Below are positions 1-64,000 of a DNA stretch of 64,000 nucleotides, piece after piece. The position numbers and the translations under genes are program-made. Source of the DNA: Bryoerythrophyllum caledonicum (lineage: Eukaryota > Streptophyta > Bryopsida > Pottiales > Pottiaceae); contig OZ020517.1 in assembly GCA_963971425.1 (NCBI GenBank), positions 1,738,501-1,802,500 on the forward strand, written 5' to 3'. How positions within the stretch are numbered: the first letter of the stretch is position 1; each line of letters starts with the position of its first letter. The notes below the pieces were generated by a model, which saw nothing but the letters and a program-made list of their open reading frames with translations, made no database searches and was not told the DNA's origin.

Positions 1-2680
1 TAGGGAGGGGACGAGATTTATTCCTAAATATGTGTATGGTTCGTCTTGGTGTAGTACGGGTATTGGTTGGTTTCGGTAATTAATGTTAGAGGTTTGTATT
101 AGGGCTTTGAATGGGGTGGGATTTGTTTTTGAATTATTTGGGCACCCAGTGACGGCACATTTTGGAACACCTACATCCATTCCTGTCCATTTGCAATATC
201 TGTCTATTTTGTTAAGTTGTATTTTTATAGCTTTGATTTTGTTGGTTATGGCCGCAAGATCGTCCCCGTATGCCATGGAGTTGATGGTGGTTTGTGATGT
301 CTCAAATGTGTATCCATTGTTGCCTCTATCTAGCCATCTAAGTAGTGGTTCTAGGAATATGATGAAAAGATATGGGCTTAAAGTATCTCCTTATATTGTT
401 CCCCTTTGGATGGCTATGGGTTTAGTTTTTCCAAAGTGTTCTCCTATGTAGGAGGTTGAGGATTCCGAGTATATATTTCCCACTAGTGCGGTGGCGTCTT
501 TGGAGTATCCAAGATCCGTCATTATGGCTAAGAGTCTAGCGTGGTCAATGGAGCCGAAGGCATTTTTAAAGTCAACATATAGTATGAATACGCCTTGGTT
601 TGTAAATCGTGCATCTTCTAATGCGGCTATTATTGTTTGGATTTGTCTAGCGATACTTCTTTCAGCACGGAACCCCTCTTGACTGTCATCTAGTATTTTA
701 TGTTTTTCGCCATATGGTGATATTATTGATGTGAATGTACTTATAAATAACTTATAGATGGTATTGGCTAATGCAATGGGTCTATGGTTGGGTAGTATGG
801 ATGGGTCTCCTTTTTTGTATAGTAAAATTGTTGCGCTTGTTTTCCATGAAGCAGGGATTTGTTTTTGTTTATAGCAGTGGGAGAAAAAGAAGGTTAGTAG
901 TTTGTGGAACCTAGGGGGCATATTTTTTTAGTATGGAGTTCGGTATTCGGTCCGGTCCGGGGGCTTTATTATTTCCTAGGTTTCGTAGGCAAGTGTCATA
1001 TGTAGCTTGATTAAAGTATGTGTATAGTGGGGTTTCCATATCTCCTCTTTTTTCTAATGTGAATCCATCTAGGTCATGCCATGGATATTGTCGTACTGCG
1101 CATGTGCATGTAGTGGGATGGTGCGGTTGATAGTTGCATGTTGCTGTTGTAGGTCTGTTGTTTTTTGTTTGTTGGTTAAATATTTCGTTTGCAATGTCTT
1201 CTGGGCTAGTTAATATATTGGTCGACAATGGAGTCTAATGGTGGAGATTCCATATTTTTGAATATTCTTCTGTTTATATTCTTGGGGTTAGTTTCATATA
1301 GTTGTTTGTATTTTGAGATGGCTTTTCTAATGTTTTCTTGGGTTTGTTTGGTGGTAATTTTTCGGGCTTGTATGTTGGCATTTTTTGCAATTAGTGCTAT
1401 ATTATTTATCCATGTGTCGTGAGGTAGATGTATGGGGGGTGGATTAGGGATTTGTGTGTGTTGAAGGTTTTGTAGTTCGTTGAGGATAGGGTGGTTTCGC
1501 CATTGGGGGTTGTTATTTACGGTTCTTATGGTTTTTGTATAGTGTGATAAATGGTTAAATGTTGTTTTCATGTTTTAGATAATTTACGGGATAAATATCC
1601 ACCTTGTTGTGATGTTCGATTTGTCATTTGTGGTATGGATTGGGCTTTGCAGGTTTGTTCAATTGTATTGGATATGTTGTTGATGAGTGTATCTAGAGTA
1701 TGACAGACTTCTTGCCATTGCGTTTGGGAACAATGGTTGTTAGATTCTAATGCGTTTATTAGGGAGTCTATGCGTAATGAGTTTTCTTCGAAGAATTTTG
1801 TGTTGAATAAGTCTATGTTGTTTTGTGGGATGGGGTTGAGGATATGTTTGTGGTTATTGCTTGTGTTGGTTGGTGTACGGTTTATAAATGTGTTGTTTGG
1901 GATGTGGAGTTGTATAGGTGTGTGATTGGAGTTCAGATGAATGTTATTATTTGTTGTGGACGTAAATGTGGTGTGGTTATTCGCACGGACGTAGAATCCA
2001 TCAATTAGGCTCCAGTTGTTATAGTTATATCCTCCTTGTCTAGAGTATGTAGTGTTTGTAGGAATATAATTGAAGTTTAGATTTTCAGTAAATTGTTTCC
2101 ATTGTAGGTCTGTCATTTGTGGTAGTGTGTGTTGGTTTCCGTTTTGTCTACCTATGAGAGCAATGTCTCTATTGAAGTCGCCACATAAGATGTGGTTGTG
2201 GTTGGGGTTGTTGATAATATGGGAGGTGATGTTAGTTTTGATGTCCTCGGTGAGTCTAATGTCTTCGGGGTGGGATGGCATGTATATGTGGTGGATTAGC
2301 CATGGTTGTAGTGGATGATTGGAAATTTCCATAGTTTGGAAGTATGGGTATATATTCATCGGGGTGGGAATTTTTTTGACATTGTCTGGAAATGCGTAGT
2401 TTTTGTGTATGAGGGTGAGGAGGCCCCGTCCGCCCGGTGTATATGGTCTTCTTTGTTGTATGCATCGTGTTAGGGCATGTGTGTTGTTGAAGATGAGTTT
2501 GTAGTCGGGAAATAGTCTTTGTATGTATTTTGTGGATTTTGTGGCAGAGATTTTTGTTTCTTGTATGACTATGAGTGCCGATGGTGTGTTAGTTTGTGTA
2601 ACTATATTTTGTAAGTTTGGGAGTGCGGTGTTAAGGGATGAGGCGTTCCATGTTATTATGCTTGTGTAGTTGTTGTTCAT
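1..2680 (-). pseudogene. LINE ORF2: AP endonuclease plus reverse transcriptase (frameshifted)
   Basis: Starts at ATG 2678-2680. The N-terminal part has endonuclease/exonuclease/phosphatase landmarks: an ITWNASSL start, a QETK glutamate motif, GDFNRD, a SLIDGFYV segment and SNHTPI near the end of the domain. The reverse transcriptase follows, with NKAPGPDRIPNSILKK, FILYVDFKNAFGSIDH and, in the first 300 bases of the window, an AYGDD catalytic box (the usual Y-x-D-D). The frame changes near 1570 (a TGA overlaps the next ATG) and near 1210, and there is an in-frame stop just before the region around 390. Without those lesions this would be a normal plant or invertebrate style ORF2. RNase H is not reached here, but it is present in LINE copy 2 at 28.2 kb. 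Confidence 0.85.
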
Positions 2681-3293
2681 GTGTAGGTTATGATTTTGTG
2701 ATGGGATGTGATTCGGTGGTGGAGGTGGGTGAGTGTATTCTGGGAGGGGGTTTAGGCATTTTAGTGACTCGTTTATTATTGTGTTTGGGAGGTAGGGGAA
2801 TTTTGTTTTATCGTGTCATTTGTTGGGGATGTATTTTGGTTGTGTATAAAGTCATATAATTCTTTATTTATTGATGAGTTGTGGTTTATGATGTGTAGGT
2901 TAGTTTCAAGAAATGTTGTGTAAGGGTGTGGAATGTTAATGTGTCTTTCAGGCGGATTTTGTAAGTTTGATAGGGTTCGTAATAGTATGTTAGTCCATGT
3001 GGTTATATTTGGGTTTTGTAGCCCTATAAGTCTGTTACATTCGTTGGGGTTGGGGTGGATAGTAATTATTAGGGCGTATAATATGTGTGTGGACGGGTGC
3101 GTACTTTTTTGTTATATATATTGGGCAATGTCCGGGTGTGTTGTGTTGTGTAGGTGGTGTAATGTGTGCGAGGTTTTTAATAGGGGCGCAAATGTTCTGG
3201 CAATATGTTTGTATTCTGGCTCTAGTTTTATGGTGTTTGGTATAAAGTAGATTTTGGCGTTTTTCTCATGTATTCTGGGCTGTCTTTTTAGTA

Positions 3294-3878
3294 CAATAGG
3301 GTGACATTCAAATTGGCCGTTTAGTAGTTCCAGGGATAGTGTCCTACACTGCTGCCAACTTTGACACCCTCTCCAAAGCTGAGAAATTGTTATTTTACCA
3401 TGAAAATTTGGGGACAACATCATCTTTGTGTTGAAAACATGTATACCAACTTTCAAGTCCAGGAGACTTATACAAAAAAACTTATGCAAGATCTACCAAC
3501 ATGGGATAGTTGTGAGAAAAGTGTCACAGCTGCCAACTTTGACACCCTCCCAAGAATTGAGGAAATTTTTTTTGCCCATGAAATTTTTGGAGCAAAAACA
3601 TTTTTATGTTTTTTGCATGTGTGGAAAATTTAAAGTCCAAAAGACCCATACAAAAAATAATATTCCAAATCTACCAACATGTGTAGTTTTGAGAAACAAA
3701 GGGGAAAACCATTTTACTACTTCCAACTTTGACGCCCTCCTTAGGATTGAATTTTTGTTGATACATAGTGAAATTTTTGGCACAAGATCGTCTCTACGCT
3801 GGTAACATGTGGGATAAATTTCAAAGCCCAAAGACATACATAAAAAAAGTTATTCCATATCTATCAACATGTGTAACT
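3294..3878 (+). repeat. Left inverted repeat of the Tc1 element, built of ~180-bp modules
   Basis: Three diverged modules follow each other. Each opens with a version of CCAACTTTGACACCCTCC (starting near 3355, 3533 and 3722) and then has a T-rich stretch and a CATGTG/AAATTT segment. Spacing is about 178 and 189 bases. The same modules appear inverted in the right arm. Confidence 0.85.
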
Positions 3879-4496
3879 ATGATAAACAATTTGAAGGTCA
3901 TATTGAAAATGTCAAAATATCTTTGACACCTCATGCTTTTTCATTGAACTCAATCATGTGAGTAAGCCACCAAACATAAATGCTTCTCAAAAAGATCAAT
4001 AACATCTAAATGAAGAAGTGAAGAGGTGTTCCATGCAGAAGAATCCACTTGGCCATAAAGTGTGCATTAGACACATGACAAATTTTTTCTTCTAAATATC
4101 TATTAAACACTATGTAAAGGGAATGGTGTGTGTGATTTGTGATAGAGTGTATGTTGAGACAATCCTCAAAACAGAGAGTGTTGTATTGTCGGATGCATGA
4201 GTATTGATTCACATTGGGCATACATGATGAGTGATTAAGAGCAAAACGATTTTTCACGTATGCATATGGGCTTGTGTTTTGGCGACCCTTCTCTCTCCTC
4301 TCTGCTGCATCGCCTTGGCTCCCTTCTCTCTCCCTTGCTCTGCTCCAACCCTGTTATCTTTCCTCTCCCAATTGTCACGTGTCAATCCTGCAACCCCCTT
4401 TGCTCTGCTCTAGCCCCTTCGCCCCCTTCTCTCCCCCTTGCTCTGCTCTAACCCCTACTCTACTGCTGTAGCTAGCATCACGCACTCTATAAGTTT

Positions 4497-5507
4497 ATGA
4501 TGGCAATTTCAGATGAAATTCGTGCTCGCATCATAGGTTTGAGTGAGGGAGGATTTACAGGAGTTCAAATTGCAGCTACTATTGGAGTTCCTAATAGAAC
4601 AGTTACAAGGTTAGTAAAAACATTTAGAGAAGATGGAACCTACAAGCGCAAACCTTGCGGTGGAAGTCACGCTAAAAAGCTTAGTGATAGAGATGTTCGT
4701 AGTATTGTGCATTGCTCAAAAATTCATCATTGCTCTTCACTCTCAGAGATTACCAATGCATGTCCTACTCAAGTGTGTAGACGTACTATTCAAAGGGTCT
4801 TACATAAAAATGGCATTTTTAGTCGAATTGCAGTCAAAAAACCTTTTTTGACACCTCGTCACATGTCTCAACGATTAGCTTTTGCTCAGAAGTACCGTGG
4901 ATGGAGTGCAAAAGAGTGGGAGCGTGTTGTTTGGACAGATGAATCTACTTTTGAAATTGGAAAAAATTCTCGGCAAATTCATGTTTGGAGAAGTGCATAC
5001 GAGCGTTATTCATCAAGTTGTCTAGCTCCTACTTTTAAAAGTGGAAGGACTTCTTTAATGATTTGGGGCACATTTGCCGGAGGACAAAAGTCAGAACTTG
5101 TCTTTATGCCTAAAGGTCAACGTTCTGCTAAGGATTTTATAGAAGTGGTTTAGGATGCCAAATTGGTTCATTTCATGGGTCAAATTCCACAAGGAGTGCT
5201 TATGGAAGATGGGGCACCCGTCCGTAGGAGCAAAATATGTGAAGAATGGAGACAAAGCCACCTTCTCGAAAAGCTCAACTGGCCTGCAAACTCTCCCGAT
5301 CTCAATCCAATCGAGAACGTTTGGAGGATGTTAAAAGATGTTGTGCAACATAGCAAACAATGCCCTAGAAGCTTAGATGTGTTGAAGGTAGTTCTTGAAA
5401 GAGAGTGGAAGTTAGTCAATGGTACAAAGCTCCTTCAACTATGTCATTCTATGCCCTCTAGGTTACTAGCAGTGATTGACGCTAATGGAGGACATACACG
5501 TTGGTAG
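4497..5507 (+). pseudogene. Tc1-family DD34E transposase with a single in-frame TAG
   Basis: Cut-and-paste DNA transposase. The N-terminal ~110 residues form the paired helix-turn-helix DNA-binding region (ARIIGLSEGGFTGVQIA; PNRTVTRLVKTF). The catalytic core has VVWTDESTFE (first Asp), LMEDGAP (second Asp) and SPDLNPIENVW (Glu). I count 34 residues between the second Asp and the Glu, the Tc1-type DD34E spacing. One TAG at 5151-5153 interrupts the frame between the first two catalytic residues; CAG to TAG is the simplest origin. Length with the stop ignored is about 336 codons, normal for the family. The start ATG at 4497 follows a CT-rich leader. Confidence 0.9.
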
Positions 5508-6073
5508 ATATGGAATAATTTTTTTGTGTACATCTTTTGGCTTTGAAATTTATCCCACATGTTACCAGCGTAGAGATGATCTTGTGCCAAAAATTTCACT
5601 ATGTATCAACAAAAATTCAATCCTAAGGAGGGCGTCAAAGTTGGAAGTAGTAAAATGGTTTTCCCCTTTGTTTCTCAAAACTACACATGTTGGTAGATTT
5701 GGAATATTATTTTTTGTATGGGTCTTTTGGACTTGAAATTTTCCACACATGCAAACAACATAAAAATGTTTTTGCTCCAAAAATTTCATGGGCAAAAAAA
5801 ATTTCCTCAATTCTTGGGAGGGTGTCAAAGTTGGCAGCTGTGACACTTTTCTCACAGCTATCCCATGTTGGTAGATCTTGCATAAGTTTTTTTGTATAAG
5901 TCTCCTGGACTTGAAAGTTGGTATGCATGTTTTCAACATAAAGGTGATGTTGTCCCCAAATTTTCATGGTAAAATAACAATTTCTCAGCTTTGGGGAGGG
6001 TGTCAAAGTTGGCAGCAATGTAGGACACTATCCCTGGAACTACTAAACGGCCAATTTGAATGTCACCCTATTG
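5495..6073 (-). repeat. Right inverted repeat of the Tc1 element
   Basis: Reverse complement of 3294-3878 with only scattered differences, including the three internal modules. The inner edge is the ACACGTTGGTAGATATGGAA segment, which pairs with TTCCATATCTATCAACATGT near 3855. Confidence 0.9.
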
Positions 6074-6085
6074 TACATTGGGCAT

Positions 6086-6139
6086 GGGTCCCGGGTTGGT
6101 TTCTACATCTCCGCTTCGTATTAATAGTTTTTTATAGTA
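6086..6139 (-). other. 2A-type ribosome-skipping motif in the LINE
   Basis: The minus strand encodes YYKKLLIRSGDVETNPGP. The last eight residues fit the 2A consensus D-x-E-x-N-P-G-P exactly, and the preceding hydrophobic and basic stretch looks like known LINE 2A peptides. In characterised 2A peptides the ribosome fails to join the final Gly to Pro, giving two proteins from one frame. The codons for GDVETNPGP occupy 6086-6112. Whether it works in this organism is not shown. Confidence 0.8.
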
Positions 6140-6406
6140 TAAAGGTTTAATATGTTGTTTTTGTATTATTGATTTGTGTGTGTATTTTGGATATTGTTTT
6201 GTTGTTGTTTTTTGTTTTAGTATTTTTGTTTGTGTATGTATGTAATTATTTGTTTGTGGGCTTCGTTGGTGTTTTGTTTTAGTTTGTGGATCTAGTTGTT
6301 GTGTTTGGATGTGTATTTATTATGGCTTTTTTTGGGATTTGTTTATATATGTTTTTTTGATATTACTTTGTATGCGTCTTTGAGGTTGTATATGCATGGG
6401 TTTTAG

Positions 6407-6799
6407 TCTTCTTCTTCTTCTTCTTCTTCTTCTTCTTCTTCTTCTTCTTCTTCTTCTTCTTCTTCTTCTTCTTCTTCTTCTTCTTCTTCTTCTTCTTCTT
6501 CTTCTTCTTCTTCTTCTTCTTCTTCTTCTTCTTCTTCTTCTTCTTCTTCTTCTTCTTCTTCTTCTTCTTCTTCTTCTTCTTCTTCTTCTTCTTCTTCTTC
6601 TTCTTCTTCTTCTTCTTCTTCTTCTTCTTCTTCTTCTTCTTCTTCTTCTTCTTCTTCTTCTTCTTCTTCTTCTTCTTCTTCTTCTTCTTCTTCTTCTTCT
6701 TCTTCTTCTTCTTCTTCTTCTTCTTCTTCTTCTTCTTCTTCTTCTTCTTCTTCTTCTTCTTCTTCTTCTTCTTCTTCTTCTTCTTCTTCTTCTTCTTCT
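6407..6799. repeat. Perfect (CTT)n microsatellite, about 131 units
   Basis: An uninterrupted run of CTT/AAG triplets of about 393 bases next to the 5' side of LINE copy 1. It opens all reading frames, so the poly-Leu, poly-Lys and poly-Arg translations across it are artefacts. Poly-purine/poly-pyrimidine DNA of this length can form triplexes. Confidence 0.97.
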
Positions 6800-6968
6800 G
6801 TGTTTGTTTAGATGTATTGGGTGTGAAAACCATTGACTTATGTTCAAATCCTAAAGGCAAGAGGCTATGTTTCACCAAAACCACCTCATAGCTCTTTCTA
6901 AGATAGGACTTTGTAAGACTAATTATAATAATGTTTTACTATTTCTACCATAGAAACTTCAAGGTAAC

Positions 6969-7210
6969 CTCTAAAGGACAAATCGTCCCAAAATGGGCTT
7001 CTTAAAGGTTCGGTAACGTTCATGTGGTGTCAACTTACGCCATTCTCCTCGGATTCTTTTTGTAAAACCTTATCAAAACCTTGTGAGCATTATTAAAACC
7101 TTTGTGGGAATACAATTTTTTTCCTGAATCCAACATTTAATGAAAAGATTACAAGGTTTTGAATTTAAAATAGAGAGAGCAAGCAGGGCATGCAAGATAG
7201 AGTTGAATAC
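6969..7210 (+). repeat. Partial copy of the TTAA-flanked repeat family seen at 8.55 and 61.2 kb
   Basis: Begins with ACCTCTAAAGGACAAATCG, resembling the CCCCTAAAGGACCA terminus at 61212. It shares several phrases with 8560-8750, such as a GATGAAAAAGTTATAGGGTT-like segment. The right end is not found. The rest of 6800-7630 shows no gene. Confidence 0.5.
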
Positions 7211-7634
7211 TACCACTGTAGAACTTGAATAGTACTATTGTAGGACTAAATAGTGTACTTCTCTTTTGGCGGGTAACAATATTAAAGTAAAACTCTTTGG
7301 CAACTCTCGTTATTTTTTCATTAATATGATTTTTTTCTAGCATGAGGCATATAAAATCTACCAATCATACAAGATTTAGATACAATAGTTATTATTTTTA
7401 TTAAATAATTAAAGTTGCTTAAATCCTATGTAAATGGCTACTTTGTATACCCCTAGTCATTGCAATTCCATTTCTCATATTCTAAACACCTCCATCACTT
7501 AATATTTTTGGCGTGCACTCACCTGACAAAAGATAAGCATAGATCCATTTAAATGAGAGATCTTCACAGTTTTGGCAATAATACCATAATCTAGAAACAA
7601 ACAACGTTATCCAATTAAGTTGTTCCATGTATTA

Positions 7635-7978
7635 GGGCATCCGCACCGCTCCTCGTATTGCAGAAGACGCCAATTTTTTTGAAGCGGGGCTAGATTAAAG
7701 GGCAACTAGGTTTTCAACTCATTTGTCCGCATCGCACAACCATCACATTCACTGACCACCTCCACCTCTATCAACCACATGTGATCAACACATGTTTACT
7801 TGGCCTGCTTGGCATGCTTGCTTGGTGACAAAGCTCCCTCACACCATCTTTCCGTGAAAACGCCACAATTTGGCCTTGTGCTATCGTGTAACGTGAGATT
7901 CTTTTTCGCGGTGGGGCTAGCTTGGAGGTGTTTGTGTGCTTGGCGTGACCATTGGCATACGTGGCGGTGCGGATGCTC
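7635..7978. mobile_element. Tourist-like MITE with TTA target duplication
   Basis: Terminal inverted repeats GGGCATCCGCACCGC (left) and the complement of GAGCATCCGCACCGC (right), flanked on both sides by TTA (7632-7634 and 7979-7981). A 3-bp TTA/TAA duplication with a short G-rich terminus is typical of PIF/Harbinger Tourist MITEs. It is 344 bases with no coding capacity. Confidence 0.8.
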
Positions 7979-8379
7979 TTAACGGTCCACCTCAATTTTA
8001 AAATCATGTTAGCTCTTACACAACAATGTTGTCCAATACAAAAGTGACAAAATCAAGCAATTTCACATGAAGATGCGAGTTATGAAATGCGACAAGCGTC
8101 ACATCAGCATGCTCCACCATGATCTACTTGACCAACATTCCCATACACTGAACCTGGTCTCTGAACCTGGTCACTACAGCCAAAGATACTTGTTGCCACA
8201 TCACAAAGTGTATGTGCCAAGTCGCCACCAAAGGGTCCATTTAATAAGATAAGATTCTGACACATTTTGGAATTATGGGTACAACATTCCATGGTGAATT
8301 CCCATGAACAAGTGTAACGGAACGCCTTGAGAAGGGATCTCTTTATTTCATGTAGACGGATGCCAGGGGTAGACCAGGG

Positions 8380-8545
8380 GTAGGCCTCTTTTTTCTGCCT
8401 TTTTAAAATATTGAGGTCTACTACCTTTTTGCCAAATTTGAGGCCTGCGGCTCCAAGTCACCCTAGCAGGAATCTACAGAGGGCCCCCTTCCAACATAAA
8501 AATAGGGGTCATGTTTTGTCCACACCCTCCTTCCCTTACCATCCG
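8380..8545 (-). repeat. Relic related to the Mutator-like arm at 60.0-60.2 kb
   Basis: CCAAATTTGAGGCCTGCGGC, AGAGGGCCCCCTTC and GTTTTGTCCACACCCTCC match, in order, the reverse complement of segments between 60025 and 60150. This looks like an arm fragment of the same Mutator-type family. Confidence 0.5.
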
Positions 8546-8549
8546 GATA

Positions 8550-9489
8550 CATGGTACCAAGTGTCCAGAAAGGGCTTTTTGAAAGTTCGATCAGGTTCCT
8601 ATGGTGTCAATTTCCAACATTTTTCTTTGAATTTTTACTATAGAAAGACATTACCAAGACCTTAGCGGGAAAACAATGTTTTCCTAAATTGGACATTTGA
8701 TGAAAAAGTTATAGGGTTTTGAATTTTAAATGGGGAGGGCGGGCACCTCGGGCAGCTCCAAAAACTTTTGATAGGACACTCTATTGAAAGTGAGATTTTC
8801 AATACTCGCAAGTAATATTATTTCCCTTCATACTATCAAAAAAAAGTTCTTGTCTTTAGTGAAAAATAGCATACCAACCCAAGTCAAACATTTTCACACA
8901 TTGTCACTCATTGTCGGGCAAGGTACCAAAAAAACTTCTTCTTTTCCACATAAAACCTAGAAATCTTCATATTTTTCACTTTTTATTTTTTCCACAACAA
9001 TATGTAATGTAAACCTTCTTAATAACCATTCGGATTATCAATCGAAAACATATTAAGTTCAAAAAAAATTAAAGTGTGAATTAACAAATTTCGAGCCTCC
9101 ATTCCTTGCACACTTGTTTTGAATATGCTACACTTCTCCTCTACCTTTAAAAATAGGTGTGTGAGGAGCTAACATCATGCTTAACAAGATGGTAATAGAT
9201 TTAGACCTTGTGTAGTGAAAGTTTTTGACACCAATTGAAGTCAAAGTCTGCTGATCCACTAAACGCAAGGAAGAAAATGAACCATTTGCTTGACTTCAAA
9301 CACTATAATCTTTCAATCCGTGCGGTCAAAGTTTATGAAATTTTGTACATGTATTACTCAATAAGCCTGTATTGAGATCCTACGGTCAGAGCTAAAAATC
9401 AAAGTTTTTGTTACCTTCTTTATTCATTGCACTAGAATCCATTAATTTTGAAGTGTTTTTGGTGTAAAACTATCACGGTACCTTAGGGG
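8550..9489 (+). mobile_element. TTAA-flanked nonautonomous element, copy 2 (left end worn)
   Basis: Collinear with 61212-62135 over about 800 bases (shared blocks include TCAAACATTTTCACACATTG, CTTGCACACTTGTTTTGAAT and GAAGTCAAAGTCTG). The right end reads GGTACCTTAGGGG followed by TTAA at 9490-9493. The left terminus is degenerate. The TTAA and CCCC terminus suggest a piggyBac-like target preference. No ORF of note. Confidence 0.55.
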
Positions 9490-9493
9490 TTAA

Positions 9494-10283
9494 AGAGATC
9501 CTTTGAGAAGTCATGTGCAACTTCAGTAAATTTCAAAAGTTAGATCACAATTCACTTGGTTCATGTTATGGACAGATTTAGTAAAGAGTGTGCCGCTGTA
9601 CATTCTACTGTACGTTCCTGCGAGAAGGTATATGTCTGGAATATGTTATATCTTTAGAGGTGTAGCATCGTTATAAATAGCAGTGCATCCCTGTGATAAT
9701 TCTAGTTCGAATTCTCCATTGAGTTAGTTCTGATATTCTCTCTGAAGTTTGAGCTGTGCTCGTTCTGGCTGCTTGACAACACTTGCGTCATTGATGGCCA
9801 CATGTACTTTGTACTAGAACTTGTACTAACTTGGTGCATGCCATGTGGGTGACTCTCGTGCTCACCGTCTGCCGACGAGTAGATAAGTCTAGCTGTGATT
9901 TCAGCCTTGAGGTTTCAGAATCGGAATCAAACTTGATGTGTTTGACACAGGTTTAGGGTTGAGGCGGTTTATGTGTTTTAGTTGGAGACGCGGAGTGGTT
10001 GTCAGGCCGGTTTGCTAGACCAAGGTATTATTATTTTCATTCCATGCATATTTTTGTAGAGTCAGCTCAGACTACGAAATGAGTGCAGCTTACAATTCGC
10101 CACTGGTGCCAATTCATAGTGTTCAGAACTCCATTTTCAACCTCAAACTTGTGAATTTCAGGGTTGTTCACTGTATTAGCAGTTTCAGCTCCTAGAAAGC
10201 TCTCTGTGAACATGGATGAGTGTGTAGTGTTCTTGGATTCCTGCAACTAGCGTAACGTCTCCGTCTGTGTCTTTGCTGATTGT
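9494..10283 (+). promoter_or_regulatory. Upstream region and probable 5' UTR of the TauE/SafE gene
   Basis: There is no ORF with family resemblance. The sequence changes from AT-rich repeat to mixed composition near 9650, and several short pyrimidine-plus-CAG segments could be 5' UTR introns. I see no individual motif that I would defend. Confidence 0.3.
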
Positions 10284-12924
10284 ATGATCGTGGGAATGCA
10301 GAAAACGAAGACTTACAAGCTTGGCTCCAGTGGCTCCTTCGAGTTCGAGAAGATGAGCAGGTTTCCCTCTCGCATTCAAACATGGATACTAGTGGCGGCC
10401 ATGTTGCTCCTAGGCTCTGCAAGCGCCATGGCACTGTCGCCTGTCCAGTCCACAGAGGATCGTGAAGATAGCCTGGCGACTGATGCTCTGGACGCTTTCG
10501 AGGGCGGGGGGGATGACTTGCATTGGCCGGAGCTGAAATTTACGCCGAGGCTGGCGCTCGCCATTGCTCTGGGCGCACTGGGCGCGTCGGTGTGCTCCGC
10601 CGGCGGGGTGGGCGGGGGCGGGCTGTTCATTCCGCTTTTCAACCTGCTCGTCGGATTCGACGCCAAGTCGGCCGCGGCGCTCTCCAACTTCATGATCCTG
10701 GGCGGCTCCCTGGCCAACGTGGGCTGGAACCTGGGCCTGAAGCACCCGCATCACGATGGCCACCCCCTCGTGGACTTCGACATCGCGCTCCTGCTGCAGC
10801 CCAACATGCTGCTCGGCATCAGCGCCGGAGTGATTTGCAATGTCTTGCTCCCGTCGTGGATCATCATTGTGGAGTTTGTCGTTATTCTGGGGTACGTCAC
10901 TGCCAGGAGCTTCAGAAGTGGCCTGCTCAGGTGGCGGAACGAAACCGTTGCGGCCGCAGAGAAGAAAACTAGAGAACCGACGTACTCGTCCATCGAGGCC
11001 CAAGCACAGGAAGCATTTGAGCGCAAGTCAAGCGACTTCAATGTCCTCACAGGCACGTCAATATCTTCAGAGCTACCATAGTATATATTGTTTATGGTTG
11101 CATTTCTGTGCTAAGATAATTTATGGATGCAGATTCTACGTGCAGTTCATCGAGTTTTCTGGTAATATAAGGAAATTAAAAATACCTAGGGAGAGAGCAC
11201 AATTGGCAGTTTGAAAACCACCTCCAATATAACTAATCGGCCTAATTAGTTGTTTACCCATAAAGGCTATATTCACTATATGACATTGCCGAATATCTTA
11301 CAGTATCTTTGTTCATCGCCAAGTTGGCAGTGCCAAACTGAGAATTTTAGTTTCAGTATACAAGGCTTCATTTTTGTTCTGAGAGTGCTGCCTAAAGCTA
11401 AATCTTGAGTCTGGCCAATGCTATTAAAAACTGCCAATATAAAGAATCTAGCCATTTGAGAGTAAACATCTTCACTAATCATTTCAAGCAACAATGAATG
11501 TGTTGTGCAGGTTGTGTTCTGGAGGAATCGGTTGTAGCATCTGCGGAGGTGTTGAAAAGATTGGACTCAAGAAACTCTCGACAAAACTTCGTGAAGGCTC
11601 TTCAGAAGGCCTCAAGTGAACGTGAATCAGCGAGTCAGCCGTTGCTGGGCGACCTGAAGCAATCACCGAGCCAGTTTCCGTTTGTCAAACTCTTGATGCT
11701 GACAGTGGTGTGGGTAGTCTTTTTTGCAGTCCAAGTTCTGCGCGGAGGAAAATCCAGCCCTGTAAGCGCACTCACAAGCAGTACTTACCTCTAAGAAATC
11801 AGTGTAATCAGTGTCGTCCTCTCAGAAAGTTTCTGTGAATTCAATCTTACACCGCTATATTTGTTATGTCGGCACTTTTGTGTAGGTGTAGACTTGGGGC
11901 ATGCTAGATTTATCACATGAGAGTAATCATAATGGGTCAGAAAGAGAAAACACTAAAATCTAGCCTTTTGTAGAGCATTCTACACTGACCACTTATCAAT
12001 ATATCTGTGAATCCTATCTTGTAGAGCATTCTCCATCTGGAGCCTTGTAAGAGAGCTTATTGGCTGCTCACCATTTCACAAGTGCCACTGGCCCTTCTTC
12101 TCACGGGATGGGCGGCTTGGCACCTGCATCATACGACTGCCAAACACAGCCACCACCCAGAGCTTCAGGTAACAGCTTGAATTTCATTGAAGTTTCTACA
12201 AAGCTGTTGTCCCTTCAACTTTTGTAACATTTTGTTCGTATTCTTTGTAGCCGGAGGAGTGGGACTTGGTCGGGCCGAGGGCGTTCGTGATCTTTCCGAC
12301 CATGGCTCTACTGGCAGGCTTCTTGGGCGGCATGTTGGGAATTGGAGGGGGCATGATCATCAATCCCCTGCTGATTGAAATCGGCTTGCATCCTCAGGTA
12401 CATGACATTCCCATGTGACTCTAACATTGTATATTCTCCAGTTTCTGAGCATAAAGATTTAGTATATTTGGAAACAAAACATCTCAGTTTGGCAAGCATG
12501 AAACTGTCAAGTAATGAATATCTCCTCGTGCCAGATTAACGCATGAACCTCCCAGTACATACGTGTAGCCACTGTCCATATTTTTTAATAGTTTCTATCG
12601 GTGGTGATTGTGCAGATCACTGCAGCGACAACGGCCTTCATGGTGTTCTTTTCGTCCTCTCTATCAGTGGTACAGTTTTGGCTGCTGGGCCGACTACCGC
12701 TTGACTTCGCTCTGTTGTTTGCCGGCATCTGTTTCGTCTCCTCCCTCGTTGGTCTCCGCGTGGTCCAACAAGCAATCGCAAAATTCGGGCGACCTTCGAT
12801 TATTGTGTTCTCGGTCAGCATCGTGTTGGGCGTGAGTGCGGTTTTGACGACCATCTTCGGAGGACTAGAGGTTTGGGAGCAGTACATTCATGGTGATTAC
12901 ATGGGGTTCCACAAGCCTTGTTAG
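10284..12924 (+). CDS. Sulfite exporter TauE/SafE family membrane protein
   Basis: Multi-pass membrane protein of the TauE/SafE family; relatives move sulfur-containing or other organic anions, but the substrate here is unknown. Exon 1 (10284 to somewhere in 11010-11080) carries a signal-like segment after Met 10353 (ILVAAMLLLGSASAMA) and the first family repeat (ASVCSAGGVGGGGLFIPLFN; LSNFMILGGSLANVGWN). Later exons: about 11512-11761, 12025-12168, 12251-12397 (second repeat, GGMLGIGGGMIINPLL) and 12616-12924 (ITAATTAFMVFFSSSLSVVQ, then two membrane helices), ending EQYIHGDYMGFHKPC. The middle exons join in phase with GT-AG sites; the exon 1 donor is unclear. The two GxGGG repeats and overall size fit plant members. 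The gene looks intact. Confidence 0.88.
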
Positions 12925-13935
12925 ACACAAGTTCTCGAATTGCAACCATTTAGGACACTCAACTACCTCCCTCTGTAACGGAATTTCTGATTCAAATTCA
13001 ATAAGCTGTAATTGTTGGCAAGTTCAATGAAAAATGTGAGTATCAATCGTACGCACATTCGCAGAGGTGTTTTTTGACCTCAATCAAATCCTTACAGAGG
13101 CAACTTCGAAGTAGATCTGAAACTCTCACTCCGCTAAGTATACGCACTAATATCATAAACTCTTCAGATTCAACTGACAACCCCACTCACCTTGCATTAT
13201 TTGAAACTGACCAAATTGACCACAAGGCAGCGGAGATGATCGCATCTATCCAGACTAGCTGACGGAGAAGTAGATCAATGAACTGGAAGAGGTCATTCGA
13301 TGGGCTTCAACAACAAATGCAAAAGTCATACAGGTCTCAGAAGTTGCAGCTACTTCCATACTGACGCCTAAGACATTGCCGTGAATCACAACCCTAACGA
13401 AACAGCTCCTGCGCTTCACCTCCTCGGCGTAAAATTCTCCTTCACATCCTCACCGTTGCTCCATTTGGAAGCCTGCATCCATGTGAGGAAATTTCAGGCC
13501 AATCAGGTCTTGCAGGATGCCAAGAGGGAAGCAAGCTAATAATCACAGCACAGGAATTCAATGAGTATCGACATAATCATAAGTTGCGCAGCTAGGAGAT
13601 ACCTTCATTGGCTTGAGAGTTCGACCCATCCCTCAATTGCGATTCCTAACTCCAAAACAGCCCTCCGGAGCTCACTTCAATTGCATCTTCCAGAACGCGA
13701 TTGCAGGAAGAGATGCAAAAATTCTTGATCTGTACATTTGCTTCACAAACTCTGTCTGGAGAAATCACAAGCTGTCCAGGTTGTAGATACCTCCGTGGGC
13801 GTGTTTGGCTCGAGCATCCCTCCACAACAAACTACTGAGATTCGTAACCCTAAAGCAGTTCTCCCAAGTTCATCGCAGGAAGACAATCTAACTCACGATT
13901 GTTTGGAAACAAACTAAGCGCCACGGATTGCGAGA
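12925..13935. other. Intergenic region between the TauE/SafE gene and COMMD3
   Basis: Holds the 3' end of the TauE/SafE gene on one side and the 3' end of COMMD3 on the other. A 62-codon open frame at 13074-13262 has no family resemblance. I see no other gene. Confidence 0.4.
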
Positions 13936-14514
13936 TCACGCTTGGTGGACGACCCTCTCAACAGCCTTGCAGGCGTCCTTCAAAGTCAGCACGAGATCCT
14001 GGAGCTGCTCGACGCTGCACACAAAACCCTGGTCTCTCTCCGCCGTCTTCAACACGACGTGGTACAAGAGATCTCTCTCCGCGCCCTCAACGCGATACTC
14101 CAGGCGCCAGTCCACGCCCTTGAGGCGCGCCACGCTGCTGAACTCGCCCGTGCGAGCGAGCTCCGCGCGCAGGCGCTCCTTGGCGTCCGCGAACACCCCG
14201 GCCACCACGCCCGCCTGCGCCTCCGACGCCCCGCACCGCCCGCGCAGAAACGCAACCAGCGCCCTCCCCGGCGCGTCGCGCTTCGCCGCCTCCGCGAAAA
14301 GGCACGCCAGGGACGAGTAGAGCGCCTTGATCACGTCCACCTCCAGGGGCTCCAAGACGGGCGCGTCGAGCGCGGCGTCCTCGCGCTGCGCGCCCGTCAG
14401 CACGGCCGCCACCGCGCTGGCAAGCGCTTGAAGCTCTCCGTCGCTGCACTTGGCGACTGAGGAGCGGAGCGCGTCCACGCACTCCGCCCCAACTTCAATC
14501 ACCACCTCCTCCAT
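13936..14514 (-). CDS. COMMD3: COMM domain-containing protein 3
   Basis: Subunit type of the Commander complex (COMMD/CCDC22/CCDC93 with retriever), which sorts membrane cargo out of endosomes. I chose Met 14514 (MEEVVIEVGAECVDALRSS), giving 192 residues, close to the animal protein. The N-terminal ~110 residues are the helical HN region. The C-terminal COMM domain has VDWRLEYRVEG with the conserved Trp, then FVCSVEQLQDLVLTLKDAC and a final basic helix. The SxEQLQDLVxxLKDAxKxxER pattern is what I associate with COMMD3 rather than other COMMDs. Intronless and very GC-rich for this window. The 5' end faces the SDF2-like gene. Confidence 0.85.
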   Translation of the reverse strand: MEEVVIEVGAECVDALRSSVAKCSDGELQALASAVAAVLTGAQREDAALDAPVLEPLEVDVIKALYSSLACLFAEAAKRDAPGRALVAFLRGRCGASEAQAGVVAGVFADAKERLRAELARTGEFSSVARLKGVDWRLEYRVEGAERDLLYHVVLKTAERDQGFVCSVEQLQDLVLTLKDACKAVERVVHQA

Positions 14515-14799
14515 CGCAAACTCCCAAACCACCAGCCCCTTCAGCAGGAAAAAAGAACGATTCTCTCACACGCGAAGGTTCCAGAGACGGTCTTTCTGTT
14601 CGACGGTTGACTCTGGAATTGAAAAATGATTCCTGCGTTCACCACGTCGGGAGTTTTGGTTGTCACGAGGCCACTTCGACATCCTCCGAATTCGTTCACA
14701 TCGCGCTACGGTGAGTGCCGCTCTCGTCTTCGCTTGTGGGGTTTGAGCTCTGGTTTGCGGATGTGAGCTGAGAGTTTTGCGTGAGGACATGAGCCTGCA
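14515..14799. promoter_or_regulatory. Bidirectional intergenic region, COMMD3 / SDF2-like
   Basis: About 285 bases separate the two divergent start codons, so both promoters must lie here or overlap the 5' exons. The sequence is moderately GC-rich and has no obvious TATA box on either strand. Confidence 0.5.
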
Positions 14800-16368
14800 A
14801 TGATGGTGAGCACGAGGGTTTCTGTTTGTTTGTACTCGATAACCTCCACTTCTACATGTCCACTCTGGCAGTTGGAACCCTAACAATTTGGTTGCAGGGT
14901 GGTGAAGTTGCTCCCAAAGCCAGGAAGCGCAAGACGCTGAGAGATCTGGCACGGCCATCGCCGCCTGACGGTCTGAGTGCGGAGGGTTTGAGAGCAAGAG
15001 GCAGGTTGAAGGCGGAGCTAGGGTGGCGGGAGAGCGTTGGGGCGCTTCACGTTGGCTTGGCTATGGCGCTGTTGTCGCTCGCGCTCGTCACATTGCTGGC
15101 TGTCTTTCACTCCACGACGTTTCCGCCCGTCGAAGCCGCTTCCAAGGGCAGAGAGGTGAGTGATGGGATGGTAGGGTTTGGAAGAGTGGCTGTGTTTGTG
15201 AGCGAGGTTTGTGTCTGTAATTTTCACATGGATTTGTGCGATCCAGGTCACGCATGGAAGTGTGATAAAGTTGCAGCACGAGCGCACCAAGTATCGGTTG
15301 CACTCACACGAAGTACCCTACGGTTCTGGCAGTGGACAGCAATCTGTGACTGCCTTCCCAGGGGTTGAGGACGGCAATAGTTACTGGGTGAGTGTTTTTT
15401 TCATTCTACACTCGTGAGTCAGTGCAATTTTATGGTTGGATGGCATTTTTCATATTGCAGTCCCAGTACTAAGCCTGCACGTCGTTGGGAAGATGGTACA
15501 GGTGGTAGAACTGTCGTCAGACGACGATGATCACGAACAAGGCGACGTCATTCCGAATGGCTCCATTGTTCGTCTTCAGCATGTGCGGACGCGCAAATGG
15601 CTGCACAGTCACCTCCATCAGTCTCCCATTTCCGGCAATCTGGAGGTATCAGCAACTCAAACAAAATTGCTTTTGGTTTGACGGCAGCGGCAATGCTAGT
15701 GGGAGTTTTTGATCAATGCTCTCTGTAATTGAAGCTCATGTGTTTTAGAAATACTTCAGCTAAGGTTTCTGTAGATTGCTGCTTTCTGATGCAGACTTGT
15801 TACTTCTTATTTTTATCTACTGATTTAGACTACCTGTTTTGTCGGTTTTTGCTGATGGTACCTGTTCATTTCGTGGCATGCAGGTCAGTGCTTTTGGAGG
15901 AGACGACCAAACTGACACCGGTGATTACTGGAAGTGAGTCCTTTCACTTGCCTTTGGAGAACTGGAGACGAGTTTTCTTTTTTTCGGGATTTGTTTCTGG
16001 GCTCTTGGTAATAGTGTCCACACAATTGGCATGGCAGGCTGGAAATAGAGGGCAAGGGCAATGTATGGATGCAGGATCAAAAAGTGAGGCTTCGACATGT
16101 TGATACTAACGGCTATCTCCACAGTCACGACAAGAAGTACAGCCGCATTGTTGCAGGCCAACAAGAGGTAGAAAGCATGTTAATCTTCACTTTCTTTTTT
16201 CAGTTAGTGCAGAGCCATGAATGTTTTGGTTCAGTTTATTGTGCTCACTCGGGAGCCATGGTGACAACTCATGTGCAGGTTTGCGGAATGTTAAAGAAGA
16301 ATGCGGATAACCTCTGGACGGCTGCAGAAGGCGTTTACTTCCAGGCAAAGGGCACTAGTGCAGTTTGA
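14800..16368 (+). CDS. SDF2-like MIR-domain protein with N-terminal membrane anchor
   Basis: SDF2 proteins are ER-lumenal co-chaperones that work with ERdj3/BiP. Exons consistent in phase: 14800-14805, 14898-15155, 15247-15387, 15502-15645, 15884-15933, 16038-16167 and 16279-16368, about 272 residues. Three MIR repeats are clear: HGSVIKLQHERTKYRLHSHE; GSIVRLQHVRTRKWLHSHLH with SPISGNLEVSAFGGDDQ; and KVRLRHVDTNGYLHSHDKKY with GQQEVCGMLKKNADNLWTAAE. The N-terminus is unusual: about 50 basic, soluble residues precede a single hydrophobic helix (VGLAMALLSLALVTLLAVF), suggesting a type II anchor instead of the usual cleaved signal peptide. The tiny first exon (ATGATG before a GT) is the least certain part; an in-frame ATG at 14856 is the alternative. 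Confidence 0.85.
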
Positions 16369-16899
16369 TCCAGGAAGTCAGGATGGTTTGCTTAGAGAGA
16401 CCTGTGCAGATATTCCAACAGTTTCCAAGTTTTCATGTTCACAGATGTGAGAGGGAGATCAGAAGATGAGGCGTATCATATTTATTTTATGAATGTTTAA
16501 TGGAGCTATCCGTGGCTCCTTACAAGCCAGTTCTTGAGGTGGCTCCACGGTATCGGTAAATGGAAACGGGAGCCATTGAGTGGAATCTAGTTTAAGTGTT
16601 TTCTTTCTTGCACTCTTGAATGCCTGACTTTGGAACCGCCAGCGTGTTCTGAGGGGCGGTGTGGAAGAGATGATCAGCATCACTACACCTTGCACCGCGG
16701 CTTACAAGATGGTAATCACGAGATTCCTCAAGAATAGATGCATTCGAGTCCCACCTTCCTGCTTGGACACTACTTCATGCCTTGCACTCTGCATCCAATT
16801 TCAAACCTGATGATTCCACCATCTCCTGCGCACAGGTCCCACACCCGATCCGATCAATACCAACACAGAATGATCTCAAATACACTCTGGGCAGGTGGT

Positions 16900-17250
16900 G
16901 TCCTCAAACCACGTCACAACGGTAGCGCGGCGTGAACCCGTCAATCATGCACAGCATCCAAGACTTCCTGTTAGGTGGCGGTCTTCGCACCTTCAATCGG
17001 AAACAACCGACGATGTGATGTGCGTGTTTGATGCTGAGAGCATTTTCGGAGCGACGATGTGATGTGCGTGTTTTGATGCTTAGAGCATTTTCGGAGCGAG
17101 GGGTGTGGAAAAAATCTGTCACCTTCTTTTAATGTTTAGTGGAGCCACTTCTGAAACGGATATTGACTTTTCCATGGACGGTGCAATACGCGAACTGTCA
17201 ATGTGCAATTCTGGCATACTGTCTGTTTCGTCCAAAATTACCCGATCTTT
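16900..17250 (+). repeat. 5' part of duplicated HET block A, with a tandem ~46-bp repeat
   Basis: GTGAACCCGTCAATCATGCA and neighbouring text recur at about 34035 (block B) and 31535. Inside it, GACGATGTGATGTGCGTGTT followed by GATGC and AGCATTTTCGGAGC occurs twice in tandem (17009-17100). No coding capacity is evident. The stretch 16369-16900 contains only the 3' end of the SDF2-like gene and unremarkable sequence. Confidence 0.6.
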
Positions 17251-17267
17251 GTGATCGTCAACAACTG

Positions 17268-17523
17268 CCCCCGATTTTCCCGTACAACTCGGGGGCATTC
17301 ATGGAGCTGGAAAGCACCGTAACAGTACATCTTCCCGTTAAGCACTCTTAACGGTGCAAAAACTCGTTAAGAGTGCTTAACGGGGAAAGAATTCTTTCTC
17401 GGGGGAAATTGTTGACGACGGGTACAGACCCCGCCCTCGTGCTTGCCGGGAAATGAAGCGCACTCGGGCTACCGCCCTCGTGCACTTCATTTCCCGGCAA
17501 GCACGCGGGCGGGGTCTGTACCC
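17268..17523. repeat. Cluster of three long hairpins
   Basis: Hairpin 1: GCCCCCGA / TCGGGGGC (17268-17297). Hairpin 2: CTTCCCGTTAAGCACTCTTA at 17331 pairs with 17365-17389 over a loop of about 11 bases. Hairpin 3: GGTACAGACCCCGCCC plus GTGCTTGCCGGGAAATGAAG (17421-17458) pairs with 17483-17520 almost perfectly, and its loop contains a further GCACTCGGGC / GCCCTCGTGC stem. This cluster is absent from block B. Confidence 0.85.
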
Positions 17524-17639
17524 CTTACATTTCGCCCTGAAATTCATGCACATCACCGTGATTTTTTAGCAAATAGTATCAAAACTTGCAAGTCGGGTGG
17601 AAGGCCAAGCCTACATAGCGCATACACAGAGCTCTCCTC

Positions 17640-17820
17640 CGCTATGTCGTATGGGTTCGAGAGGTCGACCCACTCCTTAAGGACCAGGGGAGCGCTCTGT
17701 GAGCTCCCGCACCCCGCCTACTCTGTGGTGAAGAAGGCGGAGAAGAAGATCAAGGCCAACACGAAGGGCGAGGGCAAGAAGAAGCGCTCCAAGAACAGCG
17801 GCTTCGGATTCTCACCGTGA
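17640..17820 (+). other. GC-rich segment with an open frame, homologous to the HET-block leader
   Basis: The first half (GGGGAGCGCTCTGTGAGCTC and flanks, 17690-17725) recurs at 18975 and, more diverged, at 34378. It is followed by a lysine-rich open frame (VKKAEKKIKANTKGEGKKKR) with no family I recognise. It may be a relic exon or part of the repeat. Confidence 0.3.
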
Positions 17821-17837
17821 TTCTGTGATTGCAAGCG

Positions 17838-18890
17838 GAGTTTTTCAATCCTGGCGGATCTGTGAAGGACCGAGCGGCTTTGTATATCATCCAGGCGAGT
17901 TGTTTGTCTCTGTTTCATTCGAGTTTAGGGTTTCCGTTTTCCGACGCTGATCAGGCGTGTTGGCTTGGATAGGATGCTGAAGAGAAGGGGCTGTGAAACC
18001 CGGAGGCGTGATTGTTAAAGGCACGGCTGGCAATACTGGAATCGGTTTAGCCCCGGTTGCTGGCTGCTGGTTGTGGTTTCTAGGCAGTCATTGTCAATCC
18101 GAATACACAGAGCCAGGTGAAAAGATTCTCACATTTCCCTTCATGTTACAACGGCATGTTCAGAATTGAGGTTTTAGGGTTTAGAAGTTCATCTGGTACA
18201 AAAGTGCGGTTAGTCCCGCGTGACTAAACTGGAGCTCGAAGTGTCTGATCAATAACTTGGTAATTGTCATGTGCAGGAGAAGAAAGACATGCTGCGGCTT
18301 GCAGGTGCGACACTTGTTGAGGTGAGGTTTTCTTCAATCGTAAAAGAATGATTGTGAATTTTGATCCTGTTTCTCAATGTGAGTACATCATGATTATGGT
18401 TAGAATTTGAACTTTGACGTCCCAAGCGAAGTTGGAAGTCCACGCTCACCCGATTTGCGTCTATTGATTGTTTCTTCAGGTGCCGGCTGTCCCTTACGTG
18501 TTGGCCTTGATCTTCACGTCAAATGTTGTGGACGACTTGCGGAGTAAATTGCAGGAGTAAGTCTCTAATATCATAGTTTCTTGGTCTGTGAAGTTGTATG
18601 TGGCCCCAACTTTCATTTCTCTTGAATTTATTTTGTTACTTAACAATCGATCTTTTTGGACAGACTAATCCAAATGGTGGAGTCTGGGGAAACCAGGCGT
18701 GTCTCTGCATTTGCTGCTTAATCTAGTGGCAACGAGGTTACATTTGGACGTGCATCATGAATTTCTTTGTTAGAAGGATCAGGTGCATCATATGCACTTG
18801 ATTATTGAGAATGTTACAATATTTCTTGGTGTTCCAGTTCGATAACTTGGCCAACCGACAAGCGCACTATGAGACTATTACTTTCAAGGA
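17838..18890 (+). pseudogene. Decayed cysteine synthase gene (fungal/bacterial-type motifs)
   Basis: Pieces of a PLP-dependent cysteine synthase appear in the right order, separated by intron-like gaps: NPGGSVKDRAALYIIQ (17848-17893, with the PLP lysine), DAEEKG then, after a one-base loss, KPGGVIVKGTAGNTGIGLA (to about 18050), EKKDMLRLAGATLVEV (18277-18320), VPAVPY (18481-18498), NPNGGVWGNQ (18665-18694) and FDNLANRQAHYET (18838-18876). The GTAGNTGIGLA form is what I know from fungal mitochondrial and proteobacterial enzymes; plant O-acetylserine(thiol)lyases usually have PTSGNTGIGLA. The C-terminal half is missing. It is flanked on both sides by the leader repeat of the HET block. Confidence 0.7.
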
Positions 18891-18939
18891 TTATGGACTT
18901 GCTAGCCATGAGGATACTGAATTTGCATATTCTTTTAGG

Positions 18940-20236
18940 AGGTTGCCAGGGGCTCCATCCCTTTAAGTACGAGGGGAGCGCTTTGTGAGCTCCCATGCCC
19001 GGCCTACTCCGCTCCACCTCGCATCGGCTGCTCTTGTTGTTGGTTTGGCCTTCCGTATTTTCGTCCAGGTGATGCTATTCGGAGGACGTTTGCGGTGGAT
19101 GTGCTGAACATCACTCGCACGCCTTCGTAACACAAGTAAGTTTTCTCGACCTTCATAAATTGCGACCTACATTTCTGGTTGGTGATCAGTGATGCTTTGA
19201 TCTTTGTTTCAGGTGTTGTTTCTTAATCTCTAGGTGTGATAGTGAAGTTTTGTGGGATTGTGTGGGATATTTTTCTGGAAAAACCGGTGCTAATTGTGAA
19301 TACTATAGTCCATGTCCCTTGGTGTGGAGCTGAAAGCATGTTGATTGTTTTGAGTTCAAATTAGCGTTATCAGGGTTCGGCTCTTTGTCTATTCTATCCT
19401 TCATCTTCCAGAACGTCTTTGATATTTGAGGATAGCATCGAGCTGGGGTCATGATTCCTCAATTGTACCTTAACCGAATACAAGTGGGTATCTTGAAGGG
19501 TGGGATTGTGGGTGGAGGATTAGGAGGTTGTTTGGAGAGCTTCAAGTTATTTTCATGTGTTTGACATGCGTAGGTTTTGCAAGAAGTTGGCATTTTGGGC
19601 CTCAAGGATGGTTTGGTTCAAGTTTAGCTGCAGAACACCTTGCCGGCAGTCTTTTGGTCGCAATTCCGTCGTTGAGCGGGAGGAAGTTGAAGCATATGCA
19701 TATTCTTGTATGAACGTGTATTGTACGAAACGTGGACAAGTTTCGCACGTTCTTTGGCTGTTCTATCCTTCATCTTCCGAAATAACTTGGATAGTATATT
19801 AATACCACTGAGCTGGGAATACGATCCTTCAGTTATACGTGTTATCCAGATTCAAGTGGCTAAGTTGAATGTTAAGGCTGTGCTGGGTGGATCAGGAAGT
19901 TGTTCTAGAGCTTCAGGATACAGTCCGTTTTTGACATACGAAGTTCTGCAGGACATCGCGAGCATTTCGCGCCATTTTGAGGACTATCTGGGCCAGCGTT
20001 AGCTGCAGAGGATCTCAAGTATGTACAAGTTCTCAGTATCAGTTTTCTGGTACGTCTGGCGGTTCCAATCCTATCTTTCAGCCGGAGGAAGTTGAGCACA
20101 TGCATATATTCTTGTATGAACGTTTATTGGCATTGATCCGGGATAGGTCTGAAAGATCAGGGAAAGTGGAATAGACGATCTTCGCTCTTACACCAAGCCT
20201 TTGACTGGTACTGTTGTTGCGCCATTGACCGGCCAG
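18940..20236 (+). promoter_or_regulatory. Leader region of HET gene A
   Basis: From 18950 it aligns with block B from 34350, including an apparent 5' splice site in both copies (ACACAA|GTAAGT at 19132-19143; GCACAA|GTGAGT at 34536). This implies a shared, spliced 5' leader. A further conserved open segment (19790-20000) matches 34915-35120 but cannot be called coding. Copy A also duplicates a short internal segment (19380-19520 resembles 19750-19880). Confidence 0.5.
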
Positions 20237-22534
20237 ATGGTAAGAGAGCCTGGAATACGGGGGATCCCAGCAGAAATGGGACGTAGTTTGGAAAATCTCT
20301 GCGGATTATGCAGAATGTTCGATTTCGATTCACTAGGCCTTAAACATAGGGACTTTAAGTTGCAGCACGATTTGGAAAAGACCTCGGAACTTGAAAGTTT
20401 TAACCCGCACATGTCGCACATTGAAAGAAGGGCTCAGATATGTGTTATCTGTAGAGAGGTGACTGGGTTTTATAATCAATGGAAATGCGAAAACAACGCT
20501 CTTTTAGATCCTAATCATGACACAGAGGGCGATTATGCTCATTTTTTTATAGATGAGCCACCGTTGAGATCCAATGATCCTGAAAGTAATGACAAGTTGG
20601 TCCGAATGTTTGTTCACCTGGCTATAAAAAATTCGCGACTTCCTGATAGTCTACAAGGTTATTATCGTCCTCTTCTTCAGTTTCAAAAATGGATTCCAGA
20701 ACGGCCTCTAGAAGGGAATGGGAAAAGTGCAGTAGAGCAACCTTACAACGGTCGTAAGAGGGGCGTACTAGTAAACCAAACACAACTTCTCGATTGGAAG
20801 AAAGTTTGCGACAAAAACCATGGTAACTACTGCAAGTCAAACTCCAATATCATGGAGCACCTTGATGTCATTCGACTCATTGATGTACAGCAAAGGTGTG
20901 TTACAGTGAAAAAGGGTGGCGAGCTTGCAAACCTGGAGTATGCCGCCTTGAGCTATGTATGGGGTGGTAAGGACGCGCTTGGTGGGCTTAAAATGCCCAA
21001 GCTTGTGTATCGTGGAGAGAACTGTGAAGAGGCCTTGCGGCAACCAGGGGCTCTGAAACCAGAGAAAGTACTTAGAACCATTGACGATGCCATGACGTTC
21101 GTAGATGGAGGGCTTAAGTTAAAGTATCTTTGGGTTGATTGCCTCTGCATCTTGCAAGCTGGAGATGACAATATCAGCGACAATGATACTAAAGCCGATC
21201 AAAAAAGGTTCATTAATGCCATGGACTCCATTTATGCTTGTGCGTCGGTCACGATTGTTGCAGCTGCCGGAGACAATGCTAATGCAGGACTTCCCGGTAT
21301 CAACCGACATTTTGTAGGAGAACGCATGGAACAGAACCCTCTTCAAATCCAGAAAAGAGATAAGCCGACGGTGTCATTAGTCCGAACACTTGACCTAGAG
21401 GGATCCGACGAGGAAGAATATTTTGATTATAGGTATGTTGGAGGATCTACATGGGACACAAGAGGTTGGACCTTCCAAGAGAAGATCTTTTCTCGAAGAA
21501 CGTTCATATTCACCAAGATGCAAGTATATTGGGAATGCCAAGCAGCCACATGGTGTGAAGATAGCATTTGGGAGACCACGGAACCTTCATTTTATTGTCA
21601 TTGCTTTAATGCAGATGAGTTTCGCCTGCCCTGGAACAATATGGATGAAGGCGAATTTGAAGGGAAATATCGAAAGCTGGTTGAGGAGTATACTGGGCGG
21701 AAGTTGACACAAGAGAGCGATGGTCTGGATGCATTTACGGGTATTTTGAATGCCTTAGGAAGGGGAACTGGTGATCCCAAACAAGAGTTTAAATGGGGTC
21801 TACCGTTGTCTTTGCTAGCCAATGCTTTGAAGTGGCGGTGTCATCCTTATAAACCGGTGGAGATTGCCCTTAAAAGCAGAACCGAGAAGCATCGTAGTTG
21901 TCCTTTTCCAAGCTGGTCATGGGTTGGATGGGTGGGGAAGGTAGAAATGCCCTCTGCATTAAATGCAGAAATGGTCGATTTGCAATTTTATTTCCTCGAT
22001 GACATTGCAAAAAAACTCGTCAAGCTTGAGTGTAGTACAATGCATCTCGATTCCATGATTCAACAAATCAGAAAACCTAATGACCCGATCCACGTTCACA
22101 TCAGCGACAAAGAAGTTCAAAGAGCCCTCCCGAGATCTGTTGCTTCAAATATATTATTCTTTTGGAGCAGTGTTGCGAGATTCCGTATCCGAGTTGGGCC
22201 AACTCCTGTGATAAATAATACAAATCTAATTTATAGTCGTGAAATCGCCACAGATATCCACATTGATGTGTCGGTTCACACTTTGTTTCATGTGCCATTA
22301 CTTCCTTTAGAGTCTACACATGGTGAATATGAGCTTGTTGTCATTGGGAGACTTGACCCATGGGATTTGGGAAGGCCTCCAACAAATGAGGAGATGGTTG
22401 AGTGTAAAGATCAGTTAGCTGTGTTGGTATGCTCTGAAAATGAAGGCGTAGTATATCGGAAGGGACTCGTGCACATCCATATTACGGAGTGGAAGAGATG
22501 TGAACCAGAATGGAAATTGATTTGTCTTGGCTGA
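20237..22534 (+). CDS. HET-domain protein, copy A (765 aa, intact)
   Basis: Heterokaryon-incompatibility-type protein. The HET domain is best known from fungi, where it triggers cell death on non-self recognition. The start is the first ATG of the open frame (20237). The N-terminus has two CxxC pairs (CGLC near residue 21, CVIC near 68), common in fungal HET proteins. The HET domain spans roughly residues 215-385: LEYAALSYVWGG (about 233), YLWVDCLCILQAGDD (about 298), AMDSIYACASVTIVAAAGDN (about 330) and then WDTRGWTFQEKIFSRR. The C-terminal third contains CPFPSWSWVGWVG and ends EPEWKLICLG. The ORF is single-exon and unbroken. Copy B is very similar; copy C is broken. Function in this host is unknown. 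Confidence 0.9.
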   Translation: MVREPGIRGIPAEMGRSLENLCGLCRMFDFDSLGLKHRDFKLQHDLEKTSELESFNPHMSHIERRAQICVICREVTGFYNQWKCENNALLDPNHDTEGDYAHFFIDEPPLRSNDPESNDKLVRMFVHLAIKNSRLPDSLQGYYRPLLQFQKWIPERPLEGNGKSAVEQPYNGRKRGVLVNQTQLLDWKKVCDKNHGNYCKSNSNIMEHLDVIRLIDVQQRCVTVKKGGELANLEYAALSYVWGGKDALGGLKMPKLVYRGENCEEALRQPGALKPEKVLRTIDDAMTFVDGGLKLKYLWVDCLCILQAGDDNISDNDTKADQKRFINAMDSIYACASVTIVAAAGDNANAGLPGINRHFVGERMEQNPLQIQKRDKPTVSLVRTLDLEGSDEEEYFDYRYVGGSTWDTRGWTFQEKIFSRRTFIFTKMQVYWECQAATWCEDSIWETTEPSFYCHCFNADEFRLPWNNMDEGEFEGKYRKLVEEYTGRKLTQESDGLDAFTGILNALGRGTGDPKQEFKWGLPLSLLANALKWRCHPYKPVEIALKSRTEKHRSCPFPSWSWVGWVGKVEMPSALNAEMVDLQFYFLDDIAKKLVKLECSTMHLDSMIQQIRKPNDPIHVHISDKEVQRALPRSVASNILFFWSSVARFRIRVGPTPVINNTNLIYSREIATDIHIDVSVHTLFHVPLLPLESTHGEYELVVIGRLDPWDLGRPPTNEEMVECKDQLAVLVCSENEGVVYRKGLVHIHITEWKRCEPEWKLICLG

Positions 22535-23290
22535 CAAATGCCCAATTTATAAAGTATCTATGCTTACATGAGTTTTAGGGTTGCATGTGCTCCTACACTC
22601 ATGGATTTTCCATACTTTGTTGAGAATACATAGTTCAATTGTACTTCTTTCGGCCTAGTTTGTTTCTTGAAAAATTGAGTGTCATAGGCTTGCAAGTACG
22701 ATACTTCTCAAGTAGCTTGTCCATTGTCAAAGGCTTGAATCTAGAGGCTCTAACAAATGGCAAGTTGTGTATTAGTGTGGTTTTATTGGATGAACATGAA
22801 TCATGCAGCGATTTGAGCAATTGAGAAGTGTAAGGAATCTTACATTTTTTTCAATGATAGAATTAGCTCCCAAATCTTCAATGTATATTTTCAGTTTTGC
22901 ATGTAAATACTTATGTTGTCACAAATAAGGTACATCAACATTTGAACGTTGCTAATTGTTCAAGACATTTACTTATATATAGAAGACATTATTTTGATTG
23001 TATCTTATGTAAAATCTTTGTTGTAGCAAAGAATTCAATTCCATCAACTTTGATAGTTGTCTTTATTCTTAGATTTGCAAAAATCATGTATGATTGTACT
23101 ATTTAGAACCGCTCTAAAGCCTTATATAAAATTTTGGAAAACTTAGATTTGGACTTGAAAGGGTTATTCACTAAAGGCCCAAGGCATTTTAGCACCCAAA
23201 CTTATTGAAAACTGCCAATTTCAATGCATTCAACACAAAATGAAAATCAATACAGTTTTAACATATCTAACTTTAGGATCTTGGACTAAG
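22535..23290 (+). repeat. 3' flank of HET block A
   Basis: Aligns with 37607-38130 (shared ATTGTACTTCTTTCGGCCTA and ATGGCAAGTTGTG segments), so the duplication extends at least 450 bases beyond the stop codon. No gene seen. Confidence 0.6.
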
Positions 23291-23295
23291 ATTGT

Positions 23296-23800
23296 ATAGT
23301 AGAATGACATTCAAATTGGCGTTTGGGCAATTCTAGGAATGGTGTCCCACACTGCTGCCAACTTAGATACCCTCTACAGGGCTAAAAAATTGTTATCTTG
23401 CCTTGAAATTATGGGGACAACATCATCTCTATGTCGAAAACATGCATTCCAAATTTCAAGTCCAGGGGACTTATGAAACAATAGATTTTAAAGATTAATC
23501 ACCATGGGGTAGCTGTGAGAAACAAAGAGAAAAACCATTTTACTACTTCCAACTTTGACACCCTCCCTAGGGCTAAGAGTTTGTTATTTCAACATGAACT
23601 TTCTGACACACGGTTATCTTTATGTTGATAACATGTGGGAAAATTTTCAAGGTCAGAAAATGTATTCAAAAGAAGATATTCAAAATCTACTAATATGGGG
23701 GTTAGCTGTGAGAAAAGTTTCATAGCTGCCCACTTTGACACCCTCCCAAGAATTCAAAAAAAATTATTTGTCCATAAAATTTTTTTGGCTTAGGTTTTGA
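23296..23800 (+). repeat. Solo end of a Tc1-like element related to 3294-3878
   Basis: GACATTCAAATTGGCGTTTG and three CACCCTCC modules follow the same order as the Tc1 left arm, at clearly lower identity. No transposase or opposite arm is nearby, so this is a solo end or the remains of a deleted copy. Confidence 0.75.
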
Positions 23801-23879
23801 ATGCTGGCATTCATATATACAGTTGTAATTAACTTTCTCTCAAGTATAGGTTGGTTATACTTGAATGCTTTGCACAACT

Positions 23880-25260
23880 TTATATGGTACGTAGCAATAA
23901 TTGTAGAACATTAGCTCTAAACAAGAACTCTCTCTTTTTTGCTTGCAATTTAACATTACTTCTAACTAATATAGTTACTTTGATGCAGGAGATTCTTCTG
24001 GTCGTCGTGAATTTGTAGTTCTGCGGGCACTTCTGGAGATGGTGCGAGGAAAGCATTGAGACCTGTAGTAGGAGGTATGGTGCAGGAGATGGTTGTAGCT
24101 GGATTGTCGATGGCTTCAACAACCATTTATGATTCATGATGCTCATTCGTGCTTGCTCTTGTGATACCCTTGTGTTCTCCATGCTCATGATGTCTCTCTC
24201 CCGCTTGTGATTCAAGTTATGTTCAAGAAAATTGGTTTGAACTCGCAGCCGCTCCGTCTCACATGATTTCTCTGATTCTATCATCTCTCCAAGTACCTTC
24301 ACCATTTTCTCACCACTTTTTGTCACTCCATCAGCTATTCTAGATTGTTCCGCAAGTCTTTTTCTTCAAACACATGTATTGCCCGTGGCCTTCCTTAATT
24401 CTACAGCAACGCTTGTGGCAGTGGAGGAGAGAATATGGATCTCATTAGGTCGATGCCCTAGGTGGGAGATATGTGGCATTGTACTTGTGGGAGTGTTCTG
24501 GATTGACAGTACAGCTGCAGCTGCATTGGAAGCATGTAGAGGTGGTTGGCCTTCTCCTTCAACATTAACCGTTGTAAATGTATGTGTAGGAGGCTTTGGA
24601 AAGTTGCCCACTTGCGCAGTAATCGACGGGACTCGTCGGCTTGGGGCAAAAGATATTGCAGTAGATGTGGATGATGTCAAGTTGATTGGTGACCTTGGAA
24701 GATGCGAGCCTTCATCAACATTGCTTGCAATAGGTCTTGCAGCATAATGTGCTCCATCTGCATCTTGCACGACATTCAAAGAGTCTTCTTGCGACGTCGG
24801 GTGGTTATAATTACCGTCGTGCCGGTCCATGGTATCTCGGGGATGTGGTGGATTCATGGTTGGCCTATCTTTCAATCACTCTGCCATCCTACGGAAAGCT
24901 ATGACGTAAAAGGATTTTGGTAGCTTGTGCTCTCTCTTCTCTACAACTGTTGTATTGTAAAGTAGTCCTCACTATTTCTACCTATTCTCTAGTGAAAATC
25001 CCATATTTTCTTAAAGTCTGATACTAGCATACTCCACTTGTACTTGCAGGCATTGCGGTCTCGATGGACGTCTCCTTCTCCCTTACTAGCGTTAAGAATC
25101 ATGGCAATTTTCCTCATCTTCCCTATTTCTCGACACATTAGCTCTCTAGGGTCCGTTGTTGTCATCTCATCCATATGTTCTTGATGCTTGGCCTCAACGA
25201 GGGAGAGAATCTCTGTTTTGGACCAATTTGGATCTCTATCTTTCCTGCTTGACGATCATG
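23880..25260 (-). pseudogene. Trihelix (Myb/SANT-like) DNA-binding protein, decayed
   Basis: On the minus strand, DRDPNWSKTEILSLVEAKHQ (near 25230) opens a trihelix domain that continues with RDRNACKYKWSMLVSDFKKI (near 25040) and WDFH. A TAG follows, then GRNSEDYFTIQQL and, in another frame, EHKLPKSFYVIAFRRMAE. A low-complexity middle follows (24875-24380). The final helical region ends near 23890 (KSGEKMVKVLGEMIESEKSC). At least three stops and one frameshift prevent translation. Such proteins are host transcription factors or partners of Harbinger transposases; which applies cannot be decided. Confidence 0.6.
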
Positions 25261-25399
25261 CCTCATTTGTGGCTCTTGGTGCACGAAAGCATCTTCTAGC
25301 TGACCGGGGAGGCGGTCGAGTTTGAGCGTTGCCACTTTCTGCAACATTACAGGATGATGAAAGCTTTTTATGCCATAAAAACCATTGTACATGGAATTT

Positions 25400-26500
25400 T
25401 GTAGGTTGTTTTACTTTCACTTCTTAAGACTTTTTAGAAGTGAATGGAAGCTAGCTTGTAGGTCATTCTTTTACTAGGCCCTAACACTCCTTTGGTCTAC
25501 TAAAACTTAACATGATTTGTAGGTGGGTTCATTGTTGGAGCACATAGTCGGTGACATTGAGCCTCTACATCTCGCCAACAAGATTCGTGCTAGAATGTCT
25601 ATTTCTCGGTGAGTTTTAACCCTTCAGCTCTTATTAACTTACTATGCATGTACATCTATTGGTTTCATAAGGTGTTGTGAAATGCTAACATTGAATTCTG
25701 ATGTTTGTTTCTCTCATTTGCATCTCCTACAACTATTCTGATTTGCATCTTATGCGGCTATTCTAAGAACTTACATGATCTTCTTGGAAAAATCACCGTT
25801 GACTATCCTACAGTAATTTCTCTTTGTGTTGGCTATGATGACATTCTAAAAGTAAGACATTGCTTGCTCAATTCTTGCATGTTCTCTATCAAGTAAGTTC
25901 ATGCTACTAGGTACATTGAAAGAGATGTTTCAAGAGCTGATAGAGCGGCTTGTTTTACAAAAGAAATGCAAGTTAGTAGAGAACCTACCTTAGGGAGTTG
26001 GTTATGGCAGACTTGAATTGGAGCTAGCCATTGTGGAAGGATTTTGTTGTAGCAACAAAACAAATCAAACCCAACCAACACAAATATAACACTATTAACA
26101 CAAAAGAGAGAAAAGCAATACAAATGCAATATTGCCCACATAAGTGGAATCAGTTGTGGACACTCTTGTATATAAAGAGTCTTTGTTTTGGCCTAGAGTA
26201 TTTGCAGGAGTTCGGCGGGCAGTAGTTCTGCCCATGCAAAGTATTCCAAGTTCAAGCGGTACTTAATGGCAAAGTCACCTTGCACGTCCAAATCTCCGTT
26301 GTCTCTATTATTTTGTTTTTATTTTAAACAGATTGTGCACTCCCTATCACATCCATCACCGTCGTCTTACTTCCACTTTAATTGCATTGATAAAATCATA
26401 CACGTGAACTGCCATGTAGGATGACAACAAGGATAGTCACATTACTTCCAATTTTGGTGTGAAGATGCATGTCGAGGCCGCCGCCCTAACTTTATGTTTT
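25400..26500. other. Stretch without a recognisable gene
   Basis: A possible plus-strand exon at 25523-25608 (open between an AG and a GTGAGT) encodes a short peptide (LLEHIVGDIEPLHLANKIRA) that I do not recognise. Nothing else here can be supported. Confidence 0.3.
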
Positions 26501-26504
26501 GTCG

Positions 26505-27058
26505 TGTAAAGAAAGATCGATAACCACAACAGATCGAGAGTCCTAACCAACATCAGATAAACTAAAAACATACACTAAAACAAGTATACGTAATACACCC
26601 TCAAGGAAAGAGATGCAAATCACACGTAGTCAAGTGTCTCGCACTCCACGAAGGGAGAATCAACGAGTGCGAGCGGAACTAGAGAATGTGAGCCTTTACT
26701 AATGATTAACCATTACTTACAAGCAAGCACTCACTAATCACTCTCTAAACACACTCACAAAGCTTGACTTGACAAAGACGTCAAGTCAAGGACAAGTGCG
26801 GCGCTATAAGCACACACGCGCAACCCTAAGATGATGAAAGTCATCCACGGATGAATGGGGTAGATTGTAACAAACTAATGTACGCCATATGTCCCTAAAC
26901 AGACGTAGATTGTAACAAACTAATCTATGCTAAAACTACGATACGGAGAGGCCCTCGACGCCACGTCCCTTTACAGCTCTCGTGTAAAAAAAGATCGATA
27001 ACCACAAGAGATCGAGAGTCCTAACCAACATCAATTAAACGAAAAAGCACTAACAAGA
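26505..27058. repeat. ~75-bp direct repeat, 473 bp apart
   Basis: AGATCGATAACCACAA and GATCGAGAGTCCTAACCAAC occur at about 26513-26560 and again at 26988-27035. A smaller pair (GTAGATTGTAACAAACTAAT) lies between at 26862 and 26906. Position downstream of the Ty3 integrase remnant suggests LTR pieces, but no full LTR boundary is visible. Confidence 0.4.
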
Positions 27059-27479
27059 CTAAACGCCACGGGGATGTCGCTGCAACAACTGTATGCATCT
27101 AGTCGAAGATGTTGCCCATCGCCGAATCAATAAGCATATGATGAAGTAACAAAGAGAGGGTAGGCCGGGTGCAATGTGAGCCCCATCTCTAATCGCCTTA
27201 GGCAACTTTGTTGCCAATCCCTTGGTCAATCTCCATGTTGCCTATCCCTGAATCGAAACTAGGAAACTCCAACTGGATGGCAACGCACGACGTAGTGACA
27301 AGTCCACAAAGAAATTTAAGCCGTTTCATCGGGTGAAACGTGGCTTGAAAACCTTCAACAACGAGGACAAGTCTAATCCCCGGACGGTAGAGTAGAAAGA
27401 GGCGGCGTCAAGCAAGCCATATGCCAACAACGCTGGCAATGGTCACAAAACAACATAGTAGCCGCGCCCTAATTCTCAC

Positions 27480-28190
27480 CACACAAAACACGGAAGATTT
27501 TGTGGCACAACGGCCAACTCAGGATGCACGGAGTCATCAATGGGCAAATGGCAAGGCGCGCAGTTCATAGATTGCTCTCAACACTCCCGACCATCCTTGC
27601 CTTCCAACAACAAGATGCCACTGGGCAACACATCCTTCACGCGAAGAATCGTACGCCCAGCCTTGACGTCCAACGTCGTAGGTGCTTCACGTTGCAAGTA
27701 AACGTAATCCCCCGTGGAAAAACATCACAACTGAGGTCGGTAGGCACCTCTACGAATACGAGCATACCGTAAGGTGTCACGGTGTTGAGCAATGGACAAA
27801 TTCTCCATGGCCATGGGCATAGCCTGCTTGAAGAACTCCGCTCGATCTCGTAAACACTGGGCCCACACCTCTGGATCGTCCAAATCCATAATTGGAGCCA
27901 ACTTTTCCTGAACAGAACTCGGTAAAATTGGCTCCCGCCCGTACAACAATTGATACGGAGTAAAAACAGCCAATAAAGCCTGCCGACTAAACCGGTATTC
28001 CATGGCGATCCATGGTATCATCAGATCCCAATCACGGTGGCCACCATGAAGTAATCCATACTTCTGTAGTCCACGCTTGACGGTCTGAACCACACGCTCC
28101 GCCAAACCGTCCGCTTCCGGATGATCATGAGAAGTGGTACGGTGGTCAATCAAAGCTTTGGTGCACAAAGCCTCGAAAGCACCAAGATTT
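27480..28190 (-). pseudogene. Ty3-type retrotransposon integrase remnant
   Basis: The minus strand encodes HPEADGLAERVVQTVKRGLQ and YRFSRQALLAVFTPYQLLYG, the C-terminal part of a retroviral-type integrase core, to a TGA at about 27725. In the same frame GDYVYLQREAPTTLDVKAGR, the post-integrase domain, then NCAPCHLPIDD continue with one more TGA. Both stops can be explained by CGA to TGA. The upstream part is cut off near 28190 by LINE copy 2. Confidence 0.8.
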
Positions 28191-29998
28191 GACCCAACAT
28201 ATAGCTACTATACCGATGGCTCCTTCAAACCGCCAGAACAAGCCAGCCTAGGAAATTGGCGCAGAGAAAAAGTTGGCTATGGCATTTATAATCCTATCAA
28301 AGAAATTAAATTAGCCAAAAGACTCCATGGACTGCAAAATCCTTAGAACAGAACTTATGGCCATACACAAAATACTAGAAATTGTCACAATAAAATACAA
28401 CAATGAACCCGCACACATATTCATTGACTGTATCAATGCACTTTATCTACTAAACACCCAGATAACACACCCTATCCTCCACAATAGCCACCCCGACCAA
28501 ACTATATTAATGTCAATGGTCCAAATGTTACAAAACCGAACACAAATGACAACCCTTCCAAAGTTAGAGCCCATGCCAATATTGATGGAAACGAACAAGT
28601 AGATAAACTAGCAAAAGAAGGCCCATGCCCATGCTATCCCATACGAACACATTGACGATGCCCATGCCGTATCAATCCATACGAACATGCCCATGCTATC
28701 CCATACTACTTTCAAAAAGAAGATTGGCCTTCAAAAGAAGATACCCCCGATAAAGGCCCGGTTAGACTCTTGAGCAAATATCTCAAGAAACAAGACCTCT
28801 ACAACAACCTTGACACAATTGCAGAAAACTTCCCTAATATAGAAAAATGGACTAGCAACAACAAAATAGACAATGAACTTTCTACAAATTTCTGGAAAAA
28901 TCCCATCATTTTCGACTCACAAATAACATGCCTCATCAAATTCCGTACCGGTCAATATATGCGAAACGCCCGAAAACAACTCTTCTTCAGAATGTCCCAT
29001 CTATAACATGTCCCATATGCACTTCCACGGACCCCGACACATGACTCCATGTTCTACTTAAATGCCAAAACCACCACATACACTCCTTAATTGTCAAAAG
29101 ACATAACAAAGCAGTATAGGAAATTTGAAAACTAATTACCTCCCATAACAAATCGCGATGTTTTATTCTCATGAATGCCGGCACCTTTAATAACAACTTG
29201 CAAAAAAATACGGTGCCCCATTGGCTACTCCCATATACATGTGTAACTCAACATTGTCATTGCAATACTAGACTCAAATCAAACATACTTTGCATTAGAG
29301 GCCTACCATATAATGACCCCCCACCCGACCACATAAACCAAGACTATACCATTCAATTCATCAAATTCACATATTGTAATGATAGATTTTCCCCATAAAC
29401 AATTGAAAACAAAAGGAATAAATAACAACCCCTAAATGATGACATCATAGCCCTTGGATGGAAAGTGGACCCCTTTATTGTAGTTACAGCCGGCGCTCGT
29501 GCCACCACCTTTATCCCATCCATAAAAATCCTTGAAGATACCTTTAAAATTCTCATCGAAACAATTTCACACACTTTCAATAACATTAACACCATTGCCA
29601 TTCAACATGCTATGTCCATCATGCTATACAAATGCATAATTAAAAACAACCCAGCCCTCCCCGACATACAAGACCCTCCATAACATTACCCATTACTTAC
29701 TTATCTTAATACTACAAAACCTTCCACATTGAGAAACACCCCTCCCTCCCAATGTTCCCCTCCTCTCTATCCTCTCCTCCTCCTTTTCTCCCCTCCCCCC
29801 TTTCCTTTGTTACTCTTTGATATGGTTGGTTACTTGTATGTTTTGGTTACTTGTCACATAGTGTCTACCCTTGAGAGGGGGAAGTAGTTCCATGCTACTT
29901 ATTCCTTGTTTGTTGGGCATGGTCTTAGTGGTGGAACGAATAAACTTTTTGTTCAGGCCGGCCCCTTCGGAGACCGGCGTTCTTCTTCTTCTTCTTCT
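28190..29998 (+). mobile_element. 5'-truncated LINE, copy 2 (RNase H to 3' tail)
   Basis: Starts inside an RNase H domain: DPTYSYYTDGSFKPP, then LRTELMAIHKILEIV, AHIFIDCINALYLLNTQ and, in a shifted frame, NIDGNEQVDKLAKEG. A C-terminal part follows (KFRTGQYMRNARKQLFF) and a worn tail. The 3' end contains GGAACGAATAAACTTTTTG and finishes in (TTC)n at about 29978-29998. The same 3' segment recurs at 33290-33392. Frameshifts and stops make it inactive. It is inserted in the Ty3 remnant. Confidence 0.8.
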
Positions 29999-30456
29999 AA
30001 GCTAAGCAATATGAATCAAGCATAGCAAGTATGGCACACTATTGAGCCGAGTCCTCTTGGACAAAGCCCTACAATAAGCAGATACACATGACGACTATAT
30101 GGGGCTTCATCTCCCAGATATGGTCCCTAAAAGTCCAAGTTGGGCTCCTCATGTCCACAATAGTTTTACAGTAAAATCCGATGTGGTTCCTAATCAAACC
30201 ATTTGGTTACCCTCTTGTGATTTACATGTTCCCAAAGAGTTCTCAATGCGTTTACACTAGGAACCAATTTATACTTTTAAAATTTTATTCAAATTTACTT
30301 TTTGTTTAGTGGGGCCCACCACCAATCGTTGGGGCCTCAACGGAGGCTCATCCGCACACATGTGCGTAAGCTTAATGAAATGAATCAGAGTCTCCAACTT
30401 CAATATTGATAAATAATGCCTCCTTTCAATAGCTTTAATGAGCTCAAATATTCTCA

Positions 30457-31422
30457 GGGCCGCTTCACATCTAACGCCTAAGTTGAGAGGCCGCCGGTTT
30501 CCATCAATGAGATTGCTAGAATGCCCAAAGTTTGGCCTTTGGGCCTTCACACTTGTGCCCAAAGTCGAAAGGCCGCCGTCCTCCGTTGTGCCTACATGGC
30601 TAACTTTGGAGAGTCATATCGCCAACGCGATGGCCCTTCGAGCAATACTTGGATCACCTGTTTTAGTTGACCCAAACTTCCTTCAAGAGTCCGTCCATTT
30701 TTTCAATAAAATAATCACTATTTTAGCTTCCAACATGTGCTGTAGTTGTTCTTTTGCTCCCATATTTTAGGATTTGGCTCAACTTTTGGTTCTCTTGAGT
30801 ATAGGAATTGACTCATGGGTAGGTTACATGCAAGGATGGTTGTAATGCTTCCAAAGTTCAACCGCACGGCCACAACTTGTCACAAGAAATTCACTCAAGC
30901 ATTTGCTTCCTACAAAGAGGACAAATGGCAAATGACATACTTAAAAGTAGATGGACTCACCCCCATTTGCTTTTGAAATTCTCTCTCTGAATAAGACCCC
31001 ACAAGACTATGCTTCAAAAATCCTCCATACCTTTCAAAATGCCAACAAGACCTCCCAAAATCCACCCTCCATCCTTGAGCATTAAATACGGCCATCATCA
31101 TCATTTGGACATTTTGTTGAAATATTTTAAGTTTTTGCAATGCCAAAATGCCCACTATAACATACTACATTACCATGAAAACCGAAAGTAGAACAAGAAT
31201 ACGTTCTCTTCCAGAATACGTGGTGAAAGAATGAGAAAAAGGAAAATTTAATGGGGTTAGGCCTTATGACTTGGCCTTTGGGGCTTCACACCACAACTGG
31301 CCAAAGGCTTCAATATGTATATTTTAATGGTTTTCTAAGCAAAAAAGATTGGCCTCCGGCTATTGTATGGGTTGAAATTTTTGACCAACGGTCGCTCGAC
31401 TTGGCCAAGTGTGAAGCGGCCC
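30457..31422 (-). mobile_element. Nonautonomous Harbinger-like element
   Basis: Ends GGGCCGCTTCACA (left) and the complement at right (TGTGAAGCGGCCC). On the minus strand 30910-31155 encodes GSYSEREFQKQMGVSPSTFK followed by YVICHLSSL, resembling the N-terminal part of PIF/Harbinger nucleases. The rest of the transposase is missing. A partial copy is at 33393-33923 and shorter relatives at 47068-47644. I find no clean target duplication. The superfamily call is tentative. Confidence 0.45.
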
Positions 31423-31424
31423 TT

Positions 31425-31644
31425 AAGGAAAGTGGGGCCCTGAAATCACGTCTCAACAAAGCCCATTACTCCCCAAATGACTAAACTCGTCACAATTCTC
31501 AGAGAATTGGACGAGATGTAGCCACGGTAGTACGACGTGAACCCGTAAATCATGTACAACATTCGAGGTTTCCTGTCTAAATGGCGGGCTTCGCTCTTTT
31601 CGATGCAAACACCCGACAAGGTGGAAGCAGACTAGACTTTTTAA
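31425..31644 (+). repeat. Repeat shared with 33925-34150 and 16910-17010
   Basis: Segments such as AGAGAATTGGACGAGATGTA and GTGAACCCGTAAATCATG occur in all or two of the three places, always 5' of HET-block or Harbinger-like sequence. Noncoding. Confidence 0.5.
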
Positions 31645-32639
31645 CCCTTAAACGCGGCTAGGGCGAATTGACCCCCTCGCTCACCCTTATCCAAGGGGGC
31701 CACGAGGTGGTGGAGCCAAACCTCACCCCTATTTTTTTTTTGGATGGGGTCCTATTTATAGCAAGAGAAAGTCCTTTGCAGTAAACAATAACCGTAGGCC
31801 CCAAATTTGTCCAAAAAAATCCAAAAAAACCTTTGGACCCCCAAAATAAGAGGGCCAAAAAAATTACCCCATGCAGTTAAGACACGACCCACCTTGGATA
31901 AGTCCTAGCGAGAGGGTCAATTCGCCCTCGCCCTTAAATGCCGAAGCAACCAGAAATTGGCTTCTCGGATGACATTGTTGGATGATAATCAACGTAAACA
32001 ATTGTTTTCCATCCACTTTTTTTAGGAGAGTTTCTTGTATGTACAAGCATTAGATGATGATGAAAGTGGCCTCATTGAGGTAGTCATGTTTTATCTAAGA
32101 AAGAAAATGCTTGTGACACGGATCTCGATATGGTGAAATTGAGAAACTTCTAGCTTTAGCTCTAGATCTGAATTAAAGCCATCAAAATGATATTTTTTGA
32201 ATTTGAGTCCAACTAATGAAATGAAGTTAATGATGTCTAGTTTCCATACCATTTTGAAAATTTAAAAAATACATTAAATTGAATAAGTTATTGCAATTTG
32301 AACTTGGACCTATAACCGTGGTTCTAATTTTAGCCAAACACGGAACTTTCATTTACAACACAAGTTTTGGCACTATAATGTCCACCTTTGGTAAAATTTC
32401 CAGAGTTTTTTAGCATAATTTGTATTTAACATGAATTTTCTTCACTTTTCTTCAAAAAATCACAATGAATTCAAATTTCCACAAAAAAATCTGTGGTTTT
32501 TGTAACACAATTGAGACATGTGATCTCATCTGTGAATTTTTTTTATAAAAATTCCACTTATTTTTTATGAGAAACTAGAGCATACAGTTGATTGAAAATT
32601 TAGATTGATGCCACGGTCATAGGCTCCGTTGTGTAAGGG
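31645..32639. mobile_element. TTAA-flanked element carrying a nested MITE
   Basis: TTAA at 31641-31644 and 32640-32643; ends CCCTTAAA and the complement of CCCTTACA. A Mutator-type MITE (31656-31932) lies just inside the left end. The rest is AT-rich and noncoding. Terminal repeats are short, so this is less sure than the 61.2-kb copy. Confidence 0.45.
31656..31932. mobile_element. Mutator-type MITE, copy 1
   Basis: Terminal inverted repeats GGCTAGGGCGAATTGACCCC / complement of GGCGAGGGCGAATTGACCCT, extending to TTATCCAAGG. Flanked by CTTAAACGC and CTTAAATGC (8 of 9 match), the 9-bp duplication typical of Mutator-like elements. Confidence 0.8.
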
Positions 32640-32691
32640 TTAAAGGATGGTGTAACAATCCGGCAGTCTATTTCGGATGTGGGTGACCTAC

Positions 32692-32966
32692 GGCCAGGGC
32701 GAATTGACCCCCTCGCTCGTCCTTATCCGAGGGGGCCACGAGGTGGTGGGGCCAAACCTGGCCCCTATTTTATTTTTGGATGGGGCCCTATTTATAGCGA
32801 AAGAGGGTCTTCCAAGGCAAACAATGGTTGTAGGCCCCAAAATTTTCAAAAAAAATCCAAAAAAGCGTCTGGACCCCCAAAATAAGAGGGCCAGAAAATG
32901 ACCCCATGCAATTGAGACTGGCCCACCTCGGGTAAGGACGAGTGAGGGGGTCAATTCTTCCTGGCC
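32692..32966. mobile_element. Mutator-type MITE, copy 2, with perfect 10-bp target duplication
   Basis: Same family as 31656-31932. Termini GGCCAGGGCGAATTGACCCC and the complement of GGCCAGGAAGAATTGACCCC, with GGTGACCTAC at 32682-32691 and 32967-32976. Internal text (TTTGGATGGGGCCCTATTTA; AGGCCCCAAAATTTT) also matches the right arm of the large MULE at 60.05-60.2 kb. Confidence 0.88.
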
Positions 32967-32984
32967 GGTGACCTACATTCACTA

Positions 32985-33392
32985 TTCTCTTTAACCCAAC
33001 TATAAAGACATTCACAAAAATCAACACCATCGCTATCCAACATGCAATGTCCATATTTCTACACAAGCGAAAACTCGAAAATAACCAACCTCTCCTAGAA
33101 ATCTGAAATACATGATAGTATCCCGTAAAACCTATCAAAAACACTCATCTAATATTTACATATCACCTCTTAGAACTGAGCCCTGTGGCTCTGGTTGGTC
33201 TTTTGTTCGCGGTTATTGGTTATTGGATACTGGTTTCAAGTTCCCTGGTTACATAGTGTCTATCCTTGAGAGGGTGAAGCAGTTCCATACTACAAAATCT
33301 TTCTACAGTGGACATGGATTTAGTGGTGGAATGAACAAACACTTTACTCACTTTGGCCCCCCCACTTCGAGGACTGGAGCTCTTCTTCTTCT
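32985..33392 (+). mobile_element. LINE 3' end, copy 3, with short TTC tail
   Basis: Matches the 3' part of LINE copy 2 (CATGCAATGTCCAT; CTACAAAATC...GGTGGAATGAACAAACACTT; TCGAGGACTGGAGCTC) and ends CTTCTTCTTCT at 33392. It interrupts a Harbinger-like copy whose sequence resumes at 33393. Confidence 0.75.
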
Positions 33393-33923
33393 AGATGGAC
33401 TCACCCTCATTCGCTTTTGAAATTCTCTCTCCGAATAAGACCCGATAAGACTATCCTCCAAAAACCCTCCATACCTTTCAAGTTGCCAACAAGACCTCCG
33501 AAAATCCACCCGCCGTCCTTGAGCAATGAATACGGCCATCATCATCATTTGGACATTTTGTTGAAATATTGTAAGGTTTTGCAATGCCAAAATGCCCATT
33601 GTAACATACTTCATTACAGTGAAAACCGAAAGTAGAACAAGAATATATTTCCTTCTAGAATCCATGGTAAGAGAATAAGAGAGGAAAATTACAGAGAATT
33701 GATCCATGATTCATGTTGTAAGAAATGATTGGAATCTTTACAAATGGTATGGGGTTTGGCCATTCAACTTGGTCTTTGGGGCTTCATACCACGACCAGCC
33801 AAAGGCTTCATTGTGTATACTTTTAATGTTTTTTTTAGCAAAAAACTTTGGGCCCGAGCGCCATTGTTTGGGCTGAAATTTTTGACAGACGGTCGCTAGA
33901 CTTGGCCAAGTGTGAAGCGGCCC
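33393..33923 (-). mobile_element. Partial Harbinger-like element
   Basis: Collinear with 30945-31422, including the minus-strand frame ending SYSEREFQKRMRVSPS and the right terminus TGTGAAGCGGCCC. The left portion is replaced by LINE copy 3. Confidence 0.55.
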
Positions 33924-33924
33924 T

Positions 33925-35356
33925 CGAGGAAGGTGGGGGCCTTCAATCACGTCTAAACAAAGCCCAGAACTCCCAAAATGAAGACACTGGTCACCAACTT
34001 CAGAGAATTGGAAGAGATGTAGCCACAGCAGCACGTCGTGAACCCGAAAAGCATGCACAGCATTCGAGGCTTCTTGTTGAAGTAGCGGTCTTCGCTCCTT
34101 CTGACGGAAGCACCCGGACGAGGTGGGAGCAGACAAGACTTTTAATGCACGGTGCAATAATGCCGGCAGTCTGTTTCGACATGGGTGACCTAGTCGCCCT
34201 GAAAGTCATGCACGCTACTGTACCGTGAATGACTATAAAAAATCGCACGTTGACTGAGAGAAGGGAAATCACCGGGCCCACATAGCGCCAAGCAATGTTG
34301 CCCAGAGACGCCGAACGTCATCTCTTCTTCCTTCTCTGTATGGACTCTGGAGGTCAGCCCGCTCCGTAAGTACCAGAGGAGCGCTTCGAGTGCCTACGCG
34401 CCCGGCTTGCCCTCCACCTTGCATCAGCTGCTCTTGCTGTCGGGTCGACCTTGTGTATTTTCGTCTTGGTGGTGCTGTTCGGAGGCAGGTTGGCAGTGGA
34501 GGTGCTGGACATCGGTCGCGTCCCTTTGTGGCACAAGTGAGTGTCTTCTGAGTCGTGATGAAATGTCGACAGTTTTGGGTGATGAGTGACCCTCTGATCT
34601 TTGTTGATTGAGGTATAATTGTAGTGAATTTTCACAGTGGGATCGTGTAGAAGTCGGTGATTGTCATTGCGGGGAATGTCTCTCTTGCCTTGGAACTCAT
34701 GTGTGCACGGTGATTGTTTTAGGATTCGAATGAACGTTATTCTGCCACCTCACTGAGGGTTGCTTGGATGGATCTAATATGCATGGCTCATATAGCGAGT
34801 CTTTGTACCTCAATACTTTGAATCTGCATACATGTTCATTCTGAAGGAGGGTTTGGACAAGTTTCGCATGTTCCTTTGGCGGTTCTTTATGATCTTCCGA
34901 AATAACTTGGATAGTATATTCATACCACTGAGCTGGGAATACGATCCTTCAGGTATACGTGTTATCCAGATACAAGTGGCTAACTTGACTGTTAAGGCTG
35001 TGCTGGGTGGATCAGGAAGTTGTTCTAGAGCTTCAGGGTACACTCCGTTTTTGACATACGAAGTTCTGCAGGACATTGCGAGCACTTTGCGCCATTTTGA
35101 GGACTATCTGGGTCAGCTTTAGCTGCAGAGGATCTCCAGAGTGTACTAGATCTCAGTATCAGTTTTCTGGTACGTCTGGCAGCTTCGATTCTATCTTTCT
35201 GCCGGAGGAAGTTGAGCACATGCATATATTCTTGTATGAACGTTTATTGGCATTGACCCAGGATAGGTCTGAAAGATCAGGGAAAGTGGAATAGACGATC
35301 TTCGCTCTCACACCAAGCCTTCCACTGCTAATGTTGTTGCGCCATTGACCGGCCAG
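33925..35356 (+). promoter_or_regulatory. 5' part and leader of HET block B
   Basis: Aligns with 16900-17620 and 18950-20236 of block A but lacks the hairpin cluster and the cysteine-synthase relic. An exon-like open segment (34405-34540, ending at a GTGAGT donor) encodes LASAALAVGSTLCIFVLVVL, a hydrophobic stretch not preserved in frame in copy A. Confidence 0.5.
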
Positions 35357-37606
35357 ATGGTAAGAGAGCCTGGAATACGGGGGATCCCAGCAGAAATGAA
35401 ACGTAGTTCGGAAAACCCCTGTGGGCTATGCAGAAACCTCGATTTCGATTCACTAGGCCTTAAACCTGGGGACTTTCCGTTGCTTCACGGTGCGTATACG
35501 AGTGATTTAAGACCAAAAATCTTGGAAATCAAAAGTAGGGCTGGGACATGTGTTATCTGTAGCGAGGTGTTTGAGTTTTATGCTCAATGGATAAACCAAA
35601 ACAAAGCTCTTTTAGATCGCTATCATGACAAGAAGGACGATGCGGCTCATTTTTTTATTGATAAACTAGGGTTGGGATCCTATTACCCTCAAAATCCTAA
35701 GTTGGTCCGAATGTTTGTTCACGTGTTTATAAGAAATTCGCGAGTTCCTTCTAGTACACCAGGTCATTATTTAGATGGTTATTATCGTCTTCTTCTTCAG
35801 TTTCAAAAATGGATTCCAGAACGGTTGGTAGAAGGGAATGGGAAACGCGCAGTAGAGCAACCTTACAACGGTCGTAAGAGGGGCGTACTAGTAAACCAAA
35901 CACAACTTCTCGATTGGAAGAAAGTTTGCGACAAAAACCATGGTAACTCCTGCAAGTCAGACATGAACATCATGAATCACCTTGATTTCATTCGACTCGT
36001 TGATGTACAGCAAAGGTGTGTTACAGCGAAAAAGGGTGGCGAGCTTGCAAACCTGGAGTATGCCGCCTTGAGCTATGTATGGGGTGGTAAGGACGCGCTT
36101 GGTGGGCTTAAAATGCCCAAGCTAATGTACCGTGGAGAGAACTGTGAAGAGGCCTTGCGGCAACCCGGGGCTCTGAAACGAGAGAAAGTACTTAGAACCA
36201 TTGACGATGCCATGACGTTCGTAGATGGAGGGCTTAAGTTAAAGTATCTTTGGGTCGATTGTCTCTGCATCTTGCAAGCTGGAGATGACAATATCAGCGA
36301 CAATGATACTAAAGCCGATCAGAAAATGTTCATTGATGCCATGGACTCCATTTATGCTTGTGCGTCGGTCACGATTGTTGCAGCTGCCGGAGACAATGCT
36401 AATGCAGGACTTCCCGGTATCAACCGACATTTTGTAGGAGAACGCATGGAACAGAACCCTCTTCAAATCCAGAAAAGAGATAAGTCGACGATGTCATTAG
36501 TTCGAACACTTGACCTAGAGGGATCCGGGGAGGCAAGTTATTCTCAATATAGGTATGTTGGAGGATCTACATGGGACACAAGAGGTTGGACCTTCCAAGA
36601 GAAGATCTTTTCTCGAAGAACGTTCATATTCACCAATATGCAAGTATATTGGGAATGCCAAGCAGCCACATGGTATGAAGATAGCATTTGGGAGACCACG
36701 GAACCTTTTTTTTATCGTCATTGCTTTAATGCAGATGAGTTTCGCCTGCCCTGGATCAATATGGATAAAGGCAAATTTGAAGGGAAATATGGAAAGCTGG
36801 TTGAGGAATATACTCGGCGGAAGTTGACACAAGAGAGCGATGGTCTGGATGCATTTACGGGTATTTTGAATGTCTTAGGAAGGGGAACTGGTGATCTCAA
36901 ACAAGAGTTTAAGTGGGGTCTACCGTTGTCTTTGCTAGCCAATGCTTTGCAGTGGGGGAGTCATCGTGATCAACCGGTGGAGATTGCCCTTAAAAGCAGA
37001 ACCGAGAAGCATCGTCGTTGTCCTTTTCCAAGCTGGTCATGGGTTGGATGGGTGGGGATGGTAGAAATGCGCTCTGCATTAAATGCAGATACGGTCGATT
37101 TGCAGTTTTATTTCCTCGATGACAGTGCTAAAATACTTGTCAAGGTTGAGTGTGTTACAAGGTGTAACGATTTCTGGATTGTACATATCAAGAATCGTGG
37201 TGACCGGGTCGATGTCCACATCAATGACATAGAAGTTCAAAGAGCCCTCCCCAGATCTGTTGCTTCAAATATACTATTCTTTTGGAGCAGCGCTGCAAGG
37301 TTCCGTATCCGAGGCGCTCCAAGTCAAGGCCCTTTATTTTGTAGTCGTGAAATCGCCACAGATAAGCACATTGAAGTGCTCGTTTGGAATTCGTTGCAAA
37401 GGCCATTAATTCCTCCAAAGTCTACACAAGCTGAATATGAGTTTGTTGTCATTGGAAGGCATAAGCCAGGATATGGGGAAATGAATGTGTTAGTATGCTG
37501 TGAAAACGAAAATGAAGGCGTAGTATATCGGAAGGGACTCGTGCAGATGGATATTATAGATTGGAGGAGATGTGAACCAGAATGGAAATTGATTTGTCTT
37601 GGGTGA
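35357..37606 (+). CDS. HET-domain protein, copy B (749 aa, intact)
   Basis: Paralogue of the ORF at 20237, near-identical over the HET domain (LEYAALSYVWGG, YLWVDCLCILQAGDD, AMDSIYACASVTIVAAAG, WDTRGWTFQEKIFSRR) and more diverged in two places: the region around residues 40-140 between the CxxC pair and the HET domain, and the last 150 residues before EPEWKLICLG. The CxxC pairs (CGLC, CVIC) are kept. The start is the ATG aligned with the start of copy A. There are no introns or lesions. Divergence concentrated outside the HET core would fit a variable recognition region, but this is inference. Confidence 0.9.
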   Translation: MVREPGIRGIPAEMKRSSENPCGLCRNLDFDSLGLKPGDFPLLHGAYTSDLRPKILEIKSRAGTCVICSEVFEFYAQWINQNKALLDRYHDKKDDAAHFFIDKLGLGSYYPQNPKLVRMFVHVFIRNSRVPSSTPGHYLDGYYRLLLQFQKWIPERLVEGNGKRAVEQPYNGRKRGVLVNQTQLLDWKKVCDKNHGNSCKSDMNIMNHLDFIRLVDVQQRCVTAKKGGELANLEYAALSYVWGGKDALGGLKMPKLMYRGENCEEALRQPGALKREKVLRTIDDAMTFVDGGLKLKYLWVDCLCILQAGDDNISDNDTKADQKMFIDAMDSIYACASVTIVAAAGDNANAGLPGINRHFVGERMEQNPLQIQKRDKSTMSLVRTLDLEGSGEASYSQYRYVGGSTWDTRGWTFQEKIFSRRTFIFTNMQVYWECQAATWYEDSIWETTEPFFYRHCFNADEFRLPWINMDKGKFEGKYGKLVEEYTRRKLTQESDGLDAFTGILNVLGRGTGDLKQEFKWGLPLSLLANALQWGSHRDQPVEIALKSRTEKHRRCPFPSWSWVGWVGMVEMRSALNADTVDLQFYFLDDSAKILVKVECVTRCNDFWIVHIKNRGDRVDVHINDIEVQRALPRSVASNILFFWSSAARFRIRGAPSQGPLFCSREIATDKHIEVLVWNSLQRPLIPPKSTQAEYEFVVIGRHKPGYGEMNVLVCCENENEGVVYRKGLVQMDIIDWRRCEPEWKLICLG

Positions 37607-38318
37607 CAAATGCCCAATTTATAAAGTATCTATAGTTACATGAGTTTTAGGGTTGCATGTGCTCATATACTCATGTATTTTCTGTAATTTGTTGTGAATA
37701 CATAGTTCAATTGTACTTCTTTCGGCCTAGTTTGTTTCTTGAAAAATTGAGTGTCATGGGTTTGCAAGTATGATATTTCTCAACTAGCTTGTCCATTGTC
37801 AAAGGCTTGAATCTATAGACTCTAACAAATGGCAAGTTGTGCATTAGTGAGTATCTACTAGATGAACATCAATGATGTAGTATTTTGAGCAATCCATAAG
37901 TGTAAGGAATCTTACATTGTTTTCAATGATAGAATTAGCTCCCAAGTTTTCAATGTATATTTTAAGTTTTACATGTAACTACTTATGTTGTCACAAAGAA
38001 GATACATTTGAACGTTGCTAATTGTTCAAGACAAAAGAACATTACTTTTCTACAAAAGACATTATGTAGATTGTATCTTATGTAAATACTTTGTTGTAGC
38101 ACAAAATTTAATTCCAACAATTTTGAAAGGTGATCATTGATGACAATGTTGATCTTGTTAGTATGTTTCCTCATTTGAATCCCGGAAACCCATTGTCAAG
38201 AGCGATTCTAATAGAGAAATATTTAGCACCAACTTCTACAAGATTATTATCAACATCAAGGTAAAAGAAAAAAAAATCGAACAAATCACCTCCATAATGA
38301 GGGTAAGATACTTCGTTT

Positions 38319-39639
38319 ATGCTATGGACTCCATCTATGGACTCCATCTATGGACTCCATCTATGGACTCCATCTATGGACTCCATCTATGGACTCCATC
38401 TATGGACTCCATCTATGGATGCGCGCTTCTCACCATCGTTGCAGCTTCAGGAGATAATGCAAATGCTGGGCTTCTTGGTATCCGTAGTGATCGATGTAGC
38501 CAAGAAGTAATTAGACTGAAAAATGGTATATCATTATTGCAGACCCTTGATCCAAAGGGAAACCCAAAGTCTTTTGCGAGTTTTAAATATGCTGGAGGAT
38601 CAACTTGGAGTACAAGAGGTTGGACTTTCCAAGAGAAGATTCTGTCTCGGAGAACGTTAATATTCACAAAGGAGCAAGTATATTGGGAATGCCATGGAGC
38701 CTCATGGTGTGAAGATAGCTTCTGGGAGACGAAGAAATCTCCAATTCTTTATCGTCAATGTGTAGACGCAGATGCATTTTGCCTGCCGTGGATTTATGAT
38801 AATGATATATTATATTTATGTAGGTATGAAAAGTTGGTTTCGGAGTATATAGAGCGGAAGCTGACAAGGAGGAGCGATAGTCTCAGAGCATTTCAGGGTA
38901 TTTTGAATGCCTTAGAGATAGGACCTGCCAAACATGAATTCCTTTGGGGTTTACCGCAGCCTTTCCTTGCCAATGCATTGATGTGGACTATTGTTTATGA
39001 AACAAGAAATGAAAGTTGCCCTATCTCTACAAGCAGTGATGATACTTGGGATTGTCCAAGCTGGTCGTGGGTCGGATGGGTGGGGATGGTAGAATCTCTA
39101 CGCTATCAAATACATGGGCAAATGCTTGACGTGCATTTCTATTACCTCGATGGTGCAACAAAACTTGTAGAAGTTCAACATCATGCTAACTTCACAAGCC
39201 TTTCCGACAGATTTCCAATGAGAAATCATACTGACAGGATCAACGTTGACATCAATGACAGTCAAGTTCAAGAGGTCCTCTCTAAATTCTGTCGCTTCAA
39301 ATATATTATTCTTTTAGAGCAGTGCCGCAAAATTTCATGTCCAAGTTGAGCGAGAAACACCTTGTTCTTGTGAACTACTAAAGTTGAGACATGTTATCGC
39401 CGAAGGTGTCACTTTCGAATTTTGTAATATGTCACTTCCTACACATGTAAGTGAGTGTGAGCTTATTGTGATTGGGTCATTCCACAATCCCTTTGAGTTC
39501 GATATTGCTTATGTAAACGTGTTGGTATGCTATGAGAAGGATGGCATACTATATAGTATATAGGATGGGACTAGAGAACATCCATACTAGGGAGTGGATG
39601 GATTGCAGACCATATTGGAAATTGATTTGTCTTGGTTGA
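38319..39639 (+). pseudogene. HET-domain gene, copy C, 5'-truncated and frameshifted
   Basis: Begins at the AMDSIY motif of the HET domain, continues with LTIVAASGDNANAGLLGI, WSTRGWTFQEKILSRR and CPSWSWVGWVGM, and ends in another frame with YWKLICLG and a stop at 39637-39639. The first half of the gene, including the core LEYAALSYVWGG motif, is missing. Frame is lost near 39300 and again near 39550. It is the most diverged of the three copies. Confidence 0.85.
38322..38416. repeat. 13-bp minisatellite inside HET copy C
   Basis: Seven head-to-tail units of TATGGACTCCATC at the codons for MDSIY. Three units make 39 bases (13 codons), so translation cycles through MDSIYGLHLWTPS. Six extra units add 78 bases, which keeps the reading frame. 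Confidence 0.92.
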
Positions 39640-40001
39640 CAATGCCTAATGTTTAAAGTTTTTAGGGTTATATGAGTTTTAGGGTTACATGAGTTTTAGG
39701 GTTGAAAGTTCTCTTCTACTCATGTAATTTTGTGTTGTGCAAGTTGAATGAGTAATATGCTTCCAACCGGGTATTAACGTGTATGGGTCAATGTTTATAT
39801 CATGTAGTATGTCAAATCTTTTCTTAAAGTTTTTTTGGAACATTGCATAGCTAAACTTGGCTTCATGAGCTTTCTAAAGGAGACCAGATTTTTTCTGTAA
39901 GGTAAGTGAACCGTTCAAATGAATGATCCAGTGAGAAATTGCATGTGTTAATACAAACTTACACATAGGGCCCATATGTATGGTCCATACCTTCACCAAC
40001 A

Positions 40002-40690
40002 CTACACTACTGATGTTCATTAGTGTTCGCAACACTATTTTCGAACTTAAACGCTAAATGTCAATTACCCTACTAATGTAACAACATTAAATGTCAATTT
40101 TAACACTAACTGTCAATTTTTGTAACTTTTTCCCTTGTTACATTTTAACATATTGACATTTAGTGTTGGTTATGTGACAATTTATTCCAAGTCACACAAA
40201 TCTTGCCACATGTCAAAAGCAAACCTTCCATGTTGGGCTGATTATTTGAAGGTTGGTTTTTCAAATGATGATTTCGGGGGCAATTTTTGTCTAATTTGAG
40301 AGTTTTTGGTGCCTATCTAAACTGATTTGAAAAGGCGCTTCCAGTGGCACCTTATCCATCTTCAAATTCGTCTCAAATAAAAAGTTATAGCGAATATTTT
40401 TGGGCAGATTTCTTGAGTTTTGGTTGAAAGTTTGAGGAGGCATATCTTTATCAATTTCGCACCATTTCTATCGAGTGAGGTGATTAGCTTATGTTTTTTT
40501 TCAAGAAGATTCCATCGGTATATGGTACATCTTCTAATTTGTCGTGATGCAAAAGTTATGAGCAATTTTGTTAGGCTGATTTTATTGACATTAAACACTA
40601 AATGTAAACAAATTGACATTTAGTGAAAGTCAGGTCATAGGGGTAGTTACACTATTGGTGCCATAACACTAATGAACATTATCACTGTAG
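40002..40690. mobile_element. Nonautonomous DNA element with inverted ends
   Basis: Left CTACACTACTGATGTTCATT and AGTGTT pair with the right end (AACACTAATGAACATTATCA, CTGTAG). Internal copies of GACATTTAGTG also lie in both orientations. No ORF. The superfamily is not certain; hAT-like is possible. Confidence 0.55.
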
Positions 40691-40699
40691 CAGTAAAAG

Positions 40700-42800
40700 A
40701 AATCACCCTCTCTAAGATGAGACATTGCAAGTTTAAATGTAACATTTTAAAAATTATCTTCAAGCATAAAATCTTCAAGTTCACTACATCAAGTAGACAT
40801 TCAAAAAGTTGGTAAACTTCGAGTGCATGGATTGTGATATACATGCATTTGAAGAGTGCAATATGGTTTTTTTCTCCCGTGCGCAAACATGATCAATGTA
40901 CTTTAACTCAAGGATGTCATATTTTCTAACTACACATTGCATAATATTTATGGATTCATGTTCTACCTTGTGTTAGGTCATTACACGCCAAAAATCACAA
41001 GCAATGTTTAGGGCAATAGAAATGGACTTGCAATGAGCAAGGGTATAAAAAGTAGCCATTTACATCAGAAATAATTTTTTTTGGTTACTCTGAACATAAA
41101 GAAAACAATGTGTGGAAAAAAGTAAAATCCTTGGTTTTTATGCGTGTTTGAGTAAAAGCAATGAGGGTTGCTAAGAACTTTCTTCGAGTGCAACCCGCCT
41201 CAAAAAATGTGCAATAGTCAACTCTACACTAACACTTTTCATCTCTATAGTACCCTACACAGCTGCCCCAAACTCGAGCTATTGATGTGTGAATCACCAT
41301 AATATTTTCCCTATAAGTCCAAAAGAAGGTACATATTTATATATCACGGCAAAGATAACATTTTCCTATTCTCACTAAATTTTCAAAAATTGTCTTAGAA
41401 ATCAGATTTTTAAGAACCTGCCGACAATCCGTTTGTATGCCGGAGGTACAAATTGTCCTTTAGAGGGTTATATGAATTCATTTCATGCACAAGGTTGATT
41501 GTAGCACAAAATTCAATCCCAACAACTAAAACCTTTATAATTTTGGAATTGCCAAAAATCATGGATGATTGTACCATTATTTCAACAAAAATTCAAAAGT
41601 TGTTGTAAATACATATTAATTATATGCATTGGAAAGGTTAGTATTTTTATATCCCAAAATGATTAGAGCTTTCAAATATCTTCAATATTGAAAAACTTCA
41701 TAAACAATGTTTCCAAGTAGGATAAATAATAACAAATATTAGATGCTCTTTATATTTTATTATCCCAAAATTCACCATTTCAACATTTGAGAACATGGTT
41801 GAACTTGCATTTGAATTTTGATGTAGTAGAGCCATGATGGAACCACAAAAGTGCTATCAATATAAATTATCAATTGTAGGCAAGTCCAAAAAGTAGTAAT
41901 AGAGGAGCAAACAAAATAATAAAAATGTAAAAAAGACAAGGGTCCTAATAGAATAATAATTGTGAATCCATCAAATCACCAAGTCTTGTTGTGCTCAACT
42001 CTAATTATCCCTTAAAAGATCACGACTACGTTTTTGGAAAAAAATTCATAACCGACCAAATTCATAGATGCCAATATCAGTTTTCAAAAATAAAAATCTT
42101 TTTCCTCTTATAACTACACAATACTTTGGTCCCAAATTATATAGGTAAAAAAATTTATACAATTTTTATAGCATGAATTAGAATGTAGTTATAGCATTTA
42201 TGGTTAGTTACTTATATTTAATACCTTAATTTTATAATGTCAATATATAATGTTTTTCCAAAGAAATTATTTTCTTACACTATGTAAAGTTGGGACTTTT
42301 CACCATCACATCTATATGATGTAAATATTGGTTCACCAAAGTTTTGGTGCAAGGAAGGTGTCTAGTGTACTTTAAATTTAAAGATGTTTAAAATTTTAAA
42401 AACTCATTATAAATATTGTTATAACCTCAATTTTTTTTTGTTGAAGTCTTAATCTAAATGGTGAACATGAATGTTATGTCTTCTTTAAAGTATAAAAAGC
42501 ATAATAGAAAAATCTTACAACTGTGTCTTTCTTAACACGGCAAAAGAGAAGTCTCTCTCACAAGATATCAAAAAAACTTCAATCATTCTTTTCAGAATGA
42601 AAGTTTTGCACTCTAGAAAGTTTCTTTTAAGAGAAACCAAAAAATGTTATATCGGTTACTTCAATATGAAACAATAGATATTAAAAAAGTATAACATAAT
42701 CACCCACTCTCTCAAAAGAACTACTCCAAGTGACATAACTTTTGCATCAAACATCATAAAAAAAATTTACTCCCATGAAGTTCTTCAAATAATAACCTCA
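40700..42800. other. AT-rich stretch with no recognisable gene
   Basis: Long AT-rich sequence with no supported ORF or structured repeat. The last ~200 bases lead into the R3H gene's 5' UTR. Confidence 0.4.
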
Positions 42801-43178
42801 TCAAAAATTGACATCTGAAGAACCTCCATTTATAATAGAACATTGCCCGTCCGAAGAAGTGAACCAAAAAAAACCAAACGGGGACCAGAAATCGCACGGT
42901 CTACCCGAGGGCCAAATTTCTCTCTCAGAAATCCTCAAAATCGTAGATATATACGGTTATCAGTCCCCTGTTGGTTTCAGGTCCTCTCTCTCAGAAAGAG
43001 AAGCGACCTTCACTTCTTCTCAGAAACGCGACGTGAACTCTGTTCCACCGACTCCGCCTCTAACCCTACACCGACATCGCCATCGCCATCGCCACCCGAG
43101 GAAGAGGAGGAGGTGGGGTTAGGGAGGAGTTTACAAATTAGGGTTTTGGTTTGGAGAGTTGCGGAATTGGCAGCGACC

Positions 43179-45828
43179 ATGCGGGTGTCGGTGGACCCGA
43201 GCGAGGTGCGTTTTGTTTTCGATTCTCTCGTTTGGATGCGGTTGTTGGAATTTGTAAAAATTGTGTTTTGGTGGCAGGTTGAGGAGCTTGCGTGGTTGGT
43301 GAAGGATAATCTCTACACGAAGCACTTGGTGCTCTCTGCTGAAGAGCTTTTCGTGGAGTTTTTACAGCCTGATTATGTGTAAGTGATTTCATTTGTGTAT
43401 GTGACTGATTTGTTTTGTCTATGTGCATGTGTGTTGGCGAGATGAAAAAGGTTTAGTGATTTTCTGTTCAGGCACAGTGATGTGAGAGGCAGTTTTGTGG
43501 AGGATTCTAAGGCAAGCTGCTGCGATGATGGTGCAGAGGCGGAGCGAGTTTGGAGCTGGAGCCGATGCTTTCGTATCAGCGCATGCTTCTGCACCGGCTG
43601 GCTGATTGCTTCGGGTTCTCTTCTCTTCCTTACATGTGCATGATAACCATGAGAGATATGTGATTGGCAGCTCGTAAACCTGAGAGAAATCCTGTGTTTC
43701 TACTGGTGTTGCTGTGTACTTTCGTATCACGAGCTTAGGCTTTTAGGTGCGTCAGGGGCTTTGCCAAGGTTTGTGTTTCTTTGGAGAGTTGATTTATAAG
43801 GTGTTGTGTATTGGTTGCGTTTTGGGGTTGGGTTTCTGATGGCCCTGTTGATTTAAAAACAATGCTGTGTTTTGTTTTACAGACTAGTGCACGAATCTGT
43901 AGGTGAAGGAGACAACAGACGTATTGTGATCGAAAAATGTGAAGAGTCAAAAACGTGTGCATATCTATCCTTTGTAGCCAATTTCGTATGTGGAGTGTAG
44001 ATATTACTGTCCATCATGCGTTCCTTTGAACAAGCTCCTTTTTCTTTTTAATGTTTCAGTCATTAAGACCTTCACATGAGTATCTCACGATTCTCTTTGT
44101 AATCGATTGCATGCTTACGCTTAGATGGTGTTTTCTACCTTGGAGCGGACTCGCTACTACTGACTACTGGACTCTTCCCAATGCTTCTCGGTGGTGTTTT
44201 CCAGACCTTTAATGCTCGTGAGTGATGTTTTGGAGAGCTGCTATGGAGAGGTGCACCATGCACCTGCCAATCGGCAACTACTACTTCGTGCTCCTACTGG
44301 AACAGGTTCGTTGCACTTGTTTGGCATAACTCTTACGTGAGCTTACGAAGCTCATAATGATACAGGTTCATTTTACGCTATATTTCCAGAAATGATTGCT
44401 CGGCAGGTATCCAAGCATACATCTGTTTGAGAGATGTTGCTCAAGAGTCTCCTTTTGTTTTACTGATACTGAAGTTGGAGAGTTTTGCCAGGCGACCAAA
44501 CAAATCAGCCTTCAGTGCAATCGCCAGCTTTATCTTTGGAAGAACGAGAAGCCGCTTACCAGGCCGCTCGGGAGCGCATATTCTCAGACAGAGCATCGGT
44601 TTCTCCGGAGAGTTCATCAGAGCAAAGAGAGACGCAACGAGCCAGACCTGTGCCAGCTGTGGCCCGGCGAATGATAGCCCATGCTCTGGGAAAACCTCAA
44701 GTCTTGACGGCGGACTTTCCACCAAATGAAGTTGTACGAACACGCTTGCTTCTCTCGTTCACATCATTGTTTCGAACCCTTCAAATGTTAGTTTAGATTC
44801 GTGTACAGATTCCTACATCTTTCCCGTGACTTTCTTGGTGCAGATCAGTACAAGTTTGGAAGACGTACCAGCCTCAGAAGCACCAAAGGAGGAGGCTCCA
44901 AGGCACTCCCCTGCAAAAGCAGCGAGGCGAATGCTCACTCAAGCTCTAGGGTTTCCCGTGTCCAGTCCATCATCTCGAGGCCCAGAGAGGAAAGTCACGA
45001 TCAACCAAAGTCACAGCATTACTATCGAGGCCGGTCTCAGGCCTTCATCGGAGACAGATGTGGCATTTTTAGCCACCGAAACCCCTTCGAATGGCTTCAT
45101 ACCTCTGGAAATTGATGAAGGTTTGCGATTCCGGGACGCTGCAGTGAAGGATGTGCATTCGGCCGATCACAGTGGAGCTAGTCAACAGTATGTATTCTCT
45201 CCATATTCGTTGCAGTCTATTCTCATCTGTGTATACGTGTTGTAGTTAGGTCAGTTTGTCTTTGAAGTGCTACTAGACGTTCCTCGTGGATAAAGTTTAC
45301 GTTTTTGCAATCCTGAAACCATCTATTCTTCCTGGCAGAACTTCTGGAGCAACCTCAGCCAGGTCCTTGCGCAAGGATCGACCTGGGGCAGCTGCTGGGA
45401 GAATGTTTGCTCAGGCTTTGGGCCTTCCCCATTCTTCAAACTCGGAGACCGTTGCAGATAGCACCGCAAAACCGATGCGGAATCGAAGTAAAGGAGGCAA
45501 GGAACCACCCATCAATTCTAATAATGTATCGATGTGCATCGGTGATGACAGGAATAGCTTCTTGGATCAGTCTGTTCATTTACTAACTAGCAGAGCTTCA
45601 GAGGAGAGAGAAAAACCGAAAAGTTTAGACCGTAGTAAAGTTGAGGTTGTTTTACAGGCAGACCTGCGAAAAGGAGGTAGCAGGGAGGGTCACAAGCTTG
45701 AAAGTTCACATCTAAGGTCCAAAAACCATGTCTTTCAAGAAGATCAAGAGACAGGAGAGCTGTTTTTGACGTCCAACCGAATAATAAGAAATGGGTCGCA
45801 AAACAACTGCCTTAAAGATATTATGTAA
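43179..45828 (+). CDS. R3H-domain nucleic-acid-binding protein
   Basis: R3H domains bind single-stranded nucleic acid; plant members with this layout are presumed RNA-binding. Exons in phase: 43179-43205, 43278-43378 (VEELAWLVKDNLYTKHLVLS), 43537-43614 (LELEPMLSYQRMLLHRLADC), 43883 to about 43954 (LVHESVGEGDNRRIVIEKCE). The gap to 44490 may hold an exon I cannot place. Then about 44492-44730 (SLEEREAAYQAARERIFSD and VARRMIAHALGKP), about 44845-45187, and 45339-45828. The R3H core residues R and H are in QRMLLHRLAD. A 12-residue motif is present three times: ARRMIAHALGKP, ARRMLTQALGFP and AGRMFAQALGLP. The 5' UTR has a pyrimidine-rich leader near 43000. No lesion is visible. Confidence 0.82.
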
Positions 45829-47060
45829 GGCAAACTGGTAAAGAGCGCATCGCATTGTGTAGTTCGAACTTCTGATTATGCTTCAAGGACACTGCTAAGT
45901 TTAAAGATCGATTGTAGTCTTTTGTCCGCTACTGTAGTCGTTTTTCGCCCGGTGTACCATAGACAATATTTAGTAGGAGGTTCAGTACATAAACAACATA
46001 TGTTCTGGTTGCAAATATAGGAAGAGTCTGAAGATTGTGTTTCAGTTGCATTGTTGGTGCAACCTTCCCCATCCTAAGGCCATGTTCCTGACACCCCATA
46101 ATAGTATTGCAGCTGTAACAGCATTTTCACATGCTGATGCATAACTACTCATTTTATTTCTGCTTGGATGGTAACGTTCCTTTATTGTAAGTCCTTACTC
46201 TTCTTCAGTTCGAGCCCATTTGATTACATGGGCTTGGCTTATGTGAATTGTAAAATCATGTTGAAGTATTCTACAGTCATCACTTATTTTTTTGATAAGT
46301 AACACCATTGTTGATCAAGCATCTTGTTCATTCTGTCTAGAACTGGGTATGTAGTCAACATTGCCAGTTTGTGAACAGATAGAGCAACATGATATGTCCT
46401 CCCATTGAATGATATGTCCTTTAGGAATGGGATACTTTCCTTGTATTATTGATTGTGAGTCTGTGATTACTGTAACTTCATGTCCTTGGCTTCACACATG
46501 CTCCTTTACTGTGCTAAAAGTTCACATGGAGAGTTGAGTGCAAAAGTAGGCTAGGTGCAGTGCTGATGTTGATGGCACATCCAAATGTCCATGGCACATC
46601 CAAATGTCCATGATGCATCACCAGGTACAGTTTCCAGCATCTGAAAGTGAAAAGAAATATTTTATTGAATTTACAAATTAATAAAAGCCAGACGTGAAGA
46701 GTGGGGCATGTCTTGTGGAAGTCTCCTCAATGGAGTATGCTGACAAAGTGCACAGAGTTGCATATGCCATGGCTTGTAAAGAATGCCAAACCTCCAACGA
46801 TTAGCTTACTGTTTACTCCACCACGTCTACTGTACTGCAGTACTACCTGGATGCCATGCCTGTGATGTGACAATCAGGATTTCACACGCAATACTTTTGC
46901 TGTCCCCGACCCACGTTGAGGACATCAAATAAAAAAGATGGATGAAGTCCACTGCTGTCAGTGCATAATCATAAAAACACAACACTTTTATAAGAGTGTT
47001 TAATTGTACAGCATGGGTTTATCATGCCACATTTGGAGGTAGTAGTTCCAGAGTGCATGC
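45829..47060. other. 3' flank of the R3H gene and intergenic sequence
   Basis: No gene recognised. A short tandem duplication, GGCACATCCAAATGTCCAT, lies at about 46574-46612. Confidence 0.4.
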
Positions 47061-47067
47061 ATTATCA

Positions 47068-47644
47068 GGGCCAGGCCGCTTCACACCAGGCCGAGTCGAG
47101 AGTCCGTCCGTCAAAATTTCTGCCCAAACTATGGCAAGAGTCCAAACTTTTGGATTAAAAAAACATTAAAATACATATATTGAAGTCTTTGGGCAGCTAT
47201 GGTGTGAAGCCCCAAAGCCCAAGTTCAAAGTCCAAACCCCATATCATGACGCCAACAAAAGTCAGCCCCAAAAAATCAGCCAATATAAATCAGCTAGGAA
47301 GATCAGTCAAAAAAATCAGCAAATAAAATTAGCCATAAAATTCGGCCTCTTTCAACTAACGCTCTAGATCTTGTCAGATTTTGATTATTTTATTGAAAAA
47401 ATTGACGGACTCTCGAAAAAAGTTTGGATTGACTAAAAACGGCGACCCAAGTTTTGCTTGAGAGTCCGTCGCCTTGGCACCAAAACTCTCCAAAAGTACT
47501 GCCATGTAGGCACATTGGAAGACGACGACCTTTGGACTTTGGCCTTTGGTGTGAAGGCTGAGAGGCCGGACTTTGGCCATTCAAGCAATCTCATTGGTGG
47601 AAACCGACGGACTCTTGACTCGGGCGTAAGGTGCGAAGCGGCCC
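47068..47644. mobile_element. MITE related to the Harbinger-like element
   Basis: Inverted ends: GGGCCAGGCCGCTTCACACC and GAGAGTCCGTC on the left; complement of GGGCCGCTTCGCACCTTACG with AAGAGTCCGTC on the right. The left half is the reverse complement of segments at 31250-31422, the right half matches the reverse complement of 30500-30720. No clean target duplication. Confidence 0.6.
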
Positions 47645-48192
47645 TTGGTGCACATAGGGTGGAAAGGGGAAATAGTAGCCTGCCTTCCTTTTCCAATGCA
47701 TGAGCCAAGAATGAAAACATGGAGTGAGAACCCTTGGAACTAAGTGGTTTTTAATTTTTTATAAATCTCAAAAAGAGAAAATCTCATTTGTATAAATAGT
47801 CCAAGATAACAATTATTTATAATGGTTAAACAAGTTTCAAATAAATCTATGCTTCATTTTTAAATATTTTTTTCAATTTGTTTGGAATACAATTGAAGCT
47901 CCAAAACTCAAATGTGAATAAGATCAACCCTTGTTATCCCCATCGTAGTTGCTTCAAGTGAACCCTAATAATCAATGGGCAATGGACTCTACTAGGTTTG
48001 TAACCCTTAGTCAAATCCTTCTTGCCTCTGCACAATGGATTTGATAAGCTATGTGTTGCTTGAATAAGTGCATCATATGTATGTATGTATATATATATCT
48101 CTCTAATTTAATGTAATATTCTCTTTAAAATTATCAAAGTGAGAGTAAAAATGGCTCAGGGTCTTAATAATGGATCCTATTAAATACTTTGG

Positions 48193-48290
48193 TCAAGTGT
48201 TGCACCAAGCCTTAGACTCAAGAGGGTGGAGGCAGCGACGCTATCTTGTGAACAATGAGCAGCGAGCGGCGAGCGGTGAGCATAAAAAAT
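48193..48290 (+). repeat. Left inverted terminal repeat of the large MULE
   Basis: Pairs with 59966-60226. The best stretches are GTTGCACCAAGCCT, GCTATCTTGTGA and the GCGAGCGGCGAGC run. Confidence 0.65.
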
Positions 48291-48650
48291 CCTAAAATCT
48301 GGAATTCTATTGTCAATTTTTTGAGAAAAACGTGAAATTTGAGGTTCTTTCAGTCGATTATCAAGTTTTGGTGAATTTTTTTCAAAAAACATCTAATTTA
48401 AGGAATTGCCCTATAGCCGTGGTAACTAGCGAAATTGGGTGTTTTTAATTTATTTCGGTCTTTTAGAGTTCCCTGCTTTAGTTTAAGGGTATGTCATTTT
48501 GTTTTTTTTGGAACCCCTACATTTGTAAATTGCCATATTAGGTTACAAAGCAGATATTTACTTAGGTTCAAGACAACGTCGCGGTAGAATATCATACGAA
48601 GCGGACAATTTTGGACAATACTTGCTGATTTATGATATTGTTGATCTTTG

Positions 48651-48735
48651 GATACAACGGGTATCACCTAGGTATTAAGTGGATATTTCATTGGTATTAA
48701 ACCGGTACCACATTCGATTTACATGGGTATTAACT
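48651..48735. repeat. Subterminal GGTAT iterons, left
   Basis: ACAACGGGTATC is followed by repeated GGTATT, GGATATT, GGTATT, GGTACC and GGGTATT at roughly 10-16 base spacing. A similar cluster lies near the right end at 59576-59680. Confidence 0.55.
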
Positions 48736-49038
48736 TTTAACTATGAATTGCACGGAAATCACCTTCCCATTCCATGCATATCAACGGTACAAATGTTTCA
48801 TTCTTTTTCCACAATATTGGCAGTCTCCATTTCTCATGACTTCTGTATAAAATCGTCCACTTCAAACTGTAGAACATGCTAAGTACAGGAATCTACTGCT
48901 CAGAATAATATAATGAAATATATTAATTGAATTCATGACCATCAGCTATAGTCATGAAATCAATGACGGACTGAGTATGTATACATGATGCTTCACTTGA
49001 GCAACCTAGAAACATAGATACTTCAGATACAGACGACT

Positions 49039-52000
49039 TCAGCACCTTCCTGACGCTCGTTTGGTGATGTTGGCAAGCTCGAGAATGCGCGTAACTTCGT
49101 TAAAGCTGTAGCTTGGAGCATGCATGAACATGTCCTCTTTGTAGTCCATCTTACTTAGGTAACGTAAGATGTAATACACATGTTTGCAATACTTCCATTG
49201 CCCCTTCTTTCCCAACGCTTTGGATTGCATCTTCAAAAAATCACGGCATGAGCATCCTGGGAGGTCCGTAAACGTGACGCAATAGGACTTGTCCTTCCCC
49301 ATGTCAAGAGTGATAATGCATCCCCATCCCGGATACGGTATGGCAAACAGGTTCGAGACGTAGCAGTTATTCATAAGAGCTGCGCTTGACCACTTGTTGC
49401 GTTGGTCAATTGTGGGAGCATTTGTTGTTCTACGAATCACGTAGCCATTCCGAAAGTTGTGGTGAGAATTGGGATTTGTTGGAATGGGGAAGTGAGAACG
49501 CGGAAGAGGCATGTCCATAGACACTTGGAATTGTCTTCGTGGTGAAAGAGCTCCACGCTGTTGCAATTGGAAACTTGCTTCCTCCAATGCTAAAACCTCA
49601 TGCACAGTTAAATTTGTGCCAAGTTCCACAGGCCACGATATTGGAACTGATGGCCAATCCATGGCAAATGCTTTCTTCAACCCCTTTACACAGCGGCCTA
49701 CATCATCTGGACAAAACCAAACTCCACAGTAACATTACAGGGCAATCTGTAATCCTTCGTCATACCCGAATAGGTGGGGGCGGGAGTTCCATGACTTCCA
49801 CATACAACTTTGGTGTTGCAGGGCTCACTAGTATCAGCGTGCAATGCTTGGCATTTTCAAGCACTTTTTGGAGAGCCGAGCAATGTGCCACTTAGACGGA
49901 TCACAGTCCGATTCAAGAACGGATGTTGTATGTTGGACACCAGAGTCGTGTCCGCCAAGGGCCTCTTCGATGCGAGCCCGAGTCACCCTTTTACCATAGG
50001 GGGGAATTGAATAGTTCACCGTATCGGACCTGTGCGAATCATGAGACAACCCGGGTGGCATGTCAAGCTTGCGCTTCGTGGATCCAAAAACCTCCGCACC
50101 TTCTAAGCCATATGTCCTGGTTAGTAAATCCTCAGCTCCGGGGAAGTTCCTAACAACATTAGCTATGAGTTTAGGATCACTCAAACATTGTGCGGATTGC
50201 AACCGAAGCGTACCTTTGTCCGGACCTTTTCCCAACGCGCCGCCCTTCAACCATGCTCAATACGAAGTAATTTGCATGAAAGCTCGGATGAGGTCGTCTA
50301 CGGTTGCTGCGTATAGACACGTCATTGTGTTTCCGGAGTGTTAGAGCCATCGATTGTGGACTGTTTCGGCAAGGTTGTAGGAAGGCATGTCAGCCCTCTC
50401 GTCAAGCGTCAGATCCTGAGGAAACGCAACAATCGTCAATAAAAAGAGGTTGATTACTGTGAAGGATTTAATGGAATGTAAACTATATAGAGCATGAAGA
50501 CCGCTTACAAACTGCATTGCGCCGCCCCATTGTCGATAACAGAAGTGCCAGAATGCTATTCAATCCTCGAGAGCACGACGTCCGATTTCGGTAGTGGCAC
50601 TAGATGACAACCACTATGCTCAAATTACATTGTACTGAGCTTCAGCCTCGTCATGGATCTTCGCATTTTTCGAGATTTTGGAGAGGGCAATAAGTTGCTC
50701 TTGGAAGCCAGGAAGAATACTTTTGGAGGTCGCACGCTGAAGACACTTTGTCCAATGAAATAAGCATGTTCGTTCTCTATTATCTATGGGCTTGTCCTTG
50801 TCACCGCTGCCATATACTCGCCGAACGGCATGCCAATTCGCACGAGCACTATCAGCCATGAAGCCTTTGAAGTTAATGTCTTCTAGGCCATGCTGTCTCA
50901 TTGTATCATTTAGATTCTTCCAGAACAACTATTGTGCTTGAGCATCCTCGGATTGCATATCGCACATGGCAATTGTCATTACCTTACAATATTTGTTGTC
51001 GTACACATGACATGCCATGGTAGTCCAATCCTTGACTCGTTTGACATGATCAAACATCAACCAACAATCTTCAAGGTCATTCCTGGGTTGCATACGCCTA
51101 ACGAGGTCTACACCACTTCCACATCGGTCGACAGACATTTTAAAAATGAATACTTTACCTTGAGACTGGCCTGGAAACTTGTTTTCGTGGATGAAGACGA
51201 ATTTGGACGACTCCTTCAACTCCATGATGTTGTCCATTACACCCTTCCCTCCACTGTAGAACTTTTTGCACGTGGACACTAGATTCCTTATATTCGGAGA
51301 TGAAAGAGTCTTGAATTGATCAAGGATAGCATCTAAAGATGCTTCTTCAAGGTTGGACAACTTAGATTGTGGACGGATCAGGTAGTCGGAGAGAAAATTC
51401 TTGCTCGCAGCTATGACAATTGTTGAATTAGTAGCCTCTGGCGTACGTTGAACTTCTTTTGCTACGCAATCGTGTATGACGTCCATGGCATCTTGATCTA
51501 CGCCTTTCGAGATTGGATGAAGATGATGCCCCAAATGGATTGCAGCGCGTGTTCGATCGGGATCGATAGATGTCACATAGTATATACGTGCATCACAAAG
51601 AGCAAGACAAATTAGAGGGGTTTGGCAAACCTTACATGAGAGCGTAGATTTCTCGGATGGTGCTCCATTCACTGAAAATAGAGTGAACGCAAATCCGCTC
51701 CACTCGGTATGATTCGAGCGCCCATCGCTTCGTGATTGATAATCACAAGTGATGTTAGGGCACTGTAGATGCCCCGTACATACAGATTTCCGGTACGTAA
51801 GACCAAAATCGTTCTTGATATTTGTAGTCATTGTCTTGCACCACGTGTGACCATCGTATTCTTTACTCATCCCATCTAGGCCCCCCCCAAACTGTGGAGG
51901 AATACCCTCCGGTAGTAGAGGAAGTTCAAATATCATGTCTCCATCATACTTTGGAGGCAAATACTTATCATGTTTCAAATCAAAACTATCGATATCAATT

Positions 52001-52616
52001 CAAGACAACTCAGACCTGGACCCTTTCCTATTACAGGTTTGTTGGACATGAATAAGTATGCTTCGGACATTTCTCAAGCTAGGATGAACTGGGGGCTTCT
52101 CTAAGGAATGAGACGGAGACGCTTGAGCATATGATGGAACTCGGGTAGAAATAGTACGAGTAGCTAACTGATGAGACGAGGTCCAGGGGATCCTTGACTC
52201 ACCAAGGTTCACATCAGAAAGTTCATCTTCCTCTGTATCGCTAAGAATATGGACGCTTGGGATAGACCCAGTGCCTAAACCGGACACGAGTTTGGTATCA
52301 CCAGAATTGATCGGATGAGTCATCACGGCTACGGACGCATGAGCGGCCATTTGAACATCTGTAATACCGAATATTTTGAATGAACCATGACACAAGTTCC
52401 AGAAAAATCCTACCACGTCACTATCTTTCACTTGATAAATAGACTACTCGTGAATACCAACGCTATCATAGACCTCTTGTTTAATGTGGATTGTCTCAGT
52501 CCAATAACCAAAACGAACACATAGCAATGACTCGAAGATACAGACTGTGCCATTGTCGCCAATGGGCACGACAAGTGGAGGGCCGCCTTGATGGCAAGTA
52601 AGAGACGCCATGTACA
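49039..52616 (-). pseudogene. MULE transposase with SWIM zinc finger, stop-riddled but in frame
   Basis: The reading starts at MYMASLTCHQGGPPLVVPIG (52616) and stays in one frame to 49039 apart from one intron (about 50506-50414). Landmarks: a Cys-rich N-terminal segment (CTGHLQCPNITCDY near 51760), MTIAMCDMQSED then FKGFMADSARANWHAVRRVY and RERTCLFHWTK (MULE core, near 50970-50740), DLTLDERADMPSYNLAETVH (50410), and a SWIM finger CSCRDFLKMQSK...WKYCKHVYY (C-x-C-xn-C-x-H, near 49250-49170). About a dozen stops interrupt it (for example 52444-52446, 52000-52002, 50929-50931). Most would be Gln or Arg codons before a C-to-T change. Not translatable as it stands. Confidence 0.85.
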
Positions 52617-52726
52617 TCGACTACCAGAGGCGGTGTGAGGTTCTGTAATGTGCAATGACAACGGAATTGCAAAAGAGAGATAGAACTAGCTTCCCTCCCT
52701 CGTTCAAATATTGTACTCGTAAACAA

Positions 52727-52830
52727 TTGATTACAGCGGAAACATATAATTTTATAAAATGTGAGATTACGGCGGAAATCTAAAATTTATGATAGAGTGA
52801 GATTACGGCGGAAATATATAAATTAAGAAA
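52727..52830. repeat. ~42-bp tandem repeat, about three units
   Basis: GATTACGGCGGAAAT recurs at about 52730 (as GATTACAGCGGAAAC), 52766 and 52800, each followed by an AT-rich spacer. It lies just upstream of the MULE transposase start. Confidence 0.7.
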
Positions 52831-53344
52831 GAATATTCCTTTCCAGCCTGCTGGCGGCTTGAGTGTACAATGCCACAAATTAAGATACAAGTTTAATTTG
52901 GAATTGAAAAGTCGTGAGCTGGAACACCAATTAACAATATTATTGGTTGTCTCGTTGTAATGGGTCATAAATTGATATTTAGCATTTCTTGCCGTCATTA
53001 TTCAAATATGAAGATGCTTTACTTAAATAGAGCCCCGTAATTGACAGCGCCAATAGAAAATTAAATGAGACGGCTATTGTAGGGCTACGCAACAGCTGAT
53101 AAATTACAAGATCTGAGAAAAACTTAAGAATAAGTAGTAGGTTTTTGGTGTTAATGGAAGCAAGACAGAGTAGAACAAGGGCTCTAATACCGCAACGAAG
53201 GAGTATTGCACTCAGTTGTTTGGGCTCATAGGGAGCTTCTGATGTTAAAAGAAAGTGTGGAGGAGCGGTTTGGCTATCGTGTAGATGATGACTAAGATAG
53301 GTGGACGGAAGAAGTAAAGTACCAATTTCTCTAATCCGAAGCAG

Positions 53345-53913
53345 ACGCGGGCCCGAAAGGATTGGCGACCACAACAGTCATTGTTGGCTGCTCAGAACCA
53401 GGAAGTGGAAACATCGGAATCGGGCAAACGATTTAGGGATTTGTCAAGTATCCACTAGGGACCGCATCCCGTCCAATCAAGGATTAAGGTATGTATGTTT
53501 GTCATTTCATTAAATATCTTTGGATTTGGCTAAATAGAAGAATGTCAATAGGTCCCTCTGATCTGGCCTCCCGGTTTGTTATTCAGGAGTCTAGCACCTT
53601 TGTTAGTATTCATGAGCATTTGATCGAGGCATACTCTATAAAAGATAACTCCATGAGAATGTATCAAAGATCCAGTACCGCAGAGACCTTGTTGCAAATA
53701 AATAAGGGATCTGAAGGCAGTATAGGCTAGTGTGACTACCATAATAGTGACTCAAGTGAAGAAATTGGGAGCCCTGGAAATCCATCACGACCCACAATGG
53801 TCGGAAACGGTTCTTCATCAAAGGCATCCGGTATTGGAGTAACGGCTCCACGAAGAGGCGCAGAGGACCTCGCGGATAAATTACCGGAACCTGAGAGGGA
53901 CCCACCAAATCAA
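53345..53913 (+). pseudogene. Possible 5' exons of the MULE cargo gene
   Basis: Open frames with coding-like composition: TVIVGCSEPGSGNIGIGQTI near 53380, then SIGPSDLASRFVIQESSTFV and on to PEPERDPPNQ ending at a GT at 53914. One TAG at 53728-53730 interrupts the second. The last segment ends in phase 0, matching the exon at 54303. I recognise no family. The junction between the two segments does not fit in phase, so their link is uncertain. Confidence 0.35.
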
Positions 53914-54302
53914 GTTTGTCACTATGCGATTGTTTTCTCATCAATGTGTACCCGTTCTGAGTTCATAATAGACTCATCTCATCGTGGTTCTCTTTGGCCA
54001 TAGAGCTCCCTACCAGTCAACTTACACCCAAGAATTAGGGTTTCTGATCCGTTCCAACCTTCTTGGGTTCAGCTCTTTCAGCTCGGCTCATTTCTGAAGA
54101 TGGCTGCGCTGTGTTCATGAGATGGGGAGAGTGGTTCCAAACTGACGTGCATCACACGATTGTGTGTGTAGCCAACATGGCACGTAGTGTATACTAGTAT
54201 GAGTCGCCTGGCTTTGCAGTACCCTAAACCGTCAACTTGCTTGCTTCCGGTTCTTCTTCGCGGTGGATTTTCTGATTCTTGCGAGTTCCATTGTCCTTGC
54301 AG

Positions 54303-57300
54303 GTTCTGTGCGTGGGAAAGAAGCGAGAAAATTCGAGGGCAGCCAAGGCGGAACTGCAGAAGATAATTGGTGGACTCCAGGTATGTCATTGCTACACAGA
54401 TATGCATCGAGTAGTATGTGGTTGATGTTTCAATGAGAATGTGTTTTATGTGTCGTAAGAAAGAGTTTGTGCGCTCCGTCGTGCTCACGTTCGCTCAGGA
54501 TAAGGTCATTAGAGGGTAGGCGATATCTGTGTGAGGGAGCAGAATTAGGGTTTTAATGGGGTGAGCTCGGGTGAGGTTGGAAAGGGTTTAGGAATCTGTG
54601 GGTTTGGTGAGGTAGGGGTGCGCTAGGGGGATGTGGGAGAGCGTGAGAGTCATAGAGGTTGGTTCAGGAGAGGGGCTTCCTCGTGGTATTGTGCACAGTG
54701 GCACGTGCTTGTATGTGAGTAGCAAAAGGTGATGAGTTAGCGCGTGAGAAGGCCCTCTCCAACAGGGAGGGGATTTCTCATTTTTTTCCAAAACCCGTGA
54801 TCCCTAAAAACGACTTGTAGATCCGAAAGCCATTTTTAGGGGTTACAGGTTTTTAAACAATTCCAGAAATCCTCTCCTTGCTAAAGAGATCTTTGTCGCG
54901 CGTGGAGTGTTCTCCCTTAGCTTGCTAGACACGATCACATGATTGTGGTCATTCTCATGGCAGTATCGCATCACTCAGCTAGGTGAGGGTACAGGGAGAG
55001 TGCGTTGGGGTGAGGTCGTGAGGGGTGGGAAAGGGGTGGAATGTGTGTGTGGAGTGAGGTTGGGGTGCGCTGTGGGGGATGTGGGAGGGCGTGAGAGTGG
55101 TAGAGGCTGGGGTAGGCAACAAACATTGCTTCATTACGCGTGTTGTCTTATTCATGCCCATGTTGGCCATGCTCCTCGGATTACATGAGCTGAGACTGAT
55201 TGTCCGTCTGTTTTAGATGTAGTTGTTGTGTCTTTTCCAATTTATGGTTCTGCTGGATTGAATTTGTGGCTTCGGTTTCTCATGAATACCTATTGCAGGT
55301 TGAGGCTATGGAACCTATAGCTAATTCTTTGGGTGAGGACCTTGACATTGTGGAAGACGAGGCAAGCGTCGCTGAACTTGTTGATGAGCTTGGGCTGGCT
55401 CCAACACTTCAGTCTTTGCGGAGGTCCATCCGTGGGACCTCTTACGACATCCTACAGAGCAGCATCTGCTCCATCGTTGGTGATCTCCCCATTCCGTTGT
55501 GCTGGATGGTGCCCATGACTGAGGTAAGATTACCACTTCGGAGCGATGTCGAGAAATTAAAGGGGGAGTTCGTGAAAGGGTAACGACCCGGTTCTGCATG
55601 TTTTTACGTGTTTGTGAAGAGTTTCTCCCTTGTGGAGAAGCAGGTGCTACTAGCAGACACGTCAACGTGGTCCGACTTTGGCTAGAGGAGGACAGGAAGT
55701 TTGAGGAGTTGTTGAAGACTCGTCCGGAGTACTCAGCATTTTTAGAAAAGTTCTTCTTCGTGTGGGGTGGCAATCATCGCCACATGGCTTGGACAGAGGC
55801 GATTTCCCAACTACATCCATTTGATGTCACCTTCCACGTGCCCGTTAGAGCCGACTATCGAGAACCAACACATCTTGCTCAACATAATGATTGACTTGAA
55901 CAGGTACGCACGAACAATATTATTCCAAACTTCGTTTAATTCAGTTGCTACAACTATTGTACTTCATTTAATGAAAATGAAATAATCTTTTGTTGTAGGC
56001 AAAAAGAATGTGATCACGTTGTGCAACACCTCACACATGACCTAAAGCGTGTTCAACATTTCGGCCTCTTAGAGTTTGAGCAGTTGAAGGGGCTCATCAG
56101 CGATGAAGACTACGAAGTTAGTGTCCTTGAGTGGTCGAAGAAGGGACAGCGGAAGTGGTATCATATGACTCTTGAAGCATTTGTAAAGCTCATGTATGAG
56201 GTACGTAATGATTCAGAAAGACCAGGTAGCACTTGCCATTCATCTCCATTCTATATTTTAGTTCAAAATTCTAAAACTGTTCATAACCTCATGTTGTCTA
56301 TAGTGGGACCTGATTGTTGTTCAAGAGGAGCAGATCCAAAAGTTTAAGGACAACTTGGTCACGGGTGTTAGTGAAGATTGGCGTGGAAGTGCTGCAGAGT
56401 TGGTGAGCCATTGCACTGAAGTCGTGCAAAAGAAGAAGACGACTTGCCAGACCATGCTCACTCGGATGTTGGCAATTGCCAACCCGGCTAACGGGGAGGA
56501 TTTCTTCAAAGAGGTAGGATATATGTTATTTATTTAATCCTTTTCCATAATGATTTCCTAACTTATGGCCTTGTAAACTCCACTCTAATGGTTGATATTG
56601 TGATGTAGGTGAATTGTCACTTTGATGTTTACCAAACGGGCGCGAGATGACTCCCGAGAAACTCCAGTTCATCGCCACGGCTAGGGTAGCAACGAAGTTC
56701 AAGTCGCGCTAGTGCAGGTGGTGGAATATGAGCAAGAGCAGCAGGATGGAGTATAACTTCCCCGCGTTGCCAGCGTCGGATAAAGTTCTTCGTGGCTGGA
56801 TTGACAAGGCATCGTTTTGGGCTGGGATAAGGTCCAATCTTTCTTGACATTCACATCTTTTTCGTATGATTGCTCTATGATCAATTCCTAACTATATGGA
56901 TTTCGTCTTACAGCTAGAAGAAGAGTGTGAGAAGTTCTACGTAGAGATTCTCCTTGAGAACAACATTGTCCTTAAGACTGAAGGGCTTCCGAATCTCGTC
57001 CCCGCCATTGGAAAATGGATTGAGGCAAAGAGCATGACGTTGTGAACGAAGGTGTTCTCTACTCACATCGGAAAGGGGGGCTCCTACACCAAGGGCGAGG
57101 AGTTTATGGCGCAGGAGGGTTGCGAGAAGGTTCTGAAGCGAGTAGTGATGGAATATTTTTGGAGGGTGCTCGTGGCCTATGGATCCTTGTTAGCCGGAGA
57201 TCTACCCATCCGTTTCACAAAGTGGATAGATACTTCTGCTCCCGAGTATATCTTCACAGATACTCAGAGGCATCGATTTTTTGTGCACCGCCTCCTGCAA

Positions 57301-59256
57301 TGCCCATGGTACTTGGAGATGCGGGAGGTGGATTCCACCCCTGGAGACGAGGTCCAGCTACAAGTAGCCTGCAAATCCATTGCGGTTCCTCCTGTTGTTG
57401 GCAGCGTACTTCCCTTATTGGCGGCTCCATTGGCAACGTCTGAGGAGCAATCCGAGAAGGCCAAAGCCAAGGCTGCTGAGAAAGTGGCTAAGGCAGTAAT
57501 TAAGGAACATGAGAGGGAGGCTATTAGGCTGGAGAAGGAGAGTTCAAAGAAGGAGAAGAAAGAGATGAAGGGGAGGTATAAGTAGTTCGTGGCGTTGGTG
57601 GTGAAGGAGGGGCCTCAGAAGCTGTTTACTCAACTAGGGGGATTTGGAGGATTTGCAGTCCCTCCAGCGGTGACATTGACGATGGGCGTTTCACCCTCAG
57701 CTAGCACCCGACCTTCTATCTTTGATGTGAAGCCGTCGCAGATGGTGTACTCGATTCCAATATTCGATCATCCTCAGTAATCTACTGTTGTGAAGGTGAT
57801 GTGTGAGAGTGCCTTCTCCATTATGTCTCTATTTGAAAGTGTCGTTGTGGAGGGTGACGAATTGACAGCTTGGAAGGAGCTTCGCTTGTTTTTGAAACAG
57901 CACTCGGGCTCACGGCATTGGTGACATGAGGCATTGAATTACACTCTAGGTTTGGCGGATATGGTATTGTTCGACGTTCCGGAGGATTTACGAGTCCCCG
58001 ACATTGATGGCGGCATCGACGTACCGAATTGGAACAAGCTTCCAACTCGGTTATCAAACGGAGCTAAGAAAGAATCCCATTGGATTTTCCGGGCCTTTGA
58101 GATGGTTGGGGCGTTGCTTCGTGATGGGGCGTTGCTTCGTGATGGGGCGCCGCTTATCGTGTTCTACCCGGATTTTAAGTTCATCTCCAATGAACTTGTA
58201 GCCTGGGCCGATTGGGCGGGATTTGTCGAGGAGGCAAAGTGGTTTGCCATCAACGGGCTGCCACTTTTCTGCGATGGCCACCTTGGGCGCACTCATAAGT
58301 GCTTCCTTGTGAAGTGCTTCGTGAGGAAACTGGATCCAACGGTTCCATTCTCTTTCTTTGATAGGATGGAGCTGCAAAGAGATGGGATTCAGCTGTCTTC
58401 AGGTGGTCACATTACTAATCTCATTACTTAGGAGACGCTGACCATAAAAGCGGATAGCGACGTACCATGGCGTGGTGCGCGAGAGAAGTCCACGAACCTC
58501 ATACATGCTCTGATTGATCTCTGCACTCAGAAGGATGACATTGTCCTGGATCTCACCGCGTCTACTGGTTAGTTAATTCCATTACAAAATTCTTTTGTTT
58601 TACTCTCGCTTCCTAATGCTAACATCATATGATTTGTTTGTTTCATGAAGGGGCGTCTATTAAGGCCTGCAAGGCTCTTAAGCAGCACATTTTGGCACTG
58701 GAGGAGGACCGAGAGTTGGTGGAAGAAATCCTCCTTCTTTTGATCCTTGACAATGTTGACGTCGAGTCAGCACCGCCACTAGTGGTGGCGAAAGGCTCTC
58801 GCAAGCGCCCCTTGGAGGTTGTTGACGACGAGCTTGAGGTGTAGACCGTCCCGAAGAGACGTTGTAAGTAAGTCCTTCACTTATTTGGTTCTAATTTTAG
58901 AATGCGGTTTACAGTTCTGGCTTGACACATGCTTAAATTCTTAATAAGACTTTAATTTGTGCAGTCGGCCATCGTCGTTGATGGCATCATTGTCAAGGAC
59001 TCATGTTGGAGTGTTTTCTCCCTTGTTGTTGGAGGTGAAGAGCCCCACGCGTCGATTCCATTTGAATCCCTGGGATGCCGCTGTTGTAGACGCCATGGCA
59101 GCACAACATTCCCTTCCACGTCTTCAAACGGTAGTCCCACGTAGGTCCACTACATGTCCGTTCATAGATGGGGAGGCTTGCGTTAGTGGCTCGGAGAGTA
59201 GTGATAGTTTTTCGGACGATAGTAACTTCAATCACCTTTTCGCGGAGGGATCTTGA
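54303..59256 (+). pseudogene. ParB-like / beta-class DNA methyltransferase-like gene (decayed)
   Basis: Multi-exon gene: 54303-54380, 55299 to 55903, 56000 to about 56200, 56302-56513, about 56610-56831, 56914-58567, 58651 to about 58870 and about 58965-59256. The N-terminal half has a ParB/sulfiredoxin-like pattern: PIPLCWMVPMTEVRLPLRSD, a helix (VEKLKGEFVKG) and, after a frameshift near 55577, VWGGNHRHMAW (55760-55792), equivalent to the GNHR motif. The C-terminal half has LFDVPE (57967-57984) in the place of the DPPY motif, a region ending CFVRK, then EKSTNLIHALIDLC and DIVLDLTASTGASIKACKAL, a worn FxGxG SAM motif. DPPY-before-FxGxG order defines beta-class N4/N6 methyltransferases. Stops at 55892, 56711, 57043, 57583, 57778, 57922, 58429 and 58842 are all one C-to-T change from CAA, CAG or CGA. 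Catalytic activity is doubtful (D-V-P-E). Confidence 0.6.
54545..55125 (+). repeat. Direct repeat within the first intron of the cargo gene
   Basis: GGGTGCGCTAGGGGGATGTG with GAGCGTGAGAGTCATAGAGG (54615-54660) recurs as GGGTGCGCTGTGGGGGATGT with GGCGTGAGAGTGGTAGAGG (55062-55107). The G-rich sequence is unlike its surroundings. Confidence 0.6.
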
Positions 59257-59575
59257 TTCCTCTGCATTCGTTTGTTGTTTTGTTTTGCCATCATACTACC
59301 AGTTGGTTGTCTTCATCATTGTTCCATCGTGAGTCATCTTCATTCATGTCAATATTCCATTCTTTTCACGTATGTCTATCAAAAAACATCGTATGTCATG
59401 CTGCGTGATGAGAAGATTTCGTTCTATCTACAATTTAATATTTGATTCATTATAAATATCCTTTGTAACTTCGTTACATGTCCTCTGAGTTTACATGCTT
59501 CGTATCTTAGGCATTGCTATTTTTTAAACAACTGTTGTCGAAGAATAATTGGAATGTTTCAATTTAGAGTGGTTC

Positions 59576-59680
59576 GGACACAACGGGTATCTCCATGGTA
59601 TATAATTTTTATCCCCTAGGTATTACATGGATACCATCAAGGTATTATAAGGGTATGAACTAGGTATCACATGGATACTT
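59576..59680. repeat. Subterminal GGTAT iterons, right
   Basis: ACAACGGGTATC is followed by GGTATA, GGTATT, GGATACC, GGTATT, GGGTAT, GGTATC and GGATAC. Same sense orientation as the left cluster, about 550-650 bases inside the right terminus. Confidence 0.55.
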
Positions 59681-59965
59681 TCTGCCACCCTAAACCATAT
59701 AATTTCAAATTTTTCCATTGTATTTCTTAGTCTATTGACTTGTCGTAGTACCCTGAATTCTAAATCCTCACCCATAAGCGTCCCTTCCAATTTCAATTGA
59801 ATTGTTGCAATCAATCCTAAACTACTCATACTTCCATATGTCTAAGTACATCGTTGTCGTAAATTTCTATTTATTTTTCATATGTCAACACAATCTAAAT
59901 AGAACCCAGGGCCATAGGCAACACTTTCCAAATTCAACAAAAAATACTACCAATAAAATTCAAAA

Positions 59966-60226
59966 ATTCAGTGCTCAAAGCTCGCCGCTTGCCGCTTGCC
60001 GCTCACAAGATAGCAATCCTGAGGGTGGAGGAGGGTAGGGACAAAATCGGCTTCTATTTATTTGTTGGATGGAGGCCTATTTGATTAGAAGGGGGGGCTC
60101 TGAAGGGTAATTTGAGGCTGCAGGCCCCAAATTTGGCAATTTTTTCTTCAAAAGTCTCTAGAGCCCCAAAAGTGAGAAGGCTAGAAAAATGGACCCACCA
60201 AAGGCTGAGGCTTGGTGCAACGCTCG
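59966..60226 (-). repeat. Right inverted terminal repeat of the large MULE, with MITE-like insert
   Basis: Inverted relative to 48193-48290. It contains about 180 extra bases (60025-60205) resembling the inside of the 277-bp Mutator MITEs at 31.7 and 32.7 kb. Confidence 0.6.
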
Positions 60227-60725
60227 ATTAGGGTAAATAAAGTGTTCCCTTAATAGTAACCAGATGATTGGAAATGTTTATTGTTCATGTGAAACATTGT
60301 CGTATGAGCTGACAACCTATGTAGGCTACACGCACTTCAAACCTATGCACTTTCAAACTCCATCCACATTTGGATCCATAACATTAATTATTAAAAAAAA
60401 ACTAATTAGAAGAGAAAATTAGGAAAGGGGGAAGAAAGACAAGTGCCTAATAGAAAACAACAAATCATGGACTCCATCAAGTCATCTCTTTTTCTCATTT
60501 TCAATTTTAACTAAAGATTATCCACAATAAAAGTAAAATCTTATGAACAACTCAATTATGTCCTAGATTTGCCACAATCTCAAAGGGGAAGATTTATCTA
60601 ACTATTGACTATCATGTGCATTTGCATTAGCCTCAACATCCATAAATTTTCATGTGAGTCTTCATGTAAGGTAGTCACGTCTAAAACCGGCAATATTCCA
60701 TGAGTGACAGCTAGTTAATCAATAG

Positions 60726-60850
60726 AAACCGCCAATAATTGCACATGTAACCAACTTCCTAATTTAGCGCCGGTAGCAAAAGGCATGGGTAGGGGAAGTT
60801 GGTTTCAAAGGTGGTGGTTTTAAGGAATTGCCAAGTATTATTGGCGGTTT
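60726..60850. repeat. Small foldback element
   Basis: AAACCGCCAATAATTGC at the left pairs with the complement of AAACCGCCAATAATACTTGG at the right; inner CAACTTCC and GGAAGTTG also pair. About 125 bases, noncoding. Confidence 0.6.
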
Positions 60851-61211
60851 TGCATCATGGCATGAATAGGCATGGGCTGCTGTCAAAATTAGTGAATGCG
60901 TCAGAGTGCACGTAAGACAAAGGGAACTAGGATTTTCCAAAGTTAGTTTTATGGTGAGAAATACCGGGTTTCCACTTTTTTGTGGTGGTTTTAGGCCATT
61001 TGTGAGAGGGTCATGGCCCCCACCTACTCGCGCTAACCCAACATGTGACTTTGGAATTTCATAATTAATTTATATTACATCGAAAAAATATGAAATCACT
61101 TGGGTTGAAATTGTAATTCTATTGGCTATAACTGAAAAATAATTGAATTATTATCTGGGCTCTCCATATATGCAAACTGCTTAACTTGACAGTTATGGGG
61201 GGTTACCTTAA

Positions 61212-62135
61212 CCCCTAAAGGACCAGAGTCTCCTTTGGGGGGATTTCTGATTTTGGGCAGGTTCCTAAAATACGAAAAAAAATCCTTTTTCTTTGAAATT
61301 TTTATTCTGGATTGCCTCTGATAAGAGCTTCGTGGACATATTTTTTTTAATTTTTTTAATTTGTGGTTTGAAAGTTAGTACCACTTAAAGCCAAAACTGG
61401 GGACACCGGGCACCTCCAAAATTTTTGACAAAAGTTTCTATTGACATTGAGATTTTTCACACATATAAAGAATATTTCCTTTTTTAGAAATTTTCAAAAA
61501 AAAATCTTGTCTTTAGTGTAAAAAGGCATTATATTCCAAGTCAAACATTTTCACACATTGTTGGGCAACGGGGGAAAAAAACTTCATCTTTTCTACATAA
61601 AACCTAGAGATCTTCATGTTTTTCACTTTTTATTTTTTCAACAACAATATGTGGTGAAAACCTTCTTATTGACTGTTTGGATTATCATTTGAATACATAC
61701 GTAGTTCACAAAAAAATAAAACGTGAAATGGCAATTTTTGAACCTCCACTCCTTGCACACTTGTTTTGAATATGCTACACCCCTTTTTTACCTCTAAAAA
61801 TTGGTGTGTTGGGAAATAACATCATGCTTAAAGAATGGTAAAATATTTAGACCTTGTACAATGCAAAAATTTGATACAAAGTGAAGTCAAAGTCTGTTGA
61901 TCTACTCAACGCAGGGAAGAAAATGAACCATTGTTTTGACTTTAAACACTAAAATCTATCAATCCGTGCGGTGGATTGCAACCAAAATTTAATGGCATGT
62001 TTATATAGGAGTCTATTTTAAGATCTTATGGTTGAAAATCCGAAATTCACTTTAAAATGTGTTTTTCATGTCTCTTTTTGGCAGTGGCAGTTTTGGACTG
62101 GTTTTAGAGCGAAAGTGGTCGTGGTCCTTCAGGGG
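61212..62135. mobile_element. TTAA-flanked nonautonomous element (piggyBac-like ends)
   Basis: Ends CCCCTAAAGGACCA and the complement of CCCCTGAAGGACCA, flanked by TTAA at 61208-61211 and 62136-62139. A TTAA duplication and C-rich ~14-bp ends are typical of piggyBac. The 924-bp body has no ORF and matches 8550-9489. Confidence 0.7.
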
Positions 62136-62139
62136 TTAA

Positions 62140-62578
62140 GAGCACCTCCACCAGGGACGCGCCAGCCCGGTGGAGACTGCCCTGGGTTTTGGCCCTGAAC
62201 CCTGCCCCGTGGTTGGGCTGCAGGGCGCCTAGCGCAGCGCCAGCCGGGAGCAAGGTTATCTGGCCTGGAAACCTGGCTCTCATAATAAAAGCCCTGCTGT
62301 GGGTCCATGCAAAAACGCGTGAGTGAATAGACAGTCAGTGGTAGCCACTCCCACAGCCATTGTTGCTCCACCACGTGCTAGAACCAAATTGGTGGCCTAG
62401 CCCCGGTGAAATTTTCAGTCCCCCGCCATATTCTCTCCTTTTCGAGGCTTGCTCCCAACTCCCTCCATCCCGCCTGACCGGTTTGGCGGCCCCGACCAGC
62501 GCCGTGGGGGAGCACCTTCCTCCAGACCCACCAAACCTGACAGGTCTGCCGGGATGGGAGCCTGCGGTGGAGGTGCTC
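62140..62578. mobile_element. Tourist-like MITE inserted at the end of the TTAA element
   Basis: GAGCACCTCCACC at both ends in inverted orientation with TAA on each side (62137-62139 and 62579-62581). GC-rich interior, 439 bases, no transposase. Insertion used the TTAA border of the neighbouring element. Confidence 0.8.
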
Positions 62579-63078
62579 TAATGCAACCCAAGATCTGTAT
62601 GAAAATACACACTGCATACGTCTGGGCTCAAAAGAATAGTGTAAATGTGTACGTGCTGAAGTCGCTCCAGCTGTTGTCAGAAAAGTTTGAACACTTGCAG
62701 CTTTTCTTTTTACCTCGTACACTCCTCTTCTCTTGTCAGTGGGCCCAACCAACTTAGTTTGCCAGTCCAACTTAGCACCAGTGTCAATGTAACCACAATG
62801 ACATTAATTACCCGTTGTACTTAGGTCCAATGTGCAATCGTGGGAAAGTAAACTACAGAAAAAGAAGAAAGACAAGGACCCACCAAGAAGAACAAAATGT
62901 GAAATCTATCAAATCATACCTTCTTCTCATGTTGAACTTTAGTTAACTTAACCCTTTGACACCTAAGTGGACCATGAGAGCCTAGGAGAATCTACAAGTG
63001 TAATAGATTAGGCAGAACATCATCTACATAGTGAGAACATTTCAACACGACCCTAGTCCACAGAAATTAGTTTGTTAA

Positions 63079-63876
63079 CCCTTTACCGCCTAGGAAGCTC
63101 GAAGTGGGGCTCTAGAGGGTGCTAAAACTCAATTTGCATGAAATCCATGAGGAATTAGGCTTTGATATACCATGTCCAAATTTAAGCACACACTACATGA
63201 ACACTCTCCAACAATCAGATCATGATTTGGATTTATAAAACTTTTGGAAAAGCTAGGAATACAACACAAAATACATCAAATACACTAAAATATAGTGAAT
63301 ACAATGAATACCATGCCACATACTATGTTGTATTTCACACACATGCACATCGATTTTGGTCTTAAATTTTGATTGAGCTTTGTCTTTAAGACATTCTTCA
63401 TTGTTTTGTGATTGTTGATCTCTCTCCTCACGCATGAAATTTCCTTTTGGTTCGTATGAGGTTGGAACATTTTTGTATATAATCAAATAGAAGAAAGCAA
63501 AAAAATCACCAATAATTGTGTGTAAATATTTTCTTCACATATGATATGTCAATACAAAGCTATCAACCTAGTGCACATGTGAACCGCTCTAATTCACAGT
63601 AAAAAAATCTTGCAAGAATCTATTGATGGTCAAAGTAGTACCCCTCCAAAATCCACAGTTTTCACTACCAATACACGATAACTTTAAACACTATAATCTA
63701 TTCCATCAACCATTGGATGTTGTGCAAAGTTTCCGCAAAGTTGAGGTCATGGGTTAAGTTCAATTTTGTAAGGTTAGATATTAATATTAGGCATTGTATT
63801 TCCATCAAATCTGGTTCAAATTAATAATTCAGCAGAAGTCTCGATTTTTCCATAAACATACCTCGGCGGTAAAGGA
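63079..63876. mobile_element. Second TTAA-flanked element
   Basis: Ends CCCTTTACCGCC and the complement of TCCTTTACCGCC, with TTAA at 63075-63078 and 63877-63880. 798 bases, noncoding. Another TTAACCCTTTGACACC terminus at 62948 has no partner inside the window. Confidence 0.6.
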
Positions 63877-64000
63877 TTAATGCTTGCATGGATTGGAGAT
63901 TGGAGAGATTTGTTGAAAAGCTCAAAATGCGTTCAGAGGATGTAAGAGACAATGGCCAATTGTGAAAAGAGTTAAATGAGAAAAAACACCAATATGGACC

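Follow-up and report, generated by a model that had tools for sequence, protein, structure and literature searches.

The 64,000-nt stretch of Bryoerythrophyllum caledonicum DNA analysed here, termed the window (assembly GCA_963971425.1, contig OZ020517.1, forward strand, 1,738,501–1,802,500), carries within the region under study (48,193–60,226; all coordinates are window positions) an 11,789-bp element at 48233–60021, whose limits were set by the borders of alignments between copies together with flanking duplications. As the first-pass annotation had reported, a transposase-like gene on the minus strand (49039–52611, decayed), which encodes a SWIM-like CxCx19CxH finger, is accompanied by a divergent plus-strand gene, here called methylase-like. 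In our view the locus is likely to hold a Mutator-like DNA transposon of a very diverged, two-gene type; this copy is dead and lies within an older short repeat.

Ends, target duplication and insertion site

The element begins with CAGCGACGCTATCTTGTGA, the first 19 nt of its left terminal inverted repeat (48233–48282, plus strand), and closes with TCACAAGATAGCAATCCTG, the end of its right terminal inverted repeat (59972–60021, minus strand), as expected of a Mutator-like element (MULE). Both inverted repeat pairs named in the first-pass annotation are present in the sequence; the true ends, CAGCGAC...ATCCTG, lie 7 bp beyond GCTATCTTGTGA, where alignment between copies starts and stops sharply. 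The two window arms are 79% complementary over 43 nt (48240–48282 versus 59972–60014). Allowing up to two mismatches, the left end occurs at 647 places in the genome (control, 0) and the reverse complement of the right end at 701 (control, 2). A perfect 10-bp target duplication, AGGGTGGAGG, flanks the element (48223–48232 and 60022–60031; 10 of 10 bp identical) where none had previously been noticed, and two relatives, copies a and b, share the same ends and have their own perfect 10-bp duplications of different sequence, so that all three copies inspected carry one. This length falls within the 8–11 bp described for MULE target duplications (PMC6446971).

The outer GTTGCACCAAGCCT arms, earlier taken as the boundary, are ruled out as element ends by 460 exact genome occurrences of this 14-mer (one for a control) and by alignment of the empty site. 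They belong instead to an older inverted-ended repeat of ~225 bp, left and right remnants of which lie outside the element on the plus strand (48199–48232 and 60032–60221, the latter ending AGGCTTGGTGCAAC). Among the places listed, GTTGCACCAAGCCT forms nine plus/minus pairs spaced 142–221 bp, and the window arms come to lie 210 bp apart when the element and one duplication copy are removed in silico. The flanks joined in this way align over the junction in six of the eight repeat loci fetched, at 75–81% identity (one of the six over 94 bp only); at L001 and L003 the alignment does not cross the junction. The element jumped into an older repeat of the GTTGCACCAAGCCT family.

Inside the ends, GGTAT/GGATA words form plus-strand subterminal clusters at 48650–48730, where they are mostly spaced 10–12 bp, and at 59586–59677, as judged by counts against shuffles. 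The left 900 bp of the window hold 7 such words against a mean of 1.75 and a maximum of 6 in 300 shuffles, an enrichment absent from copies a and b, whose 4 words each lie inside the shuffle range. The right 900 bp hold 8 (shuffle mean 1.56, maximum 6, 300 shuffles), as do those of copies a and b (shuffle maximum 5).

A very diverged transposase, probably of the MULE type

The window transposase gene (homologues P0008–P0055) persists as open reading frames at 49039–49680, 49834–50250, 50620–50928, 50929–51978 and 52000–52431 on the minus strand, and its large exon carries six stops; the SWIM-like finger, at 49180–49260, was located in the sequence and in copy a's spliced model. The spliced transposase of copy a (1,163 aa) has a DDE triad at D521, D587 and E725 with C616xxH619 between the second D and the E, the arrangement looked for in MULEs, these residues having been picked by eye and E725 from its NLAET motif. 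Triad spacings of 66 and 138 compare with 69 and 136 in Muta1, whose residues are D214/D283/E419 (PMC5225508). MULE transposases are described as relatives of prokaryotic IS256 (PMC5225508), a relatedness also found here: the best fold match, and the sole convincing one, is ISCth4, the remaining fold matches being weak. The 1,163-aa protein matched no Pfam family, Transposase_mut matched two of 36 transposase homologues at a best E of 0.034 (under cut-off), and profile searches of the transposase and methylase-like families against the PDB returned nothing useful. Together, the 10-bp duplication, the ISCth4 fold match, the DDE triad, the CxxH motif and the SWIM-like finger make this probably a MULE transposase, though a very diverged one.

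The second gene encodes a methylase-like protein with an altered motif IV

On the plus strand, a probable upstream exon (54302–54380), predicted from splice signals only and weakly similar by eye to copy a, is followed by an exon with a ParB-like region (55299–55903; motif GGNHR in the window, DGNHR in most relatives). A large exon (56914–58567) then holds a lysine-rich region, motif IV (DVPED, about 57964–58000), motif X and the start of motif I (about 58468–58567); the rest of motif I and the strand after it (ILALEED) come from a C-terminal exon (58651–58863). The protein, of at least about 1,030 residues, has the DGNHR region towards its N-terminus and a domain resembling beta-class amino-methyltransferases towards its C-terminus. 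The window C-terminal piece (76 residues, one intron spliced out) matches Pfam N6_N4_Mtase (PF01555) at 30.2 bits against a cut-off of 26.7, and the C-terminus also matches DpnA; the whole copy a protein, spliced from six exons, scores 25.7 bits, slightly below the cut-off. A structure model was unusable (pLDDT 39.5).

Beta-class DNA amino-methyltransferases carry their motifs in the order IV, X, I, with a canonical catalytic motif IV of [DNS]PP[YFW]. Read off the alignment, the order here is likewise IV, X, I, and motifs X and I, which make up the SAM-binding part of the class, are both present, motif I in the altered form LDLTASTGAS. Motif IV departs from the canonical pattern: six of seven genomic sequences read DVPE, without the aromatic residue, the seventh (L076) gave no pattern match, and all six homologues P0001–P0006 read DVPE or DIPE. 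Because motif IV reads DVPE, not DPPY, in most relatives, catalysis is doubtful, and the "DNA modification enzyme" of the first-pass annotation is not supported as written. The consistent loss of the aromatic residue, the changed motif I and purifying selection on the exon (below) would all suit a catalytically dead SAM- or DNA-binding accessory with a VANC- or MURB-like role, in which the methyltransferase fold serves as a scaffold; we rate this reading only a little short of an even prospect. It has to accommodate the invariance of D343, P345 and E346 of motif IV (P0003 numbering) in seven of seven homologues and the acidic strand end ILALEED retained by both the window sequence and copy a, when a dead site might drift more, and non-canonical motif IV variants cannot be presumed inactive. 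That the protein is an active DNA methyltransferase, as opposed to a SAM-binding non-catalytic one, may be entertained as a somewhat weaker possibility.

Of the earlier ParB/methyltransferase-like label, the second half is borne out by the N6_N4_Mtase match, whereas the first may be kept as "ParB-like" by the DGNHR motif only: the ParB profile PF02195 had zero matches in the genome at E 10, and no match fitting a ParB fold for the DGNHR region was found in Pfam, PDB or PHROGs. The motif is retained in most relatives, a diverged copy included, and in a ParB-methylase of Bacillus cereus the ParB domain is described as nicking DNA (PMC5512222), both of which would fit a ParB-like region that is itself the working part, as a nicking nuclease or an NTP-dependent clamp aiding repair or replication in transposition, with the methyltransferase secondary. 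With neither profile nor structure behind the label, we think this unlikely.

The two genes are paired across the genome

Among the matches listed, 75 of 116 transposase matches have a methylase-like match within 15 kb, where about 1.5 would be expected by chance, and all 75 pairs are head-to-head; a 30-kb radius adds one pair, in the opposite arrangement. Both exact ends occur together at 43 of the places listed, 19 of which enclose both genes, with strands always as expected, and the partner gene is found beside diverged transposases too. These observations support the transposase and the methylase-like gene as one mobile unit, travelling together, and uphold the unity of the element that had previously been inferred. 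A search of the same genome, as the first-pass annotation proposed, recovers both genes between the same ends; the duplications, in the three copies inspected, are of 10 bp in place of the 9 bp anticipated. That annotation had named as contrary findings a methylase-like gene lying always at non-MULE loci, which is not so in this genome, and empty sites showing separate arrival, of which the window's own empty site, the one examined, gives no sign.

The element itself sits inside an older repeat, so two separate mobile elements might in principle lie together by nesting; the head-to-head orientation of all 75 pairs within 15 kb and the 19 enclosing end pairs make this extremely improbable, as does the spacing of the left end from the transposase match, which in 25 of 31 cases takes one of two values (2620–2724 or 3731–3734 bp). 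The gap between these values, roughly one match length, arises from using the lower coordinate on either strand.

Among the matches listed, 41 of 116 transposase matches have no methylase match within 15 kb and 78 of 150 methylase matches have no transposase match, partly because only listed matches were compared. For 38 such methylase matches on the contigs covered, the exact left end is present at 13 and absent at 25, and at 55 of 100 left ends listed neither gene matched within 20 kb. In the P0012-like transposase group, three of 63 lie near a methylase match, all on the same strand and probably nested; the idea that this group lacks the partner was set aside, a partner being seen upstream in the one locus inspected, over a stretch that excludes the motif IV–I region. 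No enrichment of PF01555 matches is seen around the first three transposase lists (3 of 138 versus 2.7 expected; of the 63 P0012 rows, the three on contigs C522, C652 and C696 were omitted), and nine PF01555 matches each fall under the Pfam cut-off (E 0.3–8.8).

Both genes are under purifying selection

For both genes dN/dS is about 0.1–0.2, indicating purifying selection. Of 31 sequences per gene, reference copy included, 8 for the methylase and 12 for the transposase had been dropped (stops or short); copy a is present in each set both as the reference and under L038 or L042, which leaves 22 and 18 distinct places. The methylase exon, itself under purifying selection, is only 61% identical between subfamilies. 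The window copy has decayed, with five stops in its large methylase exon (L009 and L039 being the window sequences of the two sets). Near-identical copies in the genome point to recent spread. From one comparison of copies, those of unequal length (5 of 30 and 3 of 30) were left out.

MULEs are described as tending to pick up host gene fragments (PMC6446971), and a host methylase-like gene might have been captured by chance and multiplied by hitch-hiking. Strands are constant in the complete copies listed, the partner accompanies diverged transposases and dN/dS is far below 1, which makes passive capture very unlikely. Retention of the gene across subfamilies, together with purifying selection on it, makes "cargo", as it had been called, the wrong term: the second gene is a standing part of the element.

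Discussion

The second protein is probably an accessory needed for spread or anti-silencing. The two genes read outward from a common central region, one encoding the transposase and the other the ParB-methylase-like protein, the latter presumably acting on DNA to the element's own benefit. In the mechanism we prefer, it would bind element DNA, candidate sites being the subterminal GGTAT/GGATA clusters or central repeats; its SAM-binding domain would then deposit or recognise a mark on adenine or N4-cytosine, thereby shielding the element from host silencing or licensing its ends for excision. The fullest version seems to us improbable: that a large plant MULE clade took up a bacterial or phage ParB-methylase which is active and marks the element's own ends or subterminal repeats with N6-methyladenine or N4-methylcytosine, a self-address against host cytosine-methylation silencing or a licence for transposition.

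No MULE carrying a DNA-methylase-like gene turned up in a literature search judged by titles and opening abstracts. SET proteins modify histones and have a fold unrelated to that of the methylase-like protein. Methyltransferase genes as such are not new to MULEs, those for SET histone methyltransferases being described in MuDR families of Phytophthora (PMC12730594). MuDR (mudrA and mudrB) and Arabidopsis VANDAL/Hiun (vanA, vanB, vanC) share with the present element inverted ends, 8–11 bp duplications and a transposase beside a second, element-specific gene (PMC6446971; PMC5735166), and VANC is described as countering silencing sequence-specifically (PMC5735166). Here, by contrast, both genes read outward from the centre, and the spliced transposase lacks a Pfam match. 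The genes of MuDR converge, and to our knowledge neither VANC nor MURB is methyltransferase-like.

A DNA-base-modifying enzyme as second gene of cut-and-paste transposons is described for fungal elements with TET/JBP, which differ in oxidising 5-methylcytosine and in belonging, in the account available, to hAT, IS3EU, Harbinger, EnSpm and Plavaka lineages, not to MULEs or plants. We know of no DIRS or LINE methylase with a ParB-like region, and motif IV is canonical in bacterial and phage ParB-methylases. DIRS elements with a Dam-like adenine methylase and LINE/DIRS elements with DNMT are likewise transposons with DNA methyltransferases, one of them bacterial-type adenine, but are retrotransposons with other methylase families (PMC5890265). 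Bacterial and phage fusions combine a ParB-like region and an adenine-methylase-type domain in one protein, but as described are prokaryotic, not intron-bearing transposon genes (PMC5512222).

The reading or rewriting of DNA marks by transposons is known from fungi (TET/JBP), from retrotransposons (Dam-like, DNMT) and, by other means, from Arabidopsis (VANC). A clade of plant MULEs that maintains a ParB-methylase-like gene by purifying selection would have reached a comparable solution independently. If true, such elements might also contribute adenine or N4-cytosine methylation to the nuclear DNA of plants; eukaryotic 6mA has been described as controversial (PMC12695648). Our findings suggest that the element may act on DNA marks to aid its own spread.

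Element borders and genome-wide copies

The genome searched comprises 437 Mb in 894 contigs, and the window lies at G000:C4:1738501-1802500. It is taken to be that of a land plant because a fragment in locus L008 matches plant-type caffeic-acid and related O-methyltransferases (best E 1e-14). The two-gene element spans window positions 48233–60021 and is bordered by a perfect 10-bp duplication, AGGGTGGAGG, whereas the first-pass annotation had found no target duplication. The two repeat pairs that it had read as the ends of a single element both exist, but they belong to two different things, an older repeat and the element itself. The older repeat is short, is marked by GTTGCACCAAGCCT (460 exact matches genome-wide) and survives as remnants at 48199–48232 and 60032–60221. 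Once the element and one copy of the duplication are excised, its arms are separated by 210 bp, a spacing shared with other members, and the rejoined sequence aligns across the junction with six of eight fetched members at 75–81%. This abundant ~225-bp repeat, ended by GTTGCACCAAGCCT, is itself a candidate MITE family.

Two fetched relatives, copy a (14,963 bp, from C1:59684733 on) and copy b (15,485 bp, on C7), have sharp alignment borders, from CAGCGAC to ATCCTG, and perfect 10-bp duplications of their own (GATTAATTCC and CAACACTTGA). Both carry large exons without stops, for the transposase (loci L042 and L044) and for the methylase (L038 and L022); the window copy is dead. Genome-wide, the left 19-mer occurs at 647 places with at most two mismatches (control, 0) and the right 19-mer at 701 (control, 2). 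When the first 100 exact places per end were listed and pairs sought on contigs common to both listings, at least 43 left–right pairs fell within 30 kb. At least 19 of the 43 contain both genes, at most 8 the transposase only, at most 4 the methylase only and at most 12 neither, the last three figures being upper bounds because they rest on the gene matches listed. All 27 transposases and all 23 methylases inside these pairs lie on the expected strand. Among the 100 left ends listed, both gene matches were found within 20 kb of 20 and neither near 55. The 12 pairs without a detected gene of either kind, among the matches listed, measure 5.1–17.9 kb; they may be non-autonomous, or their genes may be more diverged.

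Association of the transposase with a methylase-like gene

A 165-residue methylase piece (at least 150 scored matches) and a 349-residue transposase piece (at least 116) served as queries. A methylase match lay within 15 kb of 72 of the 116 listed transposases (~1.2 expected by chance), head-to-head in all 72, and 78 of the 150 methylase matches had no transposase match beside them among those listed. Adding 34 methylase places from a distant query raised the paired transposases to 75 (chance, ~1.5; head-to-head, 75/75), leaving 41 of 116 unpaired at 15 kb among the matches listed; a 30-kb radius gave 82 pairs, one in the opposite arrangement.

The association extends to more diverged transposases. 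P0012, a homologue 46% identical to the transposase of copy a, finds at least 63 transposase places, of which three lie near a known methylase match, on the same strand, and are probably nested. Upstream of one P0012 place (4.5 kb; one locus examined), the partner gene is read from the opposite strand; its ParB-like exon is 42% identical (E 4e-36), and its large exon is matched in part (E ~1e-9). At G000:C12:16439339-16464139, a 24-kb member of the window's family encloses a P0012-like transposase, with the same arrangement at C12:16479171-16503970 and on C879; scores and spacings are identical at the three places, and this is a nested insertion, seemingly triplicated. P0025, a homologue 44% identical to the copy a transposase, finds at least 61 transposases, nine of them within 20 kb of a Pfam N6_N4_Mtase match (chance, 0.8; head-to-head, 8/9), all nine matches scoring under the Pfam cut-off. 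The 138 matches to this profile showed no excess near the other three transposase lists (3, expected 2.7). Eight uninterrupted 153-residue frames score above the cut-off (including G000:C9:14278932, C3:25317 and C3:3869951), none of them near any transposase match listed.

Features of the second protein

In copy a, the second protein comprises 1,033 residues from six exons, all with GT..AG borders, the flanking upstream and last exons being provisional. Its front part contains FFVWDGNHRH, with DGNHR retained by most relatives; the putative ParB label is a motif reading, made without profile support. The back part carries motif IV (LLDVPEDLPVP), then motif X (PWRGAREKS) and motif I (VLDLTASTGAS), and matches PF01555 (30.2 bits, window piece), DpnA (E 4e-5) and PHROG DNA methyltransferases. 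Aligned homologues have DVPE or DIPE where a DPPY-type motif would stand; we therefore make no claim of methylase activity and, with motif IV tested and found so altered, assign no DNA methyltransferase class.

Among stop-free copies, median dN/dS was 0.14 for the large methylase exon (23 sequences, 134 pairs, dS >0.03) and 0.21 for the transposase exon (19 sequences, 98 pairs), pairs being non-independent and copy a present twice in each set. Between subfamilies 61–63% identical, methylase dN/dS was 0.15–0.20 at dS 1.4–1.8, close to saturation; subfamily comparisons also gave 0.12–0.13 at dS 0.9–1.0 for the methylase and 0.08–0.09 at dS ~1.8–2.1 for the transposase. Two near-identical methylase pairs gave 0.34 and 0.94, from few changes. 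Young copies are present: a neighbor within 0.5% exists for 7 of 25 sequences of the methylase and for 11 of 27 of the transposase.

Other features of the window

Two long open frames, at 20201–22534 and 35345–37606 (both +), encode a HET (heterokaryon incompatibility) domain (E 2.5e-23 and 9.6e-24), and by eye a third, partial relative seems to lie at 38297–39349. This domain family is best known from fungi; here, the frames sit in an apparent plant genome. A LINE-type endonuclease-like frame (1568–2680, −) scores slightly below the Pfam cut-off, and a Tc1/mariner-type transposase frame lies at 4497–5153 (+).

Architecture and proposed function

We class the element as a MULE by its ends, its duplication, its triad and its fold; as a caution, it matches no curated sequence profile. 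Both genes run outward from a common center, where copies a and b hold an array of ~520–550-bp repeats (L069/L070, L071/L072, joined ~7.2–11.2 kb); copy b exceeds copy a by 522 bp. In the window element at most a remnant persists, two 37-bp repeats 448 bp apart (54626, 55074). GGTAT/GGATA words cluster near both ends in the same orientation, mostly spaced 10–12 bp; the right cluster holds 8 words in 900 bp against shuffle means of 1.2–1.6 in all three copies, and the left exceeds its shuffles in the window copy only (three copies compared).

In Arabidopsis MULEs, according to PMC5735166, the targets of VANC are often tandem repeats and VANC induces methylation loss. The second gene here would work as its counterparts in VANDAL and MuDR do, and as the TET/JBP genes of fungal transposons do. 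By analogy with VANC, the second protein would bind repeats of the element and would mark or read DNA, which may allow escape from silencing or licensing of the ends.
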